Assembly (NCBI RefSeq): GCF_000981225.1
Contig: NZ_LAJC01000032.1
Coordinates: 1 to 58,072, forward strand
Reading direction: 5' to 3'
Length of the DNA stretch: 58,072 bases
DNA from: Allosalinactinospora lopnorensis
GTDB taxonomy: Bacteria; Actinomycetota; Actinomycetes; Streptosporangiales; Streptosporangiaceae
Both the position numbers and the translations under genes were made by a program. Below are positions 1-58,072 of this stretch, in pieces. Numbering within the stretch: position 1 is the first letter of the stretch; every line of letters begins with the position of its first letter. Below the pieces are notes generated by a model, which made no database searches, was not told the DNA's origin, and saw nothing but the letters and a program-made list of their open reading frames with translations.

Positions 1-77
1 TCATCGACCGTCCGGCCAAGGTGCGGGTCCCAAGGACGGGGCGCCGCGGCGACAGGACCGTGGAGCGGGCTCGGCGG

Positions 78-656
78 TCAGTCGCCGACGCCTGGCGGCC
101 CATCGAGCACGGTGGGCACGTACCCGAGCAACTGAAGCCGACCGTCGAATGTGCGGCTGTCGACCAAGTCGAGGGCGATGTCGGGGTACGCGTCGAAGAT
201 GCGGTCCCTCCCGGTGGCGCCGGTGATGACCGGGAAGATAACCACGCGGAAGCGATCCACCACGCCGGCTTCGAGTAGAGACCGGCACAGGCTGAGACTG
301 CCGATGGTGCGCAGCGGTCGCGCGTCGCGCCGCTTCATGTCCTGCACAGCCGCGACCGCGTCCCCGTCGACCAACTCGGTGTTGGCCCATGACAATGGCG
401 TCTCCAAGGTCGAGGAGAACGCTACCTTGGGCATCGCGGTCAATGCGGCGAGGCCGGGCTCGTCGGGCATCTCAGCGGCGAACCCGGACATCAGCCGGTA
501 CGTCGTCGCACCCATTAGGGCGACGTGCTCGTGTTCGGCGCCTTTCTCGATCCAGGCGAGATACTCAGGCCCCTCCATGCCCCAGTAGCCGGGCCAGCCC
601 TCCGCGGCCCCGTAACCGTCGAGTGAAATGATGAAGTCCACCATCAGGCTTGACAT
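78..656 (-). CDS. RibD C-terminal / dihydrofolate-reductase-like family protein
   Basis: A 192-residue protein of the RibD C-terminal domain family, cytosolic NADPH-dependent reductases whose substrates are mostly unknown. The family opening Ser-Leu-Asp-Gly-Tyr is at residues 11-15, a MGATTY-like strand at 48-53, and the GS-x-x-L...LLEAGVVDRFRV stretch with a following PVI-TGAT segment at about 119-148. I chose the ATG at 656 because a purine-rich AAGGAAAGG lies just upstream; the open frame runs further up but looks non-coding. It stands alone at the window edge and is not a true folate-pathway DHFR. Family assignment is firm, substrate unknown. Confidence 0.85.
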   Translation of the reverse strand: MSSLMVDFIISLDGYGAAEGWPGYWGMEGPEYLAWIEKGAEHEHVALMGATTYRLMSGFAAEMPDEPGLAALTAMPKVAFSSTLETPLSWANTELVDGDAVAAVQDMKRRDARPLRTIGSLSLCRSLLEAGVVDRFRVVIFPVITGATGRDRIFDAYPDIALDLVDSRTFDGRLQLLGYVPTVLDGPPGVGD

Positions 657-850
657 CGGCCTTTCCTTCCGTCGGCAGCGGTGTCGCGCTCTGGGCGCCC
701 GCCGGTCGAGCCGCATCGGCTGAGGGGCTCGACAGTGGTGACTGACCGCAAGACAAAAACTCATCGCCTCGGACCCGAGGAACACACCCGCTGTGGGCGC
801 CACACCGACATCCCGCGAACGGGACGGCTGCCGACGGTCCACGACGCGCG

Positions 851-1010
851 GCCGAGGAAAAGATCGCCGAGTGCGACACCAAGCTCGCCCGCTACCGCGC
901 CGCGCCGGAGGCCGGAACGGCCCCCAAGGTCGTCGCGGAGTGGATCCGCGAGGGACCGGACACTGGCCAACGCCCAACTCGACGAAGACGAGATCGCCGC
1001 TGTGGTCGGC
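851..1010 (+). pseudogene. C-terminal remnant of a serine recombinase (frameshifted)
   Basis: The frame from 851 encodes a charged helical stretch, KIAECDTKLARYRAA followed by VVAEWIRE, typical of the coiled C-terminal part of large actinobacterial serine recombinases/integrases. After about 948 the similarity appears to continue in another frame (RDRTLANAQL). There is no start, no catalytic domain and no recombinase upstream, so this is a scar of a lost mobile element. It abuts the truncated response regulator on the other strand. The assignment rests on remembered family wording and is moderate. Confidence 0.45.
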
Positions 1011-1500
1011 TACAGCCAGTCGTGTTCGCGCGCGTACCGCGCCGCCTCGTGCCGGGTCCGCGTCTGGGTCTTCTGCATCGCGTTGGAGAGGTAGTTGCGC
1101 ACCGTGCCCTCGGCAAGGTGGAGTTGGGCGGCGATGTCGGCGACCGAGTACCCCCCGCCGGTCGCCCGCAGCACGTCGATCTCCCGGTCGGTGAGCGGGC
1201 AGTCGTCGATGACGGCGAGCGCGGAGACGTCCGGGTCGATCCACCGCTTGCCTGCGTGCAGAGCGGTGATGACCGAAGCGATGTGCGCCGGTTCCGCCGA
1301 CTTGCTGACGAAGCCCTGGACCCGGAGTTTCAGTGCCTTGCGGAGCACGCCGGGCCTGGCATGGCGGGTCAGCATGAGGATCACCTGCTCCGGTCGCTCC
1401 CGGCGGATCGCCGCGACGGCACCGAGCCCGTCCACACCGGGCATCTCCAAGTCGATGACGAGCACGTCGGGCCGGTCGTGCAGCGTGGCTCGCACCGCTG
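1010..1500 (-). pseudogene. NarL/LuxR-type response regulator, N-terminally truncated
   Basis: The frame begins inside a receiver domain: it has the phospho-acceptor strand (VLVIDLEMPG), the switch and conserved Lys region (GFVSKSA) and an intact C-terminal LuxR helix-turn-helix (LTDREIDVLRA ... EGTVRNYLSNAMQK). The first roughly 45 residues with the acidic pocket are missing, and homology stops at about 1500, close to an insertion-end-like repeat. No histidine kinase is next to it. It resembles DesR/NarL two-component regulators that bind DNA after phosphorylation; without the acidic pocket it should not be phosphorylated normally. Probably a dead fragment. Confidence 0.75.
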
Positions 1501-1521
1501 ATCCACTGTTTATTGGAGGCT

Positions 1522-2847
1522 CTAGTGTGTGCCGGGTCTTGTGGAGTCGGGTTTCTGGTTCTCAGGGCGGGCTGGAACGGCGCGGTTCGGAGGAGTAGTA
1601 CGGGTGTCGAACTTGGTGCTCGCCAAGGTGCGCTCCGTCAGCGTAATCAGATCAAGCACCTCGCGGGCGAGGTAGGCGGTGGCGCCCCGTTCAATCGACC
1701 TGGTCCGCAGGATACCGGCCTGACGGAGTTCATCCAGGGCAGCACTCGCCGCCGGGAACGAGATATCGAGGATCTTCGACAGGGTCGTCGCGGTAACCAC
1801 AGGCGCCTCGGGAAGGTGGTCGAGCAAGCGCGCAACGGCTGAATCTGCCCGCGGTGCGGCGCGTAGGCCGACGGATGTTCGATGTGTCGACAAGCGATTG
1901 GTCCAGTCAGAGCGTAGATCCTCGATCTGTTTCATGAGCGTTTTCGACTGTTCGACAGCGATGGCAGAGGCTCGAACGAAGACCGTCAGCCACTCGTTGA
2001 TTGATGCACTCGCGTCTACGCTCGCAGCGGGTGCATCGTGTCGGTAGACGTTTAGCCCGGTGACGTAGGTGTCCCGCAGGGTTGCGAGTACGAGGCTGAT
2101 TGGAAGGACCGCGCGTTCGGTCAGCCCGCGGCGTGCCAAAATCGTGTGGACGAGCGCACGGCCCACGCGCCCGTTGCCATCGGTGAAGGGGTGGATCGTC
2201 TCGAACTGCGCATGGACGACAGCGGCTTGGATCAAGGGAGCATGGGCGGCCCCGTTCATATAGTCGGTGAGGTCAGCCATCAGCCCGGGAACCCGGTCGG
2301 GATCTGGCGGGACGAAGTCCGCTCCGATCGGGCTCCAGTCCGAGCCACCGATCCAGTTCTGCACTTTGCGCAGGCCGTGGTGCCGGGGCTGGTCGGGAAG
2401 CAGTGACTGATGAAGTCCGACGATGTGGTCGACCGTCAAGGTCTCGACCTCGACGAGTTCGGTCGTCGACTGCCGCACGATCGTCATGTTGTTGGCCACG
2501 AACCGTGCCTGTTCGCTTACACCACGAACCGCCTCCGACTGACCGAGCTCAGCGAGGGCGACCTGCTGCGCCGACGGGGAGATGCCTTCAATCCGCGAGC
2601 TGGCGATGGCCTCGGAGCGCAGCAGGAACCGCGCAATGCCGGCCAAGTTCTCCGCCCCCAGGCTGTTGAGGGCACGGATACTTCGCTCGATCGCGGTAAC
2701 CTCACGCGAGATCCCTCCGTCGATACCCAGCGCGAAGCCATCAACGGTGTCAGGGACGTACCGTTGATACAGCCCGGAACGTTGCGCAGAGCGCGGCAGG
2801 CCAGTGTCCGCGCTGGACTCCCAGTGGGCCTCTTCCCAAGTGGCCAT
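1522..2847 (-). CDS. Fic family protein with N-terminal inhibitory helix and C-terminal winged HTH
   Basis: 441 residues. The Fic core motif HPFTDGNGRVGR is at 219-230, with the catalytic His and ATP-binding Asn/Arg all present. An (S/T)xxxE(G/N)-type inhibitory motif, SSRIEG, is at 83-88, as in class II Fic enzymes whose N-terminal helix blocks ATP binding. Residues about 340-400 look like a winged helix (ATTLSKILDISFPAASAALDELRQAGIL), as in regulatory Fic proteins. The expected reaction is AMP transfer to Ser/Thr/Tyr of a target. The ATG at 2847 has GAAAGGAAAA upstream. An inverted repeat lies about 30 bases before the start and could be an autoregulatory operator. No toxin or antitoxin partner is seen. 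Confidence 0.9.
   Translation of the reverse strand: MATWEEAHWESSADTGLPRSAQRSGLYQRYVPDTVDGFALGIDGGISREVTAIERSIRALNSLGAENLAGIARFLLRSEAIASSRIEGISPSAQQVALAELGQSEAVRGVSEQARFVANNMTIVRQSTTELVEVETLTVDHIVGLHQSLLPDQPRHHGLRKVQNWIGGSDWSPIGADFVPPDPDRVPGLMADLTDYMNGAAHAPLIQAAVVHAQFETIHPFTDGNGRVGRALVHTILARRGLTERAVLPISLVLATLRDTYVTGLNVYRHDAPAASVDASASINEWLTVFVRASAIAVEQSKTLMKQIEDLRSDWTNRLSTHRTSVGLRAAPRADSAVARLLDHLPEAPVVTATTLSKILDISFPAASAALDELRQAGILRTRSIERGATAYLAREVLDLITLTERTLASTKFDTRTTPPNRAVPARPENQKPDSTRPGTH
1525..1549 (+). repeat. 25-bp insertion-end-like repeat, copy 1
   Basis: The 25 bases here match 22 of 25 bases of the reverse strand at 50514-50538. Both copies lie where genes are truncated (response regulator here, SHOCT and transposase fragments there), and this copy overlaps the last codons of the Fic gene. 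I infer a terminal-repeat scar of a lost insertion sequence. Confidence 0.4.
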
Positions 2848-2877
2848 CAGCGGATTTTCCTTTCACCGGGCTGTCCT

Positions 2878-2909
2878 CTATCAAAGGATAACGGTCTTAA
2901 GTTTGATAG
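2878..2909. promoter_or_regulatory. Inverted repeat (CTATCAAA-N16-TTTGATAG) in front of the Fic gene
   Basis: Perfect 8-bp arms at 2878-2885 and 2902-2909 separated by 16 bases, in an AT-rich patch 30-60 bases upstream of the Fic start. Position and symmetry fit an operator, possibly bound by the Fic protein's own winged-helix domain or by an unlinked regulator. Confidence 0.5.
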
Positions 2910-3112
2910 GTGCGTGATCTGTTCAAGGATTCCTGCGAGCTTCCTGCTCGTCGCGCGACCTTGAAGGCATGCTGATGGCGGCGGAAGCACGCCGGGGAGC
3001 CGTGATATCGGACCAGCAGGCAGCTCGGCGTCGGTTGCTAGAGCTGGGACGAGCAGCCCGAAACCAAGCGGACTCTCATCAGGCGCGCTTGCGGCGCCCT
3101 TGACCGTGTGCC

Positions 3113-3487
3113 CTACGTTTCGCGGAGTGAGTCCAGAAGCCTGCCGGTATCGCTCACCCGCCAGAACCGCCAGCCGTTGGTGTTCGCGTTGCGCTCCGGG
3201 TTGTACCGCGTGACGACCGCGATGGCGGCCGTGCTGGGCTTAGAGAACTCCTCGCCCTCCCACGGGGATGAGTCGATGGTCACCGTCTGGGTGCCCGGGT
3301 CGTACGTCCCTTCGACGCGGACCTGTCTGTAGACGGCGTGCACCGAAACACGGCCGTCGCCTCGACCTCTTGGCTCGGGCTTCCGATTGAGCAGGCGGGT
3401 GACCACCTCTCCGATGGATATCCCTTCCCAAGTAGCGATGGCGGAGAGCTTGGCATAGGTATCGGAACTGATCTCAATGGCCGGCAT
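3113..3487 (-). CDS. Small protein with RAMA/DUF4357-like C-terminus
   Basis: 124 residues. The N-terminal 30 look like a short ribbon- or antitoxin-like segment (IEISSDTYAKLSAIATWEGIS). The last 40, PSTAAIAVVTRYNP then NGWRFWRVSDTG..LLDSLR, match the pattern of RAMA/DUF4357 domains thought to read modified DNA in restriction and defence systems. The gene has its own AT-rich promoter ending 6 bases before the ATG, which suggests a leaderless mRNA. There is no restriction enzyme or methylase beside it; the Fic gene upstream is in the same orientation but has its own promoter. Family assignment is moderate, function not assigned. Confidence 0.65.
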   Translation of the reverse strand: MPAIEISSDTYAKLSAIATWEGISIGEVVTRLLNRKPEPRGRGDGRVSVHAVYRQVRVEGTYDPGTQTVTIDSSPWEGEEFSKPSTAAIAVVTRYNPERNANTNGWRFWRVSDTGRLLDSLRET

Positions 3488-3493
3488 GACTCG

Positions 3494-3521
3494 ATTATAG
3501 TGTCCAAAGTACTTATAGCAA
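3494..3521 (-). promoter_or_regulatory. Promoter of the RAMA-like gene
   Basis: On the minus strand a consensus TATAAT -10 box (3494-3499) and a TTGCTA -35-like box (3516-3521) are separated by 16 bases. The -10 lies 6 bases before the ATG, so transcription would start at or next to the start codon. The stretch is strikingly AT-rich for this window. Confidence 0.65.
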
Positions 3522-3704
3522 TTATAGTGCTATGGCTTGCGCATGGGGACGCCTCCATAGGCCAGCATGTCGGAGGCGAAGAAAGTCACCAGACGCAGCA
3601 TTTGGGGCCGGACCCGGGAGCGCGGTCGTCGTGCGAGCGCCTACCGCACCCGGACCGGTCTCGCCGTTCGCACTGCTGTGACCTGCGATGCGGGGTAATC
3701 GGGA

Positions 3705-3828
3705 GTGTCCGAGGGGGGTCGAACCCCCATGGTCGTGACCTGCGACTTCTCTACACGGTCATGCCAGCCCCATAAGAGAACCCCTGCTGATCGCAGGGTT
3801 CCAAGTGATGGCCTTGTGTCCGAGGGGG
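3705..3828. repeat. tRNA-3'-end-like repeats and hairpin, copy A
   Basis: GTGTCCGAGGGGG occurs at 3705-3718 and again at 3816-3828. Its complement resembles the 3' end of a tRNA-Leu-type gene (T-arm TTCGA plus acceptor strand). Between them an AACCCCTGC...GCAGGGTT hairpin (3779-3800) resembles a tRNA terminator. The same order recurs at 27359-27482 before a second DUF2637 gene. No complete tRNA is present. I read these as attachment-site scars of an integrative element. Confidence 0.55.
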
Positions 3829-3928
3829 CCTCGAACCGATTTCCTATACCCCCTCAACCCGCCCGACCTTCTCCAACGCGCGGGTTCGCCTGAGCACCGA
3901 GCTGGATCTGACGGGACGGTGAGCTGGT

Positions 3929-4692
3929 ATGAGTTCTTCCCGCTGGTCCCGCTGGACAACCATCGCGCGGTGCTGCTGCTGGCCGTGATCGCCGCTGTCG
4001 TCAGCTACAGCCACATGTACGAACTCGCCTTGCGCCATGGCGAGCCCGAGTAGCGGGCGGCGCTGTTTCCCCTCGTGGTGGATGGCATCATCGTCGCGTC
4101 GTCGATGACTCTGCTCAGTGACGCCCGTCAAGGGCATCGTGGTGGGCTGTTGCCGTGGACGTTGCTGATCATCGGCGGCGTCGCGTCGCTCGCGGCCGAC
4201 ATCGCGGTGGCCGACCCCACCGCCTGGTCGCGCATCATCCACGCCCGGCCGTCCTTCGCGCTGATCGGAGCCCATGAGCTGCTGATGCGCCAGTTCCGCG
4301 CGAATGCCGCTGGCGTACGCAACACCCACGCAGTGCGTACGCACACCGAAGATGAGAAGACAATCGGCGTTGAGGAGCGCGATGCGCCCTCAGTTGCGGA
4401 GTCGGAGAAGGCTTCAAAACCACAGGAGCGCCGTCATCTGCACGTGGTTCAGGTACAGGAGTCAGCCGGTGAGCCTCGTTGCGGAGTCCCTGAACGGCAG
4501 AGCCCCCTTTTACCTCAAGTGCAGTGCGACGCCTGGAAGTGGGCGCTGGCCAACCGGCGCGAGGACGGCTCATTGCCCAGCGGACAGGAGATCGCGGCGC
4601 AGTTTGGCCGGAAGGAGCGCTGGGGCGGTTGGTCAAGCAGTGGGGCAGCAGGGCCGCCTCGGCGCAGGCGCGTCGAGGCGGCCGATACCTGA
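3929..4692 (+). pseudogene. DUF2637 membrane protein, decayed copy A
   Basis: Aligns along its whole length with copy B at 27550-28362: a short N-terminal Arg/Trp segment, four predicted membrane helices (VLLLAVIAAVVSYSHM; VDGIIVASSM; LLPWTLLIIGGVASLAA; SFALIGAHELLM), then a soluble tail with an ANRREDGSLPSGQEIA..FGRK helix-turn-helix-like end. DUF2637 proteins are Spd-like membrane proteins of actinobacterial integrative elements and plasmids. One base is missing after the start (ATCGCGCGG versus ATCGCCGCGG), a TGG codon has become TAG near 4051, and a second base is missing near 4625. Non-functional. Confidence 0.75.
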
Positions 4693-4743
4693 CGCTGTGC
4701 CGGGATGGGCCGGTCCGCCGCGTGCGTCTTTGGCGCTGTGTTC

Positions 4744-6014
4744 TCAGCCGTCCTCGGTGTGCACTGTTCCGGGTGTTCCCCCCTCGCCGGTGTCATCGGG
4801 CTCGCCGGTTGCGCTGTTGGCCACCCATTCCTCCCAGGGGCGCTGCCAGTAGCCCCAGCCGTTGTCGACTTCGAGTTCGCGGTCGGTTCCGGTGACGATC
4901 AGCGGGTCGCCCATATAGGAGTTGTCGTAAAACCACTTGGCGTCGGCGGTGGCCAGGTTGGGGCAGCCGTGGCTGAGGTTGGCCTCGCCGAGCTGGTCGT
5001 TCCACGGGGCGGCGTGGGTGAACTCGCCGCTGTCGGAGAAGCGGACCGCGTATTGGACGTCGAGCTTGTAGTACTCGGGGTCGTCCTTGGGCACACCGAC
5101 GGTGGCCGAGTCCATGACGAGGTCCTCGTACTTCTCCATGGTGAGGTGGGTGCCGCTGGTGGTGGTGTACTTCTCGACGTCGGCGCGGCCGATGCTGGTG
5201 GGGAAGTCCTTGATCTGCTGGCCGTCGCGTTCGACGGTCATACGCTTGGTGTCGCTGTCGATGGTGCTGATCTGGGAGCGGCCGACCTCGAAGTTGAGCT
5301 GGTGGTTCTCGGTGCCGTACACGCCGTCGGCGGCTTGGACTCCGGCCAGGCGCAGGTTGACGGTGACTTCCTGGTCGGGCTGCCAGTACTCCTTGGGGCG
5401 GAAGACCGCGGTCTGGTCGCCGAACCAGTTCCAGGCGCCTTCCTCCGGTTCGTCGGACAGGACCTCCATCGCCGACTCCACCGGGCCTTGTTCTGCACGG
5501 GCAGGTCGAAGTTGACGACGACGGGCATGCCGACCCCGACCGTCTTCCCGCTGGTCGGGAAGTTCGACTCCAGCCCCAACCGTTGGCCCTCGGCCGCGGG
5601 CAGTGTCGTGAAGGCGCTGGTGGTCTCGCTCTCCTGCCCGTCGGGGGAGGCGGCGGTGGCGGTCACGGTGACGTCGGCGCCGGGGGGCAGCGTCCAGTCG
5701 CCGGTCCACTCGGTCTTGTCGTCGTTGAGGGAGCCGGTCATCTCGTTGGCGCCGGTGTCCTTTTGTTCGGCGGTGGCGACGTCGACGTCGGTGATGGTGC
5801 CGCCGTCGGCCTCGACGGTGACGGGAAGGTCGGGCCGGACCTTGGTGGCACCGTCCTCCGGCGAGATCCGGAGCTCGGTCGGCTGGCGGTTCTCGCCGCC
5901 GGGCTCCGCATCTGAGGCGGGTGCGCTGGAGCAGGCGGTCGCGACCAGGAGGCCGAGAGCGGCCAGGCAGACGCCGGTCGTTCTGGTCAGCGGAAAACGG
6001 CTGGTGTATGGCAT
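4744..6014 (-). pseudogene. L,D-transpeptidase lipoprotein (LdtMt2-like), one frameshift
   Basis: The start ATG at 6014 opens a lipoprotein signal ending VATAC. Two Ig-like domains follow (about residues 45-210) and then a YkuD catalytic domain with the active-site SHGCPN motif near the C-terminus, the layout of actinobacterial L,D-transpeptidases that make 3-3 peptidoglycan cross-links outside the membrane and resist most beta-lactams. Near 5493 a base is missing from a C run: the frame reading ..VQNKA should continue PVESAMEVLS, which lies in the next frame down to the TGA at 4744. Everything else is intact, so an assembly error is as likely as a true mutation. A BlaI-like palindrome lies 250 bases upstream. 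Confidence 0.85.
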
Positions 6015-6265
6015 TTTCGGGAGTCTTTCGAAGTCGTGCGTCTGGACTGAGGGGCCGGTGATTGCCGTGCGACGTCGGTGAAGGGAGCCACCGATCGGGG
6101 TGAGGGCCACGGTCATTGCAGCGGGCGGCAGCGTTCGTGTGCCTCGACGGGTTCGGCGTTGCGGAGCGGTCCGCACGGCGCCGGGCGAGCCAGGGCGGCC
6201 CATCCGCGCGGGAATCCCGTCAGTGCCGTGAGCGGTGCGAAGCGCGGCTTCAGCGGGCGGTCAGC

Positions 6266-6277
6266 CTACACCTGTAG
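6266..6277. promoter_or_regulatory. Possible BlaI-type operator (TACA-N2-TGTA)
   Basis: A perfect 12-bp palindrome, CTACACCTGTAG, followed by TAC, so the right half TGTAGTA equals that of the site at 11217-11234. It overlaps the stop codon of the DUF6153 gene and lies 250 bases before the L,D-transpeptidase start. Distance makes the role uncertain. Confidence 0.35.
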
Positions 6278-6646
6278 TACACACAGGGAGACATGCAGCC
6301 GTGCCCGAAGGCGCGGCGTCTGCGGAGAAGACCGCTCTCTGCGGGGAGCGGGCCGCCGCGCCGCGGTCCACAGCACGGCGAGGGCGGCCGCGCCCAGCCC
6401 TGGCAGTGCGGCTGTTCTGATCGCGGTGGTGCGCTGGCGGACACCGAAGGCTGCACCGTTCTGGCACAGGTGGCGCTCGGTTGTCGCCTCGTGTGGCGGT
6501 GCGCTCATCTGGGATGCGGCCGAGGCGGTGGCGGGCACGTCGGCGAGTGAGTCCGCAGTGCTGCCGCCGTGGCAGGAGGCGCCCAGGACGTGGGCCAAGA
6601 GCAGCAGCGCCAGCAGCGCGGTTCCCGCGCCGAACAGCCGTCGCAT
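6266..6646 (-). CDS. DUF6153-like small membrane protein (paralog 1)
   Basis: About 126 residues: an N-terminal signal/anchor (LFGAGTALLALLLLAHVLGAS), a polar middle with scattered His and Cys, a second hydrophobic stretch (ALPGLGAAALAVLW) and an Arg-rich tail ending ..SLCVLQV. The terminal L-x-L-x-V-L-x-I/V signature is shared with three other genes in this window (17937, 19803, 41563) and is characteristic of DUF6153. The ATG at 6646 is placed at the signal peptide; a GTG at 6685 is possible. The next gene downstream is the L,D-transpeptidase. Function unknown. Confidence 0.6.
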   Translation of the reverse strand: MRRLFGAGTALLALLLLAHVLGASCHGGSTADSLADVPATASAASQMSAPPHEATTERHLCQNGAAFGVRQRTTAIRTAALPGLGAAALAVLWTAARRPAPRRERSSPQTPRLRARLHVSLCVLQV

Positions 6647-7069
6647 CGTCGTCCGCACCACCCCATGAACCCTATCCAAACCCACACGTACCGGGGCAGG
6701 GGCGTACGCATCCGGTGCGATATCGGCGACTCCGCCCCCGGCTACCAGAGCACAAGGTGCCGACCGGCGGGACAGGCGGGCGGACGCGCGGTCCGCGCCG
6801 TGGCCCCGCGCACGGTCGCCGGAACCGGTTCAGCCGAGGCGGATGCTCACGGCAGACCGCCGCCGCTGCCAGCGGCAACCGAGCGGGGGCGGACGAAACC
6901 GGCCAGCGCGTCCATCCTGAGGAACAGCCCGGCTCAGGTGCCGAAGGGCGCCACCGGCTGCCACACGGGATCGGCCTGCGGAGAACACCCGCGGTGACAG
7001 TGCCACCGACTCGGCGGTCACCGCCCCGCCCCATTGGCGGCGCGGAGATGGCCGCCAAAAGCACCGTCG

Positions 7070-7551
7070 CACGACCGCCATGCCCCTCCTTGACGGCCAC
7101 GGCGGCGATGGGCAGCGCGACGATCGGGTCGGTCCATGCCCGCCGAAGAGGGCGTTGGCCAGCAGGTCTGCCAGCAGGGCGGCGGAGAGGTAGGTGCACA
7201 GCAGGCTCTGCTTGGAGTCGGTCACCGCTGAGGACGAGCCGAGTCCGCGGCCCGCCGGCGCTGGGCCAGCGACAGGAACGGCATGATCACCACCGAGGTG
7301 GCGGCCAGCGCGATCCCGGGTACGGAGGTCTCGGCCTCACCGGTGCCCAGGAGCGAGCGCAGTGCTTCGAAAGTGACGTAGGCAGCCAGAGCGAAGAATG
7401 ACACGGCGATGATCCGCAGCACCCCATTCTCCCGCGCCTGGCGCAAGGCGTGCTCGCGGGCGGAGAACTGCCAGGCCACTGCCGCGGCCGAGGACACCTC
7501 GATGACCGAGTCCAGGCCGAAGCCGATCAGCGCCGCCGAGGAGGCCAGCAC
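7070..7551 (-). pseudogene. Cation diffusion facilitator (CDF) transporter, truncated and frameshifted
   Basis: Reading leftward from 7551, one frame carries the CDF segment SSAALIGFGLDSVIEVSSA with its metal-site-like helix, then a loop and FLSLAQRRRA. A second frame from 7225 carries TDSKQSLLCTYLSAALL, and a third near 7140 WTDPIVALPIAAVAVKEG. In intact relatives these are continuous. The first helices are missing: homology ends at about 7555. CDF proteins export Zn/Co/Cd or similar ions. Dead remnant. Confidence 0.75.
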
Positions 7552-7689
7552 CCCGCGGTGACGGCCAGCGGCCTTGAACCGTTCCGGGTTCGGTGGAGGG
7601 TTTGGTGTGTGCTACCGGGGATTCGTGGACACCTGTTCGGGGGCGCCGCGGGGCGGTGAATGAAAACCGCCGCATGTGCGCGTATGGCG

Positions 7690-8568
7690 TCACAGGACCA
7701 GCAGTAGGAACACGTGGTTGAGCTGGAAAGCCGAGGAGGTCACGCCGCTGGTGGCCACACCGGCCCCGCTGAGCAGGGCCGGCCCGGCCACACGGTTGGT
7801 CGAGGGCGCGTCGCTGAGCAAAGCTTCGACGCGCTGCACGACGTGGGAATTGGCCAGTGCCGGATGCCATGAGGTGCTGGATTTCGGGGAGGCCAGGGCG
7901 ACCTGGGCGATGGTGTGGGCGACGAGCGTGCGATCGCCGACAGTCGCGGCGGCGTCCTCGTCGGCCCATCGTTCCAGTGCGAGCCGTACCGACCGGTGCA
8001 CCCAGGCCAGGGGCGGAAAGATGCTCGCGGCGAATGCGCTGACCGAGCCGTAGAGGTGGTGCCGGTGCCGCAGGTGGGCGTGTTCGTGCCGGAAGACGAC
8101 CTGCAGTTGTTCGCGTGTCAGCAGCCGTAGCAGACCTCTGGAGACAAGAACACCGCCGTGGTGTCCGGGCACGGCCATGGCGATGGGCTGGTCGTGATCG
8201 CTGATGCCTGAGGTGTGTTGACGTACGGTCTGCAGGTCGCGCCACCACCGGTAAGCAAGGCGTATGGTGCAGAACGCGCCCACGGCGAGTAACGCGATGG
8301 CGAGCAGTCCGGGGTAGGCGGGGATGGGCGCGTGCTCCAGCAGCAGCCTGCCCTGCGAGGTCGCCGCTACCGCCTCGGCAGGCAGTTGCCCTGCGATGAA
8401 GACGGCCGCGATGAAGGCGACGGTGGTGCTGACGGTCAAAGCCGTGGTGGTCGACAGGACGACCAGGACCCGGGCCGACCAGGCCGGGTGCAGTGACGGG
8501 GGGCGCCAGGCGAGAGTCAGGCTCAGCACCGTCAGCGCGGCGGCTGGAGCCAATGCGACTGTGCTCAT
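7690..8568 (-). CDS. M56 (BlaR1-type) membrane metallopeptidase 1
   Basis: 292 residues with N-terminal and central membrane helices, an HEHAH zinc motif at 161-165 and a downstream third-ligand region (LERWADEDAA). It lacks the extracellular penicillin-binding sensor of true BlaR1, as usual for actinobacterial M56 proteins. The ATG at 8568 overlaps the upstream BlaI stop (ATGA), so the two are translated together. The expected role is to destroy or inactivate the partner BlaI repressor when a membrane or cell-wall signal arrives. The C-terminus ends in a hydrophobic ..HVFLLLVL. Confidence 0.88.
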   Translation of the reverse strand: MSTVALAPAAALTVLSLTLAWRPPSLHPAWSARVLVVLSTTTALTVSTTVAFIAAVFIAGQLPAEAVAATSQGRLLLEHAPIPAYPGLLAIALLAVGAFCTIRLAYRWWRDLQTVRQHTSGISDHDQPIAMAVPGHHGGVLVSRGLLRLLTREQLQVVFRHEHAHLRHRHHLYGSVSAFAASIFPPLAWVHRSVRLALERWADEDAAATVGDRTLVAHTIAQVALASPKSSTSWHPALANSHVVQRVEALLSDAPSTNRVAGPALLSGAGVATSGVTSSAFQLNHVFLLLVL

Positions 8569-8939
8569 GGCGACTCCTCGTTCTGGTTCCTGTTCTCGTT
8601 CAGTACTGCGCGCAGTGCTGCGGCCTCGGAGTTGTTGAGGCCGTGGGCGAACTGGCTGAGCACGTGCGAGGGGTCGCTGGCGACGCGCAGGTGGCCGAAC
8701 ATGCGCTCCGCGGCGATCTCGGATTCGTCGACGAGGAGGCGGTAGACGAAGGCACGTCCGCGCTGGGAGCGTTCGACCATTTTCTTGTCGAGGAGCCGGA
8801 ACAGGATGGTGTTGACCGTGGTGTAGGCGGGGTCGCCGTTGAGGCGCTCGCACAGTTCACTGGTCGACAGGTAACCGTCGGCGCCGGCCAGTACCGCCAG
8901 GACCTCCGCTTCTAGTTGGCCGAGTTTTCTTCGTGACAT
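8565..8939 (-). CDS. BlaI/MecI/CopY family repressor 1
   Basis: 124 residues. The winged helix opens GQLEAEVLAVLAG and the recognition region is YTTVNTILFRLLDKK; a C-terminal dimerisation helix follows (DPSHVLSQFAHGLNNSE). The ATG at 8939 has AAAGG upstream. It forms an operon with the M56 gene (4-base overlap). In known systems BlaI dimers bind TACA-N2-TGTA palindromes and are removed by proteolysis. Two such palindromes occur 2.2 kb away between the ATP-grasp and GNAT genes; none was seen in its own promoter. Confidence 0.9.
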   Translation of the reverse strand: MSRRKLGQLEAEVLAVLAGADGYLSTSELCERLNGDPAYTTVNTILFRLLDKKMVERSQRGRAFVYRLLVDESEIAAERMFGHLRVASDPSHVLSQFAHGLNNSEAAALRAVLNENRNQNEESP

Positions 8940-9036
8940 TGGTGAACCTTTAGCGTCGTTGTCGAGTCGCCCCGTCCGCCCCATTGTCGCTGACTTTTGG
9001 CGGGGGAGGAGATGCGTCTTCGCCGCTGGTGTGTGG

Positions 9037-10014
9037 TTATTGTTTGAACCCGATGTGCAGGTGGTCCTCGTGCACCGTGTCGGTGAAGGTCGCGCCGCCG
9101 CTGGTGTCGAAGGCCCACGGCCCGCCCACTTCGGTGGCGCCGTTGTCCAGGGCGAGTTCCATCAGGGCGCGCGCGGTGTTGTCGGCTCCTTGGTCGCGTA
9201 GGTCGGAGACGGTGGTGCCGTCGATGGCCCAGATGTCTACAGCCCGGCCCTTGATGTGGTTGCTGACGGAGGAGCTGTCGAAGACGTTGGTCGGGTGGCC
9301 GGTGGAGAGGACGGCGACCGAGATGGTGTGCTCGGCGGAGAGCGCGAGCATCATCTGCAGGATCCGGTCATCGATCTCACCAGTCAGGATATCCCACCGG
9401 GCGGTGTCGGGCAGCTTGATCCGCTCGGACTGGAGAACGTCCTCGGCGGCATCGGAGATACCAGGGTCCTCGGTGGAGCCGCCGTCTGGCGGTTCGCCCC
9501 CGAGGGAGGCGATCCCGCTCACCTGCCACTCGTCTTCGTCGCGGCTCAGGCGCAGGTCGATGACGCGAGTGGCGGAGGAGAGTCCGGGTGTCCGTGGCGG
9601 CTTCTCCTGCAGCAGGTGTAGTTCGACCACCGCCATGATCGAGGCCTGGTCTTCGGTCAGCCCGCCCAGTTGCGGATAGATCACCTGTGCTGCGCTTGCT
9701 GCGTCCTCGGCAAGGAGGGGAAGGGCGTCATCGACGGCGGTGTCGCTCGCCTCTTCGGCGTGGAGGCGTTTGCGGGTCTTCTGTGGTGTGCCCTCGCCGA
9801 CGCCGTAGGTGAAGACGGTTTCCAGAAAACGCGCAGCGGTACCTTTCACCTCGGGGGCGGGCTCGCCCTGGGCGACCTCGTAGGCCCGGACCTCGGGTAG
9901 CGTGGCCGATTCTGTGTCTGGCACGCCCCTTTCCTCCTCTCCGGCTCTCTCGACGGCACCGCATGCGCTCAGCACACAGAGTGCGCTCGCCAAAGCCATG
10001 GCGCCTGGCCTCAC
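9037..10014 (-). CDS. Lipoprotein with M15-like peptidase fold
   Basis: About 325 residues beginning with a short lipoprotein signal whose lipobox is LSAC. The middle resembles a small secreted domain (about 50-160) and the C-terminus contains HIKGRAVDIW and HEDHLHIGF, the H-x6-D and H-x-x-H ligand pattern of M15 D-Ala-D-Ala carboxypeptidase-like proteins. It would act on the outer face of the membrane, perhaps trimming peptidoglycan stems. The GTG at 10014 has GGAAAGCAC before it; an ATG at 10071 in the same frame is an alternative. It directly follows the ATP-grasp gene on the same strand, so the two are probably one operon. Confidence 0.7.
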   Translation of the reverse strand: MRPGAMALASALCVLSACGAVERAGEEERGVPDTESATLPEVRAYEVAQGEPAPEVKGTAARFLETVFTYGVGEGTPQKTRKRLHAEEASDTAVDDALPLLAEDAASAAQVIYPQLGGLTEDQASIMAVVELHLLQEKPPRTPGLSSATRVIDLRLSRDEDEWQVSGIASLGGEPPDGGSTEDPGISDAAEDVLQSERIKLPDTARWDILTGEIDDRILQMMLALSAEHTISVAVLSTGHPTNVFDSSSVSNHIKGRAVDIWAIDGTTVSDLRDQGADNTARALMELALDNGATEVGGPWAFDTSGGATFTDTVHEDHLHIGFKQ

Positions 10015-10074
10015 GTGCTTTCCGCTCTGGATTTTGGTGTGCCCCGTGGTTGGTCCTTGGCGTGGGCGCATGGA

Positions 10075-11067
10075 TCAGTGGGCCGCCTCTAGCGCGTTGC
10101 GGCGCGCAACGAACTCATCTGCCGGAACGAAGGTCTCGATGGGGTGGCGGATCATGGCCACATTTTCCTGCCAATTATCGGTAACGGGCGGCTGGTGCGT
10201 GTCCAGTGCTTGGGCGAGCAGCCCGTTGATCTCGTCGATCCCTGCGGCGGTGGTCAGGGCGGAGCTTCCGGAGAAGCGCGGGTTGATCTCGAAGACCTGC
10301 GGAGCGCCCAATGAGTCAAGGCGGAGCTGGACGTTGAAGGGCCCATCGGCGTCAAGGGCGTGGGCGGTCTCGATGCAGATCTCGGTGATAGCGGGGTTGC
10401 GGCGGCTGATCGCGTAGCGTGAGCTGCCCTCCTTCAGCACGACCTCTTTGGGAACGACCGCTTGGACTTGGCCGTCGCGCCAGGCCACAACGGAGACGGA
10501 GAACTCCGGTCCCTCGACGTACTCCTGGATGATCCACTGGCCGAGGTCGCCGGCCCGTGCCAGGATGTCGCGGAGTTCACGGCGATTGCGGGCGATGGCG
10601 ATCCCCCGGCCGCCGCGCCCCGCGCGGGGTTTGACGATCAGGGGATAGGCAAGGCTGCCGGCCCCGAACGTGGCCAGACGAGTGTGCGGCACGGTGACCT
10701 TCGCCTCGGCCAGGGTCTCCATCAAAACCAGCTTGTCCAGGCAGAGCGCGACCATCTCGGCGTGCGGAAGCAGGATCTCGACGCCCTCGGCCGCCAGCTC
10801 CCACACCGGGAGAAGCTCCTCATCGACCAGCGGAACGATGGCCTGGATGTTTTCGGATGCGCAGATGCGCCGCATCCGTCCAAGGAACGCCGGGCTCGTC
10901 CCCCCGGGGACCGTGAAGGCGGCATCGGCCAGGTAGAGGCCAGCCGAACGCGGATCGCAGTCGGTGGCGACGACCCGGTGGCCATGCTGACGCAAACCGA
11001 GGATCTTTCCGGCCGTGCCCACCGCACCCGCCGTTGTGACCAGGACGTTCGCGCGTTTCTCCGTCAT
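10075..11067 (-). CDS. ATP-grasp ligase (carbamoyl-phosphate-synthase-like)
   Basis: 330 residues. It has an N-terminal preATP-grasp fold (VLVTTAGAVGTAGKILGLRQHG), a glycine-rich ATP loop (KPRAGRGGRGIA, about 143-154) and a C-terminal Mg-binding EINPRFSGS. ATP-grasp enzymes join a carboxylate to an amine or similar group through an acyl phosphate; the substrates here cannot be read. The ATG at 11067 has GAGGGGGAAC upstream. It is divergent from the GNAT-MurJ pair and lies upstream of the M15-like lipoprotein. The neighbours suggest a cell-wall precursor or secreted-peptide role. A BlaI-like palindrome is 40 bases before the start. Confidence 0.8.
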   Translation of the reverse strand: MTEKRANVLVTTAGAVGTAGKILGLRQHGHRVVATDCDPRSAGLYLADAAFTVPGGTSPAFLGRMRRICASENIQAIVPLVDEELLPVWELAAEGVEILLPHAEMVALCLDKLVLMETLAEAKVTVPHTRLATFGAGSLAYPLIVKPRAGRGGRGIAIARNRRELRDILARAGDLGQWIIQEYVEGPEFSVSVVAWRDGQVQAVVPKEVVLKEGSSRYAISRRNPAITEICIETAHALDADGPFNVQLRLDSLGAPQVFEINPRFSGSSALTTAAGIDEINGLLAQALDTHQPPVTDNWQENVAMIRHPIETFVPADEFVARRNALEAAH

Positions 11068-11106
11068 GGGCCGTTCCCCCTCTTCGAAATGTCCGCAACC
11101 TCGTTG

Positions 11107-11124
11107 CTACTACAGTGTTAGTAG
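11107..11124. promoter_or_regulatory. BlaI-type operator in the ATP-grasp promoter
   Basis: CTACTACAGTGTTAGTAG: outer arms CTACTA/TAGTAG pair perfectly and one half carries the TACA core. It lies 40 bases upstream of the ATP-grasp start. The shape matches BlaI/MecI sites; a BlaI gene is 2.2 kb downstream. Confidence 0.6.
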
Positions 11125-11216
11125 ATGGTTGTGCGGTGCGCCGCTGGGGCGGCCGCGAGCGATGAATCCGGCCGCAGTAGGCCGGGTTGCCCTGGGGCGT
11201 CGGAGTGGTGATGCAT

Positions 11217-11234
11217 CTATTACAAGTGTAGTAG
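11217..11234. promoter_or_regulatory. BlaI-type operator in the GNAT-MurJ promoter
   Basis: CTATTACAAGTGTAGTAG: a TACA-AG-TGTA core with 8-bp arms (one mismatch), ending 9 bases before the GNAT start. It would block the promoter directly. With the site at 11107-11124 it places both divergent transcripts under one repressor. Confidence 0.65.
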
Positions 11235-11243
11235 CTTGTGGGC

Positions 11244-11903
11244 ATGTCATCCACCTCGCCTATGGAGACGCCCGCGGTGTCACTGCGCGTCATGGAACTC
11301 GGTGATGTCCCCACGGTGGTACGGCTGCACCGTGCGAACCTGCCCGCCGGGTTCTTCGTCGAGCTCGGCGACCGTTTCCTCGGCCGGTACTACCGCACCT
11401 TTTTGACCAGCCCCGCGGCGGTGGCCCTCATCGCCGAGGTCGAAGGCACCGCCGTGGGCTTCCTGGTGGGAGCCACCGACGAGGTGGTCCACCACCGCCA
11501 CGTCATGCACCTCAACAGGTGGGACCTGGCACGCTGCGGCATGGCGTCGCTACTCGTGCGCCCCGAACTGACCGCCCGCTTCGTGCGCACCCGAGCCCGA
11601 CGCTACCTGCGCGGCATGCGGCGGCGCCGTTCCGCTGGGTCCGCTCAGGAGGAGTGGGGCCGGACCGGGGTGCTGAGCCACATCGCGGTGCAGACCCGCC
11701 TCCGCGGCGCGGGGGTGGGCGCGGCGCTCGTAGGCGGTTTCGTGGAGATCGCGAAGGTCCACGGTGTGGAACGGCTGCGCCTGTTCACGTCCTGTGACAA
11801 CGAGCCAGCTCAGCGTTTCTACAAGCGCCTGGGCTGGCAGACCCGGCCCGAGCAGTGCGACGCGGACGGCAAGCGCTGGGTGCCTTTCACCCTCGACCTG
11901 TAA
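11244..11903 (+). CDS. GNAT family N-acetyltransferase
   Basis: About 219 residues, a single GNAT domain. An N-terminal beta-alpha unit (VSLRVMELGDVPTVVRLHRANLP) is followed by the acetyl-CoA pyrophosphate loop in motif A (VQTRLRGAGVGAAL) and a C-terminal FYKRLGW. The acyl acceptor is unknown. The ATG at 11244 sits 9 bases after the operator with no Shine-Dalgarno, so a leaderless message is likely; a GTG at 11238 and an ATG at 11262 are alternatives. The MurJ-type gene follows 126 bases on. A basic insert (RTRARRYLRGMRRRR) in the middle is unusual. Confidence 0.85.
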   Translation: MSSTSPMETPAVSLRVMELGDVPTVVRLHRANLPAGFFVELGDRFLGRYYRTFLTSPAAVALIAEVEGTAVGFLVGATDEVVHHRHVMHLNRWDLARCGMASLLVRPELTARFVRTRARRYLRGMRRRRSAGSAQEEWGRTGVLSHIAVQTRLRGAGVGAALVGGFVEIAKVHGVERLRLFTSCDNEPAQRFYKRLGWQTRPEQCDADGKRWVPFTLDL

Positions 11904-12029
11904 GGCGAACACCGCGACCGCGGCCGATCATCGAGTCCGTAGCGCAGTGCCTCGCCGCCCAAGCGGCGCCGGAGCGGGGTCACTGGCATGGGCTCCATGC
12001 ACCACGAACTCTGAAGGGAGATCGAGCCA

Positions 12030-13763
12030 GTGGCCGGCGACATCACCACCAGTGGCACCACCGAGGACGAACGCGCCCCCACCACGGAACGCGCTCACCG
12101 TGAGCGCGTACCACCCGCCGGAGGCCCCCCGGAGGACGCGGGTCCGAGCCTGGCCAGATCGAGCGCGGTCATGGCCACCGGCACACTGGTCTCCCGCGTC
12201 ACCGGGTTCGGTCGCACTGTGGTGCTGGCCGCGGCGCTGGGAACCCAGCTGCTCGGCGACGCCTACAACACCGCCAACACCATCCCCTTCATCGTCTATG
12301 ACCTGCTCATCGGCGGGCTGATGGCCAGCGTGATCGTCCCGTTCCTGGTCAAGCGCCGCAAGGCCGATGCCGATGGCGGGCAGGCCACCGAGAACCGGCT
12401 CTTCACGGTGGCGGTGCTGCTGCTGGCCGCGCTGACAGCCGCGGCCGTCCTGGCGGCCGAGCCGCTCATCCGCCTCTACGCCGACCGGTTCACCGATCCC
12501 CAGTTCGAGGTCGCGGTCCTCTTCGCCCGCTACCTGCTGGCGCAGATCTTCTTCATCGGGGTGAGCGGCTTGTCGAGCGCGATGCTGAACACCCGCGGCC
12601 GGTTCGGCGCACCGGTCTGGGCACCCGTTGTGAACAACCTGGTGATCATCAGCGTGGGCGCGGCCTTCCTGGCCGTCGCCGGCCCGGGAAGCACCCCGGA
12701 CTCAATCACCGACCACCAGATCCTGCTGCTCGGCGCCGGTACCGCATGCGGCATGGTGCTGCAGGCCACCGTGCTGCAGTGCGCCCTGTGGGCGACGGGC
12801 TTCCGCTGGCGTCCCCGCCTGGACCTGCGCGGCTCCGGTCTTGGAGAGGCCCTGCGCGCGGCCGGGTGGATGTTCGTGCTGGTCTGCACGATGCAGCTCG
12901 GCCTGCTCATCACGGCCAACCTGGCCAACCGGGCGGGGGTGGAAGCAGCCCAGGAAGCCGGGGTCGGCGCCGGCCTCACCGCCTACAACTACGCCTACCA
13001 GCTGTTCCAGCTGCCTTATGCCATCATCGCGGTCTCCGTGATCACCGTCCTGCTGCCCCGCATGAGCGCCCACGCCGCGGACCGGGACTGGGCGGAGGTC
13101 CGAGCGGACTTCTCCCGGGGACTGCGCGTCTCATCAGCCATCCTGGTGCCGCTGGCCCTGCTGCTGGCCGTCTTCGCCACCCAGGTGTGTGTCCTGGTGT
13201 TCGCCCGCGGCACCACCTCGACGGAGGACGCCCGAGCCATCGGCCACGTACTGACCGCCTTCGCCCTCGGGCTGATCCCCTTCACCATCTACCAACTGAT
13301 GCTGCGGGTCTTCTACGCCACCGGCGACACCCGGACACCGGCGCTCATCAGCATCGCCAACGTCACGGCGCACGGCGCCATCGGGGTGGCCTGCTACTGG
13401 CTGCTGCCGGCTCCCCAGGTCGTCATCGGGATCGCGGGCGGCTTCATGTTCTCCTACGTCCTCGGCTCCACCATCGCAGGACTGGTTCTAAGCCGTCGTC
13501 TGGGCGGGTTCGACGGGCGACGGATCGCCACCACCCTGGCGCGATTGCACATCGCGGCACTGCCCGGTGTCGCCGCAGCGCTGGGAGCGCAAGAACTCCT
13601 GGCCGCCCGATTCCCCGACGGCCCGGCCACACTCGCCGGTCTCCCCGCGGTCGGCTGCCTGGCCGGCGGGCTGCTGTTTTTGGCAGCCGCCCGGTTGCTG
13701 CGGATCGAAGAGACACGCGAACTGCTGGGACTGGCCCGCACCCGGGTACTCCGCCGCGGTTGA
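12030..13763 (+). CDS. MurJ/MviN-type lipid flippase
   Basis: 577 residues with about 14 membrane helices. The family opening is clear: AVMATGTLVSRVTGFGRTVVLAAALG, then the TANTIPFIVYDLL(I)GG loop, an A-x-x-P-x-x-NN region and LPRMSAHAADRDW. MurJ proteins flip lipid II across the membrane for peptidoglycan synthesis. This copy lacks the long cytosolic kinase-like tail of the main mycobacterial MurJ and sits in an accessory operon, so it may flip a modified or different undecaprenyl-linked substrate. A GTG start is used, with GAAGGGAGA upstream. Confidence 0.85.
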   Translation: MAGDITTSGTTEDERAPTTERAHRERVPPAGGPPEDAGPSLARSSAVMATGTLVSRVTGFGRTVVLAAALGTQLLGDAYNTANTIPFIVYDLLIGGLMASVIVPFLVKRRKADADGGQATENRLFTVAVLLLAALTAAAVLAAEPLIRLYADRFTDPQFEVAVLFARYLLAQIFFIGVSGLSSAMLNTRGRFGAPVWAPVVNNLVIISVGAAFLAVAGPGSTPDSITDHQILLLGAGTACGMVLQATVLQCALWATGFRWRPRLDLRGSGLGEALRAAGWMFVLVCTMQLGLLITANLANRAGVEAAQEAGVGAGLTAYNYAYQLFQLPYAIIAVSVITVLLPRMSAHAADRDWAEVRADFSRGLRVSSAILVPLALLLAVFATQVCVLVFARGTTSTEDARAIGHVLTAFALGLIPFTIYQLMLRVFYATGDTRTPALISIANVTAHGAIGVACYWLLPAPQVVIGIAGGFMFSYVLGSTIAGLVLSRRLGGFDGRRIATTLARLHIAALPGVAAALGAQELLAARFPDGPATLAGLPAVGCLAGGLLFLAAARLLRIEETRELLGLARTRVLRRG

Positions 13764-14321
13764 CCGAGGGCTCAGGGATCCGGAGCAGATACACGATGTC
13801 GCGGTCGCGACCCTCCACGTGACCCTCCAATGGAGGGCCGCATCGGACACCACCAGCACCACGACAGCGGTGCGCGGCGCAGGATGTGCGATCGCCGACC
13901 TGAGATTCACAGCGCGGTCTGCGCCGAGGCGGCAACTGAAACGGCACCGGAGTCCTCGGGGCGCATGATCTGCCCGCAGCGCAACGGTGGAGCCGCTGCA
14001 CGCCCACAGCCCGGACCCGGTACCGATCGCGGGGGCACCGGAAGCCCCAGCACAACAGGGCCCCGCATGGCCGAACCGCCAGCACGCCGACGATCCGGCC
14101 ACCCGGTTGGCTGGAAGCCCGCGGCGCGCAGCCGTCCGCCCGACCCCTGGGCAGACACCACCTCCCCGATGGCCTCTCCCCGCTGACCGGGTCGAAGGCG
14201 CTGGCGGCCACGGCTTCGACGCCGGTTACTCACCGGCGTGGTAGAGACCCAGGATCCATGCCGTCAACAGTAGGTGCGCCGCACCCGATGGGGTCCGCGC
14301 GTCTCTTTATGTCACTTGAGT
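13764..14321. other. Gap of about 560 bp without a recognisable gene
   Basis: Open frames exist on both strands, but their translations are low-complexity Arg/Pro/Ala without any domain I recognise. The right end becomes AT-richer (CTTTATGTCACTTGAG) where the MFS promoter begins. Confidence 0.5.
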
Positions 14322-14343
14322 GCATACATGCGCACATGAGTGC
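14322..14343. promoter_or_regulatory. ArsR-box-like repeat before the MFS gene
   Basis: The sequence ATACATGCGCACATGAG here is nearly repeated as ATACACTGCGCACATGAG at 15818-15835, directly over the ArsR start. A second TGAGTGC direct repeat flanks it. A shared box before both genes fits autoregulation by the ArsR-family repressor. Confidence 0.5.
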
Positions 14344-14405
14344 TATGTTTGCGTGACTGTGGTGGAGCGAGAGCCTGTCGCCGATCGGAAGGGAGAGGTC
14401 CGGGC

Positions 14406-15773
14406 GTGCTGGGGGTGCTCAAAGACCGGACCTACCGGCATCTGTTCGCGGCCCAGCTTGTGGCGCTGGTGGGGACGGGGCTGGCGACGGTGGCGCTGGG
14501 GCTGTTGGCTTACGACATCGCCGGCGCCTCCGCGGGTGCGGTGCTCGGCGCGGCGATGACGATCAAGATGGTGGCCTATGTCGGTGTCTCCCCGCTCGTC
14601 GGAGCGGTGGCCGATCGGCTGCCCCGGCGTGCCTTCCTCGTGTCGACGGATCTGCTCCGCGCGGGGGTCGCGCTGTGCCTGCCGTTCGTCGACTCGGTCT
14701 GGCAGGTCTATGTGCTGATCTTCCTGCTCCAGGCGGCCTCGGCATCGTTCACACCGACCTTCCAGGCCACCATCCCCGACGTGCTGCCGGACGAGCGCGA
14801 CTACACACGGGCGCTGTCGTTGTCGCGGTTGGCCTATGACCTGGAGAGTCTGCTCAGTCCGGTTCTGGCCGCGGCCCTGCTGACCCTGGTGACCTACCAG
14901 GGGCTGTTCACCGCGACGACGCTGGGGTTCCTCGCGTCAGCGGCCCTGGTGGTCTCGGTGCTGCTGCCCAAAGCGGCTCCGAGCGGCCGTCGGGACGGGG
15001 TGTGGCGACGTATCACGCTGGGCGCGCGTGTCTTTCTCGCCACTCCGCGCCTGCGCGCGCTGCTGGCGATGAACGTGGTCGTCGCGGCCGCGAGCGCCGT
15101 CGTGATCGTCAACACCGTCGTCATCGTGCGCGGCGTGCTGGGCCGCGGCGAGGTGGAGGTGGCGATCGCGCTGGGGTGTTACGGCGCGGGGTCCATGGCG
15201 GTGGCGCTGAGGCTGCCGCGCCTGCTCGACCGGCTCGGCGACCGGCCGGTGATGCTGCCCGCGGGTTTCCTCCTCACGGCCGTCCTCGCCGGAGCGGCGG
15301 CGATCATGGCGCTCGCTCCCGCGACCGCTTGGCCGCTCCTGCTGTTCACCTGGCTGCTGCTCGGCGCGGGCACCGCGCTGATCCTCACGCCCGGCGGGCG
15401 GCTGCTGCGCCGCTCCTGCGACCAGGCGGACCGCCCGGCCCTTTTCGCCGCGCAGTTCTCCCTCTCCCACGCCTGCTTCCTGGGCACCTATCCGCTCGCG
15501 GGCTGGCTCGGCGCCGCGGCCGGGATGGGAACCACCCTGCTGGCGTTCGCCGGTCTGACCCTGGCCGCGGCCCTACTCGCGGTGTGTGCCTGGCCGGCGG
15601 GCGATCCACGTACGCTCACCCATGTCCACGCCGATCTGCACCCGGGTCACCCGCACCTGCACGACGCCGAAACGGTCGGCGCGGGCTGGTGGGGGCACAG
15701 GCATGAGTTCGTCATCGACCGCCTGCACACCCGGTGGCCGCAGCGAGAGACCGAACCGGTCGATACACGGTGA
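14406..15773 (+). CDS. MFS exporter with His-rich C-terminal tail
   Basis: 455 residues with 12 predicted helices and the typical MFS loop GAVADRLPRR. After the last helix comes a soluble tail with a dense His/Asp cluster (HVHADLHPGHPHLHD), a likely metal-binding segment. The GTG at 14406 follows GGAAGGGAGAGG; the open frame extends further upstream but has no signal. It is followed at once by an ArsR-family gene with an alpha5 metal site, so efflux of Ni/Co/Zn-like ions is the best guess. Confidence 0.85.
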   Translation: MLGVLKDRTYRHLFAAQLVALVGTGLATVALGLLAYDIAGASAGAVLGAAMTIKMVAYVGVSPLVGAVADRLPRRAFLVSTDLLRAGVALCLPFVDSVWQVYVLIFLLQAASASFTPTFQATIPDVLPDERDYTRALSLSRLAYDLESLLSPVLAAALLTLVTYQGLFTATTLGFLASAALVVSVLLPKAAPSGRRDGVWRRITLGARVFLATPRLRALLAMNVVVAAASAVVIVNTVVIVRGVLGRGEVEVAIALGCYGAGSMAVALRLPRLLDRLGDRPVMLPAGFLLTAVLAGAAAIMALAPATAWPLLLFTWLLLGAGTALILTPGGRLLRRSCDQADRPALFAAQFSLSHACFLGTYPLAGWLGAAAGMGTTLLAFAGLTLAAALLAVCAWPAGDPRTLTHVHADLHPGHPHLHDAETVGAGWWGHRHEFVIDRLHTRWPQRETEPVDTR

Positions 15774-15829
15774 TGGCCGCACAGCGCACGCGGCATACGA
15801 TGCGCGGAATCGCGGAATACACTGCGCAC

Positions 15830-16195
15830 ATGAGCACCCGCGAGTCGCCGCCGGCCGCTGAACCGAGCCTCGTGCACGAGGCGCCGCCCAGCACGGACCA
15901 GCTCGGCGTGGCCGCCGGGGTCTTCCAGTTGCTCTCCGATGCCACCCGGCTGCACCTGCTGTGGGTGCTGGCCCAGCACGACGCCGACGTCGGCCAGCTC
16001 ACCCAGGCATGCGGCGCCTCACGCACCGCGGTCTCCCAGCACCTGGCCAAGCTTCGACTCGCCGGTCTGGTGGAGGCACGCAAGCAGGCGCGCCACTCGG
16101 TCTACCGGCTGCGCGACGGCCACCTGCGGCGCCTGGTCCTCGAAGCCCTCAACCACGCCGACCACACCGTCACCGGCGAACCACCCCACGCCTGA
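15830..16195 (+). CDS. ArsR/SmtB-family metal sensor with alpha5 site
   Basis: 121 residues. The winged helix has SDATRLHLLWVL and the recognition helix SRTAVSQHLAKLR. The C-terminal helix carries a complete D-x-H-x10-H-x2-H pattern (Asp96, His98, His109, His112), the alpha5 site of SmtB/CzrA/NmtR sensors of Zn, Co or Ni. Metal binding releases DNA and induces the exporter. The ATG at 15830 lies inside the repeated box, and no strong ribosome site is visible, so the message may be leaderless. The upstream in-frame extension is not needed. Confidence 0.9.
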   Translation: MSTRESPPAAEPSLVHEAPPSTDQLGVAAGVFQLLSDATRLHLLWVLAQHDADVGQLTQACGASRTAVSQHLAKLRLAGLVEARKQARHSVYRLRDGHLRRLVLEALNHADHTVTGEPPHA

Positions 16196-16586
16196 GACGC
16201 CCCGAGGCCGCGGGTGAGACCCGTGTCCATTCTGTGCCGTTTGAGAACGCGACCTGGGGTGGCCTGGGCAGTCCCCGGCGGTGGCGTCGCCGGTCTGGGT
16301 GAACCGCTCCGACTTCAGCGGAGAGCTTGGTCTGCCCTGACGTGATTTTGGCCCCTACGGACTGGGTGTATGGGTGGTCTGGCCCGTCTTGGGATGTTCC
16401 ACGGATCAAGGCACCTCAGTTGTCCCTCTGACCGAGGTTATGCGTGCCTGGATCCCACGGTGTGGCCTATGCCGGCGAACTGCGGCCGGTGCCGACCGGG
16501 CGACCGGCACCGGGCCGTAACCGGCGGTGCCTCAGCCCGCAGCCGTGATCGCGGCTGCGGCCGGAGGCGCCGACCGGGAGGCGGGA
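16196..16586. other. Convergent intergenic region, no gene seen
   Basis: About 390 bp between the ArsR gene and the NlpC/P60 gene, which converge. Translations on both strands lack recognisable domains. No strong terminator hairpin with a T-run was found. Confidence 0.45.
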
Positions 16587-17591
16587 TCAGGGGCGGACCG
16601 CTCCGACGAAGTGCTGGTCCCAGTAGTCGGCGAGGTTGACTTCGGACACGGTCTTGCCGCTGCTGGGCGCGTGCACCATTCTGCCGTTACCGGCGTACAT
16701 GCCGTTGTGGCCGAGGTCGTCGAAGAAGAACATGATGTCGCCGGGTTGTAGGTCAGCCCGGGAGACCTTGTTCGGCATCTCGAACTGGGAGTAGGTCGTG
16801 CGGGGGATGCCGGCTCCCGCAGCGCCCCAGGCGGCCTGCATCAGTCCGGAGCAGTCGTAGCCGTCGGGACCGGTACCGCCCCACTGGTAGGGGGTGCCGA
16901 TCTTGCTGTAGGCGAAGTCCAGCGCAGCGCGGGCGTCGCCGGAAGCCGAGCCGTTGTAGGAGGCCCCGGCCGCGGAGCCCTGTGCCGCGCCGCTGGCCGA
17001 CGAACCGGCTTCCTCAAGTTCGGCGAGCAGTTCTTCCTGCTCGGCGAGCTTGTCCTCGACGTCGTTCTTCTGGTTTTCGAGTTCGTCGCTCTTCTCCTTG
17101 GCCTTGTCGCGGCTGTCCTCGGCCTCCTTCTTGAGGTTGATGAGGCGCTCGGAGGAGCCTGCGAACTCGTCGAGTTCGGCTTTCTGGTTCTCCGAGAGGT
17201 AGGACACGTCCGCGGACTGGTCGAGAAGGTCCTCGGGATCCTCCACGCTCATGATCGTCGTGGTGGCGTCGAGATCGGCGGACCTGTAGGCGGCGCTGGC
17301 GTACTGGGCGACCTCTCCGCGCAGCTCCTCGTAGCGATCCTCCTCGTCGCCGATCTTCTCCTCAAGGTCCTCGATGCGCTTCCCTGTGGCGTCGAGCTCC
17401 TCTTCGGCTTCGTTGTAGTCCTGGACGAGGGTGCTCGACTCCTCAGTGAGTTCGTCGATGCGTTCCTCGACCTCTTCGGGCTCCGGCTCGGCATGGGCCA
17501 CAGCAGTGGGCAGCACGAGGCTTGTGACGGCGAAGGCGCCCAGACCTGCGGTGATCCGCTTCATTTTCCGCTGTTGTGCGTGATCGCTCAT
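16587..17591 (-). CDS. Secreted NlpC/P60 (C40) endopeptidase with coiled-coil
   Basis: 334 residues. A signal peptide ends VAHA near residue 34; a long Glu/Lys-rich coiled coil (about 38-195) precedes a Gly/Ser/Ala linker and a C-terminal NlpC/P60 domain. Catalytic Cys247 is in YDCSG, His295 in GHNGMY and a polar third residue is near His307. Such RipC/RipA-like proteins cleave gamma-D-Glu-meso-DAP bonds during growth or division, and the coiled coil usually autoinhibits or docks on FtsEX. The ATG at 17591 has CGAGGAG upstream. A long leader lies before it. Confidence 0.9.
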   Translation of the reverse strand: MSDHAQQRKMKRITAGLGAFAVTSLVLPTAVAHAEPEPEEVEERIDELTEESSTLVQDYNEAEEELDATGKRIEDLEEKIGDEEDRYEELRGEVAQYASAAYRSADLDATTTIMSVEDPEDLLDQSADVSYLSENQKAELDEFAGSSERLINLKKEAEDSRDKAKEKSDELENQKNDVEDKLAEQEELLAELEEAGSSASGAAQGSAAGASYNGSASGDARAALDFAYSKIGTPYQWGGTGPDGYDCSGLMQAAWGAAGAGIPRTTYSQFEMPNKVSRADLQPGDIMFFFDDLGHNGMYAGNGRMVHAPSSGKTVSEVNLADYWDQHFVGAVRP

Positions 17592-17936
17592 AGGGTACTC
17601 CTCGGACTCGTAGATGTCTGGAGCTGGGAAACAGGTCTCTGGAAAAGGGGGAAGAGGGCCTTATTGCAAAGGCCGGAGGTGCAGAAAAGGGCGTCGGCGC
17701 TGAATGCGTCCGAATGGGAGTCTGCGGAGAGCGGCGGCAGGGCAAGAGGAGGCCAGGACCGCCGAAACAGCCGGGACCACCGGATGCGATGAACCCGGCA
17801 GCGTTCGACCCCGGGAAAAGGAAACGTCGGACGCGAGTCCTCACCTGCTAGGTGCAGAACATTCCCGAAAAAGCCGCAGGATGGGGGATCTCATCCGCAC
17901 GCTGCAGACGCGGTCGACGCGGCGCCTACCGCTGGT
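17592..17936 (-). other. Long 5' region of the NlpC/P60 gene
   Basis: About 345 bases separate the start from the next gene. NlpC/P60 and Rpf genes of actinobacteria often carry a ydaO (c-di-AMP) riboswitch here. By eye I see GC-rich pairing potential (CCCGGGGTCGAACG, CCGGGTTCATCGCATCCGG) but cannot match the ydaO consensus, so I do not call one. Confidence 0.3.
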
Positions 17937-18356
17937 CTAGACCCGCCTGATGCAGAGTGAGAGGAGCAAACGCGTGCCGCTCCGCAGACTTACGCGCGTT
18001 CGCGGAGACGTGAACCATGCATGAACCTGCTGGAGGACCGACCACAGCGCCGAAGCGGGAATCGTGCCGAGGGCGAGCAGCATGACGGAACTCGCCGTTC
18101 CAGGACGGTTGTCAGCACTGAGAAGGCCGCTGTCATCACAGCCACCGTGGTCGTCGGTCTCCTCGCGGTCCCCGGCGGGCGTCGTATGCGCGGGTTCGCT
18201 GGTTTGCGCGGCTGCCTGGGCTTCTGCTCCGGCCGTGCCCCCTCCGAGCGGGGTGGGATGGCAGATCGAGCAGAAGAGGTAGGCGCCCAGCAGGAACGCC
18301 AACAGCAGCCCTGCCCCCAGGGGGTGGCGCGCCACTGTTGCCGTTCGTCCGAACAC
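17937..18356 (-). CDS. DUF6153-like small membrane protein (paralog 2)
   Basis: About 139 residues: an N-terminal anchor (HPLGAGLLLAFLLGAYLFC), Cys/His in ICHPTPLG, an acidic His/Cys middle (ETDDHGGCDDS), a second hydrophobic helix (VMLLALGTIPASALW) and a tail TRLLLSLCIRRV that matches the DUF6153 terminal signature. The GTG at 18356 follows a TATTCT -10-like box by 8 bases, suggesting a leaderless message. It is in the same orientation as the NlpC/P60 and Asp-box genes. Confidence 0.6.
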   Translation of the reverse strand: MFGRTATVARHPLGAGLLLAFLLGAYLFCSICHPTPLGGGTAGAEAQAAAQTSEPAHTTPAGDREETDDHGGCDDSGLLSADNRPGTASSVMLLALGTIPASALWSVLQQVHAWFTSPRTRVSLRSGTRLLLSLCIRRV

Positions 18357-18555
18357 GCCAGGAAGAATACACAATGGGCAGGTATGGCGGGAGTTCCGGC
18401 CGATGTCCAACCCGGCGGAGAAGCGGCACCGCGACAAGGACAACCACCGGACCGGTGATCCGGTGGTCCGCCGCGCCAGGCGACACGTCCGGGACGTAGC
18501 GCCTCGGCCTCTCAGATCGTACGGCGAAGGCGCTCAAAGCCGCGAACGGCGAGTG

Positions 18556-19479
18556 TCACCACGCTTCGAAGGTGGCGCCTTCATCGGTGGAGCGGCTCAC
18601 GCGGTGATCGGCGACCACGATGAGCTGGTCGGCATCGGCGTGCAGCGCCTCGGGCTCCCCCTCCACCGTGCCGGTCGGCGCCCACGTCGCACCGCCGTCC
18701 TCACTGCGGTGGACCTGGCCGTCCACAGAGATCCCATAGACGGAGTCCATGCCCGCTACCCAGTCGATGAGGACCAGGGCCGGCGCCTCCGGAACGGCTG
18801 TGAAGCTACTCCCGCCATCGGTGGAGCGCCTCAGTCCTTGCCGGGCCGCGGCGAGGACGGTCTCGCCGTCGTCGGAAACAGCCAGGGAGAACGGTTCGAT
18901 GGCGCTGTCGAGGTCCTCCCATGTGCTGCCGTCCTCAGTGGCGCGCAGGCGGCCGTCGAAACCGATCACGCGTTCTTCGCCGGTGGCAAGGGCGTGGAAG
19001 TCCGACTCCCCCTGCAGGGACAGCGGCTCCCAGCGCTGCCCGCCATCGCGTGATTCGATCAGTCCGACCGGATCGGGCAGGTCGGTGCCTGGCCCAGGGT
19101 GCCCGCTGGCCACGAAGCGGCCGGAGCCCGCGATGCTGAAACCCATCAGGTCGATCGCCGGGCCGACCATCTCCGGTACCGCGTCCCCGCCGGTTGCGTT
19201 TTCGGGAGCGTGGATACGGAACAGTCCTGCGTGCGTGGCCACGAATACTTCACCGGTGTCGGGGTCGGCCCCAACACCGTGAATGTGGGAGGTCTCATCG
19301 GGCAGGCGCAGGCCCACCCCACCGCTTTGCGTCGATCCGTTCTCGGATGAATCGGCTCCGCAGGCGGACAGCAGAACGGCCGATACGGCGAACGCGCTGA
19401 TACGAAGCGCTGCAGGGGCGCGCGACAGGCGGTGGGAGACCTCGGCCGCGCCCGCCGGTGTCGTGCTGTTCCTCGTCAT
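18556..19479 (-). CDS. Asp-box (BNR/sialidase-like) beta-propeller lipoprotein
   Basis: About 307 residues. A twin hydrophobic signal ends with lipobox LSAC. The body opens HIHGVGADPDTGEVFVATHAGLF and contains at least five S-x-D-G-G-x-x-W/F Asp boxes, the pattern of extracellular propellers annotated as F510_1955-type glycosylhydrolases or WD40/YVTN-like proteins. Such genes accompany DUF305 and copper genes in actinobacteria. The catalytic residues of sialidases are not evident, so it may be a binding scaffold. The ATG at 19479 was chosen because it leads directly into the signal peptide. Confidence 0.75.
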   Translation of the reverse strand: MTRNSTTPAGAAEVSHRLSRAPAALRISAFAVSAVLLSACGADSSENGSTQSGGVGLRLPDETSHIHGVGADPDTGEVFVATHAGLFRIHAPENATGGDAVPEMVGPAIDLMGFSIAGSGRFVASGHPGPGTDLPDPVGLIESRDGGQRWEPLSLQGESDFHALATGEERVIGFDGRLRATEDGSTWEDLDSAIEPFSLAVSDDGETVLAAARQGLRRSTDGGSSFTAVPEAPALVLIDWVAGMDSVYGISVDGQVHRSEDGGATWAPTGTVEGEPEALHADADQLIVVADHRVSRSTDEGATFEAW

Positions 19480-19802
19480 TGGCACTGCTGTGGCTTCCTT
19501 TGCTGGAGCTGGCTGGGACCGCACCGGTCGACAGGCCGTCCTCACTGTTGGAGGTGTCGTCATTCACGGTGGCGCAGGCTTCACTGCGCTTGGCCCTGAT
19601 TATGGCCTCACCGTATTCGCCGCCCACCGCCTGTGCCGCGAAGCGCCCGGTACGTGCGCGGTCGCCTTCGGAAGGGCCGTTCCAATGACGGGCCAAGACG
19701 CATTCGCCTCGCGGGTCAGCCGCTGTCGCCAAGGAAGCCGTGCCGCTGTGGCCGCTGGGAGAAGAGCGCACCCGCGTTCTCCGGAACACGTAGGCTATAG
19801 GT
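19480..19802. other. Divergent promoter region
   Basis: Between the Asp-box lipoprotein (minus) and the DUF6153 gene (plus). Open frames here are shadows. The right end has TAGGCTATAG immediately before a GTG, fitting a -10 box and leaderless start for the plus-strand gene. Confidence 0.45.
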
Positions 19803-20180
19803 GTGGCCACGGCGACTCAGCGGACCCCCCGACACACCGCACTGATGTGGGTGCTACTGCTGTCGCTGCTGATCGGTGTGGGGGCGATGCACACGCTCGG
19901 GCACGCGCCGGACAGTACGCACGGTGCCGCCGCGGTGACCGGACCCGCCGATCCAGGTCCGATGCACGAAGAGCCCGGGCTTCCGGTCCTGGACCCGACC
20001 TCGGTGTGCCTGGCGATCGGCGGATTCGTGATCGCGCTGCTTGGCGTGGCCGCTGTGGCCTTGGCCCACTGGCCGGGAGCGCTCGTTCGGTCGCCCTCGT
20101 GGGTGCGGCGGTGGGCGCTGCGTATCACGTCGCCTCCTGAACCGCCTTCTCTGGCGAAACTGCAGGTGTTACGGATCTAG
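19803..20180 (+). CDS. DUF6153 small membrane protein (paralog 3)
   Basis: 125 residues and the clearest DUF6153 member here: an N-terminal helix (ALMWVLLLSLLIGVGAMHTLGH), a polar loop with Met/His, a second helix (SVCLAIGGFVIALLGVAAVAL) and the terminal PPSLAKLQVLRI. It precedes the DUF305 lipoprotein by 122 bases in the same direction. Family members are of unknown function; their association with DUF305 and copper genes hints at metal handling in or near the membrane. The GTG at 19803 directly follows a -10-like TATAG. Confidence 0.75.
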   Translation: MATATQRTPRHTALMWVLLLSLLIGVGAMHTLGHAPDSTHGAAAVTGPADPGPMHEEPGLPVLDPTSVCLAIGGFVIALLGVAAVALAHWPGALVRSPSWVRRWALRITSPPEPPSLAKLQVLRI

Positions 20181-20302
20181 ATGCCTTTCCCGGGGAGGAG
20201 CGCCCTCACGTCGCTACCCCCGGCTCTGGACCTTTCACCTAACGTCACGCATCGGCATTCGTGCGTCGTGCGTGAGCCAAGACCGAGAAGGACCGATCGA
20301 CC

Positions 20303-20923
20303 ATGACCACCAACACTCGTAAGCGCCTGTTCCCGCTGTTCTCCGCCGCTGTGGCGACTACGTTGTTCCTTACCGCCTGCGGCGGCGGGGAGGAGACCGA
20401 GCAGCCCGCCACTGATCAGGCCGAGGAGCAGGAAACCGCGGAGTCCAACGACGCCGACGTGATGTTCGCCCAGATGATGATCCCGCATCACGAGCAGGCC
20501 GTCGAGATGTCGCAACTGGCCGAGGACCGTGCCGCCGGTGACGACGTCAAGGAGCTCGCCACCGAAATCGAGGCCGCCCAGGGCCCGGAGATCGAACAAC
20601 TCACCCGGATGCTCGAATCCTGGGGTGAGGAGCTCATGGCGGACATGGACGGCATGGACCACGACATGGACGGCATGGGCGGCGGCATGGAAGGGATGAT
20701 GACCGGGGAGCAGATGGCCGAGCTGGAGCAGGCCGAGGGTGAAGGGTTCGACACGATGTTCCTGGAGATGATGATCGACCACCACGAGGGGGCGATCGAT
20801 ATGGCCCGGACCGAACTCGACGAAGGCGCCAACCCTGAGGCCACGGAGCTCGCCCAGGAGATAGTGGATGTTCAGGAAGCCGAGATCGAGCAAATGAGCG
20901 ACATGCTCGGCGAACGACAGTGA
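20303..20923 (+). CDS. DUF305 lipoprotein, Met/His-rich
   Basis: 206 residues. A lipoprotein signal ends LTAC. Two DUF305 repeats each carry an F-x-x-M-M-I-x-H-H-E/Q motif (MFAQMMIPHHEQA near 55 and MFLEMMIDHHEGA near 155), joined by a Met/Asp/Gly-rich linker. DUF305 proteins form four-helix ferritin-like bundles linked to copper and other metals outside the membrane. It lies between DUF6153 and a strong terminator, so the two genes may be one transcript. The ATG at 20303 is the only sensible start. Confidence 0.9.
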   Translation: MTTNTRKRLFPLFSAAVATTLFLTACGGGEETEQPATDQAEEQETAESNDADVMFAQMMIPHHEQAVEMSQLAEDRAAGDDVKELATEIEAAQGPEIEQLTRMLESWGEELMADMDGMDHDMDGMGGGMEGMMTGEQMAELEQAEGEGFDTMFLEMMIDHHEGAIDMARTELDEGANPEATELAQEIVDVQEAEIEQMSDMLGERQ

Positions 20924-20987
20924 CGGAAACGGAAAGCGCCGCCGAGTAGAGCGGGAACCGCCCTCTGCGGCGGCCGCTATCCGCGTC

Positions 20988-21018
20988 GAGGGGCGCCGAG
21001 CCCGGCTCGGCGCCCCTC
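20988..21018 (+). terminator. Strong hairpin after the DUF305 gene
   Basis: A perfect 15-bp inverted repeat (20988-21002 with 21004-21018, single-base loop) of GC-rich sequence 65 bases after the DUF305 stop. There is no T-run, which is usual in high-GC actinomycetes. A likely transcription terminator. Confidence 0.8.
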
Positions 21019-21472
21019 ATCATGCGCCACCAAATCCTCGTAGCCGCGCTTTCTGCGGTCACAGGATCTCGTAGCAGCGCCGGTCACCGAAGCCTCGCAT
21101 CGCCGCGGAATCCCGTCCTGCTATGCCTGGGCTGGACCGCAGGCGTCCGCCCGGCCCGCGCGTTGATCGCGGTGGACGCCGCCGTAAGGGCAGGCGCGGT
21201 GCCGCCGAACCGTCCGCCCACCAGCGGCCGCCCGGTCCTGGCGCATCGATGCTCCGAGCCGCACCTCCTCTACTCTCTATTCCGATTCCACCGGTCAGAA
21301 GCACTGCCGTATGGTGCCGCGAGTACCTGTTCTCCATCGGAGCGCCAGAGACCGAGGCGCGGCGGCTCTCCCGACCGACACCGCCGAGGCTCCGGGCATC
21401 CCCGCCGACCGCATCCGTCCCCGGCTGCAGGATTCTGCGCGAGACCCGCTGGGCGCGGCCCGAGGTATGTGG
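21019..21472. other. Gap without a recognisable gene
   Basis: About 450 bp between the terminator and the convergent TVP38 gene. Translations on both strands are Arg/Pro-rich and show no domain. Confidence 0.45.
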
Positions 21473-22129
21473 TCATGCGGGAGGGCGCTCCACACCCTCA
21501 AGCCGACGTGTGTACGCGCCGACCAGGCGGCTTGCGAGCAGAAGCAGGAAGAAGAGCCCAAGAGGGAGCAGGAATCCCGGCGACAGCGGATCGCTGACCG
21601 TGTCTCCGAGCACGACCAGGGCGGCGGTCGCCGGCAGGCTCCCCAGGACGGTCCCCGCAACGAACGGGACGACGCCCAGCCTTGTCAGGCCCAGCCCGTA
21701 GTTGACCGCGGCGAAAGGCACGACGGGAAGCAGCCGCAACTGGATCACCGCCAGTACGCCGTGCCGCCGGACAACGCGGTCGATGCGCGCGGCGATCGCA
21801 GACGGCGGCCGTGCCGCGACGAAGCCGTGGGCGAGGAAGCGCGCCAGGCCGAACTGGACCAGAGCGGCGGTGAGCCCTCCGGCGAGCGCGGCCGCAACAC
21901 CCAGCCAGGCAGTGAAGGCAACGCCTGCCATCGCGTTCAACACCGGACGGGGAACGAACACGAGGGAGGCGGCGACATACCCGGCGAGGTACACCACCAG
22001 TGCGGCCGGGCCGGCCGCACCGATCCAGTGCCGCAGCGCGGCGAGATCTGGCGCAAGGCCACCGATCACGGCGACGGCCACCAGCCACGACGCGAAGACC
22101 GCCGCCCGTACTCCTGGCCGCTCCGTCAC
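21473..22129 (-). CDS. TVP38/TMEM64 (DedA-like) membrane protein
   Basis: 218 residues with about six hydrophobic segments. The VTT/SNARE-associated core runs from Y-L-A-G-Y through AGVAFTAWLGVAAALAGGL (family G-x3-G re-entrant loop) to LRLLPVVPFAAVNYGLGLT and a C-terminal LGD-x-V. TVP38/DedA proteins are membrane scramblases or transporters acting on lipids or polyprenyl phosphates. The GTG at 22129 has GAGGAGTGCGC upstream; the longer ORF start adds an unlikely Arg-rich leader. It could recycle lipid carriers for the wall genes, but that is inference. Confidence 0.85.
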   Translation of the reverse strand: MTERPGVRAAVFASWLVAVAVIGGLAPDLAALRHWIGAAGPAALVVYLAGYVAASLVFVPRPVLNAMAGVAFTAWLGVAAALAGGLTAALVQFGLARFLAHGFVAARPPSAIAARIDRVVRRHGVLAVIQLRLLPVVPFAAVNYGLGLTRLGVVPFVAGTVLGSLPATAALVVLGDTVSDPLSPGFLLPLGLFFLLLLASRLVGAYTRRLEGVERPPA

Positions 22130-22367
22130 GCGCACTCCTCGCCGTTGTCTTCTCCCACCGGAGCCCCCGGTCTTCGGTGTCCTCGGTCGGTTCCAGGACG
22201 ACCGCGGTCCGAGGCGCAGCCCGTGGTACTCAGTAGGGTCGAGCGCGTTCACACGGTGCGGTGGAGGAAGCGCCGATGCGAATGAACCATTCGCCCAGCG
22301 CTGTACTCCTTCGTATGTCGACCAGCCCGGAGGCCATGGCGGTCCGGCAGCATAGCCGGGCCGTCAC

Positions 22368-22475
22368 CTACGCCGTGTCCGGTCTCGTGTCCTGTGTGGG
22401 CCGCTCCGTGGCTGGGACGTGCTGCCCATGGTCGCCATGATCGTGCATCGCCGCGGTCGTCTCGTCTCTATCCAT
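22368..22475 (-). pseudogene. His-rich 35-residue fragment, possibly the N-terminus of a copper P-type ATPase
   Basis: The frame from ATG 22475 (AGGTGAA just upstream) reads MDRDETTAAMHDHGDHGQHV and then stops after a Thr/Arg-rich tail. N-terminal M-x-H-D-H-G-D-H stretches of this kind precede the first helix of P1B copper ATPases, but no helix follows. It may be a truncated gene or a small His-rich peptide. Weak. Confidence 0.3.
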
Positions 22476-22788
22476 TTCACCTGGGGCCCAGCGCGGTCGC
22501 GGATGCGTTTCCCGGGCGCGCCACCGTGTGCTCTTCGCGAAGCGCCTTGGCTGCCCGTACCGGGGTCCGTCGCGGCACGGGTTTGCCGGGATCATTCGCT
22601 TGCACTGTGCTCGCGATCGTCCGGAGGTTTTGGTCCGTGGCGGATCCCGTGTCTGTCGGTGCCGGCCAGTGTGAGCAGCTCAGTCCGGCGGTTTAGCCTC
22701 TTCCTCGGGGATAGCCGAGTGGCCATAGGGCGCCTTCCGCCGGCAGCGGTCGGTGAACCGGAGTCGAAGTTCGCAAAGGGGGCTCGCC

Positions 22789-23193
22789 ATGAGCGTGACC
22801 GGGCAGATGATCGAGACCTACCCCAAGGACCTGGGCGGTGTGGACCGGGACAAGATGCGGGCCTGCATCGAGGCCTGCTACGAGTGCTCCCAGGCCTGTA
22901 CCGCGTGCGCGGACGCCTGTCTGAGCGAGGAGACGGTCGCGGAACTGGCGAAGTGTATCCGCACCAACCTCGACTGCGCCGATCAGTGCGACGTCACCGG
23001 GCGGGTGCTGTCCCGGCACACCGGATACGACGCGAATCTCACTCGCTCGGTGCTGGAGGCGTGTGCCCAAGCCTGCAAGACCTGCGGGGACGAGTGCGAG
23101 CGGCATGCCGCCCACCATGAGCACTGCCGCGTGTGCGCCGAGGCGTGCCGCCGCTGCGAGCAGGCCTGCCGCGAGCTGATCGCGGCCCTGTGA
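22789..23193 (+). CDS. Cysteine-rich four-helix copper-storage protein (Csp type)
   Basis: 134 residues with 18 cysteines spaced C-x3-C, C-x2-C and C-x3-C along four predicted helices (for example C26, C30, C33, C37, C40, C44 and C113, C116, C120, C123, C127). This is the DUF326/Csp pattern in which the core of a helical bundle holds many Cu(I) ions. There is no signal peptide, so it should be cytosolic, like Csp3. The ATG at 22789 has AAAGGGGG upstream. Neighbouring DUF305, DUF2269 and Asp-box genes strengthen a copper link. Confidence 0.92.
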   Translation: MSVTGQMIETYPKDLGGVDRDKMRACIEACYECSQACTACADACLSEETVAELAKCIRTNLDCADQCDVTGRVLSRHTGYDANLTRSVLEACAQACKTCGDECERHAAHHEHCRVCAEACRRCEQACRELIAAL

Positions 23194-23214
23194 CCGCAGG
23201 CTGAATCCGCCGGC

Positions 23215-23540
23215 GCCGACCGGCCCGAGCCTCTGTGCCACCCGTCGGCTCCAAGCCGGTGGCCGGATCACCGCGGCGGCGACAATGCTGGCGGTGTCGC
23301 CGCGCGGGATAGCGTCGCGGATCATGGCGCCGACGACCTCGGGGAACGTCGCCAGGATCGGTTCCCACGCCGCGTGCAGCCCCTGCGATGCGGCGCGTGC
23401 CGCGAACGCGTCGAGGAACGCGCTCTCCTCGGCTTAGGCCTCGTCATCCTCAATGTCCTCGACCCCGATCACGACCACTCCCGCGATCCGCTCGGGCCCG
23501 TGTACGACGGCGCGCAGCGAGATCGTCGAACCCAGCCCCG
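23215..23540 (-). pseudogene. Alpha/beta-hydrolase C-terminal remnant
   Basis: On the minus strand one frame reads LGSTISLRAVVHGPERIAGV, then VVIGVEDIEDDEA, a TAA stop, and in the same frame AEESAFLDAFAARAAS through PEVVGAMIRDAIPRGD. This resembles the nucleophile-elbow-to-cap region of an alpha/beta hydrolase, with a premature stop (probably CAA to TAA) and no N-terminus. Assignment is tentative. Confidence 0.35.
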
Positions 23541-23565
23541 CCCCGCCGGGCGGGGTGCCGCGCGT

Positions 23566-24093
23566 CTACGGCGCGGGTGCCGCGCGCCGCTCATGCTGCC
23601 CGCGCCGCCCGTATCGGGTCCTGCCCCGCGGTTTGTACACCGCCAGGACCGTGTTCATGAACAGCACCAGCAGGCCGCCGCCGGCGTGGAGCGCGAGCGG
23701 GGCCCCCAGCTCGCCGAGGTCGGCACCGGATGGTGCGGCCTGTGCCGCCACGCCTGCCATGTGGTCGATCGTCTGCGTATACATCAGCAAGACAGCGGTG
23801 GCGAACACGGTGAGCAGGAGTTTGAACACCACCCAGTAATGCCGGAACAGGCCCCACGCGGTGCCCAGCGCCTGGACGATCCCGCTCAGCAGCGAAGCGA
23901 AGGCCAACGGGAGGACGGCGAACCAGGTGATCGGCTCTACCGCGGCATAGACGGCACGCACCCTCTGAACGTCCGGGCTGGCCAGGCCGGCGATGGCGAG
24001 GACCAGGACGGCGGCGACCGCGCCGAACCAGCCGACCGAGAAGGTGACGTGCAGGGTGAGCGCGAACCTGCGCAGGCGGGGCGGCATGGTCAT
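23566..24093 (-). CDS. DUF2269-like integral membrane protein
   Basis: 175 residues, four predicted helices: LRRFALTLHVTFSVGWFGAV, a helix with AAVEPITWFAVLPLAFASLLSG, LFRHYWVVFKLLLTVFATAVLL and LALHAGGGLLVLFMNTVLAVYKP. The first His-x-x-x-S-x-G-W-x-G and the later Y/H motifs match DUF2269/CopD-like proteins. It overlaps the small upstream membrane gene by ATGA, forming a two-gene operon divergent from a TetR repressor. Role unknown; possibly metal or heme related. Confidence 0.75.
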   Translation of the reverse strand: MTMPPRLRRFALTLHVTFSVGWFGAVAAVLVLAIAGLASPDVQRVRAVYAAVEPITWFAVLPLAFASLLSGIVQALGTAWGLFRHYWVVFKLLLTVFATAVLLMYTQTIDHMAGVAAQAAPSGADLGELGAPLALHAGGGLLVLFMNTVLAVYKPRGRTRYGRRGQHERRAAPAP

Positions 24094-24308
24094 CCGCGAC
24101 CACCCGCGAACGGAGCCCTGGGCTCAAGCGCACCCTGCTCGGTCCGCTCGGCGGCCCCGTCCCCGGACGTGTGGCGGTCCGGGCCGTGGTTCCCCAGACC
24201 CCCGCCGATGAGCGCCATGACGACCACCAGCAGGACCAGGACACCGACGATGACCCCCGCCACCTTCACCCAGCGTGGGACGCCGGTGTCGGGGGGCTGG
24301 TCAGCCAT
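24090..24308 (-). CDS. Small single-pass membrane protein
   Basis: 72 residues: a short cytosolic start (MADQPPDTGVPRWVK), one strong helix (VAGVIVGVLVLLVVVMALIGGGL) and a polar tail with G-N-H-G-P-x-R-H-T-S-G, a motif frequent in tiny actinobacterial membrane proteins paired with DUF2269-like genes. The ATG at 24308 has GGAGGAGG directly upstream. It is the first gene of the operon with the DUF2269-like gene. Confidence 0.75.
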   Translation of the reverse strand: MADQPPDTGVPRWVKVAGVIVGVLVLLVVVMALIGGGLGNHGPDRHTSGDGAAERTEQGALEPRAPFAGGRG

Positions 24309-24345
24309 GCGCGCCTCCTCCGCCGTGTACACCCCGAGATTTTCA

Positions 24346-24386
24346 TAGACAAAATGTCGCTGTCAATTCAAAGTGTCACTGTAGCG
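24346..24386. promoter_or_regulatory. Candidate TetR operator
   Basis: The divergent region between the small membrane gene and the TetR gene holds GACAAAATGTC (24347-24357) and nearby TGTCAATTCAAAGTGTCA, overlapping TGTC/GACA half-sites in an AT-rich patch. Placement fits repression of both directions by the TetR product. Confidence 0.5.
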
Positions 24387-24403
24387 TCGCCCCGTATGCT
24401 GGG

Positions 24404-24982
24404 ATGGTGCCGAAGCTGTGGAACGAGACGATCGAGGAACACCGCCGCGCGGTACGCGAGGCGATCCTGGACACCACGTGGACGCTGGTGACCGAGCGCG
24501 GGCTGGCGTCGGTGACGATGTCGCAGATCGCCGAGAAGGCCGGCATCGGGCGCGCGACCCTGTACAAGTACTTCCCGGATGTCGAGGCGATCCTCTTCGC
24601 CTGGCACGAACGCCAGATCACCCGCCACCTCGAACACCTCGCCGCGCTCCGGGGCCAGCCCGGCGAGGCCGGCGAGCGGCTCGAAGCGGTGCTGGAGGCC
24701 TTCGCGCTCGTTTCCCACCGCCGGGGGAGCCACGGAGTCGAACTCTCGGCGCTGCTGCATCGAGACGAGCGCGTCGCCCAGGCGCAGCAGCAGCTCCTCG
24801 ACCTGATCCGTGACCTGCTGGCCGAGGTCGCCCAGACCGGCGACCTGCGCGATGATGTCACGCCTGAGGAGCTCGCGAACTACTGCCTGCACGCCCTGAC
24901 CGCGGCCGGCAACCTGCCGTCCACGGACGCGGTCCGCCGGCTCGTCACGGTCACCCTGGCCGGACTGCGCCCCCAGCGCTGA
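24404..24982 (+). CDS. TetR family regulator 1
   Basis: 192 residues. The N-terminal helix-turn-helix reads REAILDTTWTLVTERGLASVTMSQIAEKAGIGRATLYKYFPDVE with the usual TLYKYF end. The C-terminal domain has HRDERVAQAQQQLLDLIRDLLAEV, typical of ligand-binding TetR members. The ATG at 24404 is close to a TATGCT -10-like box, so the leader must be short. Divergent from the small-membrane/DUF2269 operon, its probable target. Confidence 0.9.
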   Translation: MVPKLWNETIEEHRRAVREAILDTTWTLVTERGLASVTMSQIAEKAGIGRATLYKYFPDVEAILFAWHERQITRHLEHLAALRGQPGEAGERLEAVLEAFALVSHRRGSHGVELSALLHRDERVAQAQQQLLDLIRDLLAEVAQTGDLRDDVTPEELANYCLHALTAAGNLPSTDAVRRLVTVTLAGLRPQR

Positions 24983-25432
24983 CGTTGTGACGCCCCGGCA
25001 CCGGATCCCTCCTTCCGGAGGCCGCGGCCTGCACCCAACGGTGTTGCCCGCCTGCGCGGTGCTGGTAACGACGCTGCCAGGCGACCATCGACGCGCCGAC
25101 CTCCAAGCCGAGCGCAGGGGATGACGACGGTCCGGGGCAGAGCGTTGCTCCACGGTGACGGTGGCGGAAGTAAGTCCAGGGAGGCGTCGCCGACACGGTG
25201 TCCATGGCCGCACTCGCCGTCGCTCCGAAGGTCGTGGATGCCGTCGAAGACCACATTCCTGCCCACCGTCACGCCGGCCCGCCGTTCCCGGCGGGTGCCT
25301 CGTCCGGAACCGGCCCCAGAGCATCGACGACCCTGCCGGACATGCGTTTGAATGCCGCCCGCCGGGCGAGGGCGGGGGGCTGAGAAGAGGCGCTGTCCGC
25401 GATCGAGGAGGCGATTCACGAGGACCTACCCG
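24983..25432. other. Gap without a recognisable gene
   Basis: About 450 bp. A minus-strand frame reads FDGIHDLRSDGECGHGHRVGDASL, which looks non-random but matches nothing I can name. The right end leads into the TetR-2 operator. Confidence 0.4.
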
Positions 25433-25459
25433 TATCATACTAGACGGTCTAGTATGATA
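25433..25459. promoter_or_regulatory. 27-bp perfect palindrome, operator of TetR 2
   Basis: 13-bp arms (25433-25445 and 25447-25459) around a central G; each half is TATCATACTAGAC or its complement. The right arm contains TATGAT (25453-25458), a good -10 box 7 bases before the GTG at 25466. Bound repressor would cover the -10, so the gene is surely autoregulated. Confidence 0.85.
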
Positions 25460-25465
25460 ACTACT

Positions 25466-26107
25466 GTGGGAACCCAGAAGACATCCCGATCGAGCCCGAA
25501 GCCGGCTGCGATCCGCTCCGCCGCCCAGCGCCTGTTCCTGGCCCGCGGGATGCGGCAGACCTCGATGGACGCGGTGGCGGCCGAGGCGGGCGTCACCAAG
25601 CAGACGGTGTACCGCTACTTCGGCAGCAAAGAGCAGCTCTTCGTCGCCGTGCTGCGCAGCCTGGTGGTGGAACGCCTCCAGCCCGACATCGCCGCGGCCG
25701 CACACCAGGCCACGCGCTCGGGCGAAGAACTTGAGGACACGCTGCTGGCCGTGGCCAGCCGGATCCTCGACCGCGTCCTCGACCCGGTCTACCTCGACCT
25801 GATCCGCGTCCTCATCGCCGAGGGCCGGCAGTACCCCGAACTTGTGGACCTGTTCCGGACCGCCGCGGTCGGCCCCATGGCCGCCGCCCTCAGTGAGGTC
25901 CTGGGAGTCCGCCCGCCGGAGCACAGCAGCGGCGCCGAGGCGGTCCCCCCGGCGCTGCGGCTGTTCATCGCTCCGATCCTCGCCTACGAGGTGGAGGGCA
26001 TGCTCGGCAATCCCAGCGAGGTGCGTGCGCGGGCCCGAGCCGAGTTGCCCGGTCTGGTCAGGCTGCTTGCGGCGGCTATCTCCGCCGACACCGGGAGGCG
26101 GCCATGA
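25466..26107 (+). CDS. TetR family regulator 2
   Basis: 213 residues. The helix-turn-helix reads IRSAAQRLFLARGMRQTSMDAVAAEAGVTKQTVYRYFGSKEQLF. The C-terminal part has SRILDRVLDPVYLDLIRVLIAEGRQYPEL, as in TetR_C_7/AefR-like members. I prefer the GTG at 25466, since the ATG at 25454 lies inside the operator and -10 box; a leaderless mRNA is implied. Its stop overlaps the DUF2306 start (ATGA), so the operon controls a membrane protein. Confidence 0.88.
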   Translation: MGTQKTSRSSPKPAAIRSAAQRLFLARGMRQTSMDAVAAEAGVTKQTVYRYFGSKEQLFVAVLRSLVVERLQPDIAAAAHQATRSGEELEDTLLAVASRILDRVLDPVYLDLIRVLIAEGRQYPELVDLFRTAAVGPMAAALSEVLGVRPPEHSSGAEAVPPALRLFIAPILAYEVEGMLGNPSEVRARARAELPGLVRLLAAAISADTGRRP

Positions 26108-26586
26108 CCTTTCAACTACTGCTGGCCTGCCACGTCTTGGCCGGCATCACCGCCACGCTCGCCGGGGCCGCGGCCATGCTGGTACGCAAACGCCGGGGCC
26201 GACACACCTGGCCGGGTACCGTCTACCTCGCAGCCCTGCTCGTCATCGTCGTCACCGCGTCTGGCATGGGCGCGCTGCACTGGCCGCGCGTCAACCATCT
26301 GCTCATTCTCGCCGGCATCGCGCTCGCCGGCGCCACCCTAGGTTATGCGGCACGCCGCGTCGCCTGGCGCGGCTGGCTGCCCTACCACATCACCGGTATG
26401 GGGATCTCCTACATCGCCATGCTCACCGCGTTCTACGTCGACAGTGGGCCCAACCTGCCGCTGTGGCGCCTGCTCCCACCCATCGCCTTCTGGTTCCTGC
26501 CCGCCGCCGTCGGTCTGCCGATCCTGGTCCACGCCCTGATCCGCCACCGCCCCGGCCGGCGCACACCAGCGCCTCCCCGGAGCTAG
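26104..26586 (+). CDS. DUF2306-like integral membrane protein
   Basis: 160 residues with about four helices: LLLACHVLAGITATLAGAAAM, TVYLAALLVIVVTASGMGAL, LLILAGIALAGATLGYA and a C-terminal pair ending LPILVHAL. The His in ACHV and the H-I-T-G-M-G-I-S-Y-I motif recall DUF2306, possibly heme-related. Translationally coupled to TetR 2, which probably represses it. Ligand and function unknown. Confidence 0.75.
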   Translation: MTFQLLLACHVLAGITATLAGAAAMLVRKRRGRHTWPGTVYLAALLVIVVTASGMGALHWPRVNHLLILAGIALAGATLGYAARRVAWRGWLPYHITGMGISYIAMLTAFYVDSGPNLPLWRLLPPIAFWFLPAAVGLPILVHALIRHRPGRRTPAPPRS

Positions 26587-26686
26587 ACGGCGGGGTTCCT
26601 CGCTCTCGGCAGGTCTCGCACCCCAGGCACTCGACCTTCCCGCCTTCGCCACAGTCGATTACACCCCGGCGGATAGCCTCAACCAG

Positions 26687-26807
26687 TCCTCTGGAAGTCG
26701 AAAGCTGCGCTGACCTGGGTGGGCGTGGTCTCTTCGACGATTCCGCGGTGCGGTGCGCCGGCGTTGTTGACCAGTACGCCGATGGCGTCGTTGCGGGCGA
26801 GCGTATG
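26687..26807 (-). pseudogene. Short-chain dehydrogenase fragment
   Basis: A 40-residue frame contains AIGVLVNNAGAPHRG and VEETTPTQVSAAFDF, the NNAG strand and following helix of SDR enzymes. Neither the nucleotide-binding start nor the Tyr-Lys catalytic part is present. Dead fragment in the gap between the DUF2306 and thioredoxin-like genes. Confidence 0.6.
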
Positions 26808-26857
26808 GTCGGCCGGACGCCGGGTCCACACCATCGTGTAGCGGGGGCCGTAGAGGT

Positions 26858-27166
26858 TCAGGACACGTCCGTGATGGCTTGGACGAGCTGGTCGACGGTC
26901 GGAGCGCCGTCAAGGCCCTCGGGGGTCGCGTAGACGCGGCAGCTCATACCGTGCGTGCGGTCCGGCGAGGGGAAGGGGTCGCGGCCGTTGAGGCGGATCG
27001 TTGGCGATCCGGGAAAGCGCAGGGTCTGCGCCTCTTCATCGGTTTCCACTGCTGTGAGCGTGATCTGCCGGCCGGGATGTCCCGCGATCCGCAGTGCCTC
27101 GGTCAGGCGTTCCCTGGCGAGACGCCAGTTCGGGCATCCGGCGAAGTACAGCAGTTCGGCGTCCAT
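26858..27166 (-). CDS. Thioredoxin-like small protein
   Basis: 102 residues. The start LLYFAGCPNWRLARERL gives a beta-strand, a single redox-position Cys in CPNW and a helix; later GSPTIRLNGRDPF carries the cis-Pro of thioredoxin folds, and SCRVY adds a second Cys. This matches a family sometimes named DF family (seleno)protein. With Trp in place of the second Cys, disulfide exchange of the CxxC type is not possible, so it may work through one Cys or bind metal. The ATG at 27166 has GGAGAC upstream. Confidence 0.75.
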   Translation of the reverse strand: MDAELLYFAGCPNWRLARERLTEALRIAGHPGRQITLTAVETDEEAQTLRFPGSPTIRLNGRDPFPSPDRTHGMSCRVYATPEGLDGAPTVDQLVQAITDVS

Positions 27167-27358
27167 GTCTCCATGATGGGCCGGACCACAGCCAGGGACA
27201 CACGCTGATCCCGCTTGAGAGGGACATTGCAATGCCTCGAACCTGATCCAGCACGTCGAAAAGGAGTGCCCTGGGACTCCGATGGTGCCGGCCGAGCCGC
27301 CTCGGTTCGGGCGGTCGCCGTTCCTACCGTCCTGACCCGCGACATGGGGCAAACGACA

Positions 27359-27482
27359 GCGTCCGAGGGGGAGGAAAACCCCCATGGCCGTGACCTAATT
27401 CCTCACCGGAATCTGTGGCACCAACAAGAAAACCCCTGGTCAAGCCAGGGGTCTCATGATCACTTTGGTGTCCGAGGGGGGA
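27359..27482. repeat. tRNA-3'-end-like repeats and hairpin, copy B
   Basis: GTCCGAGGGGG elements at 27359-27371 and 27467-27482 flank a hairpin, in the same order as copy A at 3705-3828; the stretch AACCCCCATGG(T/C)CGTGACCT is also shared. Copies A and B are direct repeats, each in front of a DUF2637 gene. Confidence 0.55.
27433..27453 (+). terminator. Hairpin ACCCCTGG / CCAGGGGT
   Basis: An 8-bp perfect stem with a 5-base loop, of the type found after tRNA genes. It lies inside the copy-B repeat block; a weaker version is at 3779-3800 in copy A. Confidence 0.55.
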
Positions 27483-27549
27483 CCCGGCCCTTACGTACAT
27501 GTCCTTGACCCTGTCCGCGGACCTCGCGCTGGACGGGCGGTGGACTGCG

Positions 27550-28362
27550 ATGAATTCTTCCCGCTGGTCCCGCTGGACAACCATCGCCGCGGTCCTGCTG
27601 TTGGCCGTCATCGCCGCTGTCGTCAGCTACAGCCACATGTTCGAGCTGGCGCTGCGCCACGGCGAACCCGCCTGGCGTGCGGCGCTGTTCCCACTGTCCG
27701 TAGACGGGATGATCGTCTCCTCCTCCATGGCGCTACTGGCTGATGCCCGCCACGGCCGGCGCGGCGGCCTGCTGCCGTGGACGTTGTTGATCATTGGCAG
27801 TGTCGCGTCTCTCGCTGCGAACATCGCGGTGGCTGACCCCACCATGTGGTCGCGCATCATCCACGCCTGACCCTCCTTTGCACTGATCGGCGCGTATGAG
27901 CTGCTGATGCGCCACTTTCGCGCGAACGCGGCTGGCGTACGCCCGCAGTACTCCGGGCGTACGCAATCCTGGGGCGATTCGGCAAGCGACGCCGAGGAAA
28001 GCGCAGTGCACTCGGCGCCGGAGTCTGAGGATGCTCCAGGCGGGGAGGAACGACCTCATTTGCGAGTAGTCCAGACACGGACGGCTTCATCGAAGGCGGA
28101 AGTCGTCGAGCCCGTCGACGCAGAGGTATCACCGCCCCAGATTCAACGCGAGGCCTGGGCGTGGGCATTGGATAACCGCCGCGAGGATGGCTCCTTGCCT
28201 ACCGGTCAGGAGTTGGCCAAGCAGTTCGGCCGGAAGCCCCGCTGGGGGCGGCTCGTGAAGCAGAAAGGTGAGCAGGGTTATCTGGGCCAAAGCCCAAAGG
28301 TAAAACTTTCCCTGGCTAGGGAACCGCGTGCTGCTGCAGCACCTGACTCCGGGACGGGCTGA
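27550..28362 (+). pseudogene. DUF2637 membrane protein, copy B, internal stop
   Basis: Same protein as copy A (3929-4692). From ATG 27550 the frame runs through the Arg/Trp start and helices VLLLAVIAAVVSYSHM, VDGMIVSSSMALL and LLPWTLLIIGSVASLAA, then hits TGA at 27868-27870 where copy A has CGG. The frame continues open to 28362 with the ELLMRHFRANAAGV helix and the DNRREDGSLPTGQELAKQFGRK tail. A start at 27499 is also possible. Spd-like proteins act in conjugative spread of actinobacterial plasmids and integrative elements; this one is broken by a single nonsense codon. Confidence 0.75.
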
Positions 28363-28488
28363 AGAAACTGTTCGGTGAATCCCGGTGATCGCCGATACAT
28401 CGTAAGAAGCTCCCGAACAACGCGTACAAGGGTCCCTGACGCTGCGCTTTCTTCCACAGAAGACCCCGTGTGGGGGTGGGAAGGCTCG

Positions 28489-29913
28489 TTACTGGAGCAG
28501 GCTGAGGGTCGGGCCGGCTGCCAGGCCGAGCAGGAGGACCAGGACGCCTGCTGCCAGGGCGACGGTGGTGCTCCGGCGTTGCGGCGTTTCGGGACCGGAT
28601 TCGTTGGCCGGGGTGCCGGCTCTGGTCTGGAACAGGGGGAGTATCCAGCGCAGGTAGTAGAAGAGGCTGGCGACGGTGTTGATGATGGCCAGCACCACGA
28701 GCCAGGCCAGGCCCGCGTCCACGGCGGTGGTGAAGACGGTGAGCTTGCCGACGAAGACCGCGGTCGGCGGTGTTCCGACCAGGCTCAGCAGACTGACGAC
28801 GAGGCTGAGCGACAGCCACGGGTGGTGGCGGAAGAGGCCGGTGTAGTCGTCCAACATTCGTGTGCGCGGGAGCGCGCACACGACGGCGAACGCCGCGAGG
28901 TTGCTCACCGCGTAACCGGCCAGGTAGAAGAGCAGGCTTGGCAGCGCCAAAGCGGATCCACCACCGGCGGCGGCCACCGCCATCAGCAGGTAGCCGACCT
29001 GGCTGATGGTGGAGTAGGCGAGCAGGCGTCGTACATTGCGTTGGAAGAACGCGGCCAGGTTGCCCAGGGTCATCGACGCGGCGGCCAAGAGCGCGGCGAC
29101 CAGTGTCCAGTCGAGTGGGGCCGCTACGACGACCTGGTCCCCCAGCCGGTAGAGAGCGACGAGCGCCCCGATCTTGGGGACGGTGGTGACGAACGCGGCC
29201 ACGGGCGCCGACGCCCCTTCGGTGACATCGGGCACCCAGAAATGAGCCGGTACGCCCCCAGCCTTGAACAGCAGGCCGGCCAGGACCGCTGTGACGCCGA
29301 CCGCCACCACGGTGCGCGGCGCGGCCGGCAACGTCTGCGCCAGCACCGTGTAGTCGGTGGCCCCGCCCGCCCCGAGCAGCAGGGTGGCCCCGGTCAGCAG
29401 CAGCACGCCCAGGAGCGCGCCCAGGAGATAGTACTTGAGGGTGGCCTCGGTGCCGGGCGGGTCCTTGGCGAAACCGGCCAGCGCGTACAGCGGGATGCTG
29501 GCCAACAGGTAGGCCACAGCGAGCACCAGGAGGTCGTTGGCTCCGGCCAAGGTGATGGTGCCGAGGGCGGCGAGCACCAGCAGGACATAGAACTCTGACT
29601 CGCGCGGGTGTCCGGCGACCGAGTCGGCGGCCAGCGGCACCGTCAGCAGCAGAGCGGCGAGTACCACCGCGCGGGCGGCGTGCGTGCCGAGGTCCACCAC
29701 GTACCCGCCGGTGAGAAGGGTGTCGCCCGGCCAGACCATGGCCCCGATCGTGATGATGAGCCCGCCGGCTACGGCGACAGCGACGCCCGTCCGCACGATC
29801 CATTGCCGCCGCCGGGGCATCCAACTTCCCACGAGCAGCCCGGCGACCGCGGTCAGCGCGAGAGCGGCTTCGGGCGCGAGCGCGACCAGTTTCATCTCAG
29901 CCATGGCGCTCAT
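28489..29913 (-). CDS. nuoN: NADH-quinone oxidoreductase subunit N-like antiporter
   Basis: 474 residues, about 14 helices, a Mrp-antiporter-like subunit. The Lys of the central channel is present in GLLFKAGGVPAHFWVPD, and the broken-helix regions (RNVRRLLAYSTISQVGY; GTPPTAVFVGKL) are well conserved. Its ATG overlaps the nuoM stop (ATGA). In complex I this subunit carries one proton channel of the membrane arm. It is the last gene of the operon. Confidence 0.92.
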   Translation of the reverse strand: MSAMAEMKLVALAPEAALALTAVAGLLVGSWMPRRRQWIVRTGVAVAVAGGLIITIGAMVWPGDTLLTGGYVVDLGTHAARAVVLAALLLTVPLAADSVAGHPRESEFYVLLVLAALGTITLAGANDLLVLAVAYLLASIPLYALAGFAKDPPGTEATLKYYLLGALLGVLLLTGATLLLGAGGATDYTVLAQTLPAAPRTVVAVGVTAVLAGLLFKAGGVPAHFWVPDVTEGASAPVAAFVTTVPKIGALVALYRLGDQVVVAAPLDWTLVAALLAAASMTLGNLAAFFQRNVRRLLAYSTISQVGYLLMAVAAAGGGSALALPSLLFYLAGYAVSNLAAFAVVCALPRTRMLDDYTGLFRHHPWLSLSLVVSLLSLVGTPPTAVFVGKLTVFTTAVDAGLAWLVVLAIINTVASLFYYLRWILPLFQTRAGTPANESGPETPQRRSTTVALAAGVLVLLLGLAAGPTLSLLQ

Positions 29914-31426
29914 CGGGTCACCAGGGCGACAAGGAGCTGGGAGGCCGGTTCGATGACGTCGAGGAGGAACCTGGGCAGCACTCCGATGACGACGGCGAGC
30001 GCCACCAGTGGCGCGATCGCGGTGAGCTCACTGGCGAAGAGGTCGGTGACGTGTGCCTTCGGTGGGATTCGCCGGTGGCCGAGAAACACGCGGTTCAGGG
30101 CGCGCAGGAACAGAGCGGCGACGATGAGGATGCCGGGCAGCGCCAGCGCTGCGGCGATCGGCACGATGCCCAGACTTCCGGTGAAGATCTGGAACTCGGC
30201 GATGAAGCCGGACAGGCCCGGTAGGCCGAGGGAGCCGAACGCCGCTACCGCGGTCAGGGCTGCGAAGCGTGGTGTGAGGCCGGCGAGCCCACCGTAGGAA
30301 TCCATCGCATATGTGTCGCCCCGGTCGTGGAGTACCCCCACCAACAGGAACAGCGCTCCGGTGAGCAGCCCATGGCTGACCATCTGGGTGAGGCCTCCGG
30401 TCACGGCCAGGCTCGCGGCCTGGGCCTGGTCGCTCGTTGCCAGGCCGGCGGCCCCCAGCCCGAGGAGGATGTAGCCCATGTGGTTGACCGAGGTGTAGGC
30501 GACCATCCGCTTGAAGTCGGTCTGGGCGAGCGCGAGCAGCGCGCCGTAGAGCACGGAGACCACCCCGACGACCACGAACACCATGGCGTAGTCGCGCCAC
30601 GCGTGCGGCAGGATCGGCATAGTGATGCGGACGAACCCGTAGGTGCCCATTTTCAGCAGCACACCGGCGAGGATCGCGGACCCCGCCGCCGGGGCGTCGG
30701 TGTGCGCGGGCGGCAGCCAGGTGTGGAACGGCACGGTGGGGGTCTTGATGGCCAGGCCGATACCGACGGCCAGCAGCACCAGGCCGCCCGCGAGCCCGTG
30801 CCCTTCCAACGGGGATTGGGTCGCGAGTTCGACCATGTCGAAGGTGTGCGGCTCGGCGGCGAGGTACAGCCCGATGAACCCCAGCAGCAGGGCGAGCGAG
30901 CGAGAAAGGTGTAGAGGAAGAACTGCAGCGCCGAGCGGACGGGATCGCGGTGGCCCCACCCGGCGATGACAAAGTACATACCGACGATGGACAGGTCGAA
31001 GAAGACGAAGAACAGGATCAGGTCGAGGGCGACGAACAGGCCCAGCGACACCGTCTGCAGGAAGAGGAACACAACGGCGTAGGAGCGCACGCGCCGCTTC
31101 TCGCGCAGCGAATAGAGCGCGCAGGCCAAGAAGAGCACCGCCGTCATGGCGAGCAGCGGCAGCGAGAACCCGTCGACACCGATGTGGTAGCCGACCCCGA
31201 CATTGGGGATCCAGCGCAGATTGGTCTCATAACCGATCGGTCCGGTGATCCCGTCGCCGGTGGGGCGCGTGCCGCGCACATAGCCGACCCACAGTGTGAC
31301 GACCAGCGCCAGGTCCAGCGCCGCCACCGCGATCCAGGTCCACAGCACCGTGGCGTCGCGCGGGCACGGCACGGCGAGCAGCGCGACGCCCGCGATGAGC
31401 GGCAGGAAGACGACCAGGGAGAGCAC
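29910..31426 (-). pseudogene. nuoM: NADH-quinone oxidoreductase subunit M-like antiporter, one frameshift
   Basis: Two overlapping frames make one NuoM. The first (GTG 31426 down to about 30905) covers the N-terminal helices through DPVRSALQFFLYTFL; the second continues SLALLLGFIGLYLAA to the stop at 29910. One G is missing in CTCGGCTCGCTC near 30905. The channel Lys is in IGLAIKTPTVPFHTWLPPAH. The Glu essential in E. coli NuoM (residue 144) is Asp here (FFVFFDLS, position 144). All else is intact, so the break may be a sequencing error. Confidence 0.85.
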
Positions 31427-31429
31427 GCC

Positions 31430-33307
31430 TCACCTCGACAACACGACGACGATGGCCAGCAGAATGAACGCGGCGACGGCTTGGGCGTAGTACTGGTGCA
31501 GTAACCCCGTCTGCAGGCGCCACGACCACATCGCCAGCACGCGCGCGCCCGCGGCGATGGCCCGCACCGCCCGATCGACCCGGATCTCCACACGCGCCTC
31601 GGCCTGCTGGGCGCCCCACACGCCAAGGGCCGCGCATGCCCGCACTCCGCCCGCGATCACCCGGTCGTCGAACGCGGCGAGGCCGTGCGACAGTGCCGAC
31701 ACCGGCCGGACAACGCTGGCGTGTATACCCCGTTCGATCGCGAGCCAGTCACCCAGCAACCGCCCGCCCGGAACGGTCTCCGATACCGCCGGGGAACCGC
31801 GCCGGACACTGACCCATGCGGTGCCGGCGAGGGTCACGACGCTCAACGTGCCGGAGACCGCGATCTCCCAGCCCACGGGGCTGGGCTCACCCGCCGTTCC
31901 CACCGTCGAGTACCACCACGGCGCGAGCACCGGCAGGGCGAGAATCCCGACGGCGGCCGCGGTCGCGGCGAGGACGGGCAGCGGGAGTCCCTCGGCCGGG
32001 GAGACGCGCGCGGTGGCACGCTCCCGGGTGGCGTCGGGCGTCCGCGGCCCCGGTGGGGACCAGACGGCGACCAGCGCCTTGGCGGCATAGGCGGCGCTGA
32101 CCACTGAGGCCGCCAGGCCGGTGACGTACAGGGCGGGTGAGGCGTGCAGCGCACTGGCCAGTACTTCGTCCTTGGCCACCCAGACGGACAGCGGCGGCAG
32201 CCCTCCGATGGCCAGCGCCCCGACCGAGAACGCCGCGCCGACGAGCGGGTGGTGGCGCGCGGCTCCCCGCAAGGCTGTGAGGTGCTGGGTGCCCACGGCG
32301 AGCAGCCAAACTCCCGCGCACAGGAAGAGCAGGCTCTTCGCGGCCGCGTGCGCGACAAACTGCAGCGCGCCGCCCGCGATGCCGCCCGTACCCGCCGCCA
32401 GCACGATGAACCCGATCTGCGAGCAGGTTGAGGCGGCCAGCAGCTGCTTCAGGTCGGTTTGGGCGAAGGCGACCGCCCCGAGCAGCAGGGCGGTGAGCAC
32501 ACCGATCCAGGCCACGGCCGCATCGGCCCAGGCGGTGGCGGCCAGCGCGGGTTCGAGCCGCAGCAGCAGGTAGCCGCCGGCCGCGACCATCGTCGCCGAG
32601 TGCAGCAGCGCCGAGACCGGAGTCGGGCCGGCCATGGCGTGCGAGAGCCAGAAGCTGAGCGGCAGCTGTGCGGACTTGCCCAGGGCGGCGACGACGAGAC
32701 CGGCGACGGCCGCGTCACGCCAGGCGCTGTCGAGGCCCGCCAGGCCGGACAGTTCCAGCGCGGTCGCGCCTCCGGCCAGGGCGGCCCCGGCCGCGAAGTA
32801 CATCCCCAGATCGGCGGTTCGAGTGGTGACGAAGGCGAGCGTGGCCGAGTGGACCCGGTGGGGCTCACGCCACCAGTAGGCGATGAGCGCATACGAGGTG
32901 GCGCCCATGATCTCCCACGCGGCGAGCAGCGCCAGCAGGTCGGTCGCGGTCACGGTGATGAGCATCGCCGCGGCGAACAGCGACATCAGCCCGAAGAAGC
33001 GGGCGCGCGCCTGTGCCGGATCCAGCTCACCGGTCGCGAACACGATGACCGCCAGAAACACAGCGGAAACGGTGATGACCATGGCCGCGGACAATCCGTC
33101 CACGGCCAGGCCCGCGGGGATACCGGCCAGCATGGGCGCCGAAACCTCGGGGCGGCCAACGGCGACGGTGGCGCCCAGCACGAGCCCGGCCGTCGCCACG
33201 GCCACGGCGCACGGAGCGGCGATCGGGTCGGCGCGCCTGCCGACCACCAGCAATGCCAGCCCGGCCAGGGCGGGTAACCCCACCAGTGACCACAGCGCGG
33301 CCGTCAT
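31430..33307 (-). CDS. nuoL: NADH-quinone oxidoreductase subunit L-like antiporter
   Basis: 625 residues. Channel residues are all present: Glu132 (LLAAWEIMG), Lys211 (GKSAQLPLSFWLSHAM), His236 (LLHSATMVAAG), His320/Lys324 and Lys379 (VWVAKDEVL). The C-terminus keeps the long lateral-helix region and a final anchor helix (YYAQAVAAFILLAIVVVL). The ATG at 33307 overlaps the nuoK stop (TGATG). A proton- or cation-translocating subunit at the tip of the membrane arm. Confidence 0.92.
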   Translation of the reverse strand: MTAALWSLVGLPALAGLALLVVGRRADPIAAPCAVAVATAGLVLGATVAVGRPEVSAPMLAGIPAGLAVDGLSAAMVITVSAVFLAVIVFATGELDPAQARARFFGLMSLFAAAMLITVTATDLLALLAAWEIMGATSYALIAYWWREPHRVHSATLAFVTTRTADLGMYFAAGAALAGGATALELSGLAGLDSAWRDAAVAGLVVAALGKSAQLPLSFWLSHAMAGPTPVSALLHSATMVAAGGYLLLRLEPALAATAWADAAVAWIGVLTALLLGAVAFAQTDLKQLLAASTCSQIGFIVLAAGTGGIAGGALQFVAHAAAKSLLFLCAGVWLLAVGTQHLTALRGAARHHPLVGAAFSVGALAIGGLPPLSVWVAKDEVLASALHASPALYVTGLAASVVSAAYAAKALVAVWSPPGPRTPDATRERATARVSPAEGLPLPVLAATAAAVGILALPVLAPWWYSTVGTAGEPSPVGWEIAVSGTLSVVTLAGTAWVSVRRGSPAVSETVPGGRLLGDWLAIERGIHASVVRPVSALSHGLAAFDDRVIAGGVRACAALGVWGAQQAEARVEIRVDRAVRAIAAGARVLAMWSWRLQTGLLHQYYAQAVAAFILLAIVVVLSR

Positions 33308-33618
33308 CAAGGCGCGTCCTTCAGGTCGCCGGCCGAATCCACCACGTCGACGTCACGTGAACGGAAGATCGCGGTGGTCACGGCGAAGCCCATGGCCATC
33401 TCCACCGCCATCGCGGTGATCGCGACCAGCACCAGTACCTGCCCGTCGGGACGATCCGCGGAGGTGTAGAACCAGAAGGCCGCCGCCGCCACGATGATCG
33501 CGTTGATCATCAGCTCCAGGCCCATCATGATCATGACGATGGACTGCTGGCTCAGCGCCCCGAACAGACCCACCGCGAACAGCGCGGCGGCCAACAGCAG
33601 GAACAGCTCCAGGATCAC
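33307..33618 (-). CDS. nuoK: NADH-quinone oxidoreductase subunit K-like
   Basis: 103 residues, three helices. Both key intramembrane glutamates are kept: Glu35 in MMGLELMINA and Glu73 in MAVEMAMGFAV. These carry the fourth proton path of complex I. A GTG start at 33618 overlaps the nuoJ stop (GTGA). Confidence 0.92.
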   Translation of the reverse strand: MILELFLLLAAALFAVGLFGALSQQSIVMIMMGLELMINAIIVAAAAFWFYTSADRPDGQVLVLVAITAMAVEMAMGFAVTTAIFRSRDVDVVDSAGDLKDAP

Positions 33619-34178
33619 CGGCCCACCCCGCCGCGAATCGGATCATCGGGGTGCTTGCGCCGCAGGTCATCGCCGTAGCGGGCATAGCGCCCGCGGTGCG
33701 TGGCGAGCACGATCGATGCGACCATCGTCGCGAACAGCACCATGCCGACGAGCATCATCACGAGCATCTTCTCGCCCATGATCGCCTCGCCGAGCGCCAA
33801 TGTGGGATCGGCCGGAGGGGCGGCGGTGCTGGTCGGCCATGGGACGAGGAGGACACCGGCCGCGAGCGCGACGAACGTGCCGACGGAGATGGCCAGGGCA
33901 CCGGCCTTGTTGTGCACCATGGTCATCGGCATCAACCCGGCCGGGTTCATCATGTACATGACCATGAAGATCACCATGATCATCATCTCCATGACCATCA
34001 TCAGCACGACCAGCACGCCGAGGTAGGACAGGCCCAGCAGCAGGATCGGCACCGCCGTGAAGACGAACGAGGCCAGCAACGCGAAGGTCGCCCGAGCCAT
34101 GGAGTCCACCACGAACACCGCGATGCCACTGGCCACCGCGCTCGCGGCGCAGATCGCGAATACCACCAGTTCCGCCAC
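33615..34178 (-). CDS. nuoJ: NADH-quinone oxidoreductase subunit J-like, Met-rich
   Basis: 187 residues with five helices. The usual opening VVFAICAASAVASGIAVF and the pi-bulge helix region SYLGVLVVLMMVMEM are recognisable. The central helix and loop are extremely rich in Met (about 15 in 32 residues around MVIFMVMYMMNPAGLMPM), which is not normal for NuoJ and recalls copper-relay or heme-proximal segments. The GTG at 34178 has AGGGGAACGC upstream and follows the nuoH stop by 8 bases. Confidence 0.88.
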   Translation of the reverse strand: MAELVVFAICAASAVASGIAVFVVDSMARATFALLASFVFTAVPILLLGLSYLGVLVVLMMVMEMMIMVIFMVMYMMNPAGLMPMTMVHNKAGALAISVGTFVALAAGVLLVPWPTSTAAPPADPTLALGEAIMGEKMLVMMLVGMVLFATMVASIVLATHRGRYARYGDDLRRKHPDDPIRGGVGR

Positions 34179-34186
34179 GCGTTCCC

Positions 34187-35113
34187 CTAACCCAGCAGCA
34201 CGAAGATCGCGACGAGCAACGCCTGCAACAACGTCGCCGGAATCAGCACCACCCAGCCGATCTCGGTGAACCGCTCCATGCGCACCGTAGGCAGCCGGTG
34301 CCCGAGCCATACCAGCAAAGCGAGCACAGCGGCCGTCTTAACCAGCGACCACGCCCAAGCGGGAAGCAGCAGGCCGGCGCCACCGCCGAGGAACAACGGC
34401 ACCGCCATGGCCGCGACGACACTGAGCAACACGTAGCGACCGGCTCCCACGACGAGACGGTCCACGCCGGACAGCTCCGCCAACGCGCCGCCGGCGAGGT
34501 CACGCCCCACGGGCTGGTCGAACGGCCCCCAGAACGCCATGGCCAGTGCCGAGACCAGATAGGCCACGAAAGCCACCGGCATCAGCACGGCGAACCACAG
34601 GCCCTGCTGCGCCGCGGCGATGTCGGTGACGCGCAGCGAACCGGCGCCCAGCGCGGCGGTGATCAGCGCGAACATGTGCGGCAACTCGTAGGCCACACCC
34701 TGGACCAAAAAGCGGTAGCCACCGATCAGACCCCAGACCGAGTTGGCCCCCCACCCGAGCATCCACACCGCCGCCCAGATCACCACCTCCATCGCGTTGA
34801 ACCACACAACACCGACCGACAGGTCACTGACCACGAACCCGCCCAGCGGGATCACCAGCGCCGACAGGGCCGCGGCCACCGGAACGAGCGTCCCGCCCAG
34901 CCGCAACAGCAAGGCGTCCGTGCCCAGAACGACGCGGCGCCGCTGCACCAGCAGCCGCGCCGCCGACCGCGCGGGAGCGGCGATGCCCGAGGCGCGTGGG
35001 GTGCCGGCGGCATGGGCCCGCAGCGTGGCCGACCCCGCCGCGGCCCCGTAGGCGAAGACACCAAGGAGCACGGGGATGACGAGGACACTCCACAGTGGTG
35101 CCGGATCACCCAT
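34187..35113 (-). CDS. nuoH: NADH-quinone oxidoreductase subunit H-like, altered quinone loop
   Basis: 308 residues, eight helices. NuoH is recognised by GWGANSVWGLIGGYRFLVQGVAYELP and by WGPFDQPVGRDLAGGALAELSG. In normal NuoH the latter loop is PFDLPEAE-x-ELVAG-x-x-TEYSG and its glutamates line the quinone chamber; here they are replaced (PVGRDL), so the quinone site is probably not functional. Starts at ATG 35113, overlapping the fusion gene by 8 bases. It is the hinge between membrane arm and the missing redox arm. Confidence 0.88.
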   Translation of the reverse strand: MGDPAPLWSVLVIPVLLGVFAYGAAAGSATLRAHAAGTPRASGIAAPARSAARLLVQRRRVVLGTDALLLRLGGTLVPVAAALSALVIPLGGFVVSDLSVGVVWFNAMEVVIWAAVWMLGWGANSVWGLIGGYRFLVQGVAYELPHMFALITAALGAGSLRVTDIAAAQQGLWFAVLMPVAFVAYLVSALAMAFWGPFDQPVGRDLAGGALAELSGVDRLVVGAGRYVLLSVVAAMAVPLFLGGGAGLLLPAWAWSLVKTAAVLALLVWLGHRLPTVRMERFTEIGWVVLIPATLLQALLVAIFVLLG

Positions 35114-36233
35114 GGGAGCCCTCCCGGTCTCCCGCGGTGAGTGTCCCGAGATCCGGATCCACAGACGCTACGATCAACCGCACCGCGGCCAGCTCCTGGC
35201 CGATCAGCAGCGACGGCAGCAGTCGCAGCGCCGCGCGCGTGCTCTGCGCGCGCAGCGCCGCGGAGGCGCGCGGATCCGGCGGTGGGGCGGCGCCACCACC
35301 TTCGGCGACCGCCGCGAACTCGACCTCGTCGAGCCATCGTGACCAGCGGTCAGTGGCATCACCGCGCATCCACGCCGCCGTGTCGCCCGTGATCTCGCCG
35401 AGCCCATTGGTGGACCACCGCAGCATGCGGGAACGGCGCACCCTTCGCAGCCAGCGCACCAGGTCCCGGGGCGGCAGGGTTTGCGGATCCGTGCTCAGCA
35501 ACGCGTCGCGCAGGCGGCGCCCGGAGAGCGCCGCGGAGGGCCAACCGGCGACCGAGAGGAGCCGCTGCATACTGTCCAAGGCGCCCGCCGCCCGGGCCCG
35601 AAGCGAGTCGGGGTGCCCGTCAGCATCCACGACCGGTGCGTCCCAGTAGGCGACCGTGGCCTCTGTGGGTTCACCAACGGTCGAGGCCTCGGCGTCCTGG
35701 ACCACGTCGCCCTGAATCACCAGCCGAAGCGACAACCCGCTCGGCCAGTCGGGCAACGCCGGGCCCAGCGCGATGTGGAGCTGATCGAGCATGAGGCCAT
35801 CGCGGTCCTCGGCCCGATCGGCCATCGGCACACCACCCGGCATCATCATGTCGCCGTTGTGCCCTGAGGCTGTCGGAGAGGCCGAATGCGTCGCTCGATC
35901 ACGTTGCTCGGCGTCGCGGCGCTGCCGGGCGACGTCACGTAGTTCGGCGCGGGCCTCGTCAAGCCGGCGGGCAGCCACCTCCGGGGCGTCGACCCGGACG
36001 CGCGCACGCGGACCGGGCAGCTGATCCCACACCCGGTCCACGGGGCCCACCAGATCCCGATGGCGGGGGCCGCAGACCATGAGAAGGTCGGCCTCGGCCG
36101 GCGCCAGCGCCTGCGCCCAGCCACGCTCGCGCAGCACGCGCTCGACCGCCAGCCGGGCGCCCGTGCCGCCAACAGCGGTGACGACGAAGGCACTCGGCGC
36201 CGCCCGACGCAGCAGCCACCGCGTCAGGTCCAC
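35106..36233 (-). CDS. NuoB-like/NuoD-like fusion lacking Fe-S ligands
   Basis: 375 residues, soluble. Residues about 15-85 resemble NuoB (AEADLLMVCGPRHRDLVGPVDRVWDQLPGPR, matching the ADLLIVAGT...QMPEPR region), but of the four cluster-N2 cysteines none is placed correctly; only Cys54 is present. After a charged, Met/His-containing linker (about 95-148), residues 152-183 (LHIALGPALP..WPSGLSLRL..GDVV) and 345-372 (AAVRLIVASVDPDLGTLTAGDR) resemble the start and C-terminal end of NuoD. The gene starts at GTG 36233, overlapping nuoA by 10 bases, and overlaps nuoH by 8. It likely caps NuoH as a structural remnant of the Q-module. Divergence makes the homology call moderate. Confidence 0.65.
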   Translation of the reverse strand: MDLTRWLLRRAAPSAFVVTAVGGTGARLAVERVLRERGWAQALAPAEADLLMVCGPRHRDLVGPVDRVWDQLPGPRARVRVDAPEVAARRLDEARAELRDVARQRRDAEQRDRATHSASPTASGHNGDMMMPGGVPMADRAEDRDGLMLDQLHIALGPALPDWPSGLSLRLVIQGDVVQDAEASTVGEPTEATVAYWDAPVVDADGHPDSLRARAAGALDSMQRLLSVAGWPSAALSGRRLRDALLSTDPQTLPPRDLVRWLRRVRRSRMLRWSTNGLGEITGDTAAWMRGDATDRWSRWLDEVEFAAVAEGGGAAPPPDPRASAALRAQSTRAALRLLPSLLIGQELAAVRLIVASVDPDLGTLTAGDREGSHG

Positions 36234-36574
36234 CGGAACACCCCCTCCCGCCAGCCGTAGATCACCGCTGCGACCAGGACCGCCAGAAACACGAACATCT
36301 CGACGACCGCCACCGCTCCCATGTCGGCCACCACGAGCACCCACGGGTACATGAAGACCATCTCCATGTCGAAGGCGAGGAAGAGCAGCGTCACCGCATA
36401 CCAACGCACGTGATAGCGCGAGACCGCGTGCTCGGTCACGGGAACCCCGGACAGGAAGGGTTCGCAGACCATTGGCGCGCGCCTGATCCGGACCATCGCG
36501 GAAAGCCCGTAGGCGCCGATGAGAAGCGCGATCAGCGCGCCGAGCAACACCAGCGCGGGTCCGAACGCCTCCAA
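36224..36574 (-). CDS. nuoA: NADH-quinone oxidoreductase subunit A-like
   Basis: 116 residues, three helices. CEPFLSGVPV corresponds to the family Y-E-C-G-x-x-P loop, and FLAFDMEMVFMYPW keeps the conserved intramembrane Asp69 and Glu71. A TTG start at 36574 follows GAGGAGGAGGG. First gene of the operon nuoA-fusion-nuoH-J-K-L-M-N, in which most neighbours overlap or nearly touch. Confidence 0.88.
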   Translation of the reverse strand: MEAFGPALVLLGALIALLIGAYGLSAMVRIRRAPMVCEPFLSGVPVTEHAVSRYHVRWYAVTLLFLAFDMEMVFMYPWVLVVADMGAVAVVEMFVFLAVLVAAVIYGWREGVFRWT

Positions 36575-36893
36575 GCCCTCCTCCTCGACGGCCGTAGCTC
36601 CCTCCGCCGTAGCGACTGCCCAAAGGACGCGGCGTTACACGGCCCATAGGGACGCGGGGTATCAGCCTCATGGTCGGTATCGACGGCGAATCCCGCCCCC
36701 TGCTTCGAGCTCCAGGTTGGCGAGCAGGAAGATCTGCCCCTGATCGGCACTGACCGGGAGACGAAACCGAACCGCGTGACGTCGTTTCGTCCTCGACCGT
36801 CACGGTCACCAATTCGTCTGGCTTAGCGGCCGCACGTCGCCGACCAGGTCGCCGGGATGCGGAAAGGGGAGCTCCGGAAGAGGGGACGGGCGG
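36575..36893. other. Upstream region of the complex-I-like operon
   Basis: About 320 bp. A minus-strand frame contains RLPVSADQGQIFLLANLELEAG and another VTVTVEDETTSRG, which look like pieces of a decayed secreted protein, but I cannot name it. No clear promoter for nuoA was found. Confidence 0.35.
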
Positions 36894-37562
36894 TCACGCT
36901 GGATCGGCTTTCCCGTTGTCCTCGCCGAGAACCGTTTCGACGAGGTCGGTCAGTTGGTTGTAGGTGGTCGCGCCCACGACGCGGGCGGCGACGCGGCCCT
37001 CACGGTCGACGATGATCGTGCTCGGGATGGCCTGGGGCGGAACGGTGTCGCGGAACGTCATCAGGACCGCGCCGGGCTGATCGCGGATGCTCGGGTAGGT
37101 CACGCCCAGGTTCCTCTCGAACGCCTTGGCGGCGGTCCTATCGTCCTTGATGTCGAGGCCGAGGAACTCCACGCCCTCGTCTTTGTGCTCCTGGTAGACC
37201 TCGCTCAGCACCGGCATCTCCTCGCGACACGGTGTGCACCAGATCGCCCAGACGTCGACCGCGAGGATTGTGCCTTCGTAGTCCGCCAGGCTCATGGGAT
37301 CACCGTCGAGGGTCTCGCCGCTGAACTCGGGGGCCGGCCGGCGTTCCTCCGGCGCTTAGGAGGCGGCGGATCAGTCGCTGATGATGTTGAACTGATCTTC
37401 CTCTCCGGCTTGGGCGTCCGTGTCTTCCGTTTTCTGGGCGCAGCCGACGAGGGCGGCCGTCACCGCGAGAGCGACAGCGCCATGCAGTGCCGCGCGTCTA
37501 CGGATTCCGGGGTGGCCGACGGGCCGTGTCAAAGGTCCCGAATGCGGAGATGAGCCAAGCAT
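36894..37562 (-). pseudogene. TlpA-like thioredoxin lipoprotein with two in-frame stops
   Basis: The ATG at 37562 (AGGGG upstream) opens a lipoprotein signal with lipobox LVGC and an acidic linker to ..QFNIISD. In the same frame come TGA (37371-37373), four codons, TAA (37356-37358), then APEERRPAPEFSGETLDGDP and a full AhpC/TlpA domain with redox motif WCTPC, cis-Pro IPST and GLDIKDD. TlpA proteins reduce exported thiols or cytochrome c precursors. The two stops separate anchor and catalytic domain; internal initiation at ATG 37295 could still give a cytosolic thioredoxin. CcdA, its usual electron donor, is also broken nearby. Confidence 0.8.
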
Positions 37563-37719
37563 CGTATCCCCTGAGCCGCCGGAAGAGGGGCCATGGTGGT
37601 CAGGCTCGCCCAGTTCGTCGCGCCGGTTGTGTAGTGCGGTGCTCCGGGGCGCTGTTGCCTCTTCGGGCTTTGAATGGTGGCGAGAATCGGTCGGTGCTGC
37701 CCGGAAAACGCCACAGGAT

Positions 37720-37747
37720 TCACCGATGAAACTAAGTCGCTTAGGTA
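37720..37747. promoter_or_regulatory. ACCTA-N7-TAGGT-type box 1
   Basis: A palindrome CTAAGTCGCTTAG (37731-37743) within a longer conserved unit. The 17 bases from 37731 match 44893-44909 with one mismatch, and the reverse strand of 37720-37745 matches 42589-42614 at 22 of 26 bases. It lies 158 bases before the TlpA-like gene and 250 before the methyltransferase. Regulator unknown. Confidence 0.6.
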
Positions 37748-37995
37748 TGAGACATCGTGTGCCTGGCTTCCGCGTGGCCCTCGCAACAACACCGCCGTGG
37801 TCACCGTGGGAGGTCATGGAACCAGTCGAGGCGGGCCCGAGTACTCGTGCGCCTTGTGATCGACGAAGCCAGTTAGGTGCACGGGGTGGTGGGTAGGGGC
37901 GCTTCCGTACGGGCGGAGCGGTTATCGCTTCGGTCTCCGCGGTCGCCCGTGAGTGGGTAGACCAGCAGTAGGATCCGGGTGGGAAGCGGTTCGCA

Positions 37996-38631
37996 ATGGT
38001 CGAGAACAAGACGGAGAGGTCGCGGGCGCTGTGGGATCGGTTCGCGCGGCGCTACGACCGCAGCATCCGGCCCACGGAGGTACTGCTGCTGGAGGACGGG
38101 CGGCGATGGGCATGTTCGCAGGCGCGGGGCCGCACACTTGAGGTCGGCATCGGCACCGGCCGCAACGTGGCGGAGTACCCCGACGGCGTCGAATTGCTCG
38201 GGGTGGACCTCAGCCCGTGGATGCTGTCGATCGCCCGGCGGCGGGCGACGGAGCTGGGGCGGGACGTGGAGCTGCGCCAGGGGGACGCCATGCGGTTGCC
38301 ATGGCCGCGGGCGAGCTTCGACTCCGTTGTCGTCACCCTGACCCTGTGCAGCGTGCCCGACGACGCGGCCGTGGTCGATGAGATGGCGCGGGTGCTCGTT
38401 CCCGAAGGCCGCCTGATCGTCCTAGAACACGTCGGCAGCCACCAGAAGTTCCCGCGCATGGTGGAGCGGCTGTTCGATCCGCTGACCCGTCGCCTGATGG
38501 AGGACCATCTGCTGCGTGAGCCCGAACCTCACCTGGATGCGGCCGGCTTGCGGATTACGCACGCCGAACGCCGCAAACTCGGAACCATCGCCCGCGTCGT
38601 GGCGGAGAAACCACGGGCTCAGACGGGTTGA
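37996..38631 (+). CDS. Class I SAM-dependent methyltransferase (UbiE-like) 1
   Basis: 211 residues. Motif I is LEVGIGTGRN, motif II GVDLSPWML, followed by DAMRLPWPRASFDSVVVTLTLCSVPDD and the post-motif VLVPEGRLIVLEHV. This UbiE/COQ5-like group often methylates phospholipids, quinones or metals. A paralog with the same layout is at 48071-48751. A small SHOCT membrane protein follows 63 bases downstream. The ATG at 37996 has GGGAAGCGG upstream. Substrate not predictable. Confidence 0.88.
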   Translation: MVENKTERSRALWDRFARRYDRSIRPTEVLLLEDGRRWACSQARGRTLEVGIGTGRNVAEYPDGVELLGVDLSPWMLSIARRRATELGRDVELRQGDAMRLPWPRASFDSVVVTLTLCSVPDDAAVVDEMARVLVPEGRLIVLEHVGSHQKFPRMVERLFDPLTRRLMEDHLLREPEPHLDAAGLRITHAERRKLGTIARVVAEKPRAQTG

Positions 38632-38694
38632 TCCAAAGACAACTCGACGCGTCTTCGCGGTTAGTGGCCAGGTAGGCCAGAGGAGTTGGTCGCC

Positions 38695-38934
38695 ATGATG
38701 GATGGCTGGGGAATAGGCGTGATATGGATGCTGCTGGGGGGCCTGATTGGGTTGGCCCTGCTGGTGCTCATCGTGCTGGGGAGTGTCTGGCTGGTCCAGC
38801 AGCTCACCGTCAACTCGGCGCCAGGGCCGGTGGCGAGCGCCCCGGCGCGCCACGAACTCGACCGGCGCCTGGCCGCCGGCGAAATCGACCAGGAGGAGTA
38901 CCGGCGTCTGCGATCCGAGATCGAGGGACGCTGA
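38695..38934 (+). CDS. Small SHOCT-domain membrane protein 1
   Basis: 79 residues: a single helix (IGVIWMLLGGLIGLALLVLIVLGSVW) then a C-terminal SHOCT domain (ELDRRLAAGEIDQEEYRRLRSEIEG). SHOCT modules are oligomerisation or membrane-complex tails of unknown function, frequent near metal genes. The ATG at 38695 has AGGAG 9 bases upstream; a TTG at 38686 is less likely. Probably co-transcribed with methyltransferase 1. Confidence 0.85.
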   Translation: MMDGWGIGVIWMLLGGLIGLALLVLIVLGSVWLVQQLTVNSAPGPVASAPARHELDRRLAAGEIDQEEYRRLRSEIEGR

Positions 38935-38958
38935 CGCAGGGGGCGCTCACGGTGAGGG

Positions 38959-39815
<857 letters not shown>

Positions 39816-40609
39816 CCCTGTCATCCTCCTCAGCCTGGAGCGCACCGGGGTGCGGAACTGGGAATGTGCCCGTGCGCCCGACGTGGTGGAAACTCCAATG
39901 CGCCATTCGCTGCTGTTCGGGGGCGGTGGGACCGAGCTGCGGCTGCCGATGCCCGGCGGTAGCGTGCCGACCGTCGGCATGGGCTCGATCTTTGCGCTGG
40001 CGTGTCCGGGATCGTCAGCGCGTGCATCCGCATGGGCGGCTACCGGTACGTGCTCCCGGTCGGCAACGCCCGAGGCTGCGTTGCGACCGGGAGACGGAAA
40101 CAGTCGGCCGTGCCCATCCCGATGGGCACGATGATCACGGCGATTCCGGCCGCGAACACCAGGGCCCTCCATCGCGCGCCCGGGCGTGCGAGAAGAAGTA
40201 GGTGCTGCTGGCCGCATGGGCGTGGCCACCCTGGTCGCGGCCGTCAACGGGCCGGGACCGCCCAATAAATGGCTGGCGGGTCCAGATGTTCGGGCAGTCG
40301 CAGCATTTCGCATCGCTGACGACCGACGCGCTGTCCTGGCTTCCGGGCATCGCGTTCGGCCTGCTGCTCTTGGCCGTGACCGGTCAAAGCCTCTCTCGCC
40401 GGGGGCGGTTCCAGGCCTGGCGTTACGAATTAAAACGCACACCCGACCGATCCCGCGGGGCGGTCCACGGCCACACACGCGATTGCGTCCCTGGCTACTC
40501 TCGTCCGCGTCAGCGCCCGCTTCGAGGGAACGAACGCGTCGAACGCCCCACCGAGTGTCCCTGGCTCGACGGCTTGGCGGGACGCCGTGCAGGCCGAGGA
40601 GCCGCTGCC
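39816..40609. other. Decayed coding region, unrecognised
   Basis: Plus-strand pieces in different frames look protein-like: VGMGSIFALA, then IRMGGYRYVLPVGNARGC and VPIPMGTMITAI, then NGWRVQMFGQSQHFA and LSWLPGIAFGLLLLAV. They suggest one or two small membrane proteins broken by several frameshifts. I could not identify a family. Confidence 0.35.
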
Positions 40610-41289
40610 TCAGTGCTCGTGGTCGTGGCCGTCGTCAGTGTGCCCGTCGCCGGGTTCCGAAGACGCCGATGACGATGGCGTGCCCGTCTCGGAGGCGTCC
40701 TCGCACTGCTGCGATTCACCCCCGGAGGCGTCCATGCCCGCGCCCTCGTGAGCGCCTCCGCCGTGCCCTTCCGCCTCCGTGCCGTGAGAGTGCTCATCCG
40801 CGTCGCTCACCGCGGCCGCGGTGGAGAACGCCACCGCCAAAGCCGCGACGGTGACGGCGCCGATCACTCCCTTGCCCGATTCGGCTCTGGCTTCCCGGCC
40901 GCGCACCGCCCAGAGCGCGCCGGCCACAACGCCCCCTTCGAGGGCGACGGTGACGAGATCCGCCAGCCCGACGGGTTCGGGCATCCAGGCATGAGGCCCG
41001 AAGGGGATCCCGTAGAGGCGGCTGAGCGCCACATTCCGATGGACACCAGGTTCAGCACCGCGCCGAGGAACATCAGTACAGGTTCGCTCCGCCACAGGGC
41101 CAGAACGGCCCATACCGCCTGGAAGATCCCTATGACAACGAAAAACAACCCGGACGGCCACCACTCCTGCCAGTGGACGGGCGACATGACCAGATGGATC
41201 TCGGCCGCTCCGGCGGATGCCGACACGGCGACGAACCGGGCGAGATCACTACCGTGCCTCGGTGCGAGGCGACGACGACTACGACTCAT
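40610..41289 (-). pseudogene. Membrane protein with His-rich tail, one frameshift
   Basis: From ATG 41289 (GGGAGTT upstream) four to five helices can be read: AGAAEIHLVMSPVHWQEWWP, GLFFVVIGIFQAVWAVLALW, PVLMFLGAVLNLVSIGMW, then after a frame change near 41040 the segment ADLVTVALEGGVVAGALWAV and VIGAVTVAALAVAFSTAAAV. The C-terminal 60 residues are rich in His, Asp and Glu (DADEHSHGTEAEGHGGG; DGHTDDGHDHEH), a likely metal-binding tail. Downstream of DUF6153 paralog 4 on the same strand. Family not named; role in metal handling inferred from the tail. Confidence 0.65.
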
Positions 41290-41562
41290 GAAAGAACTCC
41301 CGAATACATGTGCATGTTTGACGACGGCATCACCGCACCGCGATCCGCGCACCACCCGCCGGAATGGGGAGGCCGCAACGCCACTTCGCGCGGGGCATGG
41401 TCCGCGTCCAGACGCCGGATTCGACGTCGATGTCCGCATGTCCCGCCGTAGGCGGAGAGACCGGCACTGTGCAGGCGGAAGACGCTACGGCACGGTGGGG
41501 AAACGGTGGACACTCGTGCTCGCGCGAGCCGAAGGAACGGTCCCACGCGAGGCCGCGGGCAT

Positions 41563-42021
41563 CTAGATCCGCAGTACTGACAGTTCCGCGATTAACCGGT
41601 GGCGGGGGCGGCGAGGCCCTGATCCCCGCCCGATCCACGACGGAAGGACCGACCCCCTGTCTCTGGGGACGGCAACCGGGCCCAGGGAGGCCGGCGGACA
41701 CACCAGGAGGAGAAACAGCGCGAAAATGGGGGCCATGCTCGGATAGTCCGTGTGCTGATGAGGCTGCGGCTTTTCCGAGACCATTGCTTCAGTCGCGGGC
41801 TCCTCCACCTCCCCGGCCGTTTCCGCCCCGATGGCATGGTGGACCTGGTGAAAGAGGTATGGATGGTCCTCGTGTGCGGCCGCTGTGCCGTGCGCAGCGT
41901 CACGAGGCAGATGCGTGAAGGCGCCTTCGACTCCATGGACGAACAGGACCGAGAAGAGCGCGCAGAACAGCATGAGCCACCACCGCGCCGGACCGTGCCC
42001 GGTAGCGTGACCCATGGACAT
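41563..42021 (-). CDS. DUF6153-like small membrane protein (paralog 4)
   Basis: 152 residues: a His-containing start (MSMGHATGHG), a helix (WWLMLFCALFSVLFVHGV), a His-rich loop (AHEDHPYLFHQVHHAIG; QPHQHTD), a second helix (APIFALFLLLVCPPA) and the tail HRLIAELSVLRI with the DUF6153 terminal signature. Compared with the other three paralogs the loop has the most histidines. The ATG at 42021 has GAGGGGAA upstream. Upstream of the His-rich membrane pseudogene, probably one operon. Confidence 0.65.
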   Translation of the reverse strand: MSMGHATGHGPARWWLMLFCALFSVLFVHGVEGAFTHLPRDAAHGTAAAHEDHPYLFHQVHHAIGAETAGEVEEPATEAMVSEKPQPHQHTDYPSMAPIFALFLLLVCPPASLGPVAVPRDRGSVLPSWIGRGSGPRRPRHRLIAELSVLRI

Positions 42022-42273
42022 ACGAAATTCCCCTCATACCTTCCGGGCCAGAGAGCACGATTCGATCCTGGGGGATCGCGCTGGCCAGCCAGCGACTCTA
42101 CCCCTCCTTCCGTGTGGCGTGAAGCGCTGATTGACGTGGAGTGGCACGAGGGGCCGACGTGATCATCGTGCTGTCACCAGGGTCTACGGTGTGCTACTAG
42201 CCATGGTGTCCCGATGGGGTAGAGGGCGCCCCTGCCACGGGGCTGCGCCTACTCCGAGGAGTCCTTTTCGCCT

Positions 42274-42590
42274 TCACTGCTGCTTGTCCAGGAACCGGGA
42301 GTAGTCCTCGCGCGGGTCGCCGATCCGGGGTGCTCGGCGTCCACAGCAGCCACCCCTCATCATGGGTGTTGAACCCGATGACGTGTGAGCCGTGGTCGGT
42401 GGTGTAGCCGCCGGGGCGCGGGCCCGGGCGAGGAGGCCGGTTCGGGCGCGCGCCCGAGTTCCCGGTAGCCGGCCCAGCCTCTGACCACGGCGGTGACAAC
42501 TGCCACGGCGACGGCGATGGCGTTCGGCGCGCCCTTGGCATGTCCGTGCCTTCCCCTGCTTCCTTTGGCGCTCCCCTGGCCACCTTCCAC
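42274..42590 (-). pseudogene. Small membrane-anchored protein, frameshifted, unrecognised
   Basis: Pieces in successive frames: a helix NAIAVAVAVVTAVVRGWAG, then TTDHGSHVIGFNTHDEGW, then PREDYSRFLDKQQ before the stop at 42274. They give the impression of one secreted or anchored protein of about 105 residues with two frame breaks. It starts next to box 3. No family recognised. Confidence 0.4.
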
Positions 42591-42614
42591 CTAACAACCT
42601 TAGTTTCATCGGTG
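42587..42614. promoter_or_regulatory. ACCTA-N7-TAGGT-type box 3
   Basis: 42589-42614 matches the reverse strand of 37720-37745 at 22 of 26 bases, including an unbroken 16-base CTTAGTTTCATCGGTG. It lies at the start of the small decayed gene. Confidence 0.55.
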
Positions 42615-42703
42615 GCGGGGGAGGCCACCGCCCCGGGAAACCACCGGTGGCACGGTGGATGGCCGGGACCGGTCCGCGTCCTTCCGCGGGCTCGCCACCG
42701 CCG

Positions 42704-44029
42704 TCAGGTGGCGAACAGCAGGGTGAGCCCGCCGATGGTGTAGGCGACCATGAGCACGAGCAGCGGGATCTGTGTGAGCACGGCCCGCCGGCGGGGAAAG
42801 AGGCGCAGCGCGCGGTCGTGCGCAGCGATGACACCGAGGACATGGCCGGTCATGACCGCGATCACCTGCACCAGGGCGATCGTCGCCGGGGTGACGATCG
42901 TGAAGTCCACTCCGTGGTCGGCGGTGCCGAACAGGTCCGCGCCGGTGCCCAGCGGATCGGAGGCGAGCACGAGCGTGCGCTGGCCCTCGAACAGCAGCAG
43001 CGAGAAGTAGTGCGCCACCAGGTAGCCCACAGTCACCGGGATGACGGAGTGCGCGAAGGCTGTCGGCAACCCGGCGCGCGGCGCACCGCCGATGGCGTCC
43101 GCGGCCCTCGCCCCGGCGGCTAGCAACGCGGCGACCAGCAGTACAGCACCCACGAGCCCGAGCGTGCCGCCGGCCACGTCGGACAGCGGGCCCGATTGGA
43201 GGAATCCGGTCCACCAAGGGGCGTTGGACAGGCTGTCGTAGGCGGTGCTGCCCAGCAGCACCGCCACTGTGGCCGCGAGCCCGGACATCGGCGCCAACCC
43301 GTCGAGGCCGTTGAACGGATTGCGGAGCACAAGCCGTCCATCGGTGCGCCGCCCCAAGGCAGACAGCCGCCCGATGAGTGAGGAGTAGGCCTCGAAGGCA
43401 TCGCCGTGGTCGAACCAGCGGCCGCCGAAGGCCAGCGCTCCCAGTAACTGGACCGCCGCATAGCCGGCGAACCACACCCGCAGGCTGACCAGATCGGTGC
43501 TGTGCGGCCAGACCAGCTCCAGCCAGGTGAAAGCGAACAGCCCGGCCGCGGCCGGCCAGTAGCCCAGCCACGCGGGGTAGGGCCACAGCCCTCGATCCGG
43601 GGCGGTGCGGGCCAGCCGGGCCAGGCACGAATGAATCGTGCGCAGCGGGTTGAGCAGCCGCCATACCGGACCGAACAGCAACGACGCCGGGACCAGGCCC
43701 ACCCAGAACAGGACGTAGACAACCCCGGGTGTGGGGTTGAGCGTGTCATTGGGACCGAACACCGCGGCCACGGCGACGAACACCGTTACCGCCAGGCCGG
43801 CCGCACGCAGCGCCCAGCGCACCGCAGGACCATCGAGCACGGCTTGAAGGCGGCGCGGCAGGGGACGCCCGGCGGCGTCGCCGGACAGTCGCGGACGGCG
43901 CCAGGCCAGGCCGAGCGCAGCGAAGGAGACCACGAGCGCGATCGCAGCGCCGGTCAGCGCGTACGGGAACGGCAGCGGCAGATCCTCGCGCCCGCCGACC
44001 CCGTGCGCCAGGATGAGTGTCGCATTCAT
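42704..44029 (-). CDS. Multi-spanning membrane protein (annotated elsewhere as fenitrothion hydrolase-like)
   Basis: 441 residues, about 11-12 helices. The opening LAHGVGGREDLPLPFPYALTGAA and later GPVWRLLNPLRTIHSCLARL and AHYFSLLLFEGQRTLVLASDPLG are typical of a conserved actinobacterial membrane family carrying the doubtful name fenitrothion hydrolase. Several His and Tyr residues sit in helices, as in cytochrome-type proteins. The ATG at 44029 overlaps the stop of the upstream lipoprotein (ATGA), so the two act together. Function unknown; hydrolase activity is not supported by any visible motif. Confidence 0.8.
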   Translation of the reverse strand: MNATLILAHGVGGREDLPLPFPYALTGAAIALVVSFAALGLAWRRPRLSGDAAGRPLPRRLQAVLDGPAVRWALRAAGLAVTVFVAVAAVFGPNDTLNPTPGVVYVLFWVGLVPASLLFGPVWRLLNPLRTIHSCLARLARTAPDRGLWPYPAWLGYWPAAAGLFAFTWLELVWPHSTDLVSLRVWFAGYAAVQLLGALAFGGRWFDHGDAFEAYSSLIGRLSALGRRTDGRLVLRNPFNGLDGLAPMSGLAATVAVLLGSTAYDSLSNAPWWTGFLQSGPLSDVAGGTLGLVGAVLLVAALLAAGARAADAIGGAPRAGLPTAFAHSVIPVTVGYLVAHYFSLLLFEGQRTLVLASDPLGTGADLFGTADHGVDFTIVTPATIALVQVIAVMTGHVLGVIAAHDRALRLFPRRRAVLTQIPLLVLMVAYTIGGLTLLFAT

Positions 44030-44814
44030 TCGACGGCAATCTGAGTAAGCAGCGTGCCGGACTCGTGCGTCTCCAGTTCAAAGAGTCCGGTCTGGTCGGC
44101 GGTGAAGCTGAGGGTGGCGGGCTCGCCCGGGCCGACCGGCTCTTCGATGTCATAGCCGTGCAGATGCACGGTGTCACTGCTGTCGCTGTCCACCGTGAGG
44201 CGTACGCTCTGGCCCTGTTCGACCTCCATTCGGCCGGGTTCCGGCGACACCGTGACGTCCTGCACGCTGATCTCCGCCGTGACATCGGCGGCACCGGTGT
44301 CCTGGGAGCCGGCGTCTTGGGAGGCGTGGGAATGGTCCCCATCGCCACCGCTGCCGGTAATCGTGGTGCTGTCGCTGATCGGCTCACCGTCGACTGCCCA
44401 GGAGCTGTGGTCGTTAGCCGATAGGTGCACCGATAGGGTGTGCCCCCCCTCGGGCACCACCGAGGCGGGCAGATGATGCCAGGGAGCATACACCCGCGCG
44501 ACCTTCTCGCCATCGACATACAGATGCGCGTGCCCCTCGCCCTCGCGGGCCTTCTCCCCGACCTGCCTCGGGGTGAACTCGAAGTCCTCGGCCTGCACAT
44601 GGACGTTCCATCCGGAGTCGGTGTCCTCGGCCACCTCCATGCTCACCGAGGATGCGCCATCGCCATCGACCTCCCGCAGCTCGTGATCGTGCTCGGGGGC
44701 CGAAGCAGACGGACTGGACGGATTGGGGCTGGCGTCCTGGGTGCCGCTGGCACAGCCCGCGACGACGAACACGAGCACCGCACCGGCGAGTGCGGCACAA
44801 CCACGCACTGGCAT
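44026..44814 (-). CDS. Secreted lipoprotein with cupredoxin-like C-terminus
   Basis: 262 residues. A lipoprotein signal ends VAGC. A His-rich front (EHDHELREV) is followed by a domain with EDFEFTPRQVGEKAREGEGHAHLYVDG and YAPWHHLP (about 85-150), then a second domain with VTVDSDSSDTVHLHGYDIEEPVGPG (about 215-255) that looks like a plastocyanin/cupredoxin fold, with candidate ligands His in HLHGY. The ATG at 44814 has GAGGAGATGT upstream. Coupled to the membrane protein that follows; probably its extracytoplasmic metal-binding partner. Confidence 0.75.
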   Translation of the reverse strand: MPVRGCAALAGAVLVFVVAGCASGTQDASPNPSSPSASAPEHDHELREVDGDGASSVSMEVAEDTDSGWNVHVQAEDFEFTPRQVGEKAREGEGHAHLYVDGEKVARVYAPWHHLPASVVPEGGHTLSVHLSANDHSSWAVDGEPISDSTTITGSGGDGDHSHASQDAGSQDTGAADVTAEISVQDVTVSPEPGRMEVEQGQSVRLTVDSDSSDTVHLHGYDIEEPVGPGEPATLSFTADQTGLFELETHESGTLLTQIAVE

Positions 44815-44888
44815 ACATCTCCTCTGCGCATCAGCGCTTGTCCGCTGAGGGGGAGCGCTCGGGCACCTCGATGGACACGGTAACCTAT

Positions 44889-44909
44889 TCACCTAAGTCG
44901 CATAGGTAT
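44889..44909. promoter_or_regulatory. ACCTA-N7-TAGGT-type box 4
   Basis: ACCTAAGTCGCATAGGT with the following AT-rich TATATTTAGG. 44893-44909 matches 37731-37747 with one mismatch. It sits in the divergent promoter of the cupredoxin-like lipoprotein (minus) and the secreted HxH protein (plus). Confidence 0.6.
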
Positions 44910-44950
44910 ATTTAGGGTCCCCCCAAGCACCGGTCGAGAGGTTCCAGATC

Positions 44951-45694
44951 GTGTCATCGCGCCAGAGCAAAGGGGCGGCCGCGTCCAGTCGGTCCCCGTC
45001 GAAGGAACAGCCGAGGCGAGGCACAGCGCAGAAGGTCGCCGCCATGCGCCAAGAGCAGGCTCGCAGCGAACGCCGGCGCCGGGTCCTGCTCATGAGCGCG
45101 GTCGGGGCCGTCCTGGTCGTGGTGGTGGGGCTGGCCGGATGGGGACTCACCAACCTGCCGGGCGGCGAGGAAACGGAAGCCGCCCTACCGGAACCGGTGA
45201 GTGGCGAGAGCACCGCCATGCCGCCGTGGTCGCTGCCCGAGGACCCGGTTCCCTTGGCGGAGCAGGCCGGGTTGCGGGTGGAGCCGATGGAGGGCACCGC
45301 GAAGCACTTCCACGCCCACCTCGACATCATCGTCGACGGTGAGCCGGTCACCGTACCCCCCAATCTGGGAATCCACCCCGCGGGCACCGCTATGTCGGAG
45401 CTACACACCCACGACGAACGCGGCGTTCTGCACGTCGAGGCCCCCACCGATGACCAGCGCTACAACCTCGGCCAGGTCTTCGCCCAATGGGACGTGCGCC
45501 TCGACGAAACCACCCTCGGCGGACTGGAAGCCGACGGCGGCAACACGCTGCGCGCCTACGTCGACGGCGAACTCCACGAGGGAAACCCCGCCGCCATCCA
45601 ACTCACCGAGCACCGCCAGATCGCCCTGGTCTACGGGCCCGAGGACGCCGACGTCGACGTCCCCGACGACTTCGACTTCGAGCCCGGCGAGTAA
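44951..45694 (+). CDS. Membrane-anchored extracytoplasmic protein with HxH motifs
   Basis: 247 residues. A basic cytosolic start, one helix (VLLMSAVGAVLVVVVGLAGWGL), then a soluble domain with KHFHAHLDIIVDG (about 117-129) and MSELHTHDERGVLHVEAP (about 146-163), giving two His clusters positioned like a metal site. A negatively charged tail follows. The family occurs near DsbA/VKOR, CcdA and copper genes in actinobacteria, but its function is unknown to me. A GTG start at 44951 follows AGAGGTTCC. Box 4 lies just upstream. Confidence 0.75.
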   Translation: MSSRQSKGAAASSRSPSKEQPRRGTAQKVAAMRQEQARSERRRRVLLMSAVGAVLVVVVGLAGWGLTNLPGGEETEAALPEPVSGESTAMPPWSLPEDPVPLAEQAGLRVEPMEGTAKHFHAHLDIIVDGEPVTVPPNLGIHPAGTAMSELHTHDERGVLHVEAPTDDQRYNLGQVFAQWDVRLDETTLGGLEADGGNTLRAYVDGELHEGNPAAIQLTEHRQIALVYGPEDADVDVPDDFDFEPGE

Positions 45695-45757
45695 CCTCGG
45701 TGCGCACCGCCCGCCCCCGGTGCCCGGCGCGGGCACCACGACGAATGATGAGGGACC

Positions 45758-46296
45758 ATGCCTGCCTGGCGCTCACCGGTCGAGTTCCGCGTCGAAGCGC
45801 GCGACCGCCATCCCTGGTTCGCGCTCGCAGCCCTTGGCGGCCTCGTCCTCGGCGGGCTCATGGCGGTTTTCGGCCTGCCGCCGATCGATATCCACGGCCC
45901 GCTGCACTACCTGGGGATCATGGACCCCGGGTGTGGGGGAACCCGGTCGGTGTGGGCGGCGATGCGGGGCGACCTGGCGATGTCGTGGCGCTACAACCCG
46001 ATCGGTATCCCCCTGGTGGTCGGCGCCGTGGCCACGCTGCTGCGCCTCCTGGTCGGCGTGGCGACCGGCAGGTGGCTCAACGCTACGTGCGCTCCCTGAC
46101 GCCACTTGCCGTGACCGGCGGCGCGCTGTTCGGCCTGCTGACCGTCAACCAGCAACTCAACGCCGAGCTGCTGCGCACCCCGCCGGAGGACTTCTCCCCC
46201 TTGGGTCCGTTGCTCAACGCGCTTCCGATCCTGGGCCTGTGCGTGGTGCTGCTCATCCGCAACCGCAGGATCGCGCGCCGGGCCGCGGGCCGATGA
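45758..46296 (+). pseudogene. DUF2752 membrane protein, one frameshift
   Basis: The first frame (ATG 45758) has the DUF2752 signature: IHGPLHYLGIMDPGCGGTRSVWAAMRGDL, with helices before and after. Near 46085 a base is missing; the next frame continues LTPLAVTGGALFGLLTVNQQLNAEL and ends with a helix at 46296. DUF2752 proteins are three- or four-helix membrane proteins with a C-G-x-T-R motif, function unknown. It follows the HxH protein in the same direction (63-base gap). Confidence 0.8.
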
Positions 46297-46350
46297 CCAC
46301 GGTATCCAGGCGGTTGAGTATGTCGTGGAGAGCCGCGAGGGCCGGGGCGC

Positions 46351-47239
46351 TCACATGGTGCCCGTGCACATCTGTTGGACGAGCAGGGCCGCGTTGGCCG
46401 CACCGGCGAGTACGACCGCCGCGATCATCGCGCTGACCAGCCACGAGCGGCGCGGAATGGGCGGCAGCGGCGGTTCGCTACCCGTTTCGAGCTGGGTGAT
46501 GCGGGCGTCTACTGTGGTGGCGCCAGCCATCGCGGCGGCTGGGGAGGCGGCCCAGGCCGGAGGGCTCAGCACGCGCAGGAGGGCGCCCGCCAGGGGCCGG
46601 GTGCCGCAGCGGGTAATGGCCCGCCGGTCGGCGGCCAGCTCCCGGCCGGCGACGAAGCGCTCCGAGAGATGCCGCAGCGCCGGCAGGTAGAACTCACGCG
46701 CGAGCAACACGCGGATCGCCAGGATCCAGTGGGTCGCGGCTACGGGCATGTGCGGACTCGTGGGCGAGAATCGCGGCGAGTTCGGCGGCTGGCGCCATGC
46801 GGACGAGGCCGCTGCTCACCGCGACCCGCGGGATCCACAACCCATAGGTGAAGGCGAAGGGTTCCTCGGCCTGCGCCACGCTGACCCGTCCCGACAGCCC
46901 GTAGGGGCCCACGATCCGATCGAGGTCGGCGGCCGGGGCCGTGACACGGGCCCGCACCTTTCCGCGCCGTGCGTGATCCGCGCGCAGTTCCCCAGCCAGG
47001 CGGATCACGGCCGTGCCCGTCGAGACGAGCAGGAGAGCGGCCAGCGCAGCGAGCGCCAGCATCCGCCACCCTCCTGCCCACAGCGCCGCCGGGCCCAGCG
47101 TCCACAGATGGACAGCCACGACGCAGATCGCGCAGCAGGCCAGGGCCGTGAGAACACCACGAAAGCCCAGAGCCAGGACCAGCAGCAGCGACAGGGCCCG
47201 GTTGCCGCTGTCCAGGCGCGCCAATGCCTGAGGACTCAC
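46351..47239 (-). pseudogene. M56 (BlaR1-type) membrane metallopeptidase 2, one frameshift
   Basis: The first frame (GTG 47239, overlapping the BlaI stop as GTGA) has four helices and the zinc motif HESAH at 160-164 before shifting near 46735. The second frame continues HWILAIRVLLAREFYLPALRHL with ERFVAGRELAADRRA, holding the third zinc ligand, and ends with an anchor helix. Intact apart from the single shift. It would sense a signal at the membrane and cleave BlaI 2. Third member of the SHOCT-BlaI-M56 operon. Confidence 0.82.
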
Positions 47240-47604
47240 GGCGAGGTCTCCGGTGGCGAATCGTGGAGCAGCCGCCGCAATCGGTCTCGTGCCTCAGGGT
47301 CGGCTTCGATCTGGTCCACGAAGTGGGCGACGGCCGCCTGGCCGTGCTCGGCGAGTACCGTGCGCACGGCCAGCGCCGCCGGGTCCGACCCAGCGGGACG
47401 ATAGGCGAACCCCCGCCCGCGCGCCTTCCGGATTACCGCGTCCTTTTCCGCCAGCCGCGCCAGCACGGTCATCACCGTTGTGTAGGCCAGCGGCGAATGG
47501 CGATCGCGATTGAGCTCGCCACGGACCTCGCGGACCGTCATCGGTCCCTCGGCTTGCCACAGCACCTCCATCACTGCGGTCTCCAGCGGCCCCAGCGCCA
47601 CCAT
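47236..47604 (-). CDS. BlaI/MecI/CopY family repressor 2
   Basis: 122 residues: GPLETAVMEVLWQAEGPMTVREV, a recognition helix AYTTVMTVLARLAEK and wing, then a C-terminal dimer helix. The ATG at 47604 overlaps the SHOCT gene's stop (TGATG), and its own stop overlaps the M56 start. Its probable operators are the palindromes at 48022-48059 in front of the operon. Confidence 0.9.
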   Translation of the reverse strand: MVALGPLETAVMEVLWQAEGPMTVREVRGELNRDRHSPLAYTTVMTVLARLAEKDAVIRKARGRGFAYRPAGSDPAALAVRTVLAEHGQAAVAHFVDQIEADPEARDRLRRLLHDSPPETSP

Positions 47605-47894
47605 CAATTCCCCCCGGAGCCGCCGCGCCCCTCGGCGCGCAGGAGATCGCTCAGGATCCGCTCAAGGGTGGCGTGGTCGATGTCGCCGCGGGCGTAACGC
47701 TCCTTGGCCAGCACCACCGCACCGGAATCCTTCGAGTCCGTGCGAGGTCCCGAGGCGGTGAGGGCAGGGACACGCGATTGTGCGAGTGCCAGGAGCAGCG
47801 CGAACGCGACCACCCCGGCCAGCAGCGCGCTTAATACGGGAAACGCCAAGGTCGGCCCCGGCATCCCCATCGATTCCATCATCGAGCCACACAT
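47604..47894 (-). CDS. Small SHOCT-domain membrane protein 2
   Basis: 96 residues: a Met-rich start (MCGSMMESMGMPGPT), one helix (LAFPVLSALLAGVVAFALLLALA) and a SHOCT tail (VVLAKERYARGDIDHATLERILSDLL). The ATG at 47894 follows GGAGGTGAGG. It opens the BlaI 2-M56 2 operon and is a relative of the protein at 38695. Confidence 0.8.
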   Translation of the reverse strand: MCGSMMESMGMPGPTLAFPVLSALLAGVVAFALLLALAQSRVPALTASGPRTDSKDSGAVVLAKERYARGDIDHATLERILSDLLRAEGRGGSGGN

Positions 47895-48021
47895 ACGGTC
47901 CTCACCTCCAGGGGCAGAACGCGCGAAGTACCACACACCCACAGTAAAAACGCGGCCCGGCTTCCTGATGGGGCGACGCCGCGGAGTCGTGGCGGCCTGG
48001 GTAGGTCTTCGCCCACACATT

Positions 48022-48059
48022 TTACTATCCCAGCGTAGTAATAACTACGATTATGTAGT
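48022..48059. promoter_or_regulatory. Tandem BlaI-type operators between the SHOCT-BlaI-M56 operon and methyltransferase 2
   Basis: Two adjacent palindromes: TTACTA-N8-TAGTAA (48022-48041) and ACTAC-N6-GTAGT (48044-48059). They share the CTAC/GTAG arms of the sites near 11.1 kb. They end 11 bases before the methyltransferase GTG and lie about 130 bases before the SHOCT gene, so a repressor here could control both directions. Confidence 0.6.
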
Positions 48060-48070
48060 AGAAAGGTGGT

Positions 48071-48751
48071 GTGAACTCCCGAAAGCTGAGATCCGCGATG
48101 CGATCGTCACGACGCGCCAGGCACATCGAGATCACCGACCAGATACGGCGACACTGGGATCGCCAGGCACCGCGATACGACCGAATGATGGACCGGATGG
48201 AGCGGCTCTTCCTCGACGGCAGCCGCGAGTGGTTGTGCTCCAAGGCCGGCGGGAACACCCTTGAGGTCGCGATCGGAACCGGCCGTAACCTGCCGCACTA
48301 CCCGGACCAGGTGAACCTGACCGGCATCGACCTCAGCCCTCGCATGCTGGAGATTGCCCGGGAACGCGCTCACACACTCGGCGTACAGGTGGATCTGCGC
48401 GAGGCCGACGCCCAACACCTCCCCTTCGCCGATGCCTCCTTTGACACCGTGGTCTGTGCCCTGTCGCTATGCGCCGTGCCCGACCTGGACGCCACCGTCA
48501 CTGAGATGCGCCGCGTGTTGCGCCCCGGTGGCCAGCTCCTGCTCCTGGACCACGTGCGCCCCACCTTCCTGCCCGTGCGCTGGCTGCTGCTCACCATCCA
48601 GGGCCTGATGAACGTGTTCGACCCCGGCAACGGCGAGCAGATGATGCGCCGCCCACTGCTGACCGTGCGGGAACACGGCTTCACCGTGGAACAACGCGAC
48701 AGGTTCAAGGCCGGCGTCATCGAACGCCTCGCGGCCCGCAAACCCGACTAG
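48071..48751 (+). CDS. Class I SAM-dependent methyltransferase (UbiE-like) 2
   Basis: 226 residues, same family as the protein at 37996. HWDRQAPRYDRMMDRMERLFLDGSREWLCSKAGG leads into motif I LEVAIGTGRN, GIDLSPRML, DAQHLPFADASFDTVVCALSLCAVPD and VLRPGGQLLLLDHVRPT. The GTG at 48071 has AAAGGTGGT upstream. Divergent from the SHOCT-BlaI-M56 operon with BlaI-type operators in between, so it is likely stress-induced. Substrate unknown; phospholipid or quinone head groups are possible. Confidence 0.88.
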   Translation: MNSRKLRSAMRSSRRARHIEITDQIRRHWDRQAPRYDRMMDRMERLFLDGSREWLCSKAGGNTLEVAIGTGRNLPHYPDQVNLTGIDLSPRMLEIARERAHTLGVQVDLREADAQHLPFADASFDTVVCALSLCAVPDLDATVTEMRRVLRPGGQLLLLDHVRPTFLPVRWLLLTIQGLMNVFDPGNGEQMMRRPLLTVREHGFTVEQRDRFKAGVIERLAARKPD

Positions 48752-48960
48752 AGGGGAAAGGCGTACCGGGAGGGGCGCGCCGTGAGCGTCGTCAGCGGAT
48801 GTCAGCTGCGCCCGTTCCCGCTCGCGGCTGTGAGATCGGTATGACCTAAGCTGATTGGGTGCATTGGCCGGGCGGATCGTCAAATAGCGTTGCGCGGTCT
48901 GTAACGGCCACTACGCCCAGGTGTTATCACCCCCAGAAAGTGGAATGGCGAAGGAGTCCG

Positions 48961-49332
48961 ATGCCGCAGTTCGGCGAGCTGGAGGCCGCGATCATGCGCT
49001 CGGTGTGGGCGAGCGATGCGCCGATGCGGGTGCGCGATGTGCTGGACGACCTGCGACGCGACCGCGACATCGCCTTTACCACGGTGCAGACGGTGATGGA
49101 GATCCTGTACCGCAAGGGATGGCTGCAGCGCACCAAACAGGGGCGCGCCTATTACTACTGGGCGGCGGCCTCGCAGGAGGACTACATCACCGGCCTGGTC
49201 GAGGAGGCGCTGGAAACGGCGCCCGACCAAGCGGCTATCCTCTCCCGCCTGGTGTCACGGTTGCCCAGCGACGAGGTCGCCGGGCTGCGCGAGGCGTTGG
49301 ACGAGGCCAAGCGGCGCGAGGGTCTGGCGTGA
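48961..49332 (+). CDS. BlaI/MecI/CopY family repressor 3
   Basis: 123 residues: FGELEAAIMRSVWASDAPMRVRDVLDDL, recognition helix FTTVQTVMEILYRKGW, wing KQGRAYYYWAAASQEDY and a C-terminal dimer helix ILSRLVSRLPSDEV. The ATG at 48961 has GAAGGAGTCCG upstream. Its stop overlaps the next start (GTGA). I found no clean TACA/TGTA site in its promoter. Confidence 0.92.
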   Translation: MPQFGELEAAIMRSVWASDAPMRVRDVLDDLRRDRDIAFTTVQTVMEILYRKGWLQRTKQGRAYYYWAAASQEDYITGLVEEALETAPDQAAILSRLVSRLPSDEVAGLREALDEAKRREGLA

Positions 49333-50342
49333 TCGTCGCGACACTGCTGCTGGCCTATGCCCTGCTCCTGGCCGCGGTCGGCCCGTATGTCGTACGGCGC
49401 TCGCGCTGGGTGGAGCGCGCACCCCGGCTGGGCATCGCCGCCTGGCAGGTGCTGAGCCTGGCCTTCATTGTCTCGCTGGTGCTCGGTGGGCTCGCGTTGA
49501 GCGTGCCGAGCCTGCGCCTGGGCATGGACCTCGCCCAGGTGCTGCAGGCGTGCCTGGTGGCCCTGCGCGCGCAGTACGCCACCCCCGGCGGTACGGTGAT
49601 CGGCACGAGCGGTGTGGGGCTGGCTGTCCTGGTGCTCACGCGCTGCGGTTGGGGCGTGGCCGCCACGCTGTGGCGGGCGATCGCCGATCGCCGCCGCCAC
49701 CTGGAGATGCTTGAGCTGCTTGGCCGGCACGACCGGGACACCGGAGCGGTGGTGCTTGAGCATTCAGTGCCCGCCGCCTACTGCGTGCCGGGCGTGCGCC
49801 GGCGGATCGTGCTGACCAGCGGCGCCCTCGAAACGCTCAATGCTGAGCAGCTCCAAGCGGTGCTCGCGCACGAACGCGCCCACCTGCGCGCCCGCCACGA
49901 CCTCGTGGCCGCGGTCGCGAGCGGACTGGCCGCGGCGTTTCCGCGGCTCCCCCTGTTCCAGGTGATCAGGGACGAGACCGCGCGGCTGATGGAGTTGGCC
50001 GCCGACGATTCGGCCGCCCGCGTTACCCACCGCCTCCTGGCCGCCGAAGCGTTGCTGAACGTCGCGGGCCAGCGCGGCCCGGCCGGCGCGCTGGCCGCCG
50101 GTGGGACGGGGGCCGCCGATCGGGTACGGCGCCTGATCACCGGAGTGCGGCCATTCGGCCGGGCGCGCGTCGTGCTGGCCGGTGGCCTGTTGACCGTGCT
50201 ACTCGCCCTACCGGTCGCGATCTTCGCCGGCCCCGCCGCCATGTTGTTCGATTCGGCGTGCTGTCCCACCGACTCGGCCATGTTCAACCACGCGGAGGTG
50301 TGCCAGGCGATGCCGACGACACGCTACTGCGCACCGAGCTGA
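49329..50342 (+). CDS. M56 (BlaR1-type) membrane metallopeptidase 3
   Basis: 337 residues. N-terminal helices, zinc motif HERAH at 181-185, ligand region RLMELAADDSAARV, then a helix (VVLAGGLLTVLLALPVAIFA) and a short extracellular tail with several Cys (SACCPTDSAMFNHAEVCQAM). The Cys/Met/His tail could sense metal or redox state rather than beta-lactam. Coupled to BlaI 3 by GTGA. Confidence 0.9.
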   Translation: MIVATLLLAYALLLAAVGPYVVRRSRWVERAPRLGIAAWQVLSLAFIVSLVLGGLALSVPSLRLGMDLAQVLQACLVALRAQYATPGGTVIGTSGVGLAVLVLTRCGWGVAATLWRAIADRRRHLEMLELLGRHDRDTGAVVLEHSVPAAYCVPGVRRRIVLTSGALETLNAEQLQAVLAHERAHLRARHDLVAAVASGLAAAFPRLPLFQVIRDETARLMELAADDSAARVTHRLLAAEALLNVAGQRGPAGALAAGGTGAADRVRRLITGVRPFGRARVVLAGGLLTVLLALPVAIFAGPAAMLFDSACCPTDSAMFNHAEVCQAMPTTRYCAPS

Positions 50343-50378
50343 CCAACTGCTATGGCGGGTCGAAAACCCGGCCGTCGG

Positions 50379-50513
50379 TTATCGCTCCATGTCGATCTTG
50401 CGCTGCAGGAATTCCTCCGGTCGATCTCGCCCGCGGCGTAGCGGCGCTGCAACTCGGTCTCGGCCGGATCCGAGTCCAGCGGCGGGGTGGTCGCGTTCCT
50501 GTGCGCCAGTGAG
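50379..50513 (-). pseudogene. SHOCT-domain fragment, frameshifted
   Basis: Minus-strand frames give LDSDPAETELQRRYAAGEID and, one base shifted, EEFLQRKIDMER before TAA at 50379. This is the SHOCT module of a small membrane protein whose N-terminal helix is gone. It converges on M56 3, echoing the SHOCT-BlaI-M56 grouping at 47 kb. Confidence 0.6.
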
Positions 50514-50538
50514 CGGCTCCACAGAACCCGGCACACAC
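50514..50538 (-). repeat. 25-bp insertion-end-like repeat, copy 2
   Basis: Reverse strand matches 1525-1549 at 22 of 25 bases. It lies exactly where the SHOCT fragment loses its N-terminus and transposase fragments begin. A looser match (GTGTGTGC then GGGGATTCGTGG) is at about 7599-7622, next to the truncated CDF gene. Confidence 0.4.
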
Positions 50539-50569
50539 CACCTCCATCACACCCGGTACAGGACAAGAG

Positions 50570-50690
50570 GATGGGGCCGATTCGCCGGATCGTCCAACAG
50601 TTGGACATCCACCCCGAGGCGCTGCGGTCATGGGTCAAGCGGGCCGAGGTCGACGTCGGCCGGGCGCCGGCCCCTGCTGCCGCGCTTAGC
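50570..50690 (+). mobile_element. IS3-family OrfA fragment
   Basis: A short frame contains IRRIVQQLDIHPEALRSWVKRAEVD, the helix-turn-helix of IS3-type OrfA transposases. Start and C-terminus are missing. It abuts the IS5-type fragment, so one element has probably inserted into or recombined with another. Confidence 0.6.
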
Positions 50691-51105
50691 GCGGTTGGCG
50701 GCCTGGTTGGCCTTCTCTGGGATCACCGCCTTGATGTTGCGTCTGCGTAGGTAGGAGCTGGTTGGCGCGGGAGGAGTAGGCCTTGTCGGCGGCGACCGCG
50801 TCCGGCCGGGTGCGCGGCTGACCGGCCGGGCCACGAACCCGGACTTCCTCCAGCACGGGGATGAACCGAGGGCAGTCCGCTGCCTGCCCGTCGCTGGCCT
50901 GGAGGGCCAGCGGACGGCACCGCCGATCCGCCGCCAGGTGGACCTTGCTGGTCAGCCCGCCCCGTGAGCGCCCCGGAGAAGCCGCTTTCAGCCGCGCGCG
51001 GCGCCGACGCCTCACGGTGCATGTGCCCCGGCGCTGGGCCTGGCAGGAAGCTTGGAGGCGGTTGTCCGACACCACCCACCCGCCCCGCAATCCCCAAAAG
51101 ACCAC
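50640..51105 (-). mobile_element. IS5-family transposase remnant
   Basis: Minus-strand frames read SRGGLTSKVHLAADRRCRPLA, RFIPVLEEVRVRGP, RTRPDAVAADKAYSSRAN and, in a shifted frame, YLRRRNIKAVIPEK with QAANRAKRG. These are the DDE-core blocks of IS5-type transposases. The N-terminal domain and the last Glu region are degraded, and a frameshift lies near 50760. Not active. Confidence 0.8.
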
Positions 51106-51132
51106 TTCAGAAGTCGATCGGTGGATCGAGAC

Positions 51133-51891
51133 TTATGTGGTGTGGAGTGGTAGCGCGGTGCCCGCAATGGCGCCGCCGTCGATCACGAACTCACTTCCCG
51201 TCGAGTATGTCGCCTCCGTGAGGAGGAAGTAGACCATGCGGGCGACCTCCTCGGGGTTACCGAACCGCGGGATAGGCTGGCCGGCGACGACAGAGTCGTC
51301 CATTTCGGCGGTCATGGGCGTGCGGATCGGACCCGGGTGGACCGAGCACACGCGAACTCTGTCTGTGGCGAACTCCAGCGCCGCCGTCTTGGTAAGCCCG
51401 CGGATAGCCCACTTGCTGGCAACATAGGCGCCGATCCCGGCGTATCCCTGCATGCCCGCGGTCGAGGAAAGGTTGACGATACTTCCCCCGCCGGATCGCC
51501 GCAGGGAAGGGAGAGCGGCACGCATGCCAAGCCAGGTGCCGAACAGGTTCACGTCGAGAATCCGGCGGAAGTTCTCAGCGGGTTGTGTCTCGATTGGCCC
51601 GATGTCGAGGATCCCGGCGTTGTTCACCAGGGATGTTAGCGGGCCAGCCATGCGTTCAGCCACAGCTATCGCGTCCGTCCAGTCTTCGGCGCTCGTCACG
51701 TCCAGGTGGACGTAGTGTGCACGGTCGTCAAGCTCCTTCGCGAGCTGCTCGCCCTTCTCGTCCAGAATGTCGGCGATGATCACGGATGGGCCCGCATCGT
51801 GAACTGCGCGGACCACAGCCGCCCCAATACCTCGAGCGCCCCCTGTAACCAGCACCGTGAAGGTGTCTCGTTCATTCATCACTGGCTCCAT
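51133..51891 (-). CDS. Short-chain dehydrogenase/reductase
   Basis: 252 residues, classical SDR. Nucleotide motif TGGARGIG near residues 16-23, NNAG near 90-93, catalytic Ser in NLSSTAG, then a Tyr-x-x-x-Lys (YVASK), and a C-terminal GSEFVIDGG. Asp after the second strand (ADILDEKG) suggests NAD. ATG 51891 has AAGGAATTCG and ATG 51879 has GGAGCC upstream; either may be used. It borders the IS remnants. Substrate unknown, probably a 3-oxoacyl or hydroxysteroid type alcohol. Confidence 0.9.
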   Translation of the reverse strand: MEPVMNERDTFTVLVTGGARGIGAAVVRAVHDAGPSVIIADILDEKGEQLAKELDDRAHYVHLDVTSAEDWTDAIAVAERMAGPLTSLVNNAGILDIGPIETQPAENFRRILDVNLFGTWLGMRAALPSLRRSGGGSIVNLSSTAGMQGYAGIGAYVASKWAIRGLTKTAALEFATDRVRVCSVHPGPIRTPMTAEMDDSVVAGQPIPRFGNPEEVARMVYFLLTEATYSTGSEFVIDGGAIAGTALPLHTT

Positions 51892-52573
51892 TCGAATTCC
51901 TTGGTCTCACACTTCTCGTCGAATCGACCCGTGAACAGTGCCTTCGGCCCCGAGGCAGGCAGACCTTCGGGTCGGTCGAGAGAGGGACCATGCCCCGGAC
52001 GCAGGTGCTGCGGGGCTCAAGCTGTTGCTCTTTCGGGGGGCTGCACCGATGGTGCGCGTTCGGCGGCCAGTGCGACGCGTATGTGCTCAGCCAGTTCCGA
52101 ACGGAGGTGGTGGGCGTTCGTCTTTAGGATCAGCTCCGATCCCCATGGCGCCGAGGAAGTCAGTCTCGGGCGTGGCAGGGTCGTTTCGTGTTCTGGGAGA
52201 GTCGGTAGTGGCCGTGCTGCGTGTAGGGCCGAGAACCCTGAGCCGCTGGCGGATATACGGGAAAACCCTTGTTCTCCCGGCAGTGTCTGGGATGGGCGAC
52301 GATCGCTTTGAACGTTCTGGTGTCCAGTACATCGGAGGAGGATGCGGCCTGTTAGGGGCCAATGATGGGACCGTGGAAGGCAGAGCTCCCGGCTTGCCGC
52401 TCTGTCGGGAGAGAGTGAGCTAGGCACTGGGGCGGCTTCCCACGGACCGGTACTTTCGGCCCCTGAAGGGACGGCTTAGGCCTGGTGACCGACGCCGAGA
52501 CGATCGCCGAGACTGGCGGTAAGGAGGCGGCAACGGTTCGCCCACCCGCGTGACCAGGCAGTGGGGGAGCAGC
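51892..52573. other. Gap of about 680 bp without a recognisable gene
   Basis: Open frames on both strands give no domain. The last 100 bases should contain the promoter of the PNPOx gene, but no clear DosR-type box was found by eye. Confidence 0.45.
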
Positions 52574-53269
52574 ATGGACAGGGTATACGAGGCCGGCTAC
52601 GAAGCCGGATGGGGCGGCAAGACCCGGGGGGATCTGGGGCGGCGGGCGGCGCGGCGCCGCGCCGAGCTCGGGCTCTCGGTGGAGGAGGTCGCGCGGCGCG
52701 CCGGTATGGCGCCCGGGTATGTGGCCTACCTGGAGGAGCACCCGCCCAACCTCAGTCGTCGGGCGCTTGCGTGGCTGGCCGGGGCGCTGGAGACCACCCC
52801 GGGCGCACTGCTTGGCGCGGACGTCGACGTGCCGCCGGGCCGCAACCCCACCGGCCGCGCCGCCTTGTTGCAGACACTGGACGCTGAGGAGTGCATGGAC
52901 CTCATCAGGCCGGGAGGTGTGGGGCGGATCGCGTTTCCCGTCGAGAGCGAGGCCGGCCCCACGGTGCTGCCGGTGAACTTCGCGGTCGTCGACGGCAACA
53001 TCGTCTTCCGCGTCGAAGAGGGTGGCATCATCGCCAAGCATGCCACTGGATACGTGAGCTTCCAGATGGATCGGATCGATCAGGTGATGAGCGAGGGCTG
53101 GAGCGTGCTGGTCAAAGGGCGGGCGCGGCTGGTGCGTGACCCGGGGGAGGTGGATGACCTCGGGGCTGTGCAGGTTCGCCCGTGGGCCGGCGGCGATCGC
53201 GAAGCTTATGTGACGATTACACCAATCGCCATCAGTGGACGCCGCGCCAGCGCCGGCGAAATACGTTGA
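52574..53269 (+). CDS. XRE helix-turn-helix fused to a PNPOx-like flavin-binding domain
   Basis: 231 residues. Residues about 15-75 are an XRE/Cro helix-turn-helix (RRRAELGLSVEEVARRAGMAPGYVAYLEEHPPN). Residues about 95-225 are a split-barrel PNPOx-like domain (ECMDLIRPGGVGRIAF; VLPVNFAVVDGNIVFRV; GWSVLVKGRARLV), as in F420- or FMN-binding stress proteins. This fusion occurs in actinobacterial DosR/DevR-type regulons. The ATG at 52574 has GGGGGAGCAGC upstream. Confidence 0.88.
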   Translation: MDRVYEAGYEAGWGGKTRGDLGRRAARRRAELGLSVEEVARRAGMAPGYVAYLEEHPPNLSRRALAWLAGALETTPGALLGADVDVPPGRNPTGRAALLQTLDAEECMDLIRPGGVGRIAFPVESEAGPTVLPVNFAVVDGNIVFRVEEGGIIAKHATGYVSFQMDRIDQVMSEGWSVLVKGRARLVRDPGEVDDLGAVQVRPWAGGDREAYVTITPIAISGRRASAGEIR

Positions 53270-53406
53270 CGATTCATCCTCGCAGAAGAGAGGGGCACCA
53301 CCTTTGGCCTGCGGTTCAAAATCTGTGTGGCCTGGCGCTATGGCACTGCTGACGGCAGTGGCGCGCCCGTAGCGGGGGCACGCACCAAACCTGAGGGGGA
53401 GCTCAT

Positions 53407-54111
53407 ATGAATAGGACCGTCCGCGACGTGATGACCCCCGACGTGGTTTCCACTAGTTCAGAGACTCCGATCAAGGACATCGCGCGATTGATGCTCTGGC
53501 GGGATGTCTCTGCCCTGCCTGTCGTCGAGGGCGGCCGTGTCGTCGGGATCGTTTCCGAGACCGACCTGGTGCACCATGAAGAGTTCGCTCCTGAGCGCCC
53601 TGGCGACGAGTACCACGAACCGATGCGGGCCCGGCTGCGCCGTACCCTGGGCAGCCGGGGCAGCGCGCAGAGGAAGGCGCGCGCTGAGAATGCCAGGGAG
53701 CTAATGACTCGGGACGTGGTCACCGTGGGTCCTGAGGAGACCGTCGTTGCCGCGGCGCGGGTGATGGCTCGCCACGACGTCAAGCAGCTGCCCATCGTCG
53801 ACGAGCGCGGTCACCTAGCGGGGATGCTCAGCCGGCGCGATTTGCTTCGGGTCTTCGTGCGCCCCGATGGGGATATCGCGCGCGACATCGGTGCGGCGTT
53901 CGCTGTTGCTCCTGCCTGGCTCGATCCCGGGCGTATCCGATTCAGCGTGGATGATGGCGTGGTCAGCCTCGAAGGGCGCGTGGAGCAGCACAGCCACTGC
54001 GCGATACTTGCACAACTTACCCGTGGGGTGGATGGCGTGGTGGGGGTACACAGCAAGCTCACCTGGGATGTGGACGACATGCTGCCGCCGAGAATGCCCT
54101 ACACCCCATAG
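53407..54111 (+). CDS. CBS-pair and BON domain protein
   Basis: 234 residues. Two CBS motifs (VRDVMTPDVVSTSSETPIKDIARLM ... LPVVEGGRVVGIVSETDLV, about 3-60; ELMTRDVVTVGPEETVVAAARVM ... LPIVDERGHLAGMLSRRDLL, about 97-155) separated by an Arg-rich linker, then a C-terminal BON domain (RIRFSVDDGVVSLEGRVEQHSHCAIL). CBS pairs bind adenine nucleotides; BON binds phospholipid or partner proteins. Common in hypoxia or dormancy regulons. The ATG at 53407 has GGGGGAG upstream. Confidence 0.92.
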   Translation: MNRTVRDVMTPDVVSTSSETPIKDIARLMLWRDVSALPVVEGGRVVGIVSETDLVHHEEFAPERPGDEYHEPMRARLRRTLGSRGSAQRKARAENARELMTRDVVTVGPEETVVAAARVMARHDVKQLPIVDERGHLAGMLSRRDLLRVFVRPDGDIARDIGAAFAVAPAWLDPGRIRFSVDDGVVSLEGRVEQHSHCAILAQLTRGVDGVVGVHSKLTWDVDDMLPPRMPYTP

Positions 54112-54362
54112 CACCGACACCCGGTGGTCAGCAGACTCCTGGCAATTTCCGGCTCTCGTTACCACGAGTATCGACCACTGTGCGCTGCCAGGTCAGCGAA
54201 TTCGGGTCCGGCCGCGCTGGCGTGGGAGTTGGGAGCAGGTGCCGATCGCTGCCAACCGGGAGCCCGGCAGTATCTCATCGAGGGGTGTCTTCTCGGTCCA
54301 TTCCTCGTGGCCTGTGCTGTGGTCCACTGGCCCACTGCCGCGCACGCTGCGATTTTCCCCGC

Positions 54363-54811
54363 TTAGAAGATCCGACCCGGCGTCTTTTCGGCGAGGAAGC
54401 TCACCGCGGGAGCGATGATCCGGAAACCGCTTCGCCGGAGGCGTTTCTGCGCACCGCGTGCCGCCGAACCGGGAAGACGGGGCCTCCTCACCCGGGTGTC
54501 GAACGCCGCGGCGTTGACATCGGGGGATTCTCCGCTCAGGGAGTCCAGCCACTCGCGTACTCCCTGCCCGGTCGATACCGGTTCCCTGCCCGCCTGCTCC
54601 GCGGCCGACTCCCGGGGCGCGCACGGGTCATGCCGAAGGCGTGGGTCGGGCCTCCCACGATGAGCAGCCCGACATCACCGCCGAGGGAACGGGGCGCGCT
54701 CGAGACCTCCGCGACGTCCACACCGAGCCGGGTCGCCACCCCCGCCGCGATCTCCTCCGCGACCGTCTCCGCGTTGCCGAACATGGATTCGTACACCACC
54801 AACGCACGCAT
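54363..54811 (-). pseudogene. Flavodoxin-domain protein, one frameshift
   Basis: From ATG 54811: MRALVVYESMFGNAETVAEEIA is the FMN-phosphate loop of flavodoxins and GLLIVGGPTHAFGMTR the second FMN loop. The frame shifts near 54625; the correct continuation RESAAEQAGREPVSTGQGVREW and LRRSGFRIIAPAVSFLAEKTPG ends at TAA 54363. The C-terminus is short compared with relatives. Such single-domain flavodoxins occur with PNPOx and CBS genes in stress regulons. Confidence 0.8.
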
Positions 54812-54909
54812 TCTGTCCTCCGATCGAACCCCTCACCACCGTGTTCGCCGAAGTTCTCCGAATCGTGCCCGCACCGGGGCCGAAGAGCCGCCGGACTCCG
54901 CGGAACGGT

Positions 54910-57489
54910 TCAGCCGCGTGCACGCAGTTTCTTGTGCGCGGTGTCTGCGAGCCATACGACCGGGATCGCCAGTGCGGCCATGGCCCAGCCCAGCGGGCTC
55001 GGGAGGGTGCCGCCGAGCAGTCCCGGCAGCGGCGGGAGGAGCAGGAACACCGCGAGTATGCCCACTTCGAAGGCGACGGCGTAGAGCAGCAACCGGTTAC
55101 CGCCGACCCCGGTGCCTGCGACCCAGCGGGACTCGCTGCGGCAGGCGAAGGCGTTCGCCAGCTGTCCGAGCACGATCGCGGTGAACAGGGTCCCAGAGGC
55201 CGTCGCCAGCAGCGCCGGGTCGGGCATGGCCCCGGGCGCCCAGCCGCCCGCCAGCAAGACCACCACGAACGCCAGCATCGCCGCTGCCGCCTCCGCGGGC
55301 CCCAGCACGCCGAACGCTCGGCGTGCCACCCGCGCGTCGATGAGCCCGCCGGTGCGCATCGGTCCTTGCATCGTCCTCGGGTTGGGCGGTTCGGCACCCA
55401 GGGCCAAGGCGGGCAGCAGGTCTGTTCCTATGTCCAGCGCGAGCACCTGCAGCACCGTCAGGCCCAGCGGGATAGTGCCGGCTGACAGAGCCCACACCAC
55501 GAACGGGGTCAGCTCGGCTACGTTGTCGGTGAGGTGGTAGGTGAGGAACCGCCGGATGTTGACGAAGGTCGCCCGGCCGAGCTCGACCGCGGAGACGATC
55601 GTGGCGAAATGGTCATCGAGCAGCACAAGGTCGGCCGCCTCCCTGGCCACGTCGGTGCCGGAAGCCCCCATCGCCACCCCGATGTCCGCGGTACGCAGGG
55701 CGGGACCGTCGTTGACGCCATCGCCGGTCATCGCCACCACATGACCGCGGGCCTGCAGCACGCGCGCGATGCGCAGCTTGTCCTCCGGGGTGACCCTCGC
55801 CACCACCACCCCATCGCAGTCAAGGAGCTCCCCCAGCGCGGCGTCATCAGCGGGCAGGTCCCTGCCCTGCACAACGAGCCCGTCCGCGCTCAGCAGTCCC
55901 ACCTCAGAAGCGATCGCGGTCCCGGTACCCGGGTGATCGCCCGTCACCATGGCCAGCCGGATGCCGGCGCGACGGCAGGAGGTGATCGCCTTGGCGATGT
56001 CGGGGCGGGGCGGGTCCTCCAACCCGACCAACCCCAGCAACTCAAGATCACGCTCGGCCGCCCACGCGTTACTCGTCGACGACACGCCTCGGCGATGGGC
56101 CACGGCGAGTACACGCAGCCCTCGGCCGCTCATCGCGGCTACCGCGCGGTCGGCATCGGAGGATGTGTCTTGGCACAGAGGAAGCACCGAGTCGGGAGCG
56201 CCGGTCACATGGAGGCCATCGGTGTCAATGACCGACGAGCGGCGCCTGCGGGGGTCGAACGGGTGCCGCACCACAGGAGCGGGCGGCTGGGAGGCTTGGG
56301 CGCGCGCGGCCAGTACGTGGAGGGCGACCTCCATCGGGTCGCCGACCGGGCGCCACCGGCCCTTCCGTTCCACAACGCGAGCGTCCGGCGAGCACCGCGC
56401 TGCGCTGTCGGCGAGTCTCCTCGCCCACCTTACCGCGCTCGGATCACCGGCGAGCTGGCCCGCCGGATCGTACCCCTCGCCCTCGACATCCACCTGGCCC
56501 GCGGGCGTCCACACCGTGACGACCGACATCTCGTTGCGTGTGATCGTGCCTGTCTTGTCGGTACAGATGAATGTCGTCGCCCCCAGGGTCTCCACTGACT
56601 CCAGCCTGCGTACCAGGGCACTACGGGACGCCATCCGCTGGCCGGCCCGTGCCAGCGACAGGGTGACGGTCGGCAGCAGCCCTTCAGGCACCAGGGCGAC
56701 TGTCACACCAATAGCGAACAGGAGGCTCTCCGAACCGGCCCTTCCCAGCGTCACGGCGGCGAGGAAGAAGAGTACTCCCACGGCTACGGCGATCAGCGCG
56801 ATAGTGCGCACCACTCGATGTAGGTGGGTCGCCAGTGGGCTGCGCGGTCTGCTCGCTCTTTCGGTCACCTTGGCGATGCCGGCCAGCCGGGTGTCCGTAC
56901 CGGTTCGGCCCACCACCGCGGCGCCATGGCCTTCGACTACGTAGGTGCCCGCGTACAGGGTGGCCCCGGGGTCTGGTGACACGGGGACGCTCTCGCCGGT
57001 CAGCATCGACTCGTCGACCAGTAATCGCGTGGTGGAGGCCAGGTTCAGGTCGGCGCTGATCCGGTCGCCTGCTTCCAACAGTGCCACATCGCCGGTAACC
57101 AGCTCGGTCGCGTCGATGACCGTTGCACGCCCGTCCCGACGAACCGTGGCGCGGGCGGGCAGTAGGTCGCGTAATCTCTCCGCGGCGCGGTCAGCACGGT
57201 GTTCCTGCACGAAGGAGAACGCGCCGTTGAGCACGACTACTACGGCGATGGCCACGGCCAAGGCGGGCATTCCCGCGAACAGGGCGAGACCTGCCGCGCA
57301 CCAGAGCATGACCGCGAAGAAATGCATCATCTGCCCTGCGAGTACAAGCAGGGCAGGCCGTCGAGGCGCACTGGGAAGCTGGTTGGGGCCCTCCCTGCGC
57401 AGCAACTCGGCTGCCTCGGTACTGGTGAGCCCTCTGTCTAGAGGCGTGTCCTGGGCGGTGCCCGAGCGCGGTTCATCCTTCCCCTTCAT
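54910..57489 (-). CDS. P2-type cation-transporting ATPase
   Basis: 859 residues. Actuator motif TGES at 164-167, helix-4 motif PEGLLP at 268-273, phosphorylation motif DKTGT at 311-315 and hinge TGDGVND at 588-594; ten helices expected. No Cys-Pro-Cys, so not a heavy-metal P1B pump. The class (Ca, Mg, K or Na) resembles PMA1/CtpF-like ATPases of hypoxia regulons. The ATG at 57489 is at a plausible start, with a cytosolic N-terminus and the cation-ATPase N-domain (GLTSTEAAELLRREGPNQLP). It points towards the flavodoxin gene on the same strand. Confidence 0.92.
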   Translation of the reverse strand: MKGKDEPRSGTAQDTPLDRGLTSTEAAELLRREGPNQLPSAPRRPALLVLAGQMMHFFAVMLWCAAGLALFAGMPALAVAIAVVVVLNGAFSFVQEHRADRAAERLRDLLPARATVRRDGRATVIDATELVTGDVALLEAGDRISADLNLASTTRLLVDESMLTGESVPVSPDPGATLYAGTYVVEGHGAAVVGRTGTDTRLAGIAKVTERASRPRSPLATHLHRVVRTIALIAVAVGVLFFLAAVTLGRAGSESLLFAIGVTVALVPEGLLPTVTLSLARAGQRMASRSALVRRLESVETLGATTFICTDKTGTITRNEMSVVTVWTPAGQVDVEGEGYDPAGQLAGDPSAVRWARRLADSAARCSPDARVVERKGRWRPVGDPMEVALHVLAARAQASQPPAPVVRHPFDPRRRRSSVIDTDGLHVTGAPDSVLPLCQDTSSDADRAVAAMSGRGLRVLAVAHRRGVSSTSNAWAAERDLELLGLVGLEDPPRPDIAKAITSCRRAGIRLAMVTGDHPGTGTAIASEVGLLSADGLVVQGRDLPADDAALGELLDCDGVVVARVTPEDKLRIARVLQARGHVVAMTGDGVNDGPALRTADIGVAMGASGTDVAREAADLVLLDDHFATIVSAVELGRATFVNIRRFLTYHLTDNVAELTPFVVWALSAGTIPLGLTVLQVLALDIGTDLLPALALGAEPPNPRTMQGPMRTGGLIDARVARRAFGVLGPAEAAAAMLAFVVVLLAGGWAPGAMPDPALLATASGTLFTAIVLGQLANAFACRSESRWVAGTGVGGNRLLLYAVAFEVGILAVFLLLPPLPGLLGGTLPSPLGWAMAALAIPVVWLADTAHKKLRARG

Positions 57490-57901
57490 CTGAACCCCCT
57501 GGAATGTCCTGTGACTCGCAACGGTGCGCGACCGTGGCCTTCAGCGCATCGGGGGATGGGTAAGGACGCCCTCCAGGAAGCGCGCTCCAAGGTGCGCCCT
57601 GGCGCGGTGGTCAAAAGAGGGGAACCCGGAGGGCTGCCGTTCGCTCGCGTCCCTCATGGTGCAAGGGAGCCGCCGCGAGGGCCTCTGGTTCTGCTTCGGC
57701 CCCCGGAGCTCGGTTGCCCGGCCCCGGGCTTCCGGCGATGAGAGCCAACAACCGGGTGATGACCGCTGTGTCTATCACGAGCGAGAGGGGCCTAGTTCGA
57801 ACGCCACCTCTGTTCGTGTGTGCCGGCGCGACGGTGGCCGTATGGATCTGGGACTCTCCGGCCCCATAAGAAGCACCTACCACACCATTCTGATGTGAAT
57901 C
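57490..57901. other. Gap without a recognisable gene
   Basis: About 410 bp. Both strands have open frames but none gives a known domain or a ribosome site. Confidence 0.45.
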
Positions 57902-58072
57902 ATGGCCCGACCACTGGACGTGGTTCTTGTTCACAGCCCCGGAAGTCCGCCGGAACTCTGGCGCGTTCCGCTATTTCGGGCGGCAGTCGATTCTCGGGGC
58001 TTCCGCGTCGCGGGAAGGAGGCGACAGCGTGCGTCGCCACGAGAAGCGCTGCCGATCATGGCCGCGGTACGT
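57902..58072 (+). CDS. Possible 5' part of a gene running off the window
   Basis: From ATG 57902 the frame stays open to the end (57 codons). It begins RPLDVVLVHSPGSPPELW, which resembles the first strand and oxyanion loop of alpha/beta hydrolases, then turns Arg-rich. There is no strong ribosome site. Weak. Confidence 0.25.
   Translation, partial: MARPLDVVLVHSPGSPPELWRVPLFRAAVDSRGFRVAGRRRQRASPREALPIMAAVR

Follow-up and report, generated by a model that had tools for sequence, protein, structure and literature searches.

A complex I-like operon with a fused, reduced NuoB-NuoD cap and a possible role in copper export

The central puzzle of respiratory complex I (NDH-1, NuoA-N) is how the movement of protons at a distance is driven by the chemistry of its quinone site. 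Several relatives of this enzyme are known. The Mrp Na+/H+ antiporters are redox-free relatives of its membrane arm, and differ from the operon described here in the ions that they carry and in having no known NuoB/NuoD-derived cap or H-type subunit. The membrane-bound hydrogenases, formate hydrogenlyase and MBS, which appear among the fold matches in this study, are shorter relatives with NuoB- and NuoD-type subunits and are, to our knowledge, all oxidoreductases with Fe-S clusters. DAB2 (DabA2-DabB2), a carbonic anhydrase powered by the proton-motive force, resembles our system in pairing an antiporter subunit of the complex I type with a cytoplasmic partner that carries out no redox chemistry; as far as the accessible text goes, it differs in having one antiporter subunit, an unrelated cytoplasmic fold and CO2 as its substrate (PMC13144422).

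Incomplete nuo clusters have also been described in actinomycetes. Streptomyces possesses a second cluster of this kind, nuo2 (SCO4599-4608), which the available passages describe as being without NuoCDEFG and L (PMC9239103). In addition, a partial NDH-1 operon, nuoAHJKLMN, has been known from the literature since 2012 as a set of ‘marine adaptation genes’ with a role in pumping protons or sodium in seawater, at least in the portions available to us (PMC3314556; PMC6002675; PMC6676996; PMC8622039). The first of these, in the part that we could consult, states the similarity between Mrp and nuo (PMC3314556). In the passages available, a 2019 paper is the only one to mention the gene that lies between nuoA and nuoH, which it gives as a hypothetical protein without homologues (PMC6676996).

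Here we describe an operon, very probably the same one, in which the gene between nuoA and nuoH, designated X, encodes what is left of NuoB and NuoD. We consider it somewhat probable that the operon encodes a complex I derivative which no longer engages in redox chemistry and now runs as a proton-driven exporter of Cu(I), with binding, transport and direction all being inferred. While the loss of redox function is well supported, and the link to copper is well but not evenly supported, copper transport, its direction and its coupling to protons remain inferences for which there is no experiment.

The window, by which we mean the whole stretch of 58,072 nucleotides of Allosalinactinospora lopnorensis DNA that was analysed, carries a tight operon on the minus strand with the gene order A-X-H-J-K-L-M-N. 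X runs from a GTG start at 36233 down to 35106 and encodes a protein of 375 amino acids with a single Cys, at residue 54; the plus strand is interrupted by stops across 35106-36233. Since the ends of the gene overlap both of its neighbours, nuoA (36224-36574; PF00507, E 6e-24) and nuoH (34187-35113; PF00146, E 1.5e-43), X occupies the usual place of nuoB, nuoC and nuoD, just as the original prediction had it. There follow, on the same strand, nuoJ-like (33615-34178; PF00499, E 2.7e-12) and nuoK-like genes (33307-33618; PF00420, E 4e-16), and then genes for three antiporter subunits: nuoL-like (31430-33310; PF00361, E 6e-52), nuoM-like (29910-31426; identified by tblastn with the NuoM of locus L036 and from open reading frames, without a Pfam scan) and nuoN-like (28489-29913; PF00361, E 2e-52). 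Gene calls in our scripts came from a simple custom caller instead of a standard program.

Homologues of A, B, D, H, J, K, L, M and N are thus collinear with those of complex I, whereas C and the electron-input genes E, F, G and I are absent from the operon, both in the window and in those annotated records that contain the full operon, where the order A-X-H-J-K-L-M-N recurs. As nuo2 is without NuoCDEFG and L, its gene set differs from that of the X operon. The likeness to the partial NDH-1 operon is closer, extending to the gene order and, in the accessible part of PMC6676996, to a hypothetical protein encoded between nuoA and nuoH, and the two are very probably the same, although their sequences were not compared. 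A search of 28200-38200 for sigma-70-type promoters gave none, and simple patterns revealed no copper-operator-like palindrome upstream of nuoA.

The N-terminal domain of X (residues 1-100; 35934-36233, minus strand) was assigned using a family profile against the PDB, hhalign and an AF2 model. When a profile of 78 X proteins was searched against all PDB sequences, it returned 46 rows, the best 42 of which were NuoB-type chains (best E 1.2e-6), with the remaining four at E 0.86 or worse; hhalign of X against 26 NuoB sequences gave P 8e-7 over 54 columns. For the X family, then, the predicted resemblance to NuoB goes beyond chance. By itself, the window protein yielded sub-threshold NuoB matches only (best E 0.075) and 12.9 bits with the NCBIfam NuoB model (cut-off 142.7), and a Pfam scan of it matched neither NuoB nor NuoD. 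The model of residues 1-110 (pLDDT 92.4) reached Z scores of up to 9.7 with NuoB chains, and catalase C-terminal domains reached 8.4, so the fold match alone is not decisive; the NuoB identity is carried by the sequence profile. None of 113 X relatives has the Cys-Cys pair of NuoB, the place of which is filled by GGT-type residues, and X is without the C-terminal half of NuoB that holds the other two Cys ligands, the aligned region stopping before them. Residue 54 is Cys in 74 of the 113 and Ala in 32, and is not a conserved ligand. These data bear out the earlier proposal of a NuoB-like N-terminus that has one Cys and has lost the ligands of cluster N2.

The ancestry of the C-terminal part (residues 138-367; 35133-35822, minus strand) is most visible in its structure, which matches a reduced NuoD (49 kDa) fold. 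An AlphaFold model of whole X, built without templates (pLDDT 91.2, pTM 0.90), aligned over this region with NuoD (8e9h_D) at Z 17.6 across 216 residues and 3.3 A by VIA, and Foldseek matched X to the NuoD fold with E 2.3e-5. The match in sequence is weak (hhalign, P 0.022). Among divergent relatives, a Halomonas protein at the same operon position scores 30.4 bits with the Pfam NuoD model (PF00346; cut-off 24 bits), and five of ten others scanned also exceed the cut-off, at 32.1-71.8 bits. The quinone-site His motif of NuoD (HP..H) is replaced in X by GP-x-L-x-x-WP-x-G, with W163 and P164 present in all 113 proteins. The original prediction of a NuoD-like C-terminus without the quinone-site His and Tyr is accordingly upheld for the fold and for the His, while loss of the Tyr rests on reading the X sequence, there being no structure-aligned column for it. 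That prediction would have been refuted had profile and structure searches failed to match NuoB and NuoD, and both matches were found. The NuoB profile, the NuoD fold and the relatives that pass the NuoD cut-off also rule out a new, unrelated cap. Taken at the level of sequence, X is a cap in which NuoB and NuoD are fused and reduced, and in which both the Fe-S ligands and the quinone His of NuoD are missing.

We then compared the membrane subunits with those of canonical complex I. Locus L093, in which we did not find H, J and K, was for that reason left out of the residue counts. The proton-path residues E144, D178, K229, K305, H338, K342 and K399 of NuoL are all kept in the window and in 78 of 78 sequences. 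In NuoM, K234, K265 and E407 are kept in 75 of 76 and E144 has become Asp in 75 of 76; in NuoN, the window and all 74 sequences keep K217, K247 and K395 and have Leu in place of E133, with K217 being Glu in 5 of 23 divergent rows. E36 of NuoK is kept in 77/77 (the window keeps both E36 and E72) and E81 of NuoA in 79/79 (the window keeps the equivalents of D79 and E81). The proton-path residues of L, M, N, K and A are thus mostly preserved, E133 in NuoN being an exception. NuoH differs from its complex I counterpart. Its quinone-entry loop, RxGPNR, is deleted; E241 is Arg and E216 is a non-acid in all 80 rows, E228 is kept in 75 of the 80, and the window retains E157 and E228, with E216 changed and Arg at E241. 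Loss of E216 is not universal, since 10 of 23 divergent rows have Asp there, nor is E157 universal (9 of 23 divergent rows). NuoH has thus lost E-channel acids together with the quinone-entry loop, and Y59 of the adjoining NuoJ is Met in 80 of 80 rows.

Could the operon simply be a functionless, decaying remnant of complex I? Its nuoM is split over two frames in this assembly (the shift lying between about 30866 and 30899), and two plasmids carry nuoA and a shortened X with H-N missing. Set against this, 74 of 80 loci have all eight genes in order, and contig ends truncate five of the remaining six; X has 30 invariant columns in 78 sequences; and the seven key residues of NuoL are kept throughout. 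Conservation contradicts the idea that X is a pseudogene or a functionless remnant, and we regard decay as highly improbable.

Conserved gains of Met account for 16 of 44 fixed swaps in A, J and K, compared with 2 of 108 in H, L, M and N (Fisher, 2.4e-8). The Met content exceeds that of the canonical subunits in J (9.8% vs 2.8%), A (5.0 vs 2.6) and K (7.7 vs 4.7), and is below canonical in H, L, M and N. The conserved new Met residues of J, K and A lie near the E-channel. In the window, NuoJ has a Met-rich third transmembrane helix and following loop (33897-34004; LMMVMEMMIMVIFMVMYMMNPAGLMPMTM), NuoA has gained three conserved Met (FDMEMVFM, within 36341-36373), and gained Met flank E36 and E72 of NuoK (33511-33537 and 33391-33417). 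Met columns 58, 59, 66, 70 and 74 of J were held in 22 of 22 further rows, 17 of which come from outside the main actinobacterial group and four from Pseudomonadota. On a helical wheel, the Met columns of NuoJ helix 3 were not significantly one-sided (P 0.07).

A second set of potential metal ligands lies in the linker of X (residues 101-142; 35808-35933, minus strand). In 113 proteins the linker is 11.2% His and 5.8% Met, as against 1.6% and 0.8% for the rest of X; the window's own linker is short and His-poor, with two His and four Met, and a Pfam scan of the window protein found no heavy-metal-binding domain (HMBD, PF19335). In Rubrobacter-like and some alphaproteobacterial relatives, an HMBD (CPMHP...CxxC) stands at the place of the linker; it was detected in all four Rubrobacter-like proteins scanned (E 1.5e-12 or better). 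Between one and three copies of HMBD-type motifs occur at this place, two plasmid X proteins having tandem copies (two and three), and all 12 plasmid relatives H40-H51 are annotated as heavy metal-binding. Judging by these linkers and motifs, metal is probably bound by the cap in many relatives. The description of the cap as cofactor-free consequently holds for Fe-S clusters and quinone, and probably does not for the many relatives with a His/Met-rich linker or HMBD.

We analysed up to 10 kb on each side of 80 actinobacterial loci, which were the best matches to the window and so are mutually related. At least one of seven copper-type families was found near 36 of the 80 loci, compared with 1 of 40 control regions (Fisher, 2.4e-7); in a matched set, with controls from the same genomes, the figures were 2 of 10 and 1 of 40 (P 0.10). 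Because the families were selected post hoc, as recurrent near the operon in these same loci, and the loci are related, these P values are too favourable. No member of the seven was present in the other 44 loci, six of which are short (4.8-14.9 kb). The association varies between genera: it holds for all loci of Nocardia and Prauserella (3/3 each), but for only some or none in Streptomyces (6/15), Actinomadura (1/10), Nocardiopsis (3/9) and Leifsonia (0/3). Taken alone, neither multicopper oxidases (7 of 80 loci vs 0 of 40 controls, P 0.05) nor DUF326 proteins (4 vs 0, P 0.19) were significant. Family labels were checked on one member per cluster: the CsoR member fits RicR and the DUF326 member Csp1, each below the respective cut-off, and the P-type ATPase cluster is mixed, joining a copper/heavy-metal-type member with a Ca/Na-type protein of the window. 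Further afield, copper- or heavy-metal-type genes were present in 10 of the 12 plasmid regions read, and a CopZ-like gene lies upstream on the same strand in five of six Rubrobacter-like loci.

Together, the copper-binding features and the frequent copper-resistance neighbours, with copper regulators and transporters among them, suggest that the complex probably moves copper, not electrons. In the specific form that we propose, for which we see an even chance, a complex I membrane arm uncoupled from electrons would use the proton-motive force to export Cu(I) along a Met ladder in the former E-channel, while the redox-dead NuoB-NuoD cap would collect copper via its HMBD or His/Met linkers, the whole system spreading through Actinomycetota and Pseudomonadota by means of plasmids and islands. 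The eight proteins would assemble as a membrane arm with a small cap; on the side of the cytoplasm, CopZ or the cytosol would supply the cap with Cu(I); the ion would travel outwards, between NuoA, NuoK and NuoH, by way of the Met ladder in helix 3 of NuoJ; and proton entry through L, M and N would drive the conformational cycle. A possible alternative, to which we attach a minor but not negligible weight, is a proton valve gated by copper. Here only protons (or Na+/H+) would move, to keep pH or membrane potential while the cell is under copper stress; the arm would be opened or closed by copper sensing in the cap and Met residues, and copper itself would not cross. The proton-path residues checked in L, M and N are kept, with the exceptions of E133 in NuoN and the E-to-D change at E144 in NuoM, and the copper neighbours and HMBD would suit sensing as well as they suit transport. 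The gains of Met, however, fall in the membrane segments of J, K and A and not in the cap only, and sensing alone would need none there.

A copper redox enzyme seems unlikely to us; in it, copper bound by Met and His would take over from the Fe-S clusters and quinone, and the oxidation of Cu(I) or the reduction of Cu(II) would be coupled to the proton-pumping arm. In its favour, the arm is of the kind found in a redox pump, and several neighbours are multicopper oxidases and cytochromes c; yet the operon has no gene for an electron carrier, the quinone-entry loop of NuoH and the quinone His of NuoD are gone, and sites rich in Met prefer Cu(I) and disfavour redox cycling.

Export of Cu(I), our preferred reading, also has to be weighed against the printed one, in which the partial NDH-1 serves marine or osmotic adaptation, as a pump for H+ or Na+ that is of help in seawater. 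The marine reading goes back to marine actinomycetes, as described by Penn and Jensen in 2012 (PMC3314556) and in later papers, so far as the accessible text shows, and several plasmid hosts are marine by record source. Such a pump would have no electron input, though; many hosts are from genera typically found in soil, the operon is also carried on Mycobacterium plasmid records from human sputum, one carrier named in the available part of the 2019 paper comes from copper-rich mine fluids (PMC6676996), and salt leaves the Met gains, HMBD and copper neighbours unexplained. We therefore give the seawater role little credence. The passages of the four ‘marine adaptation’ papers available to us mention neither the identity of X nor a role in copper nor the change in Met, and the word ‘copper’ is absent from the 2012 Salinispora paper (PMC3314556). 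Two copper papers examined for NADH or nuo terms gave no match, and in the open-access literature, mostly as titles and the starts of abstracts and with subscription papers and bioRxiv outside our scope, we found no tie between the operon and copper and no identification of X. Within the literature searched, the identity of X and the copper tie are accordingly new, and the operon itself, in print since 2012, is not. If copper is moved, the complex would be a metal transporter of a new class, one that travels together with copper-resistance genes, and the ‘marine adaptation’ reading would have to be replaced. More generally, a natural relative of complex I that has antiporter subunits and most proton-path residues, with its chemistry swapped and changes in the E-channel fixed, would reveal which parts make up the coupling machine and allow it to be studied without electrons.

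No member of the CsoR or CopZ clusters was found in the window, and the P-type ATPase encoded there at 54910 ends in a C-terminus of the Ca/Na type. Downstream of the operon lie three genes of kinds seen in copper islands, which encode an F510_1955-type protein (18556-19317, minus strand), a DUF305 protein (20303-20923, plus strand) and a Cys-rich DUF326 protein (22789-23193, plus strand).

Gene X (36233-35106, minus strand; 375 residues) overlaps both its upstream neighbour nuoA and its downstream neighbour nuoH; beyond nuoH come nuoJ, K, L, M and N, each overlapping the next gene or standing only a few bases from it. Because the host genome also encodes canonical nuoB and nuoD on a separate contig, the X operon constitutes a second, partial nuo set. 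Counting the window's own genome, X was present in 32 of 150 genomes from its order and in 23 of 396 genomes sampled across the phylum. The pattern matched 418 stretches in named genomes, of which 342 encoded a relative; the best 80 of these 342 were retained as loci, all presumably actinomycetes, judging by their names. The complete set A-X-H-J-K-L-M-N, in the same order and on one strand, was found in 74 of these 80 loci, five of the remaining six being truncated by contig ends and one (L093) lacking recognisable H, J and K. Plasmid matches comprised 16 records for the window X, eight for Halomonas X and 22 for a form labelled Rubrobacter-like after its best plasmid match, several of the latter through a metal-binding domain only. 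Within the window, NuoM is split at 30866-30899 (minus strand) into two overlapping frames, over both of which NuoM of a related locus (L036) aligns; the gene is either truly broken in this strain or affected by a draft-assembly sequencing error. Two plasmids, Martelella pMM259 and Xanthobacter pXAUT01, carry nuoA and then a shortened X, with H to N absent; an ISL3 transposase follows the Martelella copy, the annotation of the Xanthobacter remnant reads NiFe-hydrogenase III large subunit-like, and the operon seems to have been lost on some plasmids.

X is a NuoB and NuoD fusion by descent. A profile of 78 X proteins searched against PDB sequences returned 46 rows: NuoB-type chains occupied the top 42 (best E 1.2e-6), and unrelated proteins the last four (E at least 0.86). 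Comparison with 26 actinobacterial NuoB proteins using hhalign gave P 8e-7. The predicted model of residues 1-110 (pLDDT 92.4) matches NuoB chains over some 100-110 residues (Z up to 9.7); since unrelated catalase domains match the same model at Z up to 8.4, the NuoB identity rests on the sequence match. In the full-length model (pLDDT 91.2, pTM 0.90), residues 138-367 match NuoD-type chains, with a best Z of 17.6 over 216 residues at 3.3 A to mycobacterial complex I, and the 50 Foldseek matches listed (best E 2.3e-5) are complex I or supercomplexes, NDH, formate hydrogenlyase or MBS. Six relatives exceed the cut-off of 24 bits for the NuoD family PF00346, namely Halomonas X (30.4 bits) and five of another ten relatives scanned (32.1-71.8), and these less reduced forms close the gap between X and NuoD. 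The profile and structure comparisons recovered both halves of the fusion that the original prediction had proposed, and the absence of matches that would have refuted it did not materialise. In several X proteins from divergent Actinomycetota (L248-L257), the middle of NuoD is better preserved (SGPVARASGL...GFEP...GGD), giving a gradation from a fuller NuoD to the reduced one. Elsewhere in the host genome, a second Oxidored_q6 match (contig C41:27022-27372, within a 356-residue frame) is perhaps a hydrogenase small subunit, although this is a guess.

The loss of N2 ligands and quinone-site histidines, inferred originally from the window protein alone, extends across the family. The CC pair is absent from all 113 X proteins and the second N2 ligand pair falls outside the NuoB-aligned part, while the C54 position is occupied by Cys in 74 proteins and by Ala in 32. 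The NuoD motif GPxHPxxHG, whose two His serve the quinone site, has become GPxLxxWPxG, with W163, P164 and G166 in 113/113. The description of the cap as cofactor-free holds for redox centres, but many members have metal-binding parts in the cap and probably bind metal there. The linker of X contains 11.2% His vs 1.6% in the rest of the protein, and 5.8% Met vs 0.8% (113 proteins), with at least five His plus Met in 87; the window X, having two His and four Met, lies on the poor side of this range. At the same place Pfam detects an HMBD (heavy-metal-binding domain) in all four Rubrobacter-like X proteins scanned (E 1.5e-12 to 1.4e-13), Nitratireductor and Paracoccus X carry two and three copies of its motif, respectively, and all 12 plasmid hits H40-H51 bear a heavy metal-binding annotation.

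In an alignment of 80 NuoH proteins (79 loci plus the window), E216 is replaced by a non-acid and E241 by Arg throughout, E218 is Glu or Asp in only seven, and the RxGPNR loop is absent from 78-79, with E157 and E228 kept in 78 and 75. NuoJ Y59 has become Met (80/80) and NuoN E133 Leu (74/74); canonical actinobacterial proteins retain J Y59, N E133 and H E216, E218 and E241 in 16/16. The antiporter subunits remain otherwise intact at most checked sites: NuoL E144, D178, K229, K305, H338, K342 and K399 (78/78), NuoM K234, K265 and E407 (75/76, the remaining row being a gap; E144 is Asp) and NuoN K217, K247 and K395 (74/74), together with NuoK E36 (77/77) and NuoA E81 (79/79). In complex I, these L, M, N, K and A residues belong to the proton path. 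In an extra set of 22-23 rows, mostly divergent X operons, NuoH E157 is kept in only 9/23 and E216 is Asp in 10/23, NuoN K217 is Glu in 5/23 and NuoA D79 is Glu in 9/23.

Fixed differences between X-operon and canonical proteins, defined as 90% conserved on each side, were to Met in 16/44 cases for A, J and K vs 2/108 for H, L, M and N (Fisher 2.4e-8). NuoJ contains 9.8% Met vs 2.8% in canonical proteins, and its helix 3, which in complex I contacts NuoA and NuoK at the E-channel, follows the pattern LMMxMEMxxMxxFMxMYMM, with eight columns that hold Met in 95% or more of 80 rows but never in the 16 canonical rows. Columns 58, 59, 66, 70 and 74 are Met in all 22 further rows, including Halomonas, Vreelandella, Roseivivax and Acuticoccus, and column 61 in only four; the motif was also found in Nitratireductor and Paracoccus. 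In a quick, unrooted NuoL tree without thorough search (56 rows), all 39 X-operon rows were split from 17 canonical rows by a branch with SH-aLRT 100. The X-operon side held three deep groups: Rubrobacter-like forms with HMBD, Pseudomonadota with other Actinomycetota, and the main actinobacterial group including the window. The X family is a redox-dead branch of complex I.

Seven gene families (P-type ATPase, DUF305, CsoR, CopZ-like HMA, F510_1955, multicopper oxidase, DUF326) were scored up to 10 kb either side of each locus and in 40 control regions of 20 kb. At least one was present at 36/80 loci vs 1/40 controls (Fisher 2.4e-7; families picked after inspection of the loci), with ATPase at 23 (2.5e-5), HMA at 22 (4e-5) and CsoR at 16 (9e-4) vs none in controls; in the matched set of loci from control genomes the figures were 2/10 vs 1/40 (P 0.10). 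ABC and MFS transporters showed no enrichment near the 80 loci. One member of each family was checked, giving labels of copper/heavy-metal ATPase, CopM-type DUF305, RicR-like repressor, CopZ-like protein, F510_1955, copper-type multicopper oxidase and DUF326. At 5/6 Rubrobacter-like loci, a CopZ-like gene precedes the operon on the same strand, no more than about 2.5 kb away, alongside csoR and ATPase where the contig extends. Of 15 mostly divergent loci, 10 had a copper-type match above 40 bits, although for one of the ten, L272, the matches were solely to P-type ATPase frames whose specificity is unknown. Copper- or heavy-metal-type genes occurred in 10 of 12 plasmid regions chosen among matches: those of Arthrobacter, Pseudonocardia, Roseivivax, Acuticoccus, Nitratireductor, Paracoccus, M. 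avium (heavy-metal ATPase, HMA protein), Halomonas (copC, copD, copB, multicopper oxidase), Martelella (cueR, heavy-metal ATPase, HMA protein) and Xanthobacter (bilirubin oxidase, counted as multicopper oxidase). The Rhodococcus gene table held no copper gene other than BlaI/MecI/CopY-M56 pairs, and the Vreelandella region, all hypothetical proteins except one IS fragment, had none annotated.

The proton-path residues mostly kept, the cap without redox centres, the Met fixed in J, K and A, the metal-binding parts in many caps and the frequent copper context are all observed; the mechanism is inferred, and in it the operon proteins would assemble into one complex whose cap may collect Cu(I), a Met ladder would carry it and proton entry via L, M and N would pay for its movement. 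The inferred outward direction relies on the neighbours being resistance genes; the main rival is that the complex acts as a copper-sensing proton valve. Were copper indeed moved, the X operon would be a new transporter class. DAB2 shows that pmf can be used by a complex I-type antiporter subunit to power a cytoplasmic partner that is not a redox protein (PMC13144422). What is very probably the same operon was printed as a partial NDH-1 operon in Salinispora (PMC3314556) and as nuoAHJKLMN in marine Streptomyces and Kocuria, and was interpreted there as pumping protons or sodium to cope with seawater (PMC3314556; PMC6002675; PMC6676996; PMC8622039). A 2019 paper places a hypothetical protein between nuoA and nuoH, its legend giving no UniProt or PDB homologues, and names one carrier from copper-rich mine fluids, which it accounts for by osmotic stress (PMC6676996), and a 2025 complex I variant survey reports plasmid-borne Nuo subunits in 57 species, mostly partial sets. 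Among the open-access matches listed, none identified X, described the Met changes or the HMBD forms, or proposed a role in copper handling.

The window has DUF305, DUF326 and an F510-type protein 5-10 kb past nuoN, and a weak cupredoxin-like protein under the Pfam cut-off is encoded at 44026. The P-type ATPase at 54910-57330 has a Cation_ATPase_C domain (Ca/Na-type by Pfam) and is not an obvious copper ATPase. Two UbiE-like methyltransferases (37996-38631 and 48185-48751) lie upstream of the operon, and a UbiE-like gene of the same cluster directly precedes nuoA in two Nonomuraea loci (L063, L085). Several BlaI/M56-type regulator genes are found at 47236-50342 and 7690-8939; BlaI/M56 pairs also occur near the operon on Rhodococcus and Pseudonocardia plasmids, and BlaI-type genes at 12/80 loci.
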